Positions 1 to 64,000 of a DNA stretch of 64,000 nucleotides are shown in pieces. The stretch is taken from NCBI GenBank assembly GCA_963921825.1, contig OY997594.1, positions 11,103,001 through 11,167,000 on the forward strand, read 5' to 3'. Source of the DNA: Erodium maritimum. Its lineage: Eukaryota > Streptophyta > Magnoliopsida > Geraniales > Geraniaceae. Both the position numbers and the translations under genes were made by a program. The first letter of the stretch is position 1. The number at the start of each line of letters is the position of its first letter. The notes beneath the pieces are model-generated. The model saw only the letters and a program-made list of their open reading frames with translations. It made no database searches and was not told the origin of the DNA.

Positions 1-43
1 TAATAGCATGGTGCCATGTGGACAAGTGTCCATTTTTTTCCTT

Positions 44-1000
44 CACCAATTCACTAATTTAATATTTCTCGATTCGTTTGAACTCCGATTAACTTCAAAC
101 TTGTGCCAATATTTTTCTTTTTCAAGGGCTTTAAATCAAGATCAGTCATGAATATATTTTGAAGCTCGAAAATAAAAATTTATATCAAAGTGATAAAAAT
201 AATGTTGAGCGTTGATAAATCTTCACTAATAAATGTTTTATATCGGAGTACCAAACTAGTGCTAAATGTTGATAAAAAACATGCAATGAGGTGATAAGAA
301 ACAAATAATGAGGTGATAAAAACCATTTTCAATTTTGATAATAAGTGTGATACACTAGAGTTTAACATTGATAAAAAAAACTTGTGATGAGGTGATAAAA
401 AACACGTAATTCAATGATAAATCTAGTGTTTAGTATTGATACAACCGATGTTCATAAAAAGCACGCGATGAAATGATAAAAATCATGATCCGTTTTGGAG
501 AATGGGGTGATAAAACCAGGGTAAAGTGTTGATAAACACAGAGCAAAGTGTTGATAAAAATTACTCATATATAATTTCTTTAAAAACCAGCTCCGAAATA
601 AAATTTTTTTCGTGCTTCAATAAAACATGTGATGAGGGTGATAAAACACATGTAATTTGAATGATAAACCTAGTGTTTAGTGTTGATAAAACTAGTGTTC
701 ATAAAAAGCACGCGATGAGGTGATAAAATCATGATCAGTTTTGGAAAATGAGGTGATAAAATCAGTGTAAAGTGTTGATAAAACCAGTGTAAAAGTGTTG
801 ATAAATCCATAGCAAAGTGTTGATAAAAATTACCCAGATTTTTTTTTAAAAATCAACCCCGAAATAATTTTTTTTCGTGCTTCAAAATATATTAATGACT
901 GATCTTGATTGAAAGCCCTTAAAAAACAAAACTAATGGCGCAAGTTTGAAGCCAATCAGAGTTCAAACGAAGCGGGACAAATTAAATTAGTGAATTGGTT
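44..1000. mobile_element. Foldback (long terminal inverted repeat) element
   Basis: Positions 44-165 and 879-1000 are inverted copies of each other, about 122 bp per arm, with scattered mismatches (for example the block around GAACTCCGATTAACTTCAAA in the left arm appears inverted in the right). The space between is AT-rich and filled with TGATAAA words. No coding frame of note. Long inverted arms with no transposase suggest a non-autonomous foldback or MULE-like DNA element. The arms stop matching outside about 44 and 1000, and I could not find a target-site duplication, partly because the window starts so close. Family assignment is inference. Confidence 0.7.
377..885 (+). repeat. Tandem duplication rich in TGATAAA words
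   Basis: Two diverged direct copies of about 250 bp lie side by side (377-620 and 621-885). Each starts near a GTGATGAGG-GTGATAAA block and ends at CGTGCTTCAA. The heptamer TGATAAA, usually preceded by GT or GGT, occurs about twenty times between 190 and 830, always on the plus strand, at irregular spacing of 15-40 bp. It is the interior of the foldback element. Confidence 0.7.
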
Positions 1001-1382
1001 AAAAAAAATAATATGATAGTTTTACTAAAAAAGCTCTTAGCACATACTAAAAAGTGCTGTTTTTTTTGCGGTCAACAAGTCAACTACTCAATTGCATCTC
1101 ATCCATCCATTCTTAAAACAGATGACTTAGATTGGTTCTCGCGGTTCCTACGTTAAAACATGGTTCTCACCAGATTTCTCCTCTTCGGGAATACTAAGAA
1201 TTCCAAACTTTTGTCATTCCCATATTTGAATGCCATGAATTTAAATGAGAGCAATTAATAGTAATTATAATGATCTGACATATAATATCTAGTTAAATTG
1301 TTTGCCATCGCTCATTTTTTGTATTTTTTTATATAACGTTACTAAAAGTTCGAACATTTGTATATATAAGCATCAAAGGAAT
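1001..1382. other. AT-rich spacer, nothing recognised
   Basis: AT-rich sequence between the foldback element and the first retroposon. I see no gene, repeat or RNA here. Confidence 0.5.
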
Positions 1383-1399
1383 ACTCACTGGAAATTGTT

Positions 1400-2831
1400 T
1401 TTTTATCGGCAAGACAAATTGAAATTAACCGATTCTTTTACGTAAGGAGTTCGGGGTGAAACCAAAAAAATTTAGGAGCATTCCGAAACGAAACCTCAAA
1501 CACTAGAACTCCATAATCGGGAAATAAAACAGAGTACAACACTAGGAAACTACCACAATAAGAACAGATAACCAACTAGAACAACCAACAGAAGAAAAAA
1601 CCAACACCAACCAATACAACAAAGGAAATATAAACAACAGATGAAACAGTCCACCACAAAGTAGAAACAAAAAAACGAAGAAGGGTCTTGAACCCTGATT
1701 TAACCACCTTGAAAAACTTGAGAAAATAAAGGTCTAGCTACCTGAGTTTAACCACCATGAAGCGCGAAAATGGAATACTGAAAACCAAGCCAAGCTACCA
1801 GAGAAGCTCTAACCCCTAACTTAGAAGAGAAAACCCCACTCCTAACTCATTAGACTGAAATTCCACAAAGGGAATTCCATGATCTAATTGCCGGTGGCCA
1901 AGACCACAACGGCGAGAGGAACTCGAATTACCCAACTAACCCAAGTTGCTTGCTTTTGAACGGGAAAACAGAGCCCTAAGACCTCACCAGCAACCAACCC
2001 CTTAACCGACGAGCTCGACCTATACTCGTGGTCGAGAAGAAGAGAAGCAAAGCAGCCTAGGGAAGAAATAACGGGCGGGAGGAGAGTAACACAACCAGAG
2101 AAGGGGGAAGAGAAAACCTTAAGAGCAGACCATCCTTCAAAGACCCAGTAATCAGAACACGTACTTAGACCTCCACACAATTCTGGCCAACCCAGTGAAA
2201 CCCCCTACGGAGGATGGTATTTCTACCGAGTATGGTCGAGGCTTGAAGAGTTGTTAGATCTGTCCTCCAAAACATGCGAGAAGCGCGACCATAGAGGCGA
2301 GCAAGGTCCAGGGAGCGGCGAGGCTCAGAAGCAGCATATCTAGTCCGATAAGAGCCAATTCCGAAGGAGAAGGACGTCAAATGAGTGATTCACCCAGCGA
2401 GCAAGAAGGAGCCCTGACCCGATTTGCGAAGATCCCCGCCAAAGAAGTCGGAGAAGAACGTCCATACCGGATCTGTGAAGGCTCAACCGAAGGAGGATGA
2501 GGCTCATGACCGGGCTTCACCAGAGAAAAAAAGGCGAAGGGGGAGAGATAGGAAGAACGAGGTTAAACGGAGGCGAGAAGACCAGATCTACAAAGATCTC
2601 CGGCTGAAACAGTGGAAAAGCAACTCCCACCAGTAGATCTAGAAAAACTGATCGGCCGGCGAGGGAGGAAAAGGGAGGAGGCGGTGGGGAGAAAGGGTAA
2701 GGGGAAGAGGAGAAGAGACTGACCACCGGCGTCGTCACTGCCTTCAGAGGAAGCTAGATCCGAAGTCGACGTTGCTGGAGAAGTGGATAGAGTTAAGGAA
2801 GAAGAGAGAGGTGAGAGCGTTACGTTTTAAA
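1400..2831 (-). mobile_element. Short non-LTR retroposon, family X, copy 1
   Basis: A 1.43-kb unit on the minus strand. It ends in an oligo(T) run at 1397-1404 on the plus strand, which is its poly(A) tail. Similar 17-bp sequences flank it (1383-1399 and 2832-2848, 14 of 17 identical), which I read as an aged target-site duplication. The 5' part is GC- and pyrimidine-rich, the 3' part T-rich like a LINE 3' untranslated region. The longest frames are under 100 codons and show no reverse transcriptase or endonuclease. The 3' region shares blocks such as CTTCATGGTGGTTA with the element at 28921-32822. Probably a non-autonomous LINE derivative. Confidence 0.6.
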
Positions 2832-2861
2832 GAGTCATTGGAGATTGTTCTAGGATGAAAT

Positions 2862-3670
2862 ATTTTTTTTTGAAACGTGAACATAGAAATTAAATTAATC
2901 ATGAAAATAAATCATAAACACAACTTGGGTCCCTGACCCTGAGTTCCAGTTATGTCCAATACCCTCGTAGGGATTCTGGCGCACTTGGACCCGCATTGGT
3001 GATCGCTTTTGTATAGCTGACCATAAAGACCACAATAAAACAGAAAAACGAACATAGTAACCTAAAGAGCTTGCGATGCCAGTTCTTCTGAACCCCGTAA
3101 CTATCGTAGTGGGGCATTCTGGTATTGCTAACTCATCGACTTGAGTCGTTGGAATGTTTAGTTGTGGGGCGGAGGACGGAGCATGCGCCCGGTGCTCCAG
3201 AGGTGACTTCACCGATACTTCACACAGAAGCGGATTGATCATCATCGGATCGACCCAAAATGGGCCGTCCAGTCTCGAGGTGACCGGATTTGGATGTCGT
3301 GGATACAGATCCCGGCCTAACGTCCCTCCTCCCGGATCCCAATTCCAGCGACCCTCCCGGAACTCTCTGGTCGCAGCAGCGTGGTTGTTCGGCTTTGGTT
3401 GAGCCTGTCTGAGAGCTGCTTGGGGCTGGTGCACAATCGGCCAGATCGGTGCTTGCACACCGTTAATGATGGCGGCGGCGTGGGGAGAGCGGGGGTGGAT
3501 CCGTGGATGGTGGCGACGACATGGAGAGAGAGAGGGTTGATCCGTGGACGGTGGCAGCGACGTGGAAAGAGAGATGACGGATCTGTGGACGGTTGCGGCG
3601 ACGTGGGGAGAGAGAGGGCGGAGCCATGACGGGTAGGGTTTTCTCCTTTGTACGAGACGCAGACGTCTTT
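2862..3670 (-). mobile_element. Short non-LTR retroposon, family Y, copy 1
   Basis: An 809-bp insert bounded by a perfect 14-bp target-site duplication, TTCTAGGATGAAAT, at 2848-2861 and 3671-3684. Minus-strand orientation is set by the oligo(T) at 2863-2871 followed by GAAACG, the complement of a CGTTTC-poly(A) tail. A minus-strand frame at 2895-3458 (187 codons) contains a WDPGGGT...RDL..RHP segment that also occurs in the copy at 62855-63776. I recognise no protein domain in it, so the shared frame may only reflect shared ancestry. It sits directly against the older retroposon on its left. Confidence 0.75.
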
Positions 3671-3684
3671 TTCTAGGATGAAAT

Positions 3685-4963
3685 CTTAAGATAATGTTTA
3701 AAACACATATTTTAGTTTTAATTTACAGTAGTACTGGCATCATTTAACATATGATATAAAAACAAACTTATATCATATAAGTTATATGAATTTGCATTTT
3801 ACCCGATATAGATAAACAGTAATGCAACGTCTGAGGTCCAACCAGAAATCTTATTACAACCTACATCACAATCACCAAGACCTGTACTGGATCCTAAAAA
3901 GAACGGGAAGGGATGCACTAAGTCCCTTATTTTCACATAGGTGAAGGATGTAGAATCTTGGACTTGGGTTCGATTGATTAGTTGTATTGGGTGGCCAGTA
4001 ATATGGAATATTTGCATGTTCCATCTGTGATATGAATTTCACGTATGGTAAACGATTTGTTTTTATTTATTTTTAAGATTGCAGTTAAACAAGATGTTGT
4101 ATTGCCGAACAAGTGGGATACTTTGACTGGGAAGGATGAAAGAACGTCAATCATCACAAGAGGAGTGTAGATGGAGCCAAGAAAAATGTTGCATGGTACA
4201 CATAATTGGTTCGATTGTTTCCACTCGATAGCTGCACTGAACTGACCCATGTAGTCATGTCTTCTCAACTTGTGTAATAATTTTAATATCGACCCCTTTT
4301 TATTTTTATTTTCTATGTACTATTTATGAGCAATAGGATTGTGACCGAGACCGACATCAACGAGATGTTGAATTTCTTGTTGACTAGCTAGCTACTATAT
4401 TTACCTATTCCACTACCAATACACGAGAAAGACCCACGTTTTACTACTTATTTCCATCGAGGGATAAATGAATTAGTAATTGGTATGATTATAGACTATA
4501 TATAGTCCCCCAAAACACGACTAATCTATAATGTTTACGTATTAGAGTGAACTTCTACTGTCCATCGAGACAAATTGTAAGGGAGAAAATACAAGTTTCA
4601 GCTTGGAAGAGGAAATGGTCCCTCTTTGGGAAAGATAAAACGCGTGAGGATAATTGCTTCACACTTCTGAATAAATATCTCCACGGTGTTTAGCTACATC
4701 TAGTTGTGCAAATTTCGTATGTAATTATTCTTGTTTTTAGTAGTTTTCTTTGGAAACCAATATGCTCCACTGATTAATTAAGTTTCGATTTACTTATAGA
4801 TGATATCCCAATTAGATTTTTGAAACTAGGAGCACATTTGAGTATGAGAGACAAAGAAATAGGGTTACACACTTTGCTCTTTTTCTTCTTCGCCTCGCCG
4901 TCCTATTCACATCATCCTCCCTCGCCTCTCTACACCAACCACCTATCAAAAATCATCCGAAGT
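3685..4963. other. AT-rich intergenic DNA, no gene seen
   Basis: No coding frame with recognisable similarity and no clear repeat in this 1.28-kb stretch. Short frames near 3799-4268 look random. The last 100 bases are pyrimidine-rich and run into the LTR at 4964. Confidence 0.5.
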
Positions 4964-5896
4964 TGTCACGCCCCAAATCCGGTTTTGACCGGACTCGAGA
5001 CGTGAACTAGGAAATAAAAATAAAACAATAAATAAAAGTAAGTTTAAACGAAATTAAATTCCAAATTTTAGTTCCAAAATAACAACTCCAAAGTTAAGAG
5101 TCAAACGCTCAATCCAACAAAGTAACGGAAAACATAGTTTGATACAAAAAGGGAGTACGTCTCTAATACATATAATCACCCGGATCCTCAAGGAGCTCCC
5201 GAGCCCTGAGTCCACCTCTAGGTCTACTCATCAACGAAACCTGTAAAAACAGTAAACACAAAAAAGGGGTGAGCTTACGCTCAGTAGGAAAAAGTAGTAA
5301 AAGAAAAAGGACCTCCGCTTTATTTTCAAAATTCTTGATTAGAACGATTACCAAAAGACAATACAATTGGAGATCGAAGAAATTGCAACATTTAATAAAA
5401 TAACAACTCAAAAGGAGATCAACGGGGAGACGAGTTATTCACCAATAGAAACCGACTAAAGAAACACACGAGTACCGAAATAAAGATAAATAAACCACAA
5501 GACTCCAGTCCACACACCAACACACATATCGTACCAGAACAAACAAGTCTCCCCGGAACACGTAGCATCGGGATGAGACAACAATATACCATACCGGAAT
5601 ATCCCTCGGCCTAGGTCTTCCCGGAACACGTAGCATCGGGGTGAAACAAGTCTTCCCGGAACATGTAGCATCGGGATAAGACAATAATATACCATACCGG
5701 AATGTCCCTCGGCCTAGGTCTTCCCGGAACACGTAGCATCGGGGTGAAACAAGTATGTATACATATCGTACCGGCATACCCCCTCGGCCGGATATCTTCC
5801 CGGAAACACCCTCGGGGCAAATAAACAACAATGACACACAATACCAAGCGAATCACAATACAACAAACTCATGATGTCAACCAAACTTACCGGCAT
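4964..5896 (-). mobile_element. Partial chromovirus LTR (fossil), minus strand
   Basis: Begins with TGTCACGCCCCAAATCCGG, the inverted end of the large chromovirus LTR type seen complete at 37855-41029. It holds the downstream half of that LTR type, including the conserved hairpin block at 5270-5283 and a tandem-repeat zone. At 5896 it gives way to a second, related LTR (GGCAT precedes that junction), so it is interrupted by another element. Old and incomplete. Confidence 0.75.
5546..5752. repeat. Irregular tandem repeat in the partial LTR
   Basis: Four copies of a unit beginning near CCCGGAACACGTAGCATCGGG, spaced alternately about 33 and 68 bp apart, with the word CCTCGGCCTAGG between some of them. 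Other LTRs of this group carry unrelated tandem repeats at the same relative place. Confidence 0.75.
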
Positions 5897-7640
5897 TGTC
5901 ACTCCCCAAATCCGGTTATCGCCCGGACCCGAGGCATGACGGTTAATAGAAGACGAATAAACAATAAAACAATATTTAAACCTTGGAAACCTCCAATAAG
6001 TACCTCAAACCATAAAATTTCAATACTATAGCTCGAATCCATCAAAACGTAGTTCAAAACATGAAATAACCCTCAGGGGGTGTAATAATAAGTCTTACAA
6101 AACTGTTCTTAAACCAAAGGGTATAAACATGAAGTCTCTACGGGACCCACACCGAGAAGCTCCCAAGCCTCTACTCCTCAATCAAACCTGTAGACACAAC
6201 AAAGAACTCGCAGGGGTGAGCTCACGCTCAGTAGGGAAAACACGTAACCAAGTGGACCTTCAAATCAACAGATCACAGATAAAGTCAACCACAATTCTGT
6301 TAACAAACACAGGTGATAGAGAAGTCAACCAATGCCGTGGTACATGAAGTCTCCACCCTCCGATCCACATAACGCGTCCTCTTGGATTTTCCATCAAATC
6401 CAGAGGAGACGCATAACATTGAGGCGACCGGAAACAACCCTTCGGGGCGCTTATCATCGGACTTCTCAGAAACGTCTCCAAGGGATTTTATGTCCTCGGG
6501 AACCAAGTGCATTACTCCCATGGAGAGTATACACTTGGACAATTTAATAACAAGCAGTTAATAATTGAATAACGCACTCACCCGAAACACGACATAATAC
6601 AAGCTCAACAACCACCAATTCAATACCACGCATGACTCACACATCACCAATTCACCGCAACAAACAGTACACGAATCACGCAAACATAGTACACCAATCA
6701 CACAATTCCAACTTACCGTTCACTTACCAGTTTCGGACCACCGGGGCATCGATCACCTGATTGCACCGCACGGTACAACCAGTCATACTCGATGCTCCAA
6801 ACAAGCATTCAAGTAAGTCAAGTAATCAATCAAATACAACCAACAAGCAAGTACGAATACAATCAACCAAATATAAGAGCCTTCAAAGAGCACGCATACA
6901 TGCCATTCTACTAGTTCGTTAGACTCTTTAGCCTATCCACTAAGCAATCAACAACCAAGCATGTGATCCTAACAAGCAACTAATCCGAGGGCTTTGCCAG
7001 GGCTCCTCTACCAGACAATCATATCCCAAGTATTTAAAAGCGAGCTACACTAGTGATTGGCATCCTAATCGGTCACCACTAGACACTTCCGGTTATTAGA
7101 AAATGAAAGACGATTAAGCTAGTCATTCGCATCCTATAAGCATATCTATGACCTTTTCCATTTTATTAACCTAGCATGCATGCTAAGCATGGTAAACGAG
7201 AGGTTAAGGCTTTCCCTACCTCAAGGTCCTCTTCTTCAACGCTTTGATGACGTCCGGTGATCACCACTTTGCTCCTTCCTCGGTTCCCGGCGTGATGCTT
7301 GCTCCTCTAGCTCGATCCACAACGTCTTGGACACAAAGAAACGCTAATTAGGCTCCACTTAGACAGTAAGAAAGACCCCCAAACCCTTCCAAAGTTCAGC
7401 TCAAAACCAAGATGCCAAAACCCTCAAGAACCCTCAAGAAACCCTCACCCTGGTGGGTCACGGATCTGGTCACGGATCCGTGACGCTAACCCTCACGGTT
7501 ACCGTCACGGAGCTGTGACGAGTGCCGTCACGGACTCCCTCACGGAGCCGTGACGTCGCCCGTCACGGGATCCGTCACGGATCCGTGGCGCACCAGGGCA
7601 GTTTCGCCCTTCTTCAACCTCCATCTCCAAAACTCCGAAA
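5897..7640 (-). mobile_element. Second partial chromovirus LTR (fossil), minus strand
   Basis: Starts with TGTCACTCCCCAAATCCGG and keeps the order of blocks of the large LTRs: hairpin at 6217-6230, the GATCACCTGATTG block near 6755, and the CCCTACCTCAAGG block near 7217. Its far end is replaced at 7641 by Copia sequence, so it is incomplete. No coding region. Sequence divergence from the other LTRs is obvious by eye, so it is an old copy or another subfamily. Confidence 0.7.
7456..7595. repeat. Cluster of GTCACGG / CCGTGAC words
   Basis: Within 140 bp the word TCACGG or its complement CCGTGA occurs about a dozen times. They form several palindromes, including the perfect 16-mer GTCACGGATCCGTGAC at 7469-7484. 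The cluster lies in the GC-rich part of the LTR fragment. Confidence 0.8.
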
Positions 7641-9216
7641 ATGTTCGCTGAATTTTCCATTTGATCTACAACAGATAAAATTCAATCAGTAAACTGAATA
7701 AATTTTATGAAGATCAAGCTTAAACACCAACAATCGATTCTAAACCTTTAGAATCTGAAACCAAGATCCTTGATTCACTCGATTAAGCTGAACTAATGCT
7801 CACCACTTAATCGAGCTATGTAGGTAGGACTCCATCCAATCACATCCAATGTGACTCTTGGCTAGGGTATGCACTTATGTACACGGCTTACCCTATCTGT
7901 TACCCTAGCTCAACCTCAGGCTGAGAATCGTAGTCGGGTCCACCAATTTTCAACTATGGCCCGTCACTATGTAGGTGCTCCGCTAATGCGCACGACACCC
8001 ACATATGTCGTCCAAACCTACTACCCCGCTTTCCCATGGATGCTCCGCTAATGCGCACGACAACCATAGGACGGGGAGGTAGTAAGGTGTTGATGATTGG
8101 GAGGTATCGGACATGACCCGCTTTTACTTGTCTAGTTGTGTTCAAAACTTTGGCACATCCTAGATGCGATGAGCACATCAACTACATTCCAAATGCAATG
8201 ATGCCTCAAATTACATCCAATGTAATTCTTCCTTTGAACCCGTCAACTACATCCAATGCAATGACGGTTCTAAGGGTTCACACACAAGGATTAAAAGTCC
8301 AATTTTATCTTTGCATGTGAGGTGATATGCGCGGTAAATAAAGTTAAGCATGCAATTCTAAAACACATAGAATTAATCATGCATAAACTAAACCAAGCAT
8401 AAAGCGATAAATGTGCACATAATAGCCCCCTAAACTAACTCCCACTAGCTTCTTGAGCTCCACCGACTCCAAGCCGATGCCAACACCCGAAAAGCCACCA
8501 AATGACCTTTTCGCCCTTTCTTCGTCTTGAGTAAAATATTACAATTTAATACACGACTCGCAGGTCGGGAATAAATAAATATTACAAACAAGTGGTTCGA
8601 CTACCACACCTTGAAAGAATAATTACACGTTAACTCTAACGGCTCGCAGGCCGTGAAAAGCGATAAATAATTAAATTGAGCTCGGGGCTATTATGTACAC
8701 CATGCCAACATCACATCACACATCGTGTTATCAAACAAGCATGTTATCAAACATCATGTGATTTTCCGGTTTTAATTAATAGCCAAGTTTCGAAATTTTT
8801 TGATGCTCGGTTTATCGAAACCGTTCAAAAATGAAACTTTTGAACATTTGATCTTCGAGTTCATCATGACGGTTCCATACTCGTCATAACTAACAAAACA
8901 ATTTAGCCTTGGCATATCAACCATCCAATGGTCATGCTTGGCCTAGCTCCGTCCAACGGAGCCCCGTTCGGTCCCGGTTTCGGCTCCCTGAGAGTCCCGC
9001 TCCCGAGACCCGAAAAATCAAATTTTTTTCAAAATTTCCAGATTTGAAATAATTTTCAAAAAATCATTTTACATGCATTAAATCCATAAACAATAATTTA
9101 AAACATGTTATCAAACAATTTAGCAAAACAACATGCCAAAAACGAAACTTTCAAGCAAAACCGAAACTTTGAACACCGTCTTGTGAATCCCGAAGGTAGC
9201 ACGGCTCTGATACCAC

Positions 9217-10904
9217 TGTTGGGTCTCGAGGTAGGGTTGGAGATGAACCAACTCGCAGCGGAAAATCAATGAAAACCAAGAGACAATTAAAACCATGAAA
9301 CAACTAACAAAGAATGGATTAACAAGAGAAAAATTCAGCACTAGTTCTTACCAAAACAAGAACACCGGTTAACGAATGATTGGCTTGAGTCTCCAAGACG
9401 CCTACGTAACCACATGGGAATCAAAGCCACGTAGTTCTTCTCTTTGAGGACTCAAGAACACAAACATGGAGGTGGAAACTAGCCAAACCCGAAATGGCCA
9501 TGGAAGAGGGAGAGAAAATGTGTTTCCTATTCTTGTCTTGTGTTTTTTATGTTGAAAAAAGATGACTTAAACATAACAAAACCCATACTTGTCCAACTAA
9601 AGGCATGGGACAAGTATGGTGTCAAGTAAGGTGTAAATAGGACAAAGTATGGCAAGACAAGATTGGGTTAGGTGGTGAATCACCAACACCTTAATCCTTG
9701 TCTTGCTTACTTAGTACTAATTAATCAAGACTTGATTAATTAGTTCCATGGGCCTTGGTTGCATGGGCCTTTCATGGGCCTCTTGGAACATGGCCCGTGG
9801 CCATTTCCAACGAGGTCCCGTGATTCGCTCATCGCCTCCATGCCTTCCATACCGGAAATGTCCAACATTATCCGACGCGATCAATCCCAAGACTCCAAGC
9901 CTTGTCTCGATCTGTGAAGTCCTATTCACTTACGGGCACATGACCCAAAACCCAGTTTTGGTCATGTCCCGAGACAACTCCCTTTTGGCCATTCTCCATA
10001 AATGTGTCAATGAGTTTCATCCTCCGGTGTGACCCTTAGGTTCATGCATGTCAATAGATCAACGTAAAATCCCATTTTACTTGATCCTATTTAAGTGGCA
10101 ACTAACGAGACTTTAGTATTGCCTGACACTACATAACGAATCGACCCTGTCGATTCTAACCTTTCCGTCGTCCCTGTCATTATCCTTTTATCTCCGATAT
10201 CCTGATTGAGATAAGGCATAAAGCCGTCATCCTTATTATTCTCAATCACCGTTCCTTGATATGTGAGATGACTGAAGATATGATACCCAGTATCATGTGC
10301 ATGGCCATGCTATTCTTCCAGTCACTCTCGATCAAGTGGCCGAGAACCGATATCTTTCCCATACCTTAGTATGAGGGATAAATCCCTTAGCCGTCTTTCG
10401 TGTCACTCATGTAGCCCGTCCCCAAGCCAATCCTGGCCGTTATGGAAGCCCTGTTACGAACAACGTTAGGCTCAGGTCAAACTCAGTTGTTGACTACATA
10501 GCGATCACAAAGACTCCTTGGTCTAAGGATACATGACAAGCTACAACACTGAATATGTTCATGACTTAATCTATGGCACATATTCAGGGCGGGTCGTCCA
10601 ATATCATGTCCCACATGATATCTATGATCAGACTCCGGAATCCCATTCCAATGACTAACAGAACGTAAGCCATAAAGAGCCATCTTTCATACTAGTCGCT
10701 TCTAGTGAAGCTTTGTTGACTAGGGACCCATCGAGTGTGATCTATCTCGATCTATGGTTCTATTCGCATGGTGGGCATAGATCAGAGCACACATCGATAT
10801 ATTACTCCAACACATAAGTAATATAAAGCCGCTTTAATTTTATTGCTAACGATGATATATACATTTGGACATTTAGGATTGAACTACGGGCACTAAGACT
10901 AACA
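9217..10904 (-). mobile_element. Copia LTR (1688 bp)
   Basis: Starts TGTTGGGTCTCG and ends ACTAACA, giving a short TGTT/AACA terminal inversion. On its left, 9203-9216 reads GGCTCTGATACCAC, the complement of a primer-binding site for initiator methionine tRNA. On its right, ATCTCCCACTTGCCCTAG (10905-10922) is the complement of a polypurine tract. Having both signals means this one LTR serves internal sequence on both sides. Confidence 0.88.
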
Positions 10905-11055
10905 ATCTCCCACTTGCCCTAGTTCCAATCTAAACTCCAATATGTCCCCATCGACTTTACATGTCTAACATGTTCAGGCAGTGACACTGCCTTAGTCAAA
11001 GGGTTGGCTATGTTATCATCTGTTGCAATATTGGTTATCTTCACTTCACCTCAGT

Positions 11056-14000
11056 TCAGTATTTATCTGATGAGGTGGATACGCCGCAGTACATGTTTGG
11101 ATTTGTTATGCGATCTAGGCTTTTAGCTTGCGCAATGGCCCTTGTGTTGTCGCAAAATGGATTCACCGGACTGGATGGGTTTTTAATTACACCCAGCCCT
11201 GCCATGAATTTCCAAATCCACATAGCCTCCTTAGCTGCCTCTGCAGCATCCATGTACTTGGCCTCTGTCGTAGATTCGGCAATGGTATCTTGCTTTACGC
11301 TTTCCCAGCTAAAGCTCTGCCATTCAGCGTAAACACATATCCTGATTGACTTCTAAAGTCATCTGGATTTGTCTTGGAAAACTAGCGTCTACTCATCCTT
11401 CGACGACTAGTTCAGCATCATCTTTCCCCCGGGTTAGAATGATGTCTACTGGTGCACCATAAGGCTTACGAGACGTCTGGTCTCATACATGTCATGGCAT
11501 ATATGATCGATCCTGCCCCCAGGCGCATAGGATTCTCATCATCCTTTTCAGCTCATCAGGTGTCTTAGGACACTGAGTCTTGCTGAGATGAATGCCATGA
11601 CTAGTGGGTAAGAGTCCTTTCTTTGAATCGAGCATTAAGAACCTACTCAATGCCTTGTTCACATAGGTTCCCTGACTTAAATCCAAGACCCTCTTGGTGC
11701 GATCTCTACATATCTTAATCCTTAAGATATGAGAAGCATCACCTAAGTCCTTTATTGAAAAACACTTCCTCAACCAAGCTTTAGTCTCGTGCAAGGTTGG
11801 GATGTCGTTTTCAATGAGAACCAGAAAGGTAATATTGCTCCCACTAGCCTTCTTATAAACGCAAGATTCATCCTCGTTCTTGATTAAGCCAAATCCAATT
11901 ACAGCTTCATCAAAACGAAGGATCCAACTCCGAGAAGTTCGTTTCAATCCATAAATGGATTTCAACAACTTATAAATCTTTCCTTTATTCTTCGGATCGT
12001 CAAAACCTTTGGGCCGAGACATACAAACGTACTCAGTCAAATTTCCATTTAGGAAAGCGGTTTTGACATCCACTTGCCATATCTCGTAATTATGATACGC
12101 AGTTATGTCAAGAAGAATTTGGATCGATTTTGACCATAGCCACTAAGGAGAAGGTTTCCTCATAGTCAATCCATTGGATCTGCCTATAACCTTTTGCCAC
12201 CAGTTGAGCTTTGTAGGTCAGAGGGTTGCCGTCCATGTCCATCTTCACCTTGAAGATCCATTTGCATCCTATGGTCCTCACACCATTGATGGGATCAACC
12301 GGTTCCCAGACTCGGTTGTCCGACATGGATTGCATTTCCTCCCTCATGGCTCCCAGCCATAACTCGGAGTTGGGCCCATCCACGACTTCCTGAAAGGTGG
12401 CTGGATCATCGTGATCCACCATGACTTCATTGTCACCTCCGGATACCATATCTTGGAGGTGGAAGATTGATCCTTTCAAATCGCCTTGGACCTTCCGGAA
12501 TTGTAACAGGAATTGGTTCTTACTCTACGACAATCTCTGACTCCTTTCTACTGGGTTGCCAATTGGTTTAGACAGATCTGTACCATCCTGAATTTCTTCG
12601 AGATGCACAGTCCTCCCAATGACGTCTTTGGAAACAAAACTTCTTTTCCATAAAGACCCCACCCCAAGCGACGAACACCATGTTCTCACTGGGATTGTAG
12701 AAATAGTATCCCCTTGTTGCTTTGGGATACCACACGAAGGTGCATATCTCAGATCTTGGTTCGAGCTTAGTCGAAACCAAATGTTTCACATAAGCCTCGC
12801 AACCACAAATCCTTAGGAAGGACAAAGCACGCATCATCCCGTACCATTTTTTAAAATGGTGTCCCTTCCACACCATTCGTCGAAGCCCGATTCACTATGA
12901 ATGCGGTCGTCTCTAGAGCAAAACCCCTAAAAGAGATTGGGAGATCAGTGCAACTAATCATGGAACAGACCATTGTCTAACAATGTCCGATTTCTCCGTT
13001 TGGCTACACCTTTCAACTACAGTGACATAGGAGGAGTCCATTCCAAAAGGATCCCATTCTCTTTTAGATGATCTAATAACTCTGTGGTCAAGTATTTTCC
13101 ACCTCGATCTAATCGAAGTGCCTTAATACCCTTGTCGAGCTGGTTTTCTACTAAAGTCTTAAACTCTTTGAATTTATCAAAAGCTTCAGACTTATGTCTC
13201 ACCGAATAGACATAACCATATTTACTGTAATCATCAGTAAATGTGATAAAGTAGCTAAAACCCCTCCTGGCAAGTGAACTTATTGGTCTACACACATTCG
13301 AGTGTATCAGCCCCAATAATTCACCCGCCCTTTCATCGCGATCGATAAAGGGCACTTTAGTCATTTTGCCCATCATACAAACCTTGCACCTATCGATCGA
13401 ATGGAATTCGAATGAACCTGAAAGCCCACACTTCTGAAGTGCTGATAGGCGCTTCTTGTTTATGCGACCCAAATGACAGTGCCATAACAGAATTAGGTTT
13501 AAATCGTTGGATTTAGACCTCTTGGTATTAACGGAATATATAGAACTTGAGGCATTGTTACCCATATCTAATATGTACAATCCTCCAACCATGTCAGTAC
13601 TGGTATAAAACATATCATTGCATAGAACATTGAAAACTCCATTTCCAAAATTAACATTATATCCTTCCTTGTTAAACACGGATATAGATATAATATTCCT
13701 ACTAAAAGTAGGTATGCAATATACATTATACAATACTAAGACAAGGCCTCTTGGCAAAGCAAGACTCATGGATCCTACAGCTGTTGCCACAACTCTGAGG
13801 TCCATTTCGTGCTTTCCAAATCTCTCCTACTTTCAGCCACCATATATTAGTGCATGTGTGAGATTCAGTCATGGTATCTAATACCCATGAATCTTTGGAA
13901 GTAGAGAGATGTAGCTCTATAGAGTTAATACCGATTGAAGGCACGGTCCCACCTCCCTTCCTTAGATCATCCAGGTTTCCTGATGAAGGCACAATCCTAC

Positions 14001-14433
14001 TGCCCTTCTTCAGATCATCCAGGCTATTTGATGAAGGCGCAGTCCCACTGCCCTTCTTCAGATCAGCCGTGAACTTCCTGTAATCCCGGTTCCAATGACC
14101 AGGTGTTGGCAGTAGAAGCAGACATTCTCAGGTGTCTCATCTTTCCTGCCAAGTGCACATGGGCCCAGCCCTTGCCACTTCCAATTCCCTTGTTGACCAT
14201 CAGAATATCCTTGGATCCCAGATCTCTGAGATATTCTTCTCAGCAGTTAATGACACTTCATGTAACTCTGATATGGTCTTAGAGACAGCCTTGTCAAGGA
14301 CATATTCTTTGCGTTCAGACTTGAGGACTATCCTCAAAATTCTGTACCAGTCCAAATAGTTTGTCCCATTTAGCTTGACCCTGTCAAGAATGGTTTTTAA
14401 TGACAAACTATTAATGTTCGCTGAATTTTCCAT
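11056..14433 (-). pseudogene. Copia gag-pol remains
   Basis: Fragments in element order on the minus strand: gag N-terminus at 14200-14433, gag-pre-integrase and integrase core at 13017-13805 (with the typical FITFTDDYSKYGYVY stretch), integrase C-terminal part at 12568-12876, reverse transcriptase at 12108-12479 (CKWIFKVK) and 11492-12073 (MDVKTAFLNG), and RNase H at 11056-11253. Many breaks; a fossil with no working protein. Confidence 0.85.
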
Positions 14434-14828
14434 TTGATCTACAACAGATAAAATTCAATCAGTAAACTGAATAAATTTTATGAAGATCAAGCTTAAACAC
14501 CAACAATCGATTCTAAACCTTTAGAATCTGAAACCAAGATCCTTGATTCACTCGATTAAGCTGAACTAATGCTCACCACTTAATCGAGCTGTGTAGGTAG
14601 GACTCCATCCAATCACATCCAATGTGACTCTTGGCTAGGGTATGCACTTATGTACACGGCTTACCCTATCTGTTACCCTAGCTCAACCTCAGGCTGAGAA
14701 TCGTAGTCGGGTCCACCAATTTTCAACTATGGCCCGTCACTATGTAGGTGCTCCGCTAATGCACACGACACCCACATATGTCGTCCAAACCTACTACCCC
14801 GTCATTATTTTGCACCGTGCACCACCAA

Positions 14829-15166
14829 CAATCTAGGAAGATCTGGATGATGAGGACGACATCGTCACTGTCCTGGTTGAGGCCATTCTGACAACGACAT
14901 ACGGTCGTTACCGTCACTCTTTGGTCAGACGGATCGTGGGAGACGTCAACTGCAACGTCAATGCTCTCTACGGTCTCATGATTCGGAATTGGAAGGCCCG
15001 TGGACTAGCAGTGGAATGCCTTACAAAGGACATCGTGGACTTTCATTTCCCATCTAGCTCGTCCATGGAGGAAAACCGTCATCAGGGGCCGTGGAACTTC
15101 AGTGGCTACCCGATGCTGCTCGTACCTCTCTTACCATGCATGAAACCGAGCACGATCCCGTTCTAA
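14829..15166 (+). pseudogene. LINE ORF1 fragment (DUF4283-type)
   Basis: An open stretch of about 110 codons contains RYRHSLVRRIVGDVN, then NVNALYGLMIRNWKARGL, then GPWNFSGYPMLLVP and a KPSTIPF end. This is the layout I know from the DUF4283 region of plant L1-type LINE ORF1 proteins. The frame stops at 15164-15166, where ORF1 would normally go on through a zinc knuckle. No endonuclease or reverse transcriptase follows, so it is a truncated LINE piece. It directly abuts the Copia leader at 14801. Confidence 0.75.
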
Positions 15167-15254
15167 TTCATGGAGATCGGAGTCCAAGCCTTCAATGTCT
15201 TGGGGGATGCGAGCTCCGATCAGATCCATCCTAGCCAAACACCCTAGGCACTAA

Positions 15255-16114
15255 GGTAATTTCTACTCCTATACTGACTCCGCGTTGACTTGATAGTATT
15301 CTGTGGTTTCGGGTGAGTATTGATGTGGACATGCCGTTGCGCCGAAAAATCAGACTCATTTTCTCAAGTTACGTATGAGTGACTCCCGGGTTTTCATGCT
15401 CGGCGTAGTCGGCTAAATTCTATTTTTTTCTCTCAATTTATCAAATTTACCCCAAATGGACATCCCTTATCTCTCTTTTTAATGGGATTATCTCCTCTTC
15501 TAAATAATTTACCTCCAAACTTGTAAACAGGTTTGCCCATGAGGATGCGTGCTAGAATATAACTATAATTGGACTTTCAACTATTAGCTTGATCTTTTAG
15601 TTGAGTTGGTTATCTAATAGTATAGTTTTAGATTGTGTGGATGATATTTGTAGATGGTAAGGTTAATTTACATATTTAATGAGTCAGAAAATTATTATTG
15701 TGGGAGAAATTAATAAAAGGTTCGGGATTATTTTCATAATGAAGAGTCTTATGTTGAATCGTTGACAATGGTCAAGCATGGCTCTGATATCATATAGATT
15801 GATGAGTAAACTATTGTGTGTTGTTATTCATGATTAGGAATAGTTTACCTACACAAGTATCTTAATAGAAAATGGAGAGATATAAACACTTATCTATAAT
15901 ATCAACTAAATGAGTGCGAGATATTTGAGGAAGACTTAATAAGTCTCAACATTTGATCTTGTACATCACCGGAAGCAGCATTTTGATTCCACTAGAGAAG
16001 TTGTTCGCCAACCTCGGTACCGATAGGTACATCCCCCTCTTACGCAAGAACTTTCCTCTTCTCAACAGACTAATTACATAAGAAAATGTTATAGTTTTTG
16101 TAACGAAAGGAGCA
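15255..16114. other. Spacer, nothing recognised
   Basis: AT-rich DNA between two LINE pieces. I see no gene, RNA or clear repeat. Confidence 0.5.
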
Positions 16115-17028
16115 ATTTTTATTGATGTAGGACAATCCCCGGGAGAAACCCTAGGTTCCCTCCTAGAGAACCAGTAGTTACTGGCTTACCTATCCACGGG
16201 TTCGGAAGGACGGTGGAATTCATCGAACCCTCCTCTATCTTCCCTAAAGGACGGATGGCCAAGGTTGGGTTGGACGTCCCAACTGATTCTCTTGCTTTAG
16301 GCAGGAAGGCGGACCTCAAGTGTGGAGCCAAACGTTGGGAAGCAGTTGAAGCTGAAGCTGATAGTGGCTCCTTGAGCCTTAGAACATCCCCATGCAGATT
16401 GTCCTTCCCCTAGTAGCGGAGGCACGAAAGACCGGGGCCCCGAGCTCGAGCATTGGTCGGTCCTTGAACTTGGGTTGAGGACAAAGACGAGGGCGTGGTC
16501 GGGTCTGTAGGAGATATACCACCAACATATCTCCTCGCGATTGTGCTTTTGCGATGGTTGAGAGCCAGGGATTGTTTGGTAGCATGCCATAGGCCCGTCC
16601 TTCATTAGGGTTTTGGAGGCCCACCAACAACGGGGTTGGTACCCCTTGCTCCGAGGGAGGTGGGAGAGTCTGAAACTCTGGAGAAACCATCAGAGAGAAG
16701 GATTTCCTAGATGACGTTGGTGTCCCCTTACGTAGAAGACAAGGAAGAACAACGTCATACAATGGAGGGGGGGGGACCAAGGTCGGTTGTGGCCTCGTGG
16801 GCGACAACATCGGAGAGCGTCTTGGTGGAGAAGGCGGTGAGGGAAGAATAGAAGCCAAAGGCCTTTTGAAGAGCAGTCTCCTACGTTCCGTTTTTGTGAA
16901 AATTGTGGGCGAACATGGTGGGGGAACCAGTAGTAATTGAGGTGCGGCAATCTTACTATCGGGGATGACAGCGGTACAACAAGACCTGGGTTAGAAGAAA
17001 AGACAGTGAAACAGCCATCAGGGTACAA
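16115..17028 (-). pseudogene. LINE ORF1 N-terminal fragment
   Basis: A minus-strand frame from 16858 reads MASILPSPPSPPRRSPM and continues with a proline-rich stretch, LYDVVLPCLL and SSRKSFSLMVS (159 codons, to 16379). Similar text continues in another frame to about 16297. The proline-rich N-terminus with a YRDVVL-like and a SFS.MVS-like segment resembles the start of plant LINE ORF1. GC-rich sequence up to 17028 looks like the 5' region of the same element. It opposes the other LINE piece in orientation, so it is a separate insertion. Confidence 0.5.
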
Positions 17029-17371
17029 AAAAAGAGTAGCTAAATTAGAGTCCTTCTACGTAATGTTTTCTAATAATTTAAGGGAAATTACCGTGAATTA
17101 AATACTAATAATCAAAATGCAACAACTAGGGCAGAGAGATCTAAAAACTTTGTTGAAAGAAACAAAAATGTGGTATACATTCCGATAATGATAAAATAAC
17201 TTGGAAGGCTACATTTTTCTGAAATATCACATAAAATGTCCTGTCCATATAATTTAGCCTCTTTCACCACACACCTTATTCTAGTAACCATTTTACAGCG
17301 TGACATTTGCTTCCCGTCCAAAAACTTTTGACAGGCCATGTAAAATAAAATATCCTGAAGCAACTTGAGCT

Positions 17372-17380
17372 TCTATAAAT
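17372..17380 (+). promoter_or_regulatory. Possible TATA box of the NPF gene
   Basis: TCTATAAAT lies 88 bp before the start codon at 17468, which leaves room for a start site about 30 bp downstream and a leader of some 60 bases. Placement fits, but nothing else confirms it. Confidence 0.4.
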
Positions 17381-17467
17381 TCTAGGCTATTGAACCACTC
17401 CAGCCATAGAATTTTTTAACCCATTATCTTGATCAATTGAAATAGGTCCATAGCCATAGCCATAGCC

Positions 17468-19493
17468 ATGGCTGAGGAAGAAGCTGAGAAAGCCAGCCAT
17501 GTCAAGAAGAAGAAGGGAGGAATGGTCACAATGCCCTTCATCTTCGGTATCACCTTATAATCCTATACATGAATCATATGCTTCCATTTATTAAGCTTCT
17601 TTATTAATATTATTATATGCAGCGAATGAGGTCTGCGACAAGCTGGCCGTGGTGGGTTTCAACGCAAACATGATAAGCTACTTGACAACGCAGCTCAATA
17701 TGCCTCTCACTAAAGCTGCTAACACTCTCACTAACTTCGGTGGCACTTCCAGCCTCACTCCTCTAGTCGGAGCATTCATCGCCGACTCCTTCGCCGGCCG
17801 CTTCTGGACCATCACCATCGCTTCCATCGTATACACTATAGTAAGTCCCAAACAATTATTGCTCTCTTAATAAATAAGACTCTATTATTAGTTACTTTAT
17901 TAAGGAATAAAATGTAAATTACCGTCAGGGCATGACATGCTTAACAATATCCGCGGTACTCCCACAACTGAGGCCTCCACCATGCGAAGGCGACAACCCG
18001 TGCCAGCAAGCTAATGGTGGCCAGCTGGCTATTTTGTACATATCATTGCTGCTGGGGGCCATCGGGTCGGGCGGGATCCGACCTTGCGTGGTGGCGTTCG
18101 GGGCGGACCAGTTCGACGAGACGGACCCGAAACAGTCGACCCGGACGTGGAAGTACTTCAACTGGTACTACTTCGTCATGGGGGCGTCCATACTGGTGGC
18201 CGTCACCGTCCTCGTGTACGTCCAAGACAACATCGGGTGGGGATGGGGTCTGGGCATTCCGACCGCCGCCATGGCCCTCTCCGTCATGGCTTTGGTATTC
18301 GGGTATCCTCTGTACCGGAACTTGGACCCGGCGGGTAGCCCGTTTACCCGACTGCTCCAGGTGTCGGTTGCTGCTTACAAGAAGAGGAAGCTTGCCCCGG
18401 TTTCGGATCCTCGATTATTGTACCAGAATCAAGACCTTGATGCTGATATATCCATGGGAGGCACCCTTATTCACACCAAACAAATGATGTATGTATTGTA
18501 TCAATGTTTTATTTTACAACTAATAGTTTCCTTAGTTCACTAATAATCATTTGATTGAGACTGAATTAAAGTAATTATTATAACATGGGTACATGAATGA
18601 CACGTAGGTTCCTTGACAAGGCGGCCATAGTGACGGAAGAGGACAACCCGAAACGGCCGAACCGGTGGCGGCTGAACACGGTCCACCGAGTGGAGGAGCT
18701 AAAGTCGGTGATCAGAATGGGGCCGATATGGGCGGCGGGGATCCTGCTGATCACCGCCTACGCCCAACAAAACACCTTCTCGCTCCAGCAAGCCAAGACC
18801 ATGGACCGCCACCTCTCCAAATCCTTCCAGATCCCGGCCGGCTCCATGACCGTCTTCACCATCGTCACCATGCTCTCCACCATCGTCCTCTACGACCGCC
18901 TCCTCGTCCCCTTCGCCCGCCGCCTCACCGGCCTCGACCGCGGCATCTCCTTCCTCCACCGCATGGCCGTCGGCTTCGTCATCTCCATCTTCGCCACCCT
19001 CGTCGCCGGCTTCGTCGAGATCAAGCGCAAGAACGCCGCCGCCGCGCTCGGCCTCACCGACCACCCGCACGCCACCATCCCCATCTCTGTTTTCTGGCTG
19101 GTCCCGCAGTACAGCCTCCACGGCATGGCGGAGGCCTTCATGTCCATCGGCCACCTCGAGTTCTTCTACGACCAGGCCCCCGAGAGCATGAGGAGCACCG
19201 CCACCGCCCTCTTTTGGACCGCCATCTCCGCTGGAAATTACGTTAGTACCCTCCTGGTTTCGCTGGTTCATAAGTACAGCGCAAAGCCGGACGGCTCGAA
19301 TTGGCTTCCGAACAATAACTTAAACAAAGGGAAGCTGGAGTATTTCTACTGGCTGATCACGTCGCTCCAGTTCGTCAATCTTGTTTATTACCTCTTTTGC
19401 ATGAAGTACTATACATTCAAGCCCGTCGGGATAAAGAAGGCCGTTGATGATACTAAGGAAGTCGATCAGATTGAGCTCGCTAACAAGGTTTAG
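17468..19493 (+). CDS. NPF3.1: NPF3.1-type NRT1/PTR family transporter
   Basis: Proton-coupled transporter of the major facilitator superfamily; Arabidopsis NPF3.1 is reported to move nitrate/nitrite and gibberellin. Four exons join in frame: 17468-17546, 17623-17840, 17929-18488, 18608-19493, giving 580 residues, the usual family length, with GT-AG introns. Matches to NPF3.1 as I remember it run along the whole protein: KGGMVTMPFIFANE near the N-terminus, NMISYLTTQLNMPLTKAANT, GIRPCVVAFGADQFDE, FNWYYFVMGA, LDKAAIVTEEDN, VEELKSVIRMGPIW, HGMAEAFMSIGHLEFFYDQA and a C-terminal KPDGSNWLP. Twelve membrane segments are expected. The helix-1 motif is E29-V-C-D32-K33, with Asp where the family usually has Glu. 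Exons 3 and 4 are GC-rich at third positions. The start gives the conserved lysine-rich lead-in. Confidence 0.93.
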
Positions 19494-19910
19494 TGAAGTT
19501 GAGCATATGAGAGGAGTTTTTTTTCTCTTTCGCAACACGGTATTACTGTACACAAAGTAGCGTTATTAATATGGTAAATGTATATTTGCTTAATAAATGC
19601 AAAAGAATCAAATGGGCCTTGAATTGGGCCTGATCCAGCCCTTGGGTGTGAAGGCAAGAAAGCGTTCCTTGGGCGGAGCGCAACCATAGCTAACGGGTTT
19701 TCGTGGTGTGCCAATAAACATGGTACACGTCGAAATTCGAAGTACCATGTTTAGCGATGCGTGCCTTATAATTCTCTGGCCTATTTGAATTCAATCAATC
19801 CCTAAAAAGACTCCAAACTGATCTCTTTTTTATCGATACGTTAACACGGCGAGAATCCTGATAACACCGCGAGAGAGAGAGGGGTAGAACCAAAAAATAT
19901 AGCAGCGAAT
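19494..19910. other. Spacer between NPF and ACD11-like genes
   Basis: Holds the 3' flank of the NPF gene and the 5' flank of the next gene, in the same direction. No repeat seen. The last 50 bases before 19911 include a GA-rich stretch, likely leader. Confidence 0.5.
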
Positions 19911-21726
19911 ATGGGAGACGCTTGCGACGACGCGAAAGCCGGCGCGGCCACCACGGCCCCCGCGGCAGGTGGTGCCGCCGCAATGCCTCTCACCGACATA
20001 GTGGAGGCCTTCGAGAAAATCAGGGGACTCCTGAAATCGAAGACCGGTACCGGCGACGACGAGCCGCTCAATCTCGACACCTTCTGCAAAGCCTGCTCGT
20101 TCGTCCCCGTCCTCTTCGGCTGCCTCGGCCTCGCTTTCAAGTTCGCCGAGTCCGAGTTCATAGCCAAGGTAGGTTTGCTTGTTGGTTCTCAGTTCGAATC
20201 CCTACACTATTATTTCAAATGTATTTATGTTGGGTTATGATTCAGCTTAGTGATCTGGAGCAAGCTTCGAAGAATTTTGTGACGTTAGGGGATTTGCTGG
20301 ATCATAATATGCGCAATAACACGGTGAGGGCTCCTGGAAGCCATTCCAGAAATTTACGCCGCATTAGGCAGGGCATTGACCTCATGAGGGCCTTGTTTCA
20401 ACAATTCATTACACGCGAGTATGCCCTCTTTCTTCTCTCTTTGTTAATTTCTTCTATGTTTCTGTTTTTATTGAATTTAGATTACTATGATTCGGACCAA
20501 TCTAGTTACATCAACTTTACCTGATTCAAACTTAAGTTTACACAACGAATGTCATCATAAGCCAAATTAGTTAAAACATAGCGGTATAAGTTTTTTTAGA
20601 TATTGTCTTACAAATTTAAAATTATCATTCACATTGCAAGAATAAGAACATTGTGAGTCTTGGATATATAACTTAATTTGATACGTTAGAGCATCTCCAA
20701 CAGTGGGGCATGGTTTGGCTGTCACTGGCCAAACCACGCCTCCTACCAGGAGCACTTGGTGCAACGGGCGTGGCAGGCGGTTTCGCCTCCTACCACGAAC
20801 TCTAGGTGCAACAGTCGTGGCAAGTGGTTTCGCCTCCTACCATGGGTTTTCGGTGCAACAGTCGTGACATGCGGTTCGTGCAAGGCGCCTTGTAGCAGGA
20901 TCTACGACGACCCTATAATGACAACTCGCTGTTTTGATCTCAACGGCTAGTCGTCAACTCGATGACGCGGTAACACGATACCCCCATAAGTTCCTTAACC
21001 TACCCCCAATTTCCTATAAAATTCACTACCTACCCTAATTCTATTCAAACCTCTTCATCATACTCCTATATCTCTACAAGTTTCCTTCCATGGCCTACAC
21101 CGATTCAATTATCAATGATATGGAGTTTGTCACCCTTGGATCAAGACGAGCTTCACTCTTAAATCTGATCCCTAGACGCTTGAGGGGTTTATGAAAATGT
21201 TAATTACTTTTTAAAATTGTAAAAACAACTTAAAACTTAGCTAGTGATTTACCCCCGCAAAGTTGGGCTTAACAGCTTGATTTAAGCTGAAGATAAAAAC
21301 TAAAAAAATGTAACTTAAATCGAAAAATGTAAAATCTAACTAAGAGTTTACGCTGCAGATGTTTTTATAGCATAAGTTAATTGGTTTTGTAGTGATGGGT
21401 CTCTAAGGGATGTAGCCTCAACAGCCTATACACAAGTATGTGCACCATTTCACACATGGGCGGTGAGGACTGCAGTATCAGCTGGAATGTACACTCTTCC
21501 ATCAAGGGACCAACTTCTGCTCAGACTCAATGAGACCGGTTTGTTTATAATCTCATTTCCCATCTCAAACCAGTTTCAATTTTCTCAATCTTTTATTCTT
21601 ATCATCACTGTTGTTGCAGAAGAGACAGCGGACAAGAAGATGAAGAGGTACATCGATGCAGTGGTGCCAATTGTACAGTACATCGACACACTATACACCT
21701 CGAGGAACATTCCCTTGGACTGGTGA
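19911..21726 (+). CDS. ACD11: ACD11-like glycolipid transfer protein
   Basis: Soluble lipid-transfer protein of the GLTP fold; Arabidopsis ACD11 moves ceramide-1-phosphate between membranes and its loss causes accelerated cell death. Exons 19911-20168, 20246-20418, 21393-21538 and 21620-21726 join in frame to 227 residues (Arabidopsis ACD11 is a little over 200). An alanine-rich N-terminus (about residues 8-25) precedes the domain. Family marks: MPLTDIVEAFEKIRGLL, DTFCKACSFVPVLFGCLGLAF, the Asp-containing LSDLEQASKNFVTLGDLLD, SHSRNLRRIRQGIDLMRALF with arginines expected to hold the phosphate, and APFHTWAVRTAVSAGMYTLP. It ends NIPLDW. Intron 2 (974 bp) carries part of a Harbinger element. Several related GLTPs exist, so direct orthology is inferred. 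Confidence 0.88.
20689..21190 (+). mobile_element. 5' part of a PIF/Harbinger element in an intron
   Basis: Starts GAGCATCTCCAACAGTGG right after a TTA (20686-20688), the usual PIF/Harbinger target and end. Its layout matches the element at 61637-62339: GC-rich start, then a CCTATAAAATTCACTACCTACC block, then TCTCTACAAG, then a start codon within CCTTCCATGGCCTACACC (21089). The frame runs about 34 codons. I could not find the matching right end, so it is truncated or very diverged. It lies inside intron 2 of the ACD11-like gene, same strand. Confidence 0.65.
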
Positions 21727-22313
21727 CTTCTCAATCTCGTCAGTTGTGCACACGATGATGATCTGGCTCAACTGCTTATCAAACTCAATCTACGCAGCTT
21801 CCTGATACTTAACTCGAAGCTGCATGAGGGTTGAAACCATTTTGAAAGTTTTAGGCGATGTGCAGAAAATTTCATTGTACAGAGGATACTGTATATTTAT
21901 ATTTTGATTGGTTTACAATATTGATGGCTTAGGCCTTAGAACTGTCAATATCCAACATATGCCCTTCACTCATTTTTAGGGAACCATATTTTTATACAAT
22001 ACTTCTATTTATAGGTCCAATTATACAATTTCTCTTTGACACGCATATTTATACATTCAAATGTCCAGTTGTGAGATGGTCGGTTGCGTGATCAGCCAGA
22101 ATGAAGATATCAATTTCCAATAATGACATTCAACAAAATAAAATCCCTTGGTTCTACAAAATAATACCTCAAAACAGCAGCTGAAGAGAACAAATGAAAA
22201 CTAAAAACTGGGTAAACCCAAAACAAATGAAGTACAAGACAGCATATTTATTGCAAGGATTCTTGTAAACCAGGTTCTTTTCGCCGGGCTCACAGCTCGA
22301 TGCACGTGTATCT
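21727..22313. other. Convergent 3' spacer
   Basis: Lies between the stop codons of the ACD11-like gene (+) and the LTA2 gene (-). It should contain both 3' untranslated regions. No repeat or RNA gene recognised. Confidence 0.6.
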
Positions 22314-25300
22314 CTACAATGTGAGGCTGTCAGGGTTCTCAATGATCTTTGAGAAGGTTTGGAGGAAGGCAGCCAAGTCAGCACCATAGACAATTCGGTG
22401 ATCAGCTGTAACATTAACCTGAAAAATGTTCGAAGCACTATATCAGCTTCATTGAAGCAATGTTGTCTAAAATACCCTTTTTATGTCATATTTCACAAAA
22501 CAAAACATATACTATGGAACATTGAGGAACCTATTCCGTTTACTTGACTATACAAATGTGGATACTAAATTCTCTCATATTTTTAAGTCACTGTTCTAGA
22601 AGATTTTGAAGAAAAAGTTCTGAGGTCAGTAGATGAATCGAGATCGTAGTAGAGAATTTAATTCTACTTTTCCAAACTGGCATATTCTACATATAGTTTC
22701 AAGGGTAATGCCATTCTTAACAAACAAACTGATAAAATTCAACAGTTACAATAATTCTACTCAGCACTTGTGGTTTTTGCTTCTATACCCTCCTTGGATA
22801 AATGTTAATGCCTATTGAGACTATCAACGTCCATGTTGCCCAAAAAACCATATTTCCATTTCTACATGGATAACGCATTTTGCCATGCAGATATCAGAAA
22901 ATAGTTTATTGACAGACAGAACCTCTTCTAATCCATTCAACCCAATGGTTGAACACGTGCAACAGAAATATTTAGTCCATCCAGGCTAGTATCTGAAGTT
23001 TAATTTAGTTTATATTTACTTAGATCTCTTTGTTATTTGTCTATAGGGTGTCTATAGATTTCAATGAACGCAGTTCATGAATTTAATAAATGAACTGCTT
23101 GCCAATATATTTTAATCTATCTAAACATATGCCAGAATGGATATACTTTGGTTTCTTTGAACATTGAAGTTCATGTATTTTTCTCAGATAAGGAACGTCC
23201 TTCCACCATATGTCCCCTTGCTATAGTTAGGAAGTTCTTCACTAGATCACAATTCATATCAAGGTCGGTTACTATGTAGCGTAGATCTTAACTAAAATAT
23301 ACTGCCTCACTCATCATTTGAGAAGTACCTTTGGTTAAGATTCTACTCAAACTGAAAAACCTTCAGGTTTAAAATTTGCCTTGGGTTGTCAAATCCTGTT
23401 AGGCATCCACCCGACAAACTACTCACGGTGGATGATATTATGTATATTAGAGTAAGTAAATAAATGGTCCTCAAGTGTAATATGACAGGACTAAGGTGTT
23501 CTATTTCCTCAGTACATTTAGTGTGGTCACTGGATCCAAGTTACATGCCTACAAGTATGCATCAGAGGAATTCTATACTGTAGCAACCATGCATGTAGCT
23601 TATAAAAAAATAATAGCAACTATGCATGTAACTTGCTAGATATCAATTCAAGGATATAGTTTAATTTCGAAGAGCCTACATCAGTAGACTAAAAGACATG
23701 GATCATCAGATATAAGAAGTACATGTGATCCTAATGTAGCTCTTTGATTCAAAAATCTTGTTAGCACAACCACAATTTAAATGTCAAGAAATAATTGCAC
23801 TCACCAGCATTTTACTTTTTACACTGAAGAATCCATCAGCATCAGCAACAACAGTTGGCTTGGAAGCTCCAACAGCCATGATAGCCCCCTGAATGTTATG
23901 TTAACTTTAAGTACACTGACAAGTTGATGTGGACAAAATAACTTCACAAGGTAATGCAAGCCAAAGACCAAATCTTCAATTCTCACCTGGCCTGGAGGTA
24001 GAATAGCATCAAATCTATCCACACCAAACATACCCAAATTGGATAGAGTGAAAGTTCCTGTAGGTACAATCAGAAACAATAACAATTAACCCAACAGACT
24101 ACCAATCATAGTCCAAATTGCAGTGCTTCTTATAGAGCCTAAAGAAACAAAAACAGAGTTGGGGCCTTAAAACTTCAATGACACAATACCAGAATTGTAC
24201 TCATGGGGCTGAAGTTGCTTGCTTCTGGCTTTTTCTACAAGTTCCTTCCATTTTTGAGATAAGAGATACAGATCCAACTGTGTCAAAGGAAACAAGTTAC
24301 TGTGTATTGATCCATAAAGAAGCATGGATGCGATTAAACAGTAGTTGGGTTACATTCATAGATGGCATACCTTATCAGCATCTTGAAGTACAGGAGTGAT
24401 CAACCCACCATTAATAGCCACTGCAACGGCAATGTTTACACTGCTATTATAGGTAAAGCTCTTCCCATCTTTGCAGCTTGCATTAACAACAGGGTGCTGA
24501 GCAAGTGCCATAGCTGCAGCCTTGGCCAGCAATGCAGTCATTGTGACACCCTTAGGCTTCACCTGAAAATGTCCAATAAAAGTGTTAACCATTCAGCGCC
24601 ATTAAAGCCAATAGAACAATCCAATTGGGCCAGTAGCGAGCCGATAAAAGAAACGTACCTTCTCGTAGAGAGCATCAAGGGCATCTGTCGCCACAGGGTA
24701 CCCTACACGGAAGGTTGGCACAGAAAGACTCTCCATCATGTTCTTCGAAACGGCACCCTGCATTGTCGTGAAGGGAACCACCGTAGAGCCCGGAATTTCA
24801 ACAGCAGGAGTGGCAGGGGCACTAGGTCTTGACGGAGCCGCCGCTGCTGGAGCTGCTGCTGCAGCAACACTAGAGCTCACTGCGCTCTTTGAAGGCGCAA
24901 TTCCAGCTGCTGCCTCCACATCGGCAGCTGTAACTCGGCCAAAAGGTCCGGTTCCGACCACCTTTTTGATATCCACCTTGTGCTTCTTCGCGAGCTGCTT
25001 AGCATATGGTGTCGCGACAAACTTCCTCGGCCCATCCGAAACAGCAGCCGGAGCTGGAGAAGGAGGCTGAGAAATAGCTGGGGCAGGAGCAGAACTAACA
25101 GCCGGAGCCTCAGCCGCAGGAGCGGGAGAGGAAGAAGACTGAGCTGCGGCTTTGGCCTTGGCTTCCTCAATTTCAGCCTCGGTTTCGGCTAAGATCCCGA
25201 TGGCAGCGCCAACAGGGGCAGACTCTCCCTCTCCGACGACGATGGCGGCAAGGATTCCGTCATAGAATGTCTCGACGTCCATGTCGGCCTTGTCGGACTC

Positions 25301-25555
25301 GACGACGACGACGCTCTCTCCCTTGGATAGCACGTCGCCCTCGGATTTCACCCAGGAGACAATCTTGCCCTCCGTCATGGTGGAGCTGAGAGCGGGCATG
25401 AAGATCTCACGGATCTTGGCTTGTACGGTGAAGCCCCGGCGGCGGCGGGATTGGGAGGGGAAGGCGGCGGAGGAAGAGCGCCATGGGATAGGGGTTGAGA
25501 GGGAAATGGGGGAGGTTTTGGAGAGAGAAGCTCTGGAGAGGAATGTGGAGGCCAT
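22314..25555 (-). CDS. LTA2: Plastid pyruvate dehydrogenase E2 (dihydrolipoamide acetyltransferase)
   Basis: E2 core of the plastid pyruvate dehydrogenase complex, which makes acetyl-CoA for fatty acid synthesis. Six exons, 5' to 3': 25555-24659, 24562-24371, 24277-24190, 24057-23987, 23888-23805, 22418-22314; spliced length 478 residues, close to Arabidopsis LTA2. A Ser/Arg-rich N-terminus (1-45) looks like a chloroplast transit peptide. The lipoyl domain (about 47-125) has ESDKADMDV with lipoyl Lys89. Pro/Ala linkers flank the E3-binding domain (about 180-215, VATPYAKQLAKKHKVDI...GPFGRVTAADVE). The catalytic domain keeps NLGMFGVDRFDAILPPGQ and the DHRIVYGAD active-site segment at the C-terminus. 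An upstream in-frame ATG at 25585 would add ten residues; I prefer 25555 because it aligns with the known N-terminus. Intron 5 is the longest, 1386 bp. Confidence 0.94.
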
Positions 25556-26626
25556 AGCGGAAGAGAGGAATCGAATTGTCTGCAATGTGTTCGATGGACG
25601 GTCTGTGACAGTGAGACAGAGAAATAGGGAATGGGCGGAGAAGACGAGGGGGGTTGGTTGTTGTTGGAGAGGATTTGAGCTAACTCACTGTGTTTACATC
25701 GCCCTGCTCTTTCGGCCTGTCACCAAGTTCTTTAAACCCATCAAAGTAATTTCGAATTCTGCCCCATTTAAGTTATGTATTTTCTCACTGCCCCCTCTGA
25801 AATAGATTAATTAACATCTGCTCATTGTAGGATGGGCCTTTTTATTTCCCCTCATACGGATTGAGCCCACTAACTCATATCCAGATAGACTCACTGGTAA
25901 TTACCAGCATAAATGCACTGGGCTAAAGCCCTACATTTAGCGGATCATGTATGAAATTAGCATATGGGCTAGAAATGGGCATTTTTAGGAGCCCATAAAG
26001 AGTGGGCTATTTTAAGAATGCTGCTCATTGAAAGGTGGATTTGAGATTTTGAACGGAGTTAATGTGTTTATTAGTAAGTTAAGGAAAAATCAAGGAAATA
26101 GGCCAGATAAGATTCAAACTTACAACCCTAGATATGTAAAAATGAGTTCCTTACCACATGGACATCTATGAGTAGCAGGCTCTGAACTTATGAACTTATC
26201 CACAGTTGTAGAAAGTGAATTGTTCAAAGTTGTGGACTCGGAAACATATATAAACAGGCTTTAATTGGGTCATCATGTGGACTTGCAGGTATGTGGATCC
26301 TATGTAACTCCACTACTTTGATTATCATTATTAATATTTTATAATATTTAAATTTGTGTGAAAGTGACATTTTTGTTTGGCAATCAGCTATAATCCTATG
26401 TAGCCTCCGGATGATAATTGTGGATGCCAATAAGTAATATAATGGTAACCGTAGTGTGGGCCTTACCAATGGTGAATGGATCGTCTTTTTTCAACTCAGA
26501 CAATAAAGCTTCTCTCACTTACTTTGTACAAGCCTATGTATACTCAGTCTCTTTAGCAATTAAGAAAAAAGAAGAAAAGAGCTTATGTTCCATAGATCCT
26601 TGGGAGCCGCCTGTTCTGAATACATC
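25556..26626. other. Divergent promoter region of LTA2 and the HMA gene
   Basis: Upstream DNA of LTA2 (read left) and of the first HMA gene (read right). No repeats or coding frames were recognised. AT-rich in the middle. Confidence 0.5.
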
Positions 26627-27334
26627 ATGGAGGTATCGAAAGCCAGAGAGGAGGTGCTACCTGGAACTAGTCTTGCGGCTCTGGAATCCTTGTCGCTGCC
26701 TCTTGTGTGTACTCTTTCTCTGTCAACATGTTACTGCTCATCGTTAAGTTTTAATGGCCGATCTTTTGTTGAGATCATCAGGTGCAGGAAATTATTCTCT
26801 CAGCAGATGTTCAGTGCGCGGTTTGTGAACAGAGATTGCTCCAGATCATGTCAAAGATGAAGGGTAAATTTATAATTATAACCCCAATATTCATTATTCA
26901 TCTATGTTGTTGTGATTATGACTAATACCAAATTATTATCAAGGAAATTTCCGAATATTGTTTGGGTGGGGCTGGGAGAGAATCGTTGTATTGATAGTAG
27001 CTTAGTTTTTAATGGAATAGAACAGGAAAAGTGGGCCTTTCATGTTTGGGTGATTTTTGATTACCCATAAGCAGATAACAAATGTATTTTTTCTTTGGCA
27101 GAGACTACTGAGTCTGTGGTTGTGAATGTGTTGGAGAAGAAAGTGACACTGATTTATAGGTATCCATCAGCTGTTAAAGAGCCCTCGCGGTCACGACAAG
27201 TTGCTGCAGTATTATACAAGAATCACATACACAAAGTGGCTTTTCTCAAACATATGTTTTGCTCTTCCTTTCTCAGAGATGTTTCGCCCGCTTCTGAAGA
27301 TTCGATTCGTCCCAATAAGTGTACCAGTCCATAA
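26627..27334 (+). CDS. HMA-domain protein, copy 1
   Basis: Small protein with one heavy-metal-associated (ferredoxin-like) fold; such plant proteins bind copper, zinc or cadmium or act as scaffolds. Exons 26627-26704, 26782-26863 and 27102-27334 give 130 residues with GT-AG introns. After a 26-residue lead (MEVSKAREEVL...) the domain begins QEIILSADVQCAVCEQRLLQIM, with a CxxC pair at Cys38 and Cys41, then TESVVVNVLEKKVTLIYRYP as the following strands. The C-terminal 50 residues have no feature I know and lack a CaaX prenylation end. The second gene downstream has an 82-base middle exon of the same phase. The third exon may splice differently at its end; the stop used is the first in frame. 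Confidence 0.7.
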
Positions 27335-27713
27335 CCCAGAACCAGCTCGATCTTGGCATTCGGTTGCGATTTGCTGTATACACAAAAAGATAGAGAGAGA
27401 AACATATTGACTATGTAAACTATTTTGATTATAGAAATAAAGAATGAAATCTTTTGCATAGTGAAACAGCTACTTTGGGTTTGGACCAAATATGCTTTGC
27501 CAGATCACATGGTTTGGTTTTTTCTTCACAAAAAAGGAAGAGATGGTTGTGTTGTGGTTTTAGAGAAACTTAAGTTTTGGGTCTATGATGATAGGCCAAG
27601 CATAAAAAAACAAAACCCTGTTCATAGGCTTATCTGCAGAATCGAATTCCCTAAAGCCAAGGTCCATAAAAACCTCTTTCTCTATATTCTTCGAGCTATT
27701 ACATCAACTTTTC

Positions 27714-28181
27714 ATGGGTGTCAAACTCTCCGTCCCAAGCTACTCGTCCACCAAGGCAAGTTCCTCGGCCTTGAACCTTTCCCTAACAAGGTTTTGATGG
27801 GTCAAATTGTGTTTGTGTGTTGCAGTATTGTTGCATGATGCTGAGGATTAACATAGACTGCAATGCTTGTTGCAATAAAGTAAGGAGGGTTGTTTTGAGT
27901 ATGAAAGGTGAGGATCAAATTCAATTGTCCAGCAGCAACATATGTAAGCTGGTCTTGTTTGGTTCACAGTTCTTAAGGATGTTTTTGATGTTGCAGAGGT
28001 AGAGACGCACATGATAGAGAAACAGCAGGGGAGGATCAGTGTGTGCGGGAGGTTTAGGCCAGCAGATGTAGCGATAAAGATGAGGAAGAAGATGAAGCGT
28101 AGGGTGGAGATTCTGGAAATTCAGGAGTTTGATGAGGGCAACGAAGAACCGGAACAGAGGCAGGTCATTGGTTATCCTTGA
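27714..28181 (+). CDS. HMA-domain protein, copy 2
   Basis: Compact HMA-like protein of 102 residues. Exons 27714-27755, 27826-27907 and 27997-28181. Exon 2 gives YCCMMLRINIDCNACCNKVRRVV with the CxxC metal-binding pair (Cys-Asn-Ala-Cys), exon 3 gives VETHMIEKQQGRISVCGRF, then ADVAIKMRKKMKRRVEILEIQEF and an acidic tail ending in GYP. No CaaX end. Intron 1 in this model starts AAG|GCAAGT, a GC-AG intron of 70 bases; no GT donor nearby keeps a usable first exon. If the first exon is wrong, the domain exons still stand. It follows copy 1 on the same strand by 379 bp, which suggests tandem duplication of an old pair. Confidence 0.7.
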
Positions 28182-28920
28182 CCGCCATTCAATACCAGAC
28201 ATAACAAAATCTTGATCTAGATAGGTGTTTCATTGTACAGTTTAATGTAATTATTGATACGGCACCACTTGTGACCTATGATTTGATCCAATGTTGTTTA
28301 CTGAGAAATATGTGTTTGGCAGACAAAACCCAGATCGTATACTTGTCTTTCAACAAGGTTCTTTCATGGGAACATAGAATATCATTGTCTTTTTGCTTGT
28401 GTAGAATAGCAAGTAACCAGGAAACATCAAACATCTAAAGCATCACAAATTGTGTTGGTCATTGTGTGAGAACGAGAAGATGGGTAGAATGACGTGGATG
28501 AATGTCAAATGCCAAACCTTTAGTCAATTCTACTCTTGACCTTATGCTTGCAACTACAGCTACAGGTATGAATGAGTACATCATGGACATGACAGAGTTT
28601 AAGTTGAGTTTTGTATTTCTTATCCAACCAAATCTGTATGATTACTTTGGTCTTTATATATTTTGTGGTTGTCTCCAATCCAACATAAGAAATTCTTGGT
28701 CTCCAGCTCATTGTCCCAAGTATACTTGTAAATGTTTATACATGGACATGACTGTGATGATCATTGATTAAACTCAAAATGAGTCCACAAGATCTAACTA
28801 CGATCACATGTGTGACATCGGAATGCAAGAACATCCTACTCAAGTATGGATTAAATGGTGTCCCAAACAATTATCATTTTAAAAACCTTTATGAAATACC
28901 CAATACCTGTTCTTTTTTTT
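28182..28920. other. Spacer downstream of HMA copy 2
   Basis: AT-rich 3' flank, no gene or repeat recognised up to the retroposon beginning near 28921. Confidence 0.5.
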
Positions 28921-31900
28921 CTAACCTCTCGCCCAAATCGTACTCCTCTGTCGCCACTGACGGTTGCCTTGGTGGCTTCAACCATCAAAGCTACCACTAG
29001 CCTTCTCTTTCTCCCATTCGCTTCTCTACCTTCTTCTCTGCTCGCTTCTGTGATGTCTTTGTGTTGTTAGCTCACAGTTACCTCTGGTCTATGTCTAGAT
29101 CTGGGCGGTGGAGCACCTTTTCTAGACCTTCTGGTCTCAGATCGGTGTAGATCTAGTCATTTGAAGATTGGTGGTCGTCGTGGTGGATAAGTCACTGCTC
29201 TATGCATGCAGATTTGACTCTCTTTTCGGCCCCGCTCCAGTCGTGGCTTGTGTTTTGGTCTCGTCGCCGTGAAAGGGTTCTCACCTGCCTCACTTTTCTC
29301 CAGCAAGCATTCTTCTTCTGACTCAGATTCTGAGCTACTCGTGAATCCGGTGGCCGTCTGTGGGCTCTTGTTCGTCTCTCTGGTTTGTTTGCTCAGATCT
29401 AGTGGAGTCGCGTGTACTCGGCCTTCACGCACTCACCCTTCCTCCTCCTTGTCAGTTCTTCTGTCTCACACTCGTTGAGGTTTCTCTCGCCTCATCTCCT
29501 CTACCATCCTTGCCGCTCTGGCCCTTTTTGGCCCCCTCGGGGTTTTTCCGGTGAAGAGTTGTCACGCCCCAAATCCGGTTTTGGCCGGACTCGAGACGTG
29601 ACCTAAAACAAACGAGGTAAGAGTAATAAAACTGTAATAAATTCCTTTACAACTGAAAACGAGTCCAAAGTATTTCTCAATAATCAAAAAATAAATATCA
29701 AAACTTGATAAGTAACAAAAGGTAAATAAAGTTCAACAATGTGGACCAACACATCTCTAATACAATCCTCAAGACATCCGGAAGCTCCCGAGCCTCGAAT
29801 TCCCCCAAATCTCAAGCATACCTGTACACACAATAAATAAACAAATAGGGGTGAGCTTACGCTCAGTAGGGAAAATCGTAAATGACCTTAGTCTCCAAGT
29901 TTAATATTAAAACTGGTTTAATTCGATGTCACAAAAGTATTTAAAACCCTTAGACCAGAGGATGTAATAAACAAATAAGAAGTAACATTATCAATAGTGC
30001 ATTCTCAAGGATAACGATAACTTCCCAGAGAATAAATGGAGAACATTATAATAAAATAGAAACCCATCACACCGGGAACAAGTAAATACTATTAAGCAAA
30101 GAAATGTTATGGAATTCGTTGTGATGAAATAACATCGCTTCTTCAAAGCTGACAGTAACTTAAAAGAAGTTCATAATAAACACTTTAACGGATCAATAAT
30201 AGTAAAAATGGGAATAATCAATATCTTGCCAACCACTCGCTTTCTCAAGCCTCCGATCCATGGATAGATTCTGGGATCACCTCGGTTCCCACATTCCGAT
30301 CCACCAGAGTATCCATATCATATCAGATTTTCCCTCGGTCCAGAGGGAATAAAGGAACAAACAGACAAACCAATAAACGAGCATACATTAAAGAATAAGA
30401 ATAAAGGAACAAGCATTTCATTCATCCATCAAGCAGCACACGTCGGAACACACTTTCATCACAACCCATACAACCAACACCATTTCATACTTACCGTACA
30501 CTTACCTGTCACCAACCATCGGTACATCGATCACCTGATTGTACCCCTTTGGCACAACCAGTCATACTCGATCATCCGTTCAACCAACAATTATATCAAC
30601 ATAGACACTCAATCAACCAAGTATGCATTCGACCAATCAATTATCATGTGAACGAACAAATAGGCATTCGATAAGACAAGCTAATCTAGTTTCATTAGAC
30701 TCTTAAGTTAACTCGAAAACAATCAATCAAGCATGTGAACCTAGCACGCAACTAATCCGAGAGCTCTTCACAGCCTCTCTACCAGTAAATCAAGTTCCCA
30801 AGTATTGAAAGCACACTTCACTAATTGTCCTCGTCCTAAGCATGCATACTAGACTCATCCATTTATTAGTAATTGAAATACGATTATTCTAGTTATTCGC
30901 ATCCTATAGGCAATTCTAGGACCTTTCCGATTTTATTATCCTAATCATGCATTCTAAGCGGTAATTAAGTAATTAAGACTTTCCCTACCTCGTGGTCTTC
31001 CTCTAATAAAACTCTGATGAAAAGCTCGAGTGATCAAAACTCCGTTCTTCACACAGGCTCCGGCGTGATCTTTGTTCTTCTAGCTCGGGTCCAAGTTCTT
31101 CGTTCTCGGGCGAAGTCACGTCTAGATTTGACAAATAAAATGTCCAATCAATAATGGTATTTGTCCAAATTTTCCCTTTAAAAGTCCAAATTAAATTAAT
31201 CAAACAATTAATTAACCTGAATTTAAAATGATTTATCTTTAGAACTGGGTTGACCCGGACCCAAAGCCCAAATCCGGATCCAGAACCCGGTCCAGACCCG
31301 GTCCGGATTTGACCCGACCCGGATCCGAACCCGGACCCAAGTCCGGCTCAGACCCGAGTCCGAACCCAACTGGACCTGGGCCGAGGTCCAAAGGGTCTGC
31401 CTGGCCCAAAAGGCCCGAAAATTTCTGCCCGGCCCATCCTGTCCAGAACCGAGTGTCCGTGCGATGTGGACCAGGGTTTGGTCTCGCCGCCGGCGACGAT
31501 GACGCCAGGGATGTCCGGAGGGAGTGAGACGGTGCCGGGGAATCGAGTCCAGTCGTAGATCCGGTGCTGTTCTTCCGGTGACCGGCGTCTCGCACGACTT
31601 CAGGCCCTCACAGGGTCCAAACGAGCCCAGGCGGTGCTTCGCTCCTAGCGATTCTCCGGCGACGCCATAGAAAAAGGGGAAGCGTTCCAGGGGAGGAGAA
31701 TCGAGGGGAGTTCCGACCGGTGAGCGGTTTCGAGCGTGCGATTCACTGGTGGGAGAGGTCGCCGACGGGGATGAGTGAGACCGTGCGTCTCTCAGCCGTG
31801 CTGGAACTCCGTCGCAGGCGAGGTGCGACCTGGAACGGGAACAGAGGCGCCGGAGAGGGAAGCGATGGTCGGGGTTGAGGGTAACGCTGTCAAGTGAACG

Positions 31901-32822
31901 AGATCTACACTCCGGCGAGGATCGAGAGGAGAACGGAGGTGAGGGGAGAGTGAGATCTGGGCGTAGCGAGGGAGAGAGAGACGAGAGCGGCATCTCTCGA
32001 TTTTTGTGCTCCAACTGAAAGAGAAGGAGGAATAGTGTCGTAGGGTTTCGCGCGTACGTGGGCTTGGGCCCTGGATTGGCGCGCGAGTGGGTTTGGGCCC
32101 AACCGGTCCGGCCTGCTTCCAACAGCTTCTGTTTCTTTTTTTTTTACAATTTCACTTATTGCAAAATAATGCCCTGATGTTTCCAATTACAGAAATTTTA
32201 CCCTTTTTAAAAAAAAGTGGGCTTTACAAGAGCTCTTTTCGGCGACAGCCGAGCCTCTTCAGATCCGGCGTGAGACGTCTAACTATAGCCTATAAGGTGT
32301 AGATCTTTGCGGGTTGGGTTGGATCTCCCTGTTCGTTTTCTTGGACGCTTCCTCGTCATGGATTCGCCTTTAGTTTAGGTCTCCCTCGGAAATTTTTCGT
32401 ATCCTCTGGTGTGGTTTTGTATGTTCGGGACTTGTCTCAACGATTGCGGTACTAGCCGCCGACACCCATTGAGATGAGAGTAGTTTTTTCCCTGAGAGGT
32501 TAGGGTTTAGAGGGTTGCTGTTTTTGGTTTAAGCGGTTAGAAGCTTGCTTTTACGCGCTTAATGGTGGTCAGACTTGTGTTTTTAGACCTTCGTTTTCAA
32601 AATTTCAGGGCTTCATGGTGGTTATAATTGGGTATAAGACCTTGTAATGTTTTTTCTTCTTCCGACTGCTTTGGTTTATTGTTTGGTTGTTTTCTTGTTG
32701 GTTGTTTTATGCTGGTTTGGTTGTTCTCTTAGATTTCTCCGGTGAGAGGCTTCTTGAGGTTTTAAGAGGAATATTTTTTGTTATAACAATTCCACCCATT
32801 GTTTTCTTTATTTCAAAAAAAT
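28921..32822 (+). mobile_element. Short non-LTR retroposon, family X, copy 2 (split by a solo LTR)
   Basis: The retroposon occupies about 28921-29559 and 32229-32822, some 1.23 kb once the inserted LTR is set aside. The 3' half resembles family X copy 1 (shared GCTTCATGGTGGTTA, AGACCTT and T-rich end) and finishes TTCTTTATTTCAAAAAAA. No reverse transcriptase frame. The 5' border is approximate: it follows an oligo(T) run at about 28911-28920. I could not find a convincing long target-site duplication (only TGTTCTT on both sides). Confidence 0.55.
29560..32228 (-). mobile_element. Solo chromovirus LTR (fossil), minus strand
   Basis: A 2669-bp LTR from TGTCACGCCCCAAATCC to GGGCTTTACA, flanked by AGAGT (29555-29559) and AGAGC (32229-32233), a 4-of-5 target duplication. 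No internal region follows on either side, so it is a solo LTR left by LTR-LTR recombination. It carries the conserved hairpin (29852-29865) and the GATCACCTGATTG block. The plus-strand right third is GC-rich and holds long open frames on the minus strand (for example 31223-32122) that are composition effects, not genes. Its U3 differs from those at 37855 and 43469, so it is a third subfamily. Confidence 0.88.
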
Positions 32823-33433
32823 CAGTGTTCTTATATGTACATAACTGATCAAAATAAAAAATCACACAGGTTAAGATGTAGTAATATTTTTATCAAACAA
32901 TCACACACTGTGTGAATGTCATATCATGTGAATCGCATTGAAAAGAAATAATGTATCAAAAAAATCATTCAATATTTCAAAAAAAAAAATCATTCAAAAA
33001 CAATATATACCACTACCAGCAACCCACACTAAAAAAAATAGTCTAATTAAATTAATCATTACCACAATTATTTTACCCTAAGATTTCTATATGAAAGGTT
33101 TAACACGCATAACTGTCACAGCGCACTTTCCAGTATGTTATATAAGTCACTAGTAGAAACACCTGAACTTGAAAAAAAATAAAATAAAGTAAAATACATG
33201 TTTCCCGAAGAAGAACAGGATCTCTGTTCAAACACGGTTAAGAGATCTAACTACCAGCCTCATGAATGATTAACTTCCTCATTCTTCGTTCGTACCTCCC
33301 CACCACACACTTCTCATTCTCCTATTCCTCTGTTACTCTCACTTCTCACTCATAATCTCCTCTTACGTTTCATTAAGAAATTGATTGATCTGATAACTAA
33401 TTATTGGGATTGAATCGGAAATAATAATAATAA
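32823..33433 (+). promoter_or_regulatory. Upstream region of the ALMT gene
   Basis: AT-rich DNA with a possible TATA box, TATATAAG at 33139-33146, and a CT-rich stretch at 33290-33370 that looks like leader sequence. An (AAT)n run ends at the start codon. No other feature seen. Confidence 0.4.
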
Positions 33434-35949
33434 ATGTCGCCGGCGAGGGTGGGTTCGTTCCGCCACAATTTTGCAGAGAAGAGCAGGGAGAGGCTTCTAT
33501 CGTCGAGAAAGGGCTATTCCGATTTCGGCATCAACAGCGTGCAGGACGTCACCGGCCTCGACGGTGACGCCAGGTGCCGATGCTTCCACGTACTCTCCCA
33601 ATCCGTCGTCAACTTCTGGCACGGCTTGCGAGAGCTGTTCAACAAACTAGTGGAGATGGGCCACAAGGACCCCAAGAAATTCATATTCGCCGTCAAGATG
33701 GGCCTGTCTCTGGCCTTCGTCTCCCTCGTCATCTTCTTCAGGGAGCCGCTCCGGGTCAAGGGAGTGGGCCAGTACTCCGTCTGGGCCGTCCTCACCGTCA
33801 TCGTCGTCTTCGAGTACAGCGTCGGCGCCACCCTCAACAAGGGATTCAACCGCGCCCTCGGCACCTTCTCCGCCGCCACGCTCGCCATCGGCATGGCCGA
33901 GCTCTCCATGCTGGCCGGCAAATACGCCGAGGTCGTCATTGTCATTAGCATCTTTATAGCAGGTAATAATTAATTTGTTACCTCTAATTAATTTCACGTC
34001 GATTTGGACTTACGTTTGTCATGATCGTCAGGATTCACGGCAAGCTACGTAAAATTGTACCCTCCGATGAAACCGTATGAATACGGGTTCCGGGTATTCT
34101 TGTTAACGTATTGTATCGTGCTTGTTTCCGGGAATTCAAAGTTTTTCCGGACAGCTTTTTATCGATTCTTCCTCATTGCAATCGGCGCCAGCATCTGTTT
34201 GGTTGTGAACATTTTCGTGTACCCCATCTGGTCAGGGGAGGATCTGCACAAATCCGTCGTCAAAAATTTCAAGGGTGTTGCTGATTCATTGGAAGGTTGA
34301 TGAATCCGAAATTAAATAAAATCCAATCTGCTCGTATATATATATATTGTTTGACACATTTGTTTGAATTATGTGTAGGGTGTGTTAATGGGTACTTGCA
34401 ATGTGTAGAGTACACTAAAATACCTTCCAAGATTCTTCTGTACCAAGCTGCAGATGATGCGGTGTACAGCGGGTACAGATCTGCCGTGCAATCATCAAGC
34501 CAAGAGGACACCATGGTATGCTTGTGTCTATGTAACTAGGGGTACGAGGATTAGAAGCGCTGAGTGTTGTTTTGTTGTTGTTGTTGTTGTTGTTGTTTCA
34601 GTTGGGATTTGCGATTTGGGAGCCACCGCATGGGCCTTATAGATCATTCAGTTATCCTTGGAAGAATTACATAAAAGTGAGTGGTGCGTTGAGGCATTGC
34701 GCCTTCACGGTAATGGCAATGCACGGATGCATACTTTCCGAAATACAGGTGAGTACTCAGCAATGCATGTTTGAACAATTTAGAGTGTATTTACACTGTT
34801 TTATAAGATTTCACTTATAAGTAGATAATGGATTGTGTTTGGAACATGAGCATATTGAAATTGACTTTCTTGAGGTTAGAGATTCAAATTTCTTGAAAGT
34901 ACTTATGTAGTGAAGGGTAGATTAAAAGTTCCCCCTTGGTTAACTTAGACTAGATTAAATTAGGATTTTCTCTTTGTTGCCAATAAAAAACACAGTCAAA
35001 CTTTTATTTGATCAGAAGTTTTATAGATGTCCCAGTCCGTAAATAGACTTAAGGTAATCTGTAAAAACACTCAGAAACAACATGTTAGACTTACGTTCAA
35101 AACAATAAAAGTATGATCGGCCTAACAAAAACCAACACGACCTAAAAGACCAGGCCTAAAACATAATCAAACTTATTCATTGATAAGGAACAACCAATTA
35201 GTGAACCACATAATTTAGTGTTACTTTGTAATTATTCATTTTTCAGCTTTTGGTTCGAAACATATCTATTTTTGTCGTACCTAATGAGTTACAGAAGTAT
35301 TTAATACATTGTCCTAATATAGGCACCACCCGAGAAAAGACAGGTGTTTGCGGGTGAGCTCCAACAAGTGGGCATAGCAGGAGCAAATGTACTACGTGAG
35401 TTAGGAAGCAAAGTAGAGAAGATGGAGAAGCTATGCGCCGAAGACATTCTACTGGAAGTCCACGAAGCAGCAGAAGTGTTGCAAACTAAGATAGACAGAA
35501 AGTCATACATACTCGTCAATTCAGAGAGCTGGAAAGGTGGCAAGAGGCCCGAAGATCCAGCCGATGGAAAGGATACAAAGCGGGTTATAAACTCTCTCAG
35601 CGACTGGCGCGACGCCATGGACACCAACATGGGCAGCACCGGAGGTAATTCTCCGCCGGAATGGATGACATCCACGGACAGCATGTTCAGGAAACCACAG
35701 GCGTGGCCAGGCCTCTCCATGGCATCGGACTTGGTCGAGGAATCAAAAACATATGAGAGTGCCAGCTCCTTGTCTCTTGCTACATTTGCTTCGCTCCTCA
35801 TCGAGTTTGTGGCCAGGCTCCAAAATGTTGTGGATGCATTTGAGGAGCTTGGTGATGTTGCCAAGTTCAAGGAGGTAGTGGAGCAACCTGTTTCGGGGGA
35901 TGTTGGATGTTGGACCAGATTTGTAAGGTGCTTTCGGATCAATAGTTGA
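33434..35949 (+). CDS. ALMT9: ALMT anion channel, vacuolar ALMT9-like clade
   Basis: Aluminium-activated malate transporter family channel; the ALMT4/5/6/9 clade sits in the vacuolar membrane and passes malate and chloride, with roles in guard cells. Exons 33434-33962, 34032-34295, 34379-34515, 34602-34748 and 35323-35949 join in frame to 567 residues, typical of the clade. The N-terminus [18 protein letters not shown] matches ALMT9. The membrane half contains [35 protein letters not shown] and the [16 protein letters not shown] segment. The cytosolic half has [30 protein letters not shown], the WEPPHGPY motif, [18 protein letters not shown], and near the end [28 protein letters not shown]. 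All introns are GT-AG. The clade is clear; the exact member is less certain. Confidence 0.92.
34566..34598 (+). repeat. (TTG)n microsatellite at an ALMT splice acceptor
   Basis: A TTG/TTTG run at the end of intron 3 runs straight into TTTCAG at exon 4 and replaces the usual polypyrimidine tract. Confidence 0.8.
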
Positions 35950-36286
35950 TGTTTTTGCCTCTTTATAAATAATAAGCACTTGTTTTGAATAAGTAGAAGT
36001 CTAAACAACAAAGTTTTAACGGGTGGATGATTTGCGTTAACCCCTCAATCCATCACGAGATACTATTCTAGTAATCGTGAAGATATTTACATACCAACTC
36101 CAGTATATTTACGAAATTTAGTTTATACAGTTACACCGGTGCATCCGATAGCACAAACGGATCGAGGATCCCAAGAAATCTGGAATGGGGATTGTAATGT
36201 TCGATATGGACATTCTTGCTACAGCAGCTCCCGGTAGGGGTGGTCATCGACTATTGAACGACACGGACCTCCACCCCGACCTTTCT
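35950..36286. other. ALMT 3' flank
   Basis: Should hold the 3' untranslated region of the ALMT gene. The end (36266-36286, GACCTCCACCCCGAC then CTTTCT) leads to the retroposon's target-site duplication, and the same 15-mer recurs at 61696-61710 inside the Harbinger element. It may therefore be partly Harbinger sequence. Confidence 0.4.
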
Positions 36287-36300
36287 ATTCACCTTATGTC

Positions 36301-37854
36301 TTTTTTTTTGGATAAGCGCTAAAAAATTTATTCGATGGTCATTCTCCAAGGAGGAGAAGCCAAAAGCAAGCAACCACGGTTACAAAAATCTCCATAAGAG
36401 AAACAGGGAACAAACCCTTAACAAAAAACGACCAGAATCAACCAGTCAAAACAACTTCCTCTAATCTTCCTCATACCACTCGATATCTGAGGTCACAATG
36501 CTAGAAGCCTTCTGATTGAGGGATTGGGTCTTGGACCTAGTATTCTGAGTACGAGGCACCAAAGTGGACTCAGGCCGTCCCTTACGGGCCTTAGCTGCGA
36601 GAGCTTCCTCTACCCACCCATCGATCGATTGCAGAGCTCTTTGGGACACGTTCTGAATGGGTGGAAGCTTCACCCCAAACACCTTATAATCCGAAAGATG
36701 TGGGGGAGCCCGACTCAAGCGTTTCGGGGACTTAAGGAGGGCTTCCTTCCATGCACCAGACTGATCCCCAGACGAAACACCCTTCTCTACATCCATACTA
36801 CCTGAACTGGGATCTAGGCTTTTCGGATCTGACCCAACAACAAGAGTTACTGAAGTTGGGCCTCTTGAAGGGATCTGGACTTGGGTTACTTGACCCATTA
36901 GCAACTCAAACCCATCTTGACTGTCATTAACCTGCACAAAAGGCAATGGGTCTGCTGAATCACCAGACCAAGGCCCAATTGGATCAAACGGCCCAACTTG
37001 TGTGACAGGATCATTAACTTCCCCAACCTGCGACAAATCCTCCTCAGACACGTGAAGCTGCGTAGACCTAGTATCTGCAGTCTGAATCTCAAGAACCTCG
37101 GAAACTCCGGGATCCGCAGCAGCCACATCCTTACTCGCTCGATTAGGGGCTTGAATTAGTGATTTCAAATTCGAAACTTTGATTTCGCAATCTGGTTTCG
37201 AAAAAGAAATCGAAAGAGTGCTCGTGAAATTCTCCAAAGAGATATGGGGGGATTCTGAACGACAGCCACCCGACTCCGGCAACCTTTCGCGCTGGTTTCT
37301 CGTTTGCCGGCATCCTCCTGTTTCCGAATTCAATCATGAATCCGATAACGAATTCTCTGTAATGCTATGCAATGTAGAAACCACCGGATTGGTGTTCTTC
37401 TCCGGCCTAGCAACATCAACCAGTAAAATATCTCCATTCAGCTTAAAGCCATTCATACACCTGACAGCCTGCTGAGCTTCTACCGACGACGAGAATTCAA
37501 TAAAACCGAAATATCGACCTCGAAGATTCGGACGTTTCAACACATGAACTGAAACAATTGATCCAAATGGACTGAAAACATTCTTTACCCACGTCTCAGA
37601 AGATTCAAACGGGAGATTTGATATGAACACCTTTGCCCCATTTGCAATCCGTCCCGGACTGATGTGAGGCTGCTCTTCTTGAGCTGAGTGAACCTGAGTA
37701 ACCTCAGCTGGAACCGACTTGGCCACTGCCTTGTTCCCAACTGCAGAAGTTTTCTCAATGCCACGAGAAGCCAGAACACCCTTGGGTCCATTAAAGCTTC
37801 TGCCTGGATCCTTTGTTGTCGGGGGAACAATTGTTGCCTTCCCCACTGGCTCCT
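36301..37854 (-). mobile_element. ORF1-only RRM retroposon ('half-LINE'), 3' part
   Basis: Minus-strand retroposon with poly(A) (oligo(T) at 36301-36309), preceded by ATTCACCTTATGTC (36287-36300), which recurs at 61623-61636 as a 14-bp target duplication. Its other end lies at 61535-61622, because a 23.7-kb LTR element split it. Across both pieces one frame of 493 codons (stop included) runs from 61619 to 36461, interrupted by one TGA at 37334-37336 (codon 202). An RNA recognition motif lies at about residues 102-179, with RNP2 VFISNLPF and RNP1 RGRYFGFIEF; the rest is hydrophilic and unrecognised. The 3' untranslated region ends AGCGCTTATCC-poly(A), LINE-like. No ORF2. RRM-bearing ORF1 proteins are known from some plant L1 LINEs, but a retrocopy of a host mRNA is also possible. 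Confidence 0.75.
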
Positions 37855-40800
37855 TGTAAAACCCCGCCCTTTCAAAAAGGATATTATTCGAAATAGGGAA
37901 ACGTAGGGGTGGATTTTTGCAATAAGAGATTTTGAGAAGAGAAAAATAAAAAAAAAAGGAAGGGAGAAAAGCAAAGTGGGCTGAACTTGGACATGGACCG
38001 AACTGGGCCATTTAGACACTCGGCCGGCCCAGTTCAACTGATGCAAAGCCTGGCCCAACAAGGGCAAGCTATATTTTGGAGCAAACCCTAGCTAAGGGTT
38101 ACTGTTCATTGTCCCTTCCTCTCTCTCTCACTCTCTATCTCTGCGCGAAATCCGACCAGCACTCGCCGCCGCTTCTCCCGTCCTCGATCTCTCGTCCTCC
38201 TCTCTTCGTGCAACGGAAGCGACCTGACCCTCTTACCCAGCTTCCCTCGAGTCTCCTTCTCCGTTCGCAAGACGAATTCTCGCGCAAACTCGATCCGGCG
38301 CCGGAGACCCCTCGCGTCAGGTTCGTTCTCTCCGGGCCAGCAACGAGCCGTCCCTCACCTGTTTCCCTCTCCCTCGACCTCGAATCGACAGGTTCCGCTT
38401 CTCCCCGAGCTCGATTCGAGGGTTTTGCTCTCAGAACCACCGTCGATGAGCAAGGGCTCACCGGATCTGCATCTGAAACGAGCCGGGGCTGCACCAGAAC
38501 CACGCCGTCGTGCGTCCCGATCTCGCCAAGAGTTCTGGCGTCCACTCAACCTCCGTTTCCTTCCCTCACGGTCTCACCTGACACCGTAGACGACGGTCGA
38601 CGAAGCCGTCTCTCGACGAAGCTGAGCCAGCTCGAGGACGAAGCCTGAGCAGGCTTTTGGGCTTGGATGGTTGGGCCAGAGTGATGGGAGTGGGCCGAGA
38701 CTCTGGTCTGGATCAGACAGACCTTGGGCCAGGCCCAGGACCGGACGGGTCTGGTTCTTGGACCGGGTCTGGACCAGGCCTGGGTCGGGTCCGGATCCGG
38801 GTCAGGGTCTACATCCGGGTCGGATCCGGGTCAACCCGGTTCAGAGAAAATACTTTTAAAATCAGATTTAATAAATTGATTTAATTTAATTCAAGGTGAG
38901 TTTTTAAAGGAATTTTTGGCCAAATCATTGGACCCTTGGACAATTACTGGTTCTAATTAGACGTTTTATTTGTCAAACCTAGACGGGACTTCGCCCGAGA
39001 TCAAGGGCTTGGACCGAGCTAGAAGAACGAAGATCACGCCGGAACCCGTGTGAAGAATGGAGTTGTGATCACTCGCGCTTTTCATCAGAGTTTTATTAGA
39101 GGAAGACCGCAAGGTAGGGAAAATCTTAATTGTTTAATTAACGCTTAGTATGCATGATTAGGATAATAAAATCGGAAAAGTCTCAGAATTGCATATAGGA
39201 TGCGAATAACTAGAATAATCGTCTTTCAATTACTAATAAATGGATGAGTCTAGTATGCATGTTTAGGACGATGACAATTAGTGAAGTGTGCTTTCAATAC
39301 TTGGGAAATTGATTTACTAGTAGAGAGGCTGTGAAGAGCTCTCGGATTAGTTGTGTGCTAGGATCACATGCTTGATTGATAGTTATTAGGTTAACTTAAG
39401 AGTCTAATGAAACTAGATTAGCTTCTCGTATCGAATGACTATTTGTTCGTTCACATGATGATTGATTGGTTGAATGCATGCTTGGTTAATTGAGTGTTTA
39501 TGTTGATATAATTGTTGGTTGAACGGATGATCGAGTATGACTGGTTGTGCCAAAAGGGTGCAATCAGGTGATCGATGTACCGATGGTTGGTAACAGGTAA
39601 GCGTACGGTAAGTATGAGATGGTGTTGATTGTCTTGGTTGTGATGAAAGTGTGTTCCGACGTGTGTTGCTTGACAGATGAATGAAATGCTTGTTCCTCTA
39701 TTCTTATTCTTGAATGTATGTTCGTTTATTGGTTTGTCTGTTCGTTTGCTTGGTTTGGTACTACACCGGGGGGGGGGGGGGGGGGGGGTAATCCGGTGCC
39801 GATGAGGTGGTTGGAGTTGGACAGATACAGTGAGTTAATGACAGAGTTTAGAGCCTGAGGGTATTGGTTACTGGATATTATAAGAGTTGAGTATTGGCAG
39901 ATCCTGCAGGATATTCTTTGGTTACTGGATATTATAAGAGTTGAGTATTGGCAGATCCTGCGGGATAGTCTTTGGTTACTGGATATTATGAGAGTTGAGT
40001 ATTGGCAGATCCTGCGGGACATTCATTGGTTATTGGGCCTGCGGGCATTTGGTTATTGGACCCTGCGGGGCATTGGTTATTGGGCATGCGGGCATTTGGT
40101 TATTGGACCCTGCGGGGCGTTGGTTATTGGGCCTGCGGGCATTTGGTTATTGGACCCTGCGGGGCATTGGTTATTGGGCATGCGGGCATTTGGTTATTGG
40201 ACCCTGCGGGGCATTGGTTATTGGGCATGCGGGCAATTGGACAGTTTACCCTGCGGGGAAAGGATTACTTATGGTTTCACCCCAAGGAACTGCATCCCAG
40301 TGGGTGCACTACTTGGTCCCCCATGACATATGGTCCTCAGGTGGCATTTCCGAATTAGTGTCGGTGCCTCGATACATGTACCTCCTCTGGACCGAGGGAA
40401 AATCTGATGTGATGTGGATACTCTGGTGGATCGGATTATGGGAACCGAAGTGATCCCAGAATGTATCCACGGATCGGAGGCTTGAGAAAGCAAGTGGTTG
40501 GCAAGATACTGATAATTCTCAGTTTACTTTTATTGTCCCTTTAAAGTAATTATTATAAACTTATTTATGTCACTGTCACTCGGATACTATGACGTTGTTG
40601 TAACTATTTCTGATTCTTTATCACTTCCTTATTTTTTTTTATTGTTCCGTTGTTCGGTTTACACTTGTAAGAAGTTTATCTTTAACGTAAGGGTTGAGTT
40701 ATTAAGGTTTTTCCTACTGAGCGTAAGCTCATCCCCTTTGGTTTCTAACTGTTTTACAGAAATACCGGTTGTCGAGGGAAGTCAAGGCTCGGGAGCTTTT

Positions 40801-41029
40801 GGACTTCTTTGGGTTTACTAGAGTTATGTTGGTCTCATGTATTGAACATCCTTTATTTGACCATCTTTGTTGAGCTGTGACTCACGATGTTTTTAAACTA
40901 TTTATTTATGTGTCGATTTTGACGGAGTTCGTATGAGATTTTGGAACTTTTATCTATCGTTTATGATTTCTTTTTATTTCAACTCAGGTCACGTCTCGAG
41001 TCCGGTCAAAACGGATTTGGGGCGTGACA
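37855..41029 (+). mobile_element. 5' LTR of the outer chromovirus (3175 bp)
   Basis: Runs from TGTAAAACCCCGCCC to GGGGCGTGACA. It contains a GC-rich part with long chance frames (38076-38648), a CGCAAG-GTAGGG block at 39109-39118, a run of 21 G at 39768-39788, tandem repeats (39863-40260), and the conserved hairpin at 40718-40731. Confidence 0.9.
39863..40260 (+). repeat. Two-tier tandem repeat in the 5' LTR
   Basis: Three units of about 55 bp (GTTACTGGATATTATAAGAG ... CAGATCCTGCGGGA) are followed by alternating 24-bp units built on TTGGTTATTGGACCCTGCGG and TTATTGGGCATGCGGGCA. The matching zone of the 3' LTR (about 60412-60755) has fewer of the short units. Confidence 0.85.
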
Positions 41030-41032
41030 ATT

Positions 41033-41045
41033 TGGTATCAGAGCC
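41033..41045 (+). other. Primer-binding site (initiator Met tRNA)
   Basis: TGGTATCAGAGCC begins four bases after the LTR end, the usual plant retrotransposon primer site. The same word follows the second LTR at 46472-46484. Confidence 0.9.
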
Positions 41046-41449
41046 TGGTTTCATTTGAAACAGGTTGTAGTTTTCGAACTTGTTTTCAAATCCTCGGACC
41101 AACGTCCTTTAGGTGGGTAGAGTTAGGAAGTCTAAGTCGAGTGCTCGGTGATGCGGAGTTAAACACATTGATGCATAGAGTAAGAACGACTCGAGTCTTA
41201 CCGTTTAATTGTTACTTCATTTTGAACTCCTCTTACTATAACGGTTATGTCGCTTGAGTGGTACCCTTACCTTATTTGACTGTAATGTACAGTGATCGGG
41301 GAAACCGAATGGTTGAGATCGGTATTGGGTTAACGAGCAATGATGGAACCGTATGGTATGTTGCTGAATAAACTATCTATTAAGTGCGTTACTACCGTGT
41401 TGGTCAGTTCTTGTTTATTAAAATGGAAGAGTCATTTGATTGAGGTAGT

Positions 41450-43455
41450 TGTAAAACCCGGTTTGGTTTAAAAGGGTATTAAAGTGCAACTAGTACTTGG
41501 GGGTTGTTTTTGCTTCGAGTTGGTTTAAAAAAAAGAAAGGGAATTGTCGGACTGAAAAGGGGTTTGGGCCAGACCTGGCCCAAACCAGACGCGCGCCCCA
41601 AGCCCGTCTTGAAGCCAGGCCCAGCTGCTGGTGCATTTTCAGACCACAAGCCAGTATTTGCGCTGAAGAGCTGGAGACATTATCTGTACGGTGAGCAGTT
41701 CAGGGCGTTTTCAGACCACAAGAGCCTCAAGTATATCTTCTCGTAGCGTGATCTGAACATGCGCCAAAGGCGATGGATGGAGCTACTTGAAGAGTATGAC
41801 TTCGAGTTGCTCTATCATCCGGGCAAGGCGAACGTGGTCGCCGATGCTTTGAGCAGGAAGTCGAGTCACTGCGTTGCCAGCATGGCAGTCCGAGAGTGGG
41901 ACATGCTGGAGCAGTTGAGCTTATTCAGACTGGAGTTGGAGGAGGTCACAGAGAGTATGACCTTGTGTGCCTTAGTGGCTCAGCCCACACTTTTTGCTCG
42001 AGTGTTGGAGGCACAGACCGAGGACGCCGAGACAGCAGGGATACGTGAGAGATTAACAGAGGGTGCCGAGCTCGAGGGTTGGGAGATGGGCACCGACCAG
42101 GGTATCCGCTTTAGAGGACGACTGTTTGTACCCAGTAAGTGCAGAGACACTGTGTTGCGTGAGTGCCACTACTCTCGTCTGGTTGTGCACCCCGGTGGCA
42201 ACAAGATGTACAGAGACATGCGGCGACAATTTTGGTGGAGTGGGATGCGTGGGGCAGTTGCAGATTTCGTGTCTCGATGCCTTACCTGCCAACAGGTAAA
42301 GGCCGAGCACATGCGTCCAGCAGGCTTGCTACAGCCTTTACCGATCTCTGAGTGGAAGTGTGAGCACGTGACTATGGATTTTGTGTGTGGGTTGCCCAGG
42401 TCGTCGAAGGGGCACGACACCGTGTGGGTGGTGGTTGACCGACTGACCAAGTCGGCCCACTTTCTGGGTATGAGGATGACCGATCCTGTGGACATGTTGG
42501 CTCGTTTGTATGTCAGGGAGATTATTCGTCTGCACGGTGTACCAGTGTCAGTGGTATCGGATAGAGATCCCCGTTTCACATCCAAGTTCTGGAAGAGTCT
42601 ACAGAAGGCCTTGGGCACTGAGGTTCTGTTGAGTACAACTTACCATCCTGAGACAGATGGACAGTCAGAGCGCACCATTCAGATTCTAGAGGACATGCTT
42701 CGAGCGTGTGTGCTTGACTTTCAGGGATCATGGGAGGATCATTTGCCTTTGGCAGAGTTTGCCTACAAAAACAGTTATCAGTCCAGCATTGGTATGACAC
42801 CATTCGAGGCCTTGTATGGTAGACCCTGTAGATCGCCAGTATGTTGGGCTGAGGTTGGGGACAGGAGCTTACTCGGGCCAGACATGATCAGGGAGACAAC
42901 CGAGAAGGTCACCTTGATTAGAGAGCGGCTGAAGACCGCGCAGAGTCGGCAGAAGAGCTACGCCGACAGGCGTCGTAGACCACTTGAGTTCATGGTGGGG
43001 GAGCATGTGTTTCTGAGGGTGAGCCCGAAGAAGGGTCTTGTGCGGTTTAACCGCAGCGGGGGCAAGCTGGCACCGCGTTTCATCGGACCATTTGATGTGT
43101 TAGAGAAGATTGGAGCCATAGCTTATCGGTTGGCCTTGCCACCACAACTTGGGAACGTGCATAACGTTTTCCATGTGTCCCAACTGCGGAAGTACATAGC
43201 AGACCCTTCGCACATCATTGAGTGGTCAGACATCGAGGTAGCAGATGATGTCACCTTTGAGGAGCAGCCCGTTGAGATTTTGGGAACGAAGGAGAAGATC
43301 CTGCGGAACAAGACGATCCCGTTGGTACTAGTATAGTGGGGACATCAGGGAGCAGGATCCACTTGGGAGCGCGAGGATGAGATCCGCGTGAAGTATCCCC
43401 ACCTGTTTGACGCTTGAGGTACGTCTACTTTAAATTTCGAGGACGAAATTTCTTT
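41450..43455 (+). mobile_element. Second chromovirus subfamily: LTR piece plus 3' pol part
   Basis: 41450-41637 copies the first 190 bp of the LTR at 43469-46468. It is followed by the 3' part of pol, including an open frame of 525 codons at 41759-43336. In order: end of RNase H (KANVVADALSRK), the HHCC zinc-binding part of integrase (RLVVHPGGNKMYRDM...CLTCQQVKAEH), the integrase core (TMDFVCGLPRS, VVSDRDPRFTSKFWKSL, TTYHPETDGQSERT), and a C-terminal region with NVFHVSQLRKYI leading toward a chromodomain. These are Tekay/Del features. Gag, protease and most of the reverse transcriptase are absent, so this is only part of an element. Confidence 0.88.
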
Positions 43456-43468
43456 AAGGGGGGTAGAC

Positions 43469-46468
43469 TGTAAAACCCGGTTTGGTTTAAAAGGGTATTA
43501 AAGTGCAACTAGTACTTGGGGGTTGTTTTTGCTTCGAGTTGGTTTAAAAAAAAAAGAAAGGGAATTGTCGGACTGAAAAGGGGTTTGGGCCAGACCTGGC
43601 CCAAACCAGACGCGCGCCCCAAGCCCGTCTTGAAGCCAGGCCCAGCTGCTGGTGCAGCCCAACCCTAACTACAAAAAGAGGGAGACGCCACTCAGTGCCC
43701 ATTTTGGTGCACGGTTCCCGAGGCGTGTCTTCAACCCCCAGACACGCCCTCTCCCTCCCGATTCGAACCAGAGGCGACGTGCCTCTTTCTCCGGCCACCC
43801 ACCGTCTCCGAGCACCACACGCCCTGCTCCAGCCTCATCTCCTTCCTCTCCTCCGTCTGCTCTCTCTCTCTCGACAAAACCCAACGCCCTGAAACCCTCT
43901 CGTCCCTCCGCCCTCTCGACCGTTCAGACCCTCGCCGGCGTCGATTCGAAGACGCCCGTGCCTGTTTCAGGCATCTTCGTCAACGGTGAGTCATCCCTCG
44001 CCAGATCCACCCTCCTCACTCTCTTCTTCGCCGGACGTCACGAATTCCGGGTTCGTCTGGGCTTCGGAGTGGACGGGAGAGCGTCGCCGGAGTGCTCAAG
44101 TTCCAGATCTGGAACTTCGACGCCGTCGAGCTCCTTGGCCGTCCGATCTGACCAGGAGAGCTCGGACCTCCCCACTGCCGACCTTCCCTTTTACCTTCTC
44201 GAGCTCCTGGCGTAACCGCCGTCGTCACCGGAGACCACCGGAACCCTAGCCCCGTCGACCTCCATTCACGGCTCAGGCAGGACGAAACCCAGTGTTAGGC
44301 TCGGGCCTGGGTTCAGTTGGGCCTCGGGCCTGGATTCGTCTGGGCTTGGGGCTGACTGAATCTGAGTCTGGGTTCGGGTTGGGTTCCGGGTCGAACTCGG
44401 GTCGGCCGGATCGGACAGACTCATTTAATTATTTTAAAACGACATTTGAAACTAAGTCGGACTTTTATCGGATTAATCGGTGTAATCAAAGGAATTGAAG
44501 AACTGTTAAATAAAAGAACTGGTTAATCTGAACCCGGTCTGATTTTAGACCGTTGTGTGTAAACCCAGATTCATAGCTGGGACTTCGCCGAGGTGACGAG
44601 GCGAGTCAGACAGCTGTTGATAGGAGTATTTGTTCGTAGGAAGACCGCAAGGTAGGGAAAGCATTAATTACTTATTTACCGCTTAGATTGCATGATCAGG
44701 ATAATAAAATCGGAAAGGTCCTAGATCTGCCTGTAAGATGCGAATAACTAGATTAATCGCTTTTTCCATTACTAATAATCGGATGAGTCTAGTATGCATG
44801 TTAGGACGATGACAATTAGTGAAGTGTGCTTCAATACTTGGGAAATTGATTTTACTGGTAGAGAGGCCGTGAAGAGCTCTCGGATTAGTTGTGTGCTAGG
44901 TTCACATGCTTGGTTGCTAATTACTCGGTTAACTTAAGAGTCTAATGAAACTAGAGTAGCTCGTATGATTGAATGCTAAATAGTTGTTCACTTGCTGATT
45001 GATTTGTCGAATATAAACTTGCTTGATTGAATATTTACGCTAATATAATTGTTGATTGAACGGATGATCGAGGATGACTGGTCGTGCCACGGGGCACGAT
45101 CAGGTGATCGATATACCGCTGGTTCGCGACAGGTAAGTACGGTAAGTATGGAGTGTATTGGATGTCTTGGTTATGACAAAAGTGTGATCGGTTGAGTGTT
45201 GATTGGTGACCCATTTATGCTTGTTCCTTTATTCTTATTCTTGAATGTATGCTCGTTTGTTGGGTTGTCTGTTGGTTTGCTTGGTTCGGTACTACACCGG
45301 GGGGGGGGGGGGTAATCCGGTGTCGTTGTGATGGTTGGAGTTTGACAGAGGCAGTGGTTATTGGGTGCTTATGGAGTGGTTAATTGAGTGATGTGAGGAG
45401 CCTACGGCTCGGTAGATCCTACGGGATGTTGAGTGATGTGAGGAGCCTACGGCTCGGCAGATCCTACGGGATGTTGAGTGATGTGAGGAGCCTACGGCTC
45501 GGCAGATCCTACGGGATATTGAGTGATGTGAGGAGCCTACGGCTCGGCAGATCCTGCGGGATATTGATGAGATTACTTCATGAGAGTCGGGTTCTAAGGT
45601 TTCACCCAATGGTATGCGTCCTACGGGAGCATTACTTTGGTTCCCTATGATTATGGTCCCTTGGAGACGCTTTCGAGAATACCGAAGGCGAGCCTCCCTA
45701 TGGGATGGTGCCCGGTATTCCGACACTTATATGTCTCCCTCCGGATTGAGGGAAAATCTGATATGATATGAATACTTTAGTGGATCGGAATATGGAAGCC
45801 GAGGTGACACTAAACTTTATTCATGGATCAGAGGCTTGAGAAAGCAGTTGGTCGGCGTAATATCAATTACTCCCACTTAGTCGTTATGATATCTTACGTT
45901 AATCCTGTTGTGGACCCTTTCAAGTTAATGTTGTTTTCGAGAGTACAAGTCTATCGTATTACATCTTAGTTATACTTTCTTTCATCGTGTTATCTTATTC
46001 TATTTCATTTGTTTATTGTCTCATCGTACTTATCTTAGCATCGTACTTATCTTAGTCTATATTGTGACGCCTTATTTCATTGTGGTCGTGTTGACTCTTA
46101 TTTAAGTCATTCGTTTACGCAGTATATTGTTGATCCAAGGGTAAATTGTTAAGGTTTTTCCTACTGGGCGTAAGTTCACCCTTTGTTTTTCTTACTGTTT
46201 TACAGGAGTATCTGATGAGTAGAGAGGAGAGGCTTGGGAGCTTCCGTGATCTTGGGTTTTAGCTTAGACTTATGTTGGTTGTCGCTCTAAACGTTTACTT
46301 ATTACTTTACTTGTTGAGCTGTGACTCACTGGAGATTCTGAACTATATTTACTGATTTGAGGAGATTTACTTGTCTATTTCAAAAGTTTATAATTGCTAA
46401 TTATCTTTTTTCTTTACAAATTCTTCTCACGTCTCAAGTCCGGTCAAAACTGGATTTGGGGCGTGACA
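43469..46468 (+). mobile_element. LTR of the second chromovirus subfamily (3000 bp)
   Basis: TGTAAAACCCGGTTTGG to GGGGCGTGACA. The polypurine tract lies just before it and a primer-binding site just after (46472-46484), so it acts as a 3' LTR for the left side and a 5' LTR for the right side. It shares block order with the outer LTRs but has its own U3 and its own tandem repeat. It carries a run of 14 G at 45299-45312 and the hairpin at 46165-46178. Confidence 0.88.
45384..45563 (+). repeat. Four 45-bp tandem repeats in the LTR
   Basis: Four nearly perfect units of 45 bp, each starting TTGAGTGATGTGAGGAGCC and ending in GATCCTACGGGAT or a close variant. Confidence 0.92.
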
Positions 46469-49400
46469 ATTTGGTATCAGAGCCTGGTTTCATTTGAAAC
46501 AAGTGGTAACTTTCGAACCGTTTTCAAAAACCTCGGACCAACATCTTTTAGGTGGGTAGAGTTAGGAAGTCTAAGTCGAGTACTCAGTGATGCGGAGTTA
46601 AACACGTTGATGCATAGAGTAAGAACGACTCGAGTCTTACTATTTGTTTGGTTACTCAACGTTGAACTCCTCTTACTATAACGGTTGTGTCGCTTGAGGG
46701 ATACCCTTGCCTTGTTGATTGTCAGATGCAGAGATCGGTGAAACCGATTGGTTGAGATCGGTATTGGGTGAACGAGCAATGACTGAACCGTTGTGTGATG
46801 CTTGTTGAGTAGACTGTTATCTGATTAAGTGTATTACTGTTGCGGCCGATTATTTTGGGGTGTTAAGGTTGAAGGGATTAGTTGATTGAAGTATTGATGA
46901 CGTGGGAGATTGGAGTTATTGGATTGTGACTTGTCGGAATGGGGAGTGATCAAATAGTGAACTTAAGGAAGGGTTGGAACGTTAAGATTTTGGGAATTGT
47001 TTGAGTTTTGATATTGGTTAAGGAATCAAGGTTGAAAAGAATGGAACGTAGGGATTCTTGCCCCCCTTTCTGATTGTGTGCATACTTTCCAAAGTTTGAG
47101 AACTCCTTGTATTGAGTAACTTGGAAATTTTGATGTGGTAAAATGTTCCATTTAAACAGGGGAGTTAGTGGAAAATACAAATAGGTCATGCCGAATTTTC
47201 TGTAAAACTATATGGGTTGTTCTGTCACGGGTTGACTCAGGGTACCACTGTAGTCAAACGTGATGGTTGGATGTCAAGTGGTTACAACGAGGTTCGGGGA
47301 CGCCTGAATCGAGTTGTAACGATGCGAGATCGACTTGATTATTTTGAGTAAAAGATAAGGGAATTTGGGAAAGAGAAAGTCTTGGCTAAAAGAATTTAGG
47401 ACTTAATTCCACATTGTTTGCTTCACACTTTGAGACCCTAGTGATGGGTGCGGTTGTGCGTGAACGTCATTGTGTTTTGACCGAACCGATTGTTCTAAAC
47501 GAGACTTCGTACTAGCGATCCAAATGGGATCCATTTAAGACGTATGAGAACGTCCCTTTTTGATAATTTGAACCACTTGAGTTAATTTGAGATATGAGTA
47601 CTTACGTTTTAAATGCAACGAATACGCGAGATATCCTGTGTTTACAGTCCGAGAGGGACCAGAAGTCGCCCCGCTGTGGGGCAGGACCAGACACCAGCCG
47701 TTGGTCTGGCATGGACAGCAAATGCCAGGGTGCGGCTCCCACAGGACACCAGAGTTGGGAGGTAGACCGGTAGGGTCACCAGCGAGCTTTCTTTCAGTCG
47801 CAAAGTCGACTCAGGCGACCCCTATGGATGAGGTAATCGCGCAGTGCCATCAGCGCTCAGTAGGAGACTGCAGTATCGACACCAGAGTTGTGCCTACGGA
47901 CGACGTCGTTACTATTGAGAGGCCAGGCCAGGTACATCGCAACTCGACCAGGCTCTCAGAAATTTTCGGAGGTTGAGCACGTCAATCAATCCAGGGGGTT
48001 CAGACCCCGAGGCAGCTGTAGTATGGTTGGAACGGGTTATCCGCAACTTTGTTACGTCGAGAGTATTCAGATGATCATCTGAGAATGCTTTCGCGACCGT
48101 TCCGCTTGAGAAAGAAGCATGTTACTGGTGACGGTTGTGCAAATCAGGGTTGGAGGTGACTTTTAACCGTTCAATAGATTGTTCATGGAACAATATCTTT
48201 CCCTCGATCCGTTCGAGAGGACCAACACCAGCGATTGTTTGATATGCAACAGAGAGGGATGACCGTCTCTAAGTATGAGGCGAGGATCATGTCCATGTAG
48301 CGCTTCGCGCCGAGATGGTGCAAACCGAGGAGAGTCGCCACAGGCGTTCGAAAGAGGATTCACCCCATCTGTCGCGGAGCAAGTTATTACATTCAGATTG
48401 AGGACTTTCTGTACTAGTGGATCAGGCGCTAGCCGTTGAGAATCATCTTCAAGAGACCGCCAGAACGCGGAAGAACAGGCCGAGGCCGAGTGGCTTCTTA
48501 AGGCCGTCAAGGAGTCGCGATACTAAGAGGCAGAGAACCTCAGGATTGTTTCAACCCCGGACCCATTCCGGTGGGACACGACGGGTTGGGGCAGCAGCGT
48601 CGATTGGATCTGCCCCGGTGGCACAGTTTTGTCATTCGTGCAGGCAGTTGGGACATCTGGGCCGGGACTGCCCATGGAGGGTGTATTCACAAACCGTCCT
48701 GCAGGTCGACCTACGAGAGCCGATGAGAGGACAAGCTATTACAGCAGCAGATCCCTTCACCATCGAGAGGAGGACTCCTGTTACAGCGGGGCCGAGCATA
48801 CGCGATTGCCGGGCCCCGAGCTGAGGGACTTGTTACTGATCTGGAGATCGCTTAGAGTACCTGTTTACGATTTACATTTTGGATTTCTTAGTTGCTGACA
48901 CTTAAGTCTTACACTTGGTTGTGTCGTGTCGTGATTACCTTGGTGGATCGAGTTTCAAACTGGTAAGCCCACCCATATCTTAAACACACCGACCAGAGGT
49001 GTGATAGTACCAACGAACGCCAGTTTGGGTGTGAAAGAGGAGCAACATACCTAGTAGTACGGGAAATTCTTTTCCTTCGTCGATGGTGAGAATCGAGTTT
49101 TAAGAACCGATTGGTGAAACATCAGACGTTCGTCGAAAACTTTCGGCAGCGAATGCCCGAGCAGTGAAGGGCTGCGGCCTTGACTAGTAAATGGTCCGAG
49201 CGGTCACAAGAGATGACCGAGCAACGATAAGATTAGAGTAGCGCAGCGGAAGCGTGGTGGACCCTTAACCCACGGGAGTAGTAATCTCCAGTTCGTTTAC
49301 CTCCGCTAGAAGGTTTAGGTCATAAGATTCGAACCTTCAAGGCGATTTTGCTTCAAATCCCGTTTAGCGAGCGGAAAGTCGCATAAGTGTGTGCCGCACT

Positions 49401-49908
49401 TCAGAGTTTGGATTAGAATGTACTCCCTACGTTCGTCCCGCGATGACTAAGCATAACCATAAGGTTACGCCATAGAAGTGAGAGCATCTCAAGTTGAAAC
49501 CCGGCAACAGATAGCCGAGGGCGACTACCAAAAGCTTCCAGGCCAGTAACAAGATGGCACCAAACGAAGCGTTTTTGTGGTAGGGAGGATTTTTGTGCCA
49601 TGCATGGGCACATGTAAGGTTGGGAACTAATCGTCATTGGTTTTAAGTTGTTCGAGGAACGACAGAAGGAACCACGCTAGTTCTGAACTGTTCCAATTCT
49701 CGAGATCTCAGGGCATGATGATTACTCATTATGAGATGACTTGGATGAACTTGACTATAAGCTGTTTTGATCAACAACTCGTGAATGAGTGGCAACGGTA
49801 TAAGGATCACCACCGATCGAGATGAACTTTATGGATAAATGTTGGATTGTGTTTGGCCGTCGAGTGTGATTATTGTACGTTCATTTTGGTGTCTTGAAGG
49901 ACGCCTAC
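46469..49908 (+). pseudogene. Chromovirus leader and decayed gag
   Basis: The first 390 bp match the leader at 41030-41449 at roughly 85 per cent by eye. Further on only short frames remain; 48417-48824 keeps a retroviral-type zinc knuckle, CHSCRQLGHLGRDC (C-x2-C-x4-H-x4-C), near 48619-48660. Heavily broken. The nested element begins at 49909. Confidence 0.7.
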
Positions 49909-52900
49909 TGACACTCCGAGATTTAACCCTCAGAATGGTACGGCAAGCATACCGGTCGTCAAGTAGTATTCGGGATTTAGTCCGAGATATCGTACCCAAG
50001 GGAGCAATTAGACAAGCACTTTAGTTAATTAATTCGCTAGTCAAGCTATTCCTATACTGGTGATTGGTTTGGTTTTGTAACATGTAAATTCATGCAAGTA
50101 ACGAGATTATGTGAATGATCCGAAAATAAGCACAAAGTCACAGGATTGTAAATCAGAGATAAAAGGCGATCTAGGACTTTAACGGGGTTCGAATGTGATG
50201 AATGATTTAACGGGGTTCGGTATACATTTGCAACTAATATTATTCTAAGGGCAACGGGAATTCTCTAAGTATAGTCCTAACCATCTCTCGATCGTATTAG
50301 GACCCTAACATACTCGGTCCACCTAATTATCTCTAATCTAGGTGTAGAGCGGTATATAGCATTATATTCTATGAATTCCTCTAACTTTCAGGTTTTACTC
50401 CTATGGCTATTGCACTCGTGTCAGTCTAACCATACTCTGGCTTAGATTAAAACCCGAGCTATTTAATTCCTTTTTCCTCTTCCTAACCTCATTTCTCAAT
50501 TGTTGGTTAACAAGATTAAATCATACATAAACGTGATCAAGGCAATGTAGCATTACGAACGGAATTAAATAAACGAAATCCTAATACTAGTTAACAAATG
50601 CATAACTCAACCAAGTTAATTCAACCCATCACATCTTCACCCCTAGCCCTAGATCATGAGAGTTTAGTTCATAGCACGAGAATAAGAACACATAGAGATG
50701 AATAAAACACTGAGATTCATATTAAACATTAAGAGTAATACCAATATCAAGTTTCAATGCAATTACACAAAACCTTGATGTTCTAATCTCTTGCTTCGAT
50801 CTTCTCTCCAAGTTCTCCAAGCTCCAAAGTGTGTTTTTCTCCTCCAATTCGTGATCCCTCAATTTTGACCTAAATTCCCTTTTATATGACGGGTTAACTC
50901 TGATAAAAATTAGGAAACGCAGTTGGAAATCGCGTTTTTGACGCTTGCACGGTCGCTTGCACGCCGTGCAAGAAAATGGTGCAGATTCTTGACTCCTCTG
51001 TTCTGAGTGCACCAGTTTGTTGCACGGCGTGCAACAAATTGGTGCATGTTGCTGACACTTCTGCCCAACTTCCAAATTCGCTCCGTTTCATTCCCGAATT
51101 GCCCTTTTTTGCTCCGAAAACTTGGTGAACCCTGAAACAAGACCAAATACACAATACGAGAGTAAAATGCATCATTTCATATTAACTCGGGACTAAAAAG
51201 AGCATAAATGTGGGCTAATGACATCTAAAATAGATGTATTTTATGTCCACATCAACACCCCACACTTAAGCTTTTCTCGCCCCGAGAAAATTAAACTAAC
51301 AAAGCAGTAAGATATGTCCCGGTTAAACCCCGAGGTTCACCCCGATAGGAGGAGTCCGGGCCTCCTTTATTCAAACATGGTAAAATAAAGATGCACGTGC
51401 AATGCATGATCCTATTACTAATGCAACCTATGACTCAACTATATGATGCATGCAAAAGTTCACGAAAAGTTGGTGATTTACGATCCCAAGCACACAAATT
51501 GATCGAAAGGGTTTTCTCAAAGTTATCACATGCTAAAAATTCTTGCACGGCTCAAAATAATGCATAAACCGATGAACATACTGCATGTGAAGAGACTTGC
51601 AATAAAGCCTACTCAATTTAGTTTACAAACCTTCTGTTAACTTTGACAGGTGTTCCTCTTTTCCCTATACACAGTTCTTAGAGATTCATAAGCAAGCATT
51701 TTCAATCCCCTCTCCACTAATTATAAGGAATATAGGCAATCACGAATCACACAGGGCTTTAATTAGGCTTGTAATGATCGGCTAGGTATAGGGTATGGTA
51801 AGGTATATGAAAAGAAGCTCAACATATACATCTTGGCAAACATGCTTCAACTCACATCCCAACAGTGTATCTCTCGACCCATAACCCCCCACTTGTGCAC
51901 TAAATACCATTTTCACTTCTCTACACCCTTATGTATATATATTTGTTTCAATGACTTCTCTTGCCTTTTCTTTCTACTCGTGCTAATTTTCACCCTTACC
52001 CCTCACTTTTTTTTTTTTTTTGCACAGAAGAGAGCTTTTTTTTTTCTCTTATCTTTTAGAGGGAAGGCTGAGAGCACAAATATTACAATATACCCGGCAC
52101 ATTAAACAAAATACTTATTTCTCCAGTCATTTAAATCTCATTCCCAACCACCAACCACAATATCCACACTCAAGAAGCACCTACGCCAAGAAGTATGGGT
52201 TCAAATAAAACTGAGGATATTTAAATGAAATGAAGGGCACATAGGTTTGTAGTATTCAGGTTAGAAACGAAAGGCCAAAGCTCAACATGGGTGACTAGTA
52301 GATAATCATATATTCATAAGTAGGAAATTTAGCACAAACGGTCCAATAATGGCCTATGATCATTTTCTTAATCACCTAATTCCTTATTTTATTTCGCCTC
52401 GAGAGGATATCTGTGAAGTTCTAGACTCAGGTTACCATGTATAGGACTTGGAGGACTCAAGTACACATCAAAGTAACTGCCCAGAATGCAAACAAATGAG
52501 CATGTCTCACTACATGTGCTTACACAAGTCAATTCATTCATACTAAATCGATGCAATCTTTTGAAATATGCAATAAAAATGATCATGTCCAACATTCCAA
52601 TCCTTGAAACCTTAAAATCATATGCACTAAGCTCAATAAACCACCAGAAAATATTTTTTTGATTTTCAATTTTTTTTTTTGAAAATTTTGAAACACAATG
52701 ATGCATGAAGCACACAATGCAAACACACTAAGATCTACGATCTCCCACCCCACACTTAAAACCTTGCACTGTCCCTAGTGCGACTCAATCCTATACATGC
52801 TCCTAACCACATACAGGCAACCCCACACTTGTGTAGAACTATCAACCAAATCAGAGAACTAAGATGCATAATCTATCAGCACAACAAATTAGGTGCTCAA

Positions 52901-55900
52901 CACACACCAGAGAAACATCAAAGTTCACAAGTAGATATTAACATAATAAACAATAGAGGGATAGAGATACTGCCCCTTCACCGGTACTACTTTTTCCTGA
53001 ATACTGGAAATTGCCTTTATGCATGGTAGATGGAATGCTACTTCGCCCAAGTGAGATCTCGAGAACTCGGCGCCAAAAAATATAAATTTAACCCTCAAGC
53101 TTCTATCCTGTATCACCAACTTGCACAAATAATCAGAAAAGAGCAAGACTAAACATATACAAACGAAGAGGGGTAGAGATATTGGGTTGCCTCCCAACAA
53201 GCGCATGTGTTTAGCGTCGTTAGCTCAACGGGAAGGAGGCTCAATCAGGAGGCCTCCCACAAATATCGTACATCCATTGCGCCCTTCTCTTTAAATGTGA
53301 GTGAAAAACTAGGAGAAGACACACAATATAGTACAAAATCCATTTTCTTGAGTTTTGCACAAGTTCCAAACTCAAGGCTAATCTCATCAAGCTCGCCAGA
53401 ACAGAATAATTATGATTTGACTCATCCTGAAAAAACTCGATAGGGATATGAATCCCATGAGGTGGAAAAGTCTCACGACCACAAGGGCCAAGAGCATTTA
53501 CCACAATTGAGTAACAATTCACAAACGGGTGATAAGAACTAGCAAATGTATCAGCAAATTCATGCTTAATATTAACAACTCTATGCTCAACATATAATTT
53601 AAAAATCAATGGGACGGGTTGAACATATAGAGTTGATTTGCTAGAATCCAAAAATGAATCTCCCATGCTAAAGGGAATTTCGACATCATGCTCGATGTCT
53701 ACCAAAATAAAATCAATGGAAGATTCAAATACCAACCCTCTCTTGAGAGCATCTTCCATAGTACCCCTTGGATATCTTATAGATTTCTCAGCCAACTCTA
53801 TGGATACTATGGAAGGATTCGGCTCAGCAAACGCTTGTGAACTCTTTTCTACAATTATACAATTATTATTTACATCTACATAATTCAAAGCATCAAAACT
53901 ACATGGAGATGGAATAGATACAGTACAAGAGGAGTAAGAACTTGGTACCTCACATTCCGCACTTACCTCTAAACTCATGGTTGGATAATGAGTTTCTTGT
54001 TTTGTTGTATCACCTAAGTGCTCGGAATGATCTTCCTCAATGTGAATTGCTTGATCGTGTAGAGATCTCTCATTCACCAGTTGTATAAGAGGATTTATAT
54101 GATTCGTTGCATTGACTATTTGGCCCAATTGAATTTCCAACTTCTGGAACCGGGAATCATTGTTCCGGTTCACTGTCTGCTGCTCCTACGCAGATGTCTT
54201 ATACAACTCAATCATCTCCTTTCTATCCTCCTTCATCTGTGCCATCATGGTTAACATCATCTGCTCCAATTTGGAGGAAGACTCTTGTGGTTCAACTTGA
54301 TAACCTTGATCACAAGTGGAAGGCTCCTCCCAATATTGAGAATATGCATTTGAATTCAAGTATTCACGATTATAGTTAGAATGATCATAAGCTCCGCAAC
54401 AATCACAATACGCAATATCACAATACCAATTCTCCATAAAAATAATGATGCAATGAATCAACTAAACAAATATATACAAATAAAAATTGAAATAGTCTTA
54501 ACACGAATTATAAACGTATCAGAGTTGCCTTAGTTGCTCCCCGGCAACGGCGCCATTAACTTGACACTCCGAGATTTAACCCTCAGAATGGTACGGCAAG
54601 CGTACCGGTCGTCAAGTAGTATTCGGGGTTTAGTCCGAGATATCGTACCCAAGGGAGCAATTAGACAAGCACTTTAGTTAATTAATTCGCTAGTCAAGCT
54701 ATTCCTATACTGGTGATTGGTTTGGTTTTGTAACATGTAAATTCATGCAAGTAACGAGATTATGTGAATGATCCGAAAATAAGCACAAAGTCACAGGATT
54801 GTAAATCAGAGATAAAAGGCGATCTAGGACTTTAACGGGGTTCGAATGTGATGAATGATTTAACGGGGTTCGGTATACATTTGCAACTAATATTATTCTA
54901 AGGGCAACGGGAATTCTCTAAGTATAGTCCTAACCATCTCTCGATCGTATTAGGACCCTAACATACTCGGTCCACCTAATTATCTCTAATCTAGGTGTAG
55001 AGCGGTATATAGCATTATATTCTATGAATTCCTCTAACTTTCAGGTTTTACTCCTATGGCTATTGCACTCGTGTCAGTCTAACCATACTCTGGCTTAGAT
55101 TAAAACCCGAGCTATTTAATTCCTTTTTCCTCTTCCTAACCTCATTTCTCAATTGTTGGTTAACAAGATTAAATCATACATAAACGTGATCAAGGCAATG
55201 TAGCATTACGAACGGAATTAAATAAACGAAATCCTAATACTAGTTAACAAATGCATAACTCAACCAAGTTAATTCAACCCATCACATCTTCACCCCTAGC
55301 CCTAGATCATGAGAGTTTAGTTCATAGCACGAGAATAAGAACACATAGAGATGAATAAAACACTGAGATTCATATTAAACATTAAGAGTAATACCAATAT
55401 CAAGTTTCAATGCAATTACACAAAACCTTGATGTTCTAATCTCTTGCTTCGATCTTCTCTCCAAGTTCTCCAAGCTCCAAAGTGTGTTTTTCTCCTCCAA
55501 TTCGTGATCCCTCAATTTTGACCTAAATTCCCTTTTATATGACGGGTTAACTCTGATAAAAATTAGGAAACGCAGTTGGAAATCGCGTTTTTGACGCTTG
55601 CACGGTCGCTTGCACGCCGTGCAAGAAAATGGTGCAGATTCTTGACTCCTCTGTTCTGAGTGCACCAGTTTGTTGCACGGCGTGCAACAAATTGGTGCAT
55701 GTTGCTGACACTTCTGCCCAACTTCCAAATTCGCTCCGTTTCATTCCCGAATTGCCCTTTTTTGCTCCGAAAACTTGGTGAACCCTGAAACAAGACCAAA
55801 TACACAATACGAGAGTAAAATGCATCATTTCATATTAACTCGGGACTAAAAAGAGCATAAATGTGGGCTAATGACATCTAAAATAGATGTATTTTATGTC

Positions 55901-57172
55901 CACATCAACACCCCACACTTAAGCTTTTCTCGCCCCGAGAAAATTAAACTAACAAAGCAGTAAGATATGTCCCGGTTAAACCCCGAGGTTCACCCCGATA
56001 GGAGGAGTCCGGGCCTCCTTTATTCAAACATGGTAAAATAAAGATGCACGTGCAATGCATGATCCTATTACTAATGCAACCTATGACTCAACTATATGAT
56101 GCATGCAAAAGTTCACGAAAAGTTGGTGATTTACGATCCCAAGCACACAAATTGATCGAAAGGGTTTTCTCAAAGTTATCACATGCTAAAAATTCTTGCA
56201 CGGCTCAAAATAATGCATAAACCGATGAACATACTGCATGTGAAGAGACTTGCAATAAAGCCTACTCAATTTAGTTTACAAACCTTCTGTTAACTTTGAC
56301 AGGTGTTCCTCTTTTCCCTATACACAGTTCTTAGAGATTCATAAGCAAGCATTTTCAATCCCCTCTCCACTAATTATAAGGAATATAGGCAATCACGAAT
56401 CACACAGGGCTTTAATTAGGCTTGTAATGATCGGCTAGGTATAGGGTATGGTAAGGTATATGAAAAGAAGCTCAACATATACATCTTGGCAAACATGCTT
56501 CAACTCACATCCCAACAGTGTATCTCTCGACCCATAACCCCCCACTTGTGCACTAAATACCATTTTCACTTCTCTACACCCTTATGTATATATATTTGTT
56601 TCAATGACTTCTCTTGCCTTTTCTTTCTACTCGTGCTAATTTTCAGCCTTACCCCTCACTTTTTTTTTTTTTTTGCACAGAAGAGAGCTTTTTTTTTTCT
56701 CTTATCTTTTAGAGGGAAGGCTGAGAGCACAAATATTACAATATACCCGGCACATTAAACAAAATACTTATTTCTCCAGTCATTTAAATCTCATTCCCAA
56801 CCACCAACCACAATATCCACACTCAAGAAGCACCTACGCCAAGAAGTATGGGTTCAAATAAAACTGAGGATATTTAAATGAAATGAAGGGCACATGGTGC
56901 AGATTCTTGACTCCTCTGTTCTGAGTGCACCAGTTTGTTGCACGGCGTGCAACAAATTGGTGCATGTTGCTGACACTTCTGCCCAACTTCCAAATTCGCT
57001 CCGTTTCATTCCCGAATTGCCCTTTTTTGCTCCGAAAACTTGGTGAACCCTGAAACAAGACCAAATACACAATACGAGAGTAAAATGCACCATTTCATAT
57101 TAACTCGGGACTAAAAAGAGCATAAATGTGGGCTAATGACATCTAAAATAGATGTATTTTATGTCCACATCA
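49909..57172 (-). mobile_element. Nested Athila/Tat-like LTR element, partial tandem dimer (fossil)
   Basis: Flanked by CCTAC at 49904-49908 and 57173-57177. Parts on the plus strand: LTR 49909-51254 (TGACACTCC...CCACATCA, 1346 bp), interior 51255-54561, LTR 54562-55907, a second interior piece 55908-56893, and a partial LTR 56894-57172. The minus orientation follows from GGCAACGGCGCC (54546-54557), the complement of the GGCGCCGTTGCC primer site known from Athila/Tat-type elements, and from ACACCCCACACTTAAGC, the complement of a polypurine tract. The minus-strand interior has gag-like frames (53241-54173, 54186-54461) but no pol, so it is non-autonomous. The two full LTRs differ at only a handful of positions, so the insertion is very young. 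Confidence 0.85.
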
Positions 57173-57177
57173 CCTAC

Positions 57178-58416
57178 CTTTGGCTAAATGCCAGTACGAG
57201 ATTCTACCATTCTTGTTATTGTACGTCGTTCGTTCGACTAGGTGTTGGTAGAGTTCGTGGTTGTACGAAACCGTACACCGAGTTGGAAAACCGTAGTATC
57301 GCAGATACATTAACGTAGACGAAGCGACTTGTAAGATGGTTTTGTCAGAAGTGTGAACTTATTTCGACGATAAGAGAATTATAACAAATTGGTTAACTTT
57401 TGTGATCGACCGTAGTTGAGAATGGTTATTTCTCCTTGTTATAGGATCGTGATACTTGTTGAGTGGTTGAATCTTTATCGGGTTGAGAATCTTGAACGGT
57501 TTTACCAGGTGTGACCTGTCGCTAGAATTTGGCAAGTATGCCGCACATCGGATAATGTGAGCTTCTAATGGTAGTACGTTTTGAGACGTGCCGACTTCCG
57601 AATAGAGTTCAATGCTTTGTTTATTCTCTTGTTTGAGGTACGCCTACCTTTCCACAAGGTGAGATGAAACGAACGTTTGTTCCAGATCCTTCGTTGTTAG
57701 TGAGGTCTTTTGTTTGTTGTTTGGAGTACGTATCACTCCCTTGGAAGTTGTTTGTAGCCGGTTTTGATTTGTTAGTACTGAGTTACGTTTTGTGTGGTTT
57801 CGACTTAGTTTGACCGAAAAGGGTTCCAGCAGGATACCTTTGACGACGGAATTTCCGGTGTGGGATATCGAGATCCTCACCTTAGTTTTCTTGGGTGTTT
57901 GGTTGTTGCTCGACTTGTGTTATTACTCGGTTTTCTTTAGTTAGTTAATCTTTGCGCGTGCTTTCGTAAAGTAGGGTGAGACGGTTTTTGTACCGCCAAG
58001 TTTGGCGTTTGAGGAAATAGCGTGATCAAGTGAAGCGCGTTTAAGTGACGGTTGCGTAAATTCGGAAACGGTTAAAAGACCGTGTAGAGCCGACAAAAGA
58101 ATTATGCAATTAGGAGACGCCGACCTGTGGAGGTTACAGTCGGTTAACGCGTATTACTGGAAGTGAGCCTAAGAAGGACCTTTAGCGGTTCGACCGCGTC
58201 GGAGGCAAGTTGGCCCCGCAGCTTATCGAACCTTTTTGGAGATCTTCATGAAGGGCTAGAGTCGTCGTCTAGCAGTCTCCGTGTGTTCCCAAACTGCGGG
58301 AGTACACCGCGGATCCCTCGCTTGGGAGTCTTGAGCAGGACGTTTCCTGAGATAGGATCAAGAGGAGCGCGTGCGTTTTAAATTTCGAGGACGAAATTCT
58401 TTTAAGGGGGGTAGAC
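57178..58416 (+). pseudogene. Decayed 3' pol region of the outer chromovirus
   Basis: Much-altered sequence whose end resembles the last part of the better-kept pol at 41638-43455, finishing with the shared AAATTTCGAGGACGAAATTCT block and a polypurine tract at 58404-58416. No open frame of use. It is far more decayed than the flanking LTRs. Confidence 0.65.
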
Positions 58417-61400
58417 TGTAAAACCCCGCCCTTTCAAAAAGGTTATTATTCGAAATAGGGAAACGTAGGGGTGGATTTTTGCAATGAGAGATTTTGAGAA
58501 GAGAAAAATAAAAATAAAAAAAAGGGAAGGGAGAAAAGCAAAGTGGGCTGGACTTGGACATGGACCGAACTGGGCCATTTAGACACTCGGCCGACCCAAT
58601 TCAGCTGATGCAAAGCCTGGCCCAACAAGGGCAAGCTATATTTTGGAGCAAACCCTAGCTAAGGGTTACTGTTCATTGTCCCTTCCTCTTTCTCTCTCAC
58701 TCTCTCTCTGCGCGAAATCCGACCAGCACTGGCCGCCGCTTCTCCCGTCCCCGATCTCTCGTCCTCCTCTCTTCGTGCAACGGAAGCGACCTGACCCTCT
58801 TACCCAGCTTCCCTCGAGTCTCCTTCTCCGTTCGTAAGACGAGTTCTCGAGCAAACTCGATCCGGCGCCGGAGACCCCTCGTATCGGGTTTGTTCTCTCC
58901 GGGCCAGCAACGAGCCGTCCCTCACCTGTTTCCCTCTCCCTCGAATCGACAGGTTCCGCTTCTCCCCGAGCTCGATTCGAGGGTTTTGCTCTCAGAACCA
59001 CCGTCGACGAGCAAGGGCTCACCGGATCTACATTTGAAACGAGCCGGGGCTGCACCAGAACCACGCCGTCGTGCGTCCCGATCTCGCCAAGAGTTCTGGC
59101 GTCCTCTCAGCCTCCGTTTCCTTCCCTCACGGTCTCACCTGACACCGTAGACGACGGCCGGCGAAGCCGTCTCTCGCTGGAGCTGAGCCAGCTCGAGGAC
59201 GAAGCCTGAGCAGGCTTTTGGGCTTGGATGGTTGGGCCAGAGTGACGGGAGTGGGCCGAGACTCTAGTCTGGATCAGACAGACCTTGGGCCAGGCCCAGG
59301 ACCGGACGGGTCTGGTTCTTGGACCGGGTCTGGACCAGGCCTGGGTCGGGTCTGGATCCGGGTCGGATCCGGGTCAACCCGGTTCGGAGAAAATACTTTT
59401 AAAATCAGATTTAATAAATTGATTTAATTTAATTCAAGGTGAGTTTTTAAAGGACTTTTTGGTCAAATCAGTGGACCCTTGGACAATTACTGGTTCTGAT
59501 TAGACGTTTTATTTGTCAAACCTAGACATGACTTCGCCCGAGATTAAGGGCTTGGACCGAGCTAGAAGAACGAAGATCACGCAAGAACCCGTGTGAAGAA
59601 CAGAGTTGTGATCACTCGCGCTTTTCATCAGAGTTTTATTAGAGGAAGACCGCAAGGTAGGGAAAATCTTAATTGTTTAATTAACGCTTAGTATGCATGA
59701 TTAGGATAATAAAATCGGAAAAGTCCTAGCATTGCATATAGGATGCGAATAACTAGAATAATCGTCTTTCAATTACTAATAAATGGATGAGTCTAGTATG
59801 CATGTTTAGGACGATGACAATTATTGAAGTGTGCTTTCAATACTTGGGAAATTGATTTACTGGTAGAGAGGCTGTGAAGAGCTCTCAGATTAGTTGTGTG
59901 CTAGGATCACATGCTTGATTGATAGTTATTAGGTTAACTTAAGAGTCTAATGAAACTAGATTAGCTTCTCGTATCGAATGACTATTTGTTCGTTCACATG
60001 ATGATTGATTGGTTGAATGCATGCTTGGTTAATTGAGTGTTTATGTTGATATAATTGTTGGTTGAACGGATGATCGAGTATGACTGGTTGTGCCAAAGGG
60101 GTGCAATCAGGTGATCGATGTACCGATGGTTGGTAACAGGTAAGCGTACGGTAAGTATGAAATGGTGTTGGTTGTCTTGGTTGTGATGAAAGTGTGTTCC
60201 GACGTGTGTTGCTTGACAGATGAATGAAATGCTTGTTCCTTTATTCTTATTCTTGTATGTATGTTCGTTTATTGGTTTGTCTGTTCGTTTGCTTGGTTTG
60301 GTACTACACCGGGGGGGGGGGGGGGGGGGGGGGGGGTAATCCGGTGCCGATGAGGTGGTTGGAGTTGGAAAGATACAGTGAGTTAATGACTGAGTTTAGA
60401 GCCTGAGGGTATTGGTTACTAGATATTATAAGAGTTGAGTATTGGCAGATCCTGCGGGATATTCTTTGGTTACTGGATATTATAAGAGTTGAGTATTGGC
60501 AGATCCTGCGGGATAGTCTTTGGTTACTGGATATTATGAGAGTTGAGTATTGGCAGATCCTGCGGGACATTCATTGGTTATTGGGCCTGCGGGCATTTGG
60601 TTATTGGACCCTGCGGGGCATTGGTTATTGGGCATGCAGGCATTTGGTTATTGGACCCTGCGGGGCATTGGTTATTGGGCCTGCAGGCATTTGGTTATTG
60701 GACCCTGCGGGGCATTGGTTATTGGCCCTGCGGGCAATTGGACAGTTTACCCTGCGGGAAAAGGATTACTTATGGTTTCACCCCAAGGAATTGCATCCCA
60801 GTGGGTGCACTACTTGGTCCCCCATGACATATGGTCCTTAGGTGGCATTTCCGAATTAGTGTCGGTGCCTTGATGCATGTACCTCCTCTGGACCGAGGGA
60901 AAATCTGATGTGATGTGGGAACTCTGGTGGATCGGATTATGGGAACCGAAGTGATCCCAGAATGTATCCACGGATCGGAGGCTTGAGAAAGCAAGTGGTT
61001 GGCAAGATACTGATAATTCCCAGTTTACTTTTATTGTCCCTTTAAAGTAATTATTCTAAACTTATTTATGTCACTGTCACTTGGATACTATGACGTTGTT
61101 GTAACTATTTCTGATTCTTTATCACTTCCTTATTTTTTTATATTGTTCCGTTGTTCGGTTTACATTTGTAAGAAGTTTATCTTTAACGTAAGGGTTGAGT
61201 TATTAAGGTTTTTCCTACTGAGCGTAAGCTCATCCCCTTTGGTTTCTAACTGTTTTACAGCAGTACCGGTTGTCGAGGGAAGTCAAGGCTCGGGAGCTTT
61301 TGGACTTCTTTGGGTTTACTAGAGTTATGTTGGTCTCATGTATTGAACATCCTTTATTTGACCATCTTTTTGAGCTGTGACTCACGATGTTTTTAAACTA

Positions 61401-61529
61401 TTTATTTATGTGTCGATTTTGACGGAGTTCGTATGAGATTTTGGAACTTTTATCTATCGTTTATGATTTCTTTTTATTTCAACTCAGGTCACGTCTCGAG
61501 TCCGGTCAAAACGGATTTGGGGCGTGACA
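58417..61529 (+). mobile_element. 3' LTR of the outer chromovirus (3113 bp)
   Basis: Partner of 37855-41029, with the same ends, a run of 26 G at 60311-60336, fewer 24-bp repeat units, and the hairpin at 61219-61232. Length differences between the two come mainly from the G run and the tandem repeats. Confidence 0.9.
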
Positions 61530-61622
61530 CTCCTTCTTCCCACGCTTCTTCCCCACATGATCCTTCTTCCCTCGCTTATATCTTGAGCCCGGAACCGAGG
61601 TTCCGTTGATACCCTGCATAGC
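61530..61622 (-). mobile_element. ORF1-only RRM retroposon, 5' part
   Basis: The remaining 5' end of the retroposon at 36301-37854, past the LTR element. It starts at 61622 on the minus strand, and its first codon (ATG, 61619-61617) begins MQGINGTSVPGSRYKRGKK, a basic N-terminus. The 14-bp duplication follows at 61623-61636. Almost no leader precedes the ATG, so the copy may be 5'-truncated. Confidence 0.75.
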
Positions 61623-61636
61623 ATTCACCTTATGTC

Positions 61637-62339
61637 AATGGTCATTGCAATTCTTGCAAGTGAGAATTGGGTCATATAGTTTCCTCGTTTGTTTGACCTC
61701 CACCCCGACTTGAGTCTAGTATGGTTTGGTCTTTTTCGACTTCCCTCCGATTCTTCTAACAAGAATTTTGAGCCACGTCTTTGTCAACCGTCCCTCCTCA
61801 TCAATGCTCCATTTGATCCGCGGAGGTGTAGATGATGTTGATTTCGTCGTCCGAATCTTCGATGGGCTTGGACGAAGCTGATTGAGAAGGTTGCTCCAGG
61901 TTGAATTGCGGGGCTGATTGGATGGGTTGGATGAGCAAGCGTAAGAATTGGATTTGATTGTGAAGCTCTTCTTCATTCACAGGTTCGCTCAACTCCATAT
62001 CTTCGAGGAGTAATTCATAGTCGTTGGTGTTAGGCATGGAAAGAAGCTTGTAGAGATGGAAGGATTTTGTAGAAAAGAAGAGGTGTGGTTTTGCTTTAAG
62101 GTAGATAGTGATTTATAGGAAATTAAGTTTTTTTAAAGAACTAGTGGGACACGTGTCGCCGCGCTATTGGGCCGACAACTAGCAATTGGGCGCTGCCACG
62201 CTGATGCGCATCATTGCAGGATCTTGCGGCGAGCCGCGCTACAGCGCAGTCCTGCAACGCCTCCTGGGCCGTGGACTCATGGCAGGAGGCATGACAAGGC
62301 ATGCCACAACTACCTTGCAGCGATCCGTTGGAGGTGCTC
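61637..62339 (-). mobile_element. PIF/Harbinger element, 5' part with Myb-like ORF1
   Basis: Minus-strand element starting at 62339 with GAGCACCTCCAACGG next to TTA (62340-62342). A CCTATAAATCAC TATA-like block near 62112 precedes the start codon at 62037. The frame 62037-61801 (78 codons) begins MPNTNDYELLLEDMELSEP, and an overlapping frame continues with KWSIDEEGRLTKTWLKI, which resembles the Myb/SANT-like domain of Harbinger accessory proteins; a shift between the two frames implies a broken copy. No DDE transposase is seen. The retroposon inserted at its left. Confidence 0.65.
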
Positions 62340-62342
62340 TTA

Positions 62343-62847
62343 GAGCATGTACAATGACGAGACTCACTAAGGGACTTAGGTTCGGGACTCATATGCTGAT
62401 TGTGCACAAAAGAGAGTTTGAACCCCTTAATTTAAATTGTGTTCCACAATGGTAAGACTCACTAAGGGGCTCATGTTCTGAATGAATGTTGACTAGATGT
62501 TGGGTTTTTGTTCGTTTTCTCGATTCGAAGTGTAAATCAATATATTTTTTGTGATCAGAGACATTAAATAAGTTATTTAGAACAATATAAACCTAATGAC
62601 TATAATTTCCAAATTATGGACACCATTTGCACAAAATCGGGTTTAGATTTATTAACAATCAAATTAAAATTTAATAAATATTAAAATTGGTAGGACACGT
62701 GGCGCATTCTGGTTAGTTGGTCGCGACTCGCAGTTTAGTGGATCGCGAGTCGCACGCTATTATATCCACAATGGTGCGAGTCGCGACTCACTAAACACAA
62801 ATCGCTTTTTATGGATCGTGTATATAAATCGCTTGTTATACATGCTC
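62343..62847. mobile_element. Tourist-like MITE
   Basis: A 505-bp AT-rich element with ends GAGCATGTACAA and (inverted) GAGCATGTATAA, flanked by TTA at 62340-62342 and 62848-62850. No coding frame. The right part carries several GAGTCGCGACTC-type words, including that perfect palindrome near 62780. Its left TTA is shared with the Harbinger end at 62339. Confidence 0.75.
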
Positions 62848-62854
62848 TTAATCA

Positions 62855-63776
62855 TTTTTTTTGAAACGGGAAAGAAGTAGTATTACGATAAAATCGTGCT
62901 TACAAGGAGGGACCTAACAGTCCCGGATACCAGCTTTTGTCCCAACCGCCCGTAGCCCGTCGGGCGCACATGGTTCCATACATATAGTGCGCTTTGATTC
63001 GCGGATCCAAACTTAGGAGTTCCTCGATCCAACGTTACAAAAAAATAATAAACCAAATTCCTAAACTTATTGAGCCACATAATTATTCGAACTAAAACAA
63101 CGAAACCTACTGGAGAATTTGTCTTTAGTGCAGAATTCCCGAGATCTCCATGCTGCAAAAACTTGTTCGGGGTTGAGAGTCCCGAAGTTGGGTGCCTGTG
63201 AAGTAGGTCCCGAACTCCCGTTCCTCCTCCCGGATCCCAGATCCATCTAGGAAGCAGGCTCATGCCGGCGAGGGGTGACCCTGGGGCGGTAGGCCACTGC
63301 AGATGGAAGACGGTGCGTGGAGCCCGTATGCCGAAAGCGTCAGGGGGGCCACAGTGGCTATTGGCTCGAGGGCGGGACCGGTCCGACGACGCATGATCGG
63401 TAGCGCGAAGCGAGGGAGAGGCCGTGGCACGGATTGAACGAATGGCGGCGACCTTCGGAGGTAGTCCGTCTGCAAAAAGACAAGAAAAAAAAAACCCGAC
63501 TCCGATCAAAAAAACGGCATCGATAGAATTGACCTCAGAAGAGGTGTGTGGAGAGCTTTGGAAGCAGGGGCTTCGATTGGACCCCGAAGGATAGTGGAAA
63601 GCTTTGGAGTAGGGGCTTCAATGATGGAAAATGGTAGCTGCCATAGAAGAAGAGGGGCGGGGAAATGGGGTCTGCACACAAAGGGGCTCGCTAGCTGATG
63701 AAATAGGGATGTTTTTAAATTGAAGGAGAAATTTATAAAATAGTCGATATGGGTGCGGAGGTCTAGTCTAGCTTTT
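62855..63776 (-). mobile_element. Short non-LTR retroposon, family Y, copy 2
   Basis: A 0.92-kb insert with target duplication TGCTCTTAATCA at 62843-62854 and 63777-63788. Oligo(T) then GAAACGGG at its left marks the poly(A) end of a minus-strand retroposon. A minus-strand frame (62883-63509, 208 codons) shares RW.WDPGGGT...RDL..RHP with copy 1, but I know no such domain. The duplication includes the last bases of the MITE, so this insertion came later. Confidence 0.75.
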
Positions 63777-63789
63777 TGCTCTTAATCAT

Positions 63790-64000
63790 ATTAATGATGG
63801 CTCTAATTAAAAAACAAATATACTTCCTCTATTTCAGATTAGATATAAGTTATATAATAGATTATAGTATGCTGTAAGTTTGCAGTGGGTAAATTGTAAG
63901 AAAAATTTGTGGATAATTAAAGCTATGAGCGTGGTTTTCGTAATACTTACTCCTAAAAAAAGAAATTACAAGTTTTTTCGGTTGAGAAAAATTACAGTTG
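63790..64000. other. AT-rich end of window
   Basis: Short AT-rich stretch after the last retroposon, with nothing recognised. Confidence 0.5.

Follow-up and report, generated by a model that had tools for sequence, protein, structure and literature searches.

A conserved GNRA-type hairpin within a probable LTR-internal intron of an abundant, likely Tekay-like retrotransposon group in Erodium maritimum, and its possible role in splicing

In retroviral leaders, the splice donor lies in R and the packaging signal lies inside the intron, and retention of the intron marks the genomic RNA. The retroviral acceptor is far downstream, whereas in the group of elements described here both donor and acceptor motifs are found inside one LTR. 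The intron of Ogre, which belongs to a different Ty3/gypsy lineage, is likewise located elsewhere, in the internal region. According to the available text of a 2025 review (PMC12786077), plant LTR retrotransposons are generally without introns, and the exceptions include EVADE and Ogre, the latter being a plant LTR element with a functional intron, as is proposed for the elements considered here. In the barley Copia element BARE1, the capped RNA is partly spliced and separate RNA pools serve translation and replication, which resembles the arrangement that we propose, but the intron is 104 nt long and is found where gag ends instead of in the LTR (PMC3735527, available text). Similarly, the spliced shGAG and the unspliced isoforms of the Arabidopsis Copia element EVADE differ in purpose, with the unspliced RNA enriched in the nucleus; its intron, however, follows gag, and neither an LTR intron nor a branch-site hairpin is described in the available text (PMC8892269). 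Literature on introns, splicing and motifs of plant LTR elements and chromoviruses, searched with scarce coverage of subscription journals, contained no LTR-internal chromovirus intron and no account of the hairpin described below. With the same scarce coverage, the literature on branch-point stem-loops and GNRA packaging signals yielded nothing describing this hairpin, and its 14-mer, together with two shortened or variant forms, was absent from the texts searched. One candidate precedent (PMC4558846) was rejected, as its available text concerns LTR-driven transcripts in a tapeworm.

The window, by which we mean the whole analyzed stretch of 64,000 nucleotides of E. maritimum DNA, carries two LTRs on the + strand, at 37855–41029 and 58417–61529, that are 94.9% identical and have CTCCT on both outer sides (37850–37854 and 61530–61534). 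They are thus the 5' and 3' LTRs of one element with a 5-bp target site duplication (TSD). The 5' LTR starts with TGTAAAACCCC and ends with GGGGCGTGACA, and its last part (exon 2/U5, 40760–41029, +) includes the conserved GGCTCGGGAGCTT at 40786–40798. The primer binding site TGGTATCAGAG at 41033–41043 (+) is presumably of the initiator-tRNA type. An integrase ORF at 41747–43336, on the same + strand as the hairpin, matches Integrase_H2C2 and SH3_Tf2-1, with rve below the cut-off, and ends in LRNKTIPLVLV, of which we take LRNKTIPLV to be the start of a Tekay chromodomain; Pfam Chromo gave no match on this ORF, so that the chromodomain itself was not found. The Tekay traits of a Ty3-type integrase with SH3_Tf2-1, long LTRs and a 5-bp TSD are all present, and the element is likely Tekay-like. 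In agreement with this, Bongo1–3 of beet, chromoviruses of the Tekay clade, have untruncated LTRs of ~2.6–3 kb and 5-bp TSDs; no LTR intron or hairpin is described for the beet Tekay elements in the available text, where the word "intron" appears once, for an insertion site (PMC3605345). A comparison of positions 37800–47000 with Rfam gave one match up to E = 1, to a miRNA family far below the cut-off at 38746, and a scan of IMG/VR for the conserved block gave 0 matches.

The hairpin TGAGC-GTAA-GCTCA of the 5' LTR is at 40718–40731 (+), ~2.9 kb from the start of the LTR at 37855, which is 3.2 kb long. Judged by column identities, the whole conserved block, TTTT.CCTAC-TGAGC-GNAA-GCTCA-YCCC, spans 40708–40735 (+). 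A preliminary description of this DNA had placed the hairpin in six large LTRs, and a search with the 19-letter pattern CCTACTGAGCGTAAGCTCA (up to 3 mismatches) recovered all six places and no others in the window, with 0 matches in 100 dinucleotide shuffles. The remaining five copies are those of the 3' LTR of the same element (61219–61232, +) and those at 46165–46178 (+), 29852–29865 (-), 6217–6230 (-) and 5270–5283 (-). The variants had also been read correctly: the 6217 copy has a GTGA loop, with G as the R of GNRA, and the 46165 copy reads TGGGC-GTAA-GTTCA, with two G-U pairs. What had not been taken into account is that the six LTRs represent at most five independent insertions, because those at 37855–41029 and 58417–61529 belong to one element. 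With the 14-mer as the query, two extra 3-mismatch matches were obtained, at 7789 and 14562, both within an unrelated repeat pair.

Genome-wide (763 Mb, 40 contigs), the 14-mer TGAGCGTAAGCTCA has 7752 exact copies (3860 + 3892), compared with 0 for a reversed control pattern, and the LTR end of the group has 16,118 matches at up to 3 mismatches. Two samples, mutually overlapping, each made up of the first places on contig C1 and biased to copies with an intact exon-2 motif, were used to follow the block. In the first, chosen with the hairpin ignored (the first 30 of 5241 matches to the exon-2 motif), both stem arms, TGAGC and GCTCA, were found in 30/30 copies and a GNRA loop in 28/30, the exceptions being L076 and L077. 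The second came from a hairpin-to-exon-2 pattern in which the 14 hairpin letters were free and CTAC, YCC and the exon-2 motif were fixed; among the first 100 of its 4569 matches, the stem was unchanged in 87, all five pairs could form in 95 and a GNRA loop was present in 95, the second loop base being T in 67 and C in 33. The stem was also unchanged in 16 of 18 further loci found with exon-2 or junction probes (L048–L058 and L060–L066, except L062 and L064).

The earlier statement that the LTR around the hairpin has diverged more strongly is borne out by an identity profile of 33 non-redundant copies out of 36 aligned: 14-nt stretches across the last ~0.6 kb of the LTR have a median identity of 0.49, as against 0.94 for the hairpin. 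The three most conserved blocks in this region are the hairpin block, the LTR end and GAGGCTCGGGAGCTT, although the latter was the search anchor of the profile and owes its conservation partly to that choice. Conservation is not confined to the stem, in that the CTAC before the hairpin and the CC(C) after it are fixed as strongly by column identities. The first ~0.5 kb of the putative intron described below is likewise conserved, with identities of 0.69–0.95 per 20 nt in the 33 copies. We have very high confidence that the hairpin block is under selection.

In all six window copies the hairpin is followed by a T-rich run and then by TACAG, which ends 27–30 nt past the hairpin. In 5/6, the motif AG|GTAGGGAAA, resembling a 5' splice site, is found 1032–1646 nt upstream of the 3' AG. 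These motifs delimit a putative LTR intron, GTAGGG...TTTTACAG, of 1646 nt at 39114–40759 (+), which holds the hairpin and for which splicing is suggested by the intron-less copy L044 discussed below. The motifs mark a corresponding intron of 1604 nt in the 3' LTR (59657–61260, +), and others of 1554 nt in a second + strand element (44652–46205), 1167 nt at 29822–30988 (-) and 1032 nt at 6188–7219 (-). For the 5270 copy, with its 3' splice site AG ending at 5241, the motif search gave no 5' splice site motif upstream, and the LTR appears to be truncated or interrupted. Outside the window, AG|GTAGGGAAA was found upstream at up to 3 mismatches in 19 of the 30 loci L012–L041, each covered by ~1.5 kb of upstream sequence, with one of the 19 (L032) having TT for GT. 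A set of 41 distinct introns, biased in that fuzzy motifs were used to pick either end, starts with GTAGGG in 39/41 cases and ends with TACAG or TTCAG in 40/41.

In the sample of the first 100 of 4569 copies, the 3' AG ends 28–31 nt past the hairpin in 84 cases, one further case having it at 37 nt. An AG at 11–27 nt is found in 1/100, and one at 10 nt in 36/100. The usual place has no ACAG, TCAG or ATAG in 15 copies, 11 of which have ACAT or GCAT instead. Since 14 of these 15 retain all five pairs, the hairpin does not strictly track the splice site; unless the copies are recent, this would make an exclusively splice-site function less likely. Base composition changes at the 5' end of the intron, where T content exceeds that of the preceding 300 nt in 34/34 copies and GC is lower in 32/34. 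Mean T is 26.6% before the intron, 34.5% in the intron and 41.4% in the following 230 nt (exon 2), so that composition is that of a plant intron at the 5' side only, exon 2 being even T-richer than the intron.

One genomic LTR lacks precisely the segment that these motifs delimit. In L044 (C4:13851409–13851446), GACCTTGAG is joined directly to GCTTAATTGAGGAG, the junction running from GACCTTGAG straight into GCTTAATTGAGGAGTAGAGGCTCGGGAGC, and the whole GT...AG segment is absent, hairpin included. The LTR is 1521 nt long, starts with TGTAAGACCC, ends with GGGGTGTGACA and has a perfect 5-bp TSD, CCCTC, on both sides. Six of seven relatives match it on both sides of the junction, and the seventh, L056, matches downstream only; the matches stop at LTR position 1259 and resume at 1257, with identities of 93.6% and 98.1% for L050. 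A pattern in which a gap of variable length separates the end of exon 1 from exon 2, able to detect 378 combinations with up to 26 retained intron bases, had 5 genomic matches, and in L044 only was GACCNNNAG the true exon-1 end. An exact GT-AG join would be unlikely to arise by random deletion, given that 378 joins were detectable, but the two ends have AGG in common, which makes a microhomology deletion possible and the join less improbable than 1/378.

Other candidate junctions were rejected. L042 still has the hairpin, and its GACC lies within exon 2, C1:131892207 retains the 3' end of the intron, and the remaining matches of two junction patterns (3 and 5 matches) have other sequence upstream. 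Among the best 100 of 726 matches to a further junction pattern only the first was a junction; another junction search gave one unrelated match, the same number as in its control, and BLAST gave no second case among 40 scored of 1509 candidates. A single intron-less copy thus stands against 4569 matches that keep the intron 3' end. We read L044, one case as it is, as an integrated copy of a spliced RNA, which would place the hairpin inside an intron of the LTR, as far from the intron 3' end as a branch point would be. With these sequence comparisons as the basis, it is very probable that the hairpin lies within a spliced LTR intron.

The block could then contain the branch point of a U2-type intron of ~1.0–1.6 kb, wholly inside the LTR, of the form GTAGGG...T-rich...TACAG. 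Transcription would start in the LTR upstream of this intron, and splicing of exon 1 in the LTR to exon 2 on the U5 side, ahead of the primer binding site, would give an mRNA with a shorter leader, while the intron-retaining RNA would be the genomic RNA. Two branch-point-like sequences, identified by comparison with the branch consensus, lie upstream of the 3' splice site: CTCAY at ~27–31 nt and CTACTGAG at ~38–42 nt. As RNA, the stem arms would contain both candidate sites, CUACUGAG in the 5' arm and CUCAY in the 3' arm, and their candidate branch adenosines, ~38–42 and ~27–31 nt before the 3' splice site, are 11 nt apart. Folding would hide the branch sites and slow splicing, because the stem pairs both of them, and slowed splicing may leave enough unspliced RNA for replication by reverse transcription. 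Near relatives of L044 have an AG ~10 nt past the hairpin that is not the join used in L044; splicing rules would make this AG too close to a branch at CUCAY, in agreement with CUCAY as the branch site. The branch-point consensus is UACUAAC, and two copies with CTACTAAG...GATCA (L062 and C1:16786837) are closer to it, with two pairs of the stem broken. There is a described precedent for the principle, in that a branch site hidden in an aptamer stem led to less splicing in vitro and in vivo. The available text of the same report makes this repression dependent on the ligand and on stem stability, and cites inverted repeats as ineffective in vivo unless long (PMC2275289). Five pairs may therefore not be strong enough to prevent splicing in vivo.

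Selection on the pairing itself is only suggested. Among the 14 letters the free position is mainly the N of GNRA, as would be expected of a tetraloop; besides T and C, A occurs there too, with GAAA in 10 of the 22 TGAGC/GTTCA matches listed. Pairing is kept via G-U both in TGGGC/GCTCA, found in 4 of the first 100 of 4569 copies, and in TGAGC/GTTCA, found 157 times genome-wide. With a stem that is almost invariant, the double change G4A+C11T was seen in 4 copies as against ~1.5–1.7 expected for an assumed total of 10000–12000 copies. The single changes C11T, after which a G-U pair remains, and G4A, which breaks its pair, were compared because both have the same 5-base context inside the palindrome; they number 157 and 111, respectively (p 0.006). 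This strand asymmetry was set aside as support for pairing, since the GAAA loop in 10/22 of the listed C11T matches may reflect one amplified lineage, and the excess would vanish without the GAAA copies if that share holds genome-wide. TAAGC...GATCA, the form in which two pairs are broken, occurs in the two copies already mentioned, which belong to different subfamilies.

Predicted folds depend on the context. The 14-mer alone is predicted to form the five pairs at -6.2 kcal/mol, and a 33-nt context of the 40718 copy folds as the hairpin with a z-score of -3.98, whereas with 73 nt of context this copy prefers another fold. In five window copies with contexts of 73–75 nt, z-scores range from -1.94 to +1.35, and the minimum-energy folds contain the stem in three and four of its pairs in the 46165 copy, but not the stem in the 40718 copy. 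Across 36 copies, the stem is predicted with P>0.5 in 67% in a 60-nt context and in 53% in a 120-nt context. Several copies with a GCAA loop have alternative predicted folds that engage the 3' arm. Of the selected RNA element proposed in the preliminary description, the selection stands, with 30/30 stems and a place among the three most conserved blocks, and the RNA level is only suggested. The wider LTR flanks do diverge, but pairing does not stand out, because the unpaired CTAC and CC(C) are conserved equally. Nor does the double change clearly exceed the number expected by chance. Together these observations amount to half of the outcome that the preliminary description named as refuting it. 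All five pairs can form in 95/100 copies.

The roles suggested earlier for the hairpin, namely packaging, dimerization or 3' end formation, miss its 3' splice-site context and its precise absence in L044, and the hairpin more likely helps to control splicing of the element RNA than 3' end formation. Packaging is retained as a rival because the intron would be present only in unspliced RNA. The hairpin would in that case be a psi-like signal for packaging or dimerization, bound by Gag and restricted to the unspliced genomic RNA. A GNRA loop that is kept while its N is free agrees with this, as do the full stem in 14/15 copies without a 3' splice AG and the conserved ~0.5 kb at the start of the intron, as expected of an intronic packaging region; nevertheless we consider it unlikely, given the position in the branch-point and 3' splice-site neighbourhood, the equally fixed CTAC and CC(C), and no clear covariation. 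The same equal conservation of paired and unpaired positions could mean that the palindromy is incidental and that the block is a plain sequence element combining branch-point and polypyrimidine signals (CUACUGAG / CUCAYCCC), with the C-to-T excess (157 vs 111) possibly coming from one amplified GAAA lineage. Ten pairing bases around a GNRA loop that varies mainly at N, the retention of pairing in TGGGC/GCTCA and TGAGC/GTTCA, and all five pairs in 95/100 copies make that quite improbable.

At the DNA level, TGAGC-N4-GCTCA is a perfect inverted repeat and could be a palindrome within the LTR to which a transcription factor binds as a dimer. However, it lies ~2.9 kb into the LTR, right before the conserved TACAG, its neighbours are strand-specific and its loop holds G..AA instead of varying freely, so a transcription-factor site is highly improbable. 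It could finally be argued that L044 is a chance microhomology deletion, that no functional intron exists and that the block functions in 3' end formation or in some other way. There is a single intron-less copy, AGG is present at both breakpoints, and copies with ACAT for ACAG exist. Set against this, the ends are exactly GT-AG among 378 detectable joins and both splice-site motifs are conserved across subfamilies, and we give a chance origin hardly any weight.

That the block is a branch-site element of the LTR intron, with its pairing acting as a brake on splicing, is the reading that we somewhat favour; the brake taken by itself is a tentative proposal, and conservation extends beyond the needs of a branch point alone. 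In its fullest form, the model would have a GNRA-hairpin branch point as the splice brake, a 14-nt fold setting the split between spliced RNA for translation and unspliced RNA for replication, and reverse-transcribed spliced RNA founding intron-less LTRs like L044, a combination that we regard as doubtful.

If true, an intron wholly inside the LTR of so abundant a group would be another exception to the intron-less state of plant LTR elements, and it would offer a simple answer to the problem of dividing one transcript between translation and replication. The LTRs would also seed the genome with ready-made splice donors and acceptors, and intron-less genomic LTRs would constitute a record of past splicing that can be read without RNA data.

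Among the matches listed from the genome-wide search with the pattern running from the hairpin to exon 2 (100 copies), 15 have no usable AG where one is normally found. In 11 of the 100 listed copies the 3' splice AG of the putative LTR intron is replaced by AT, giving ACAT or GCAT; examples lie at C1:7315342, C1:15123273, C1:18109400 and C1:23029573 on genome contig C1. The listed ACAT and GCAT copies are spread over several subfamilies, and 10 of the 11 keep the hairpin stem whole.

The hairpin itself also varies. Among the matches to the TGAGC/GTTCA stem variant, 22 were listed with their sequence, and 10 of these combine the stem G-U pair with a GAAA loop (TGAGC-GAAA-GTTCA). At genomic locus L042, a diverged copy has CCTACTGAGCGAAACGCTCATCCC at the hairpin site (1572-1586 of the locus), which folds with six pairs and a three-base loop, such that the tetraloop is lost, yet the pairing is retained and lengthened.

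The window also holds a 2.3-kb direct repeat (49909-52246 and 54562-56898; copies 99.8% identical), of which a 279-nt portion is present again at 56894-57172, and a near-identical 389-nt repeat pair (7640-8028 and 14413-14801) flanking a Copia-type gag_pre-integrase/rve ORF at 13017-13826. Host gene pieces are represented by a POT/PTR2 transporter (18597-19493, forward strand) and a biotin/lipoyl plus E3-binding protein (24602-25684, reverse strand).

Within the LTRs, the 3' end CGAGTCCGGTCAAAACCGGATTTGGGGCGTGACA (4964-4997, reverse strand, and equivalents) is very conserved too, with 16118 genome matches at three or fewer mismatches, and contains the palindrome CCGG-TCAAAA-CCGG. Tandem repeats with a period of ~47-54 nt lie inside the putative intron (39864-40258 and 60412-60758). 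Across 33 copies, the first ~0.5 kb of this intron (39114-39613 and equivalents) is strongly conserved, at 0.69-0.95 identity per 20 nt, compared with ~0.5 both past +640 and in the sequence preceding -100. This conserved intron start could possibly be a packaging or regulatory region.
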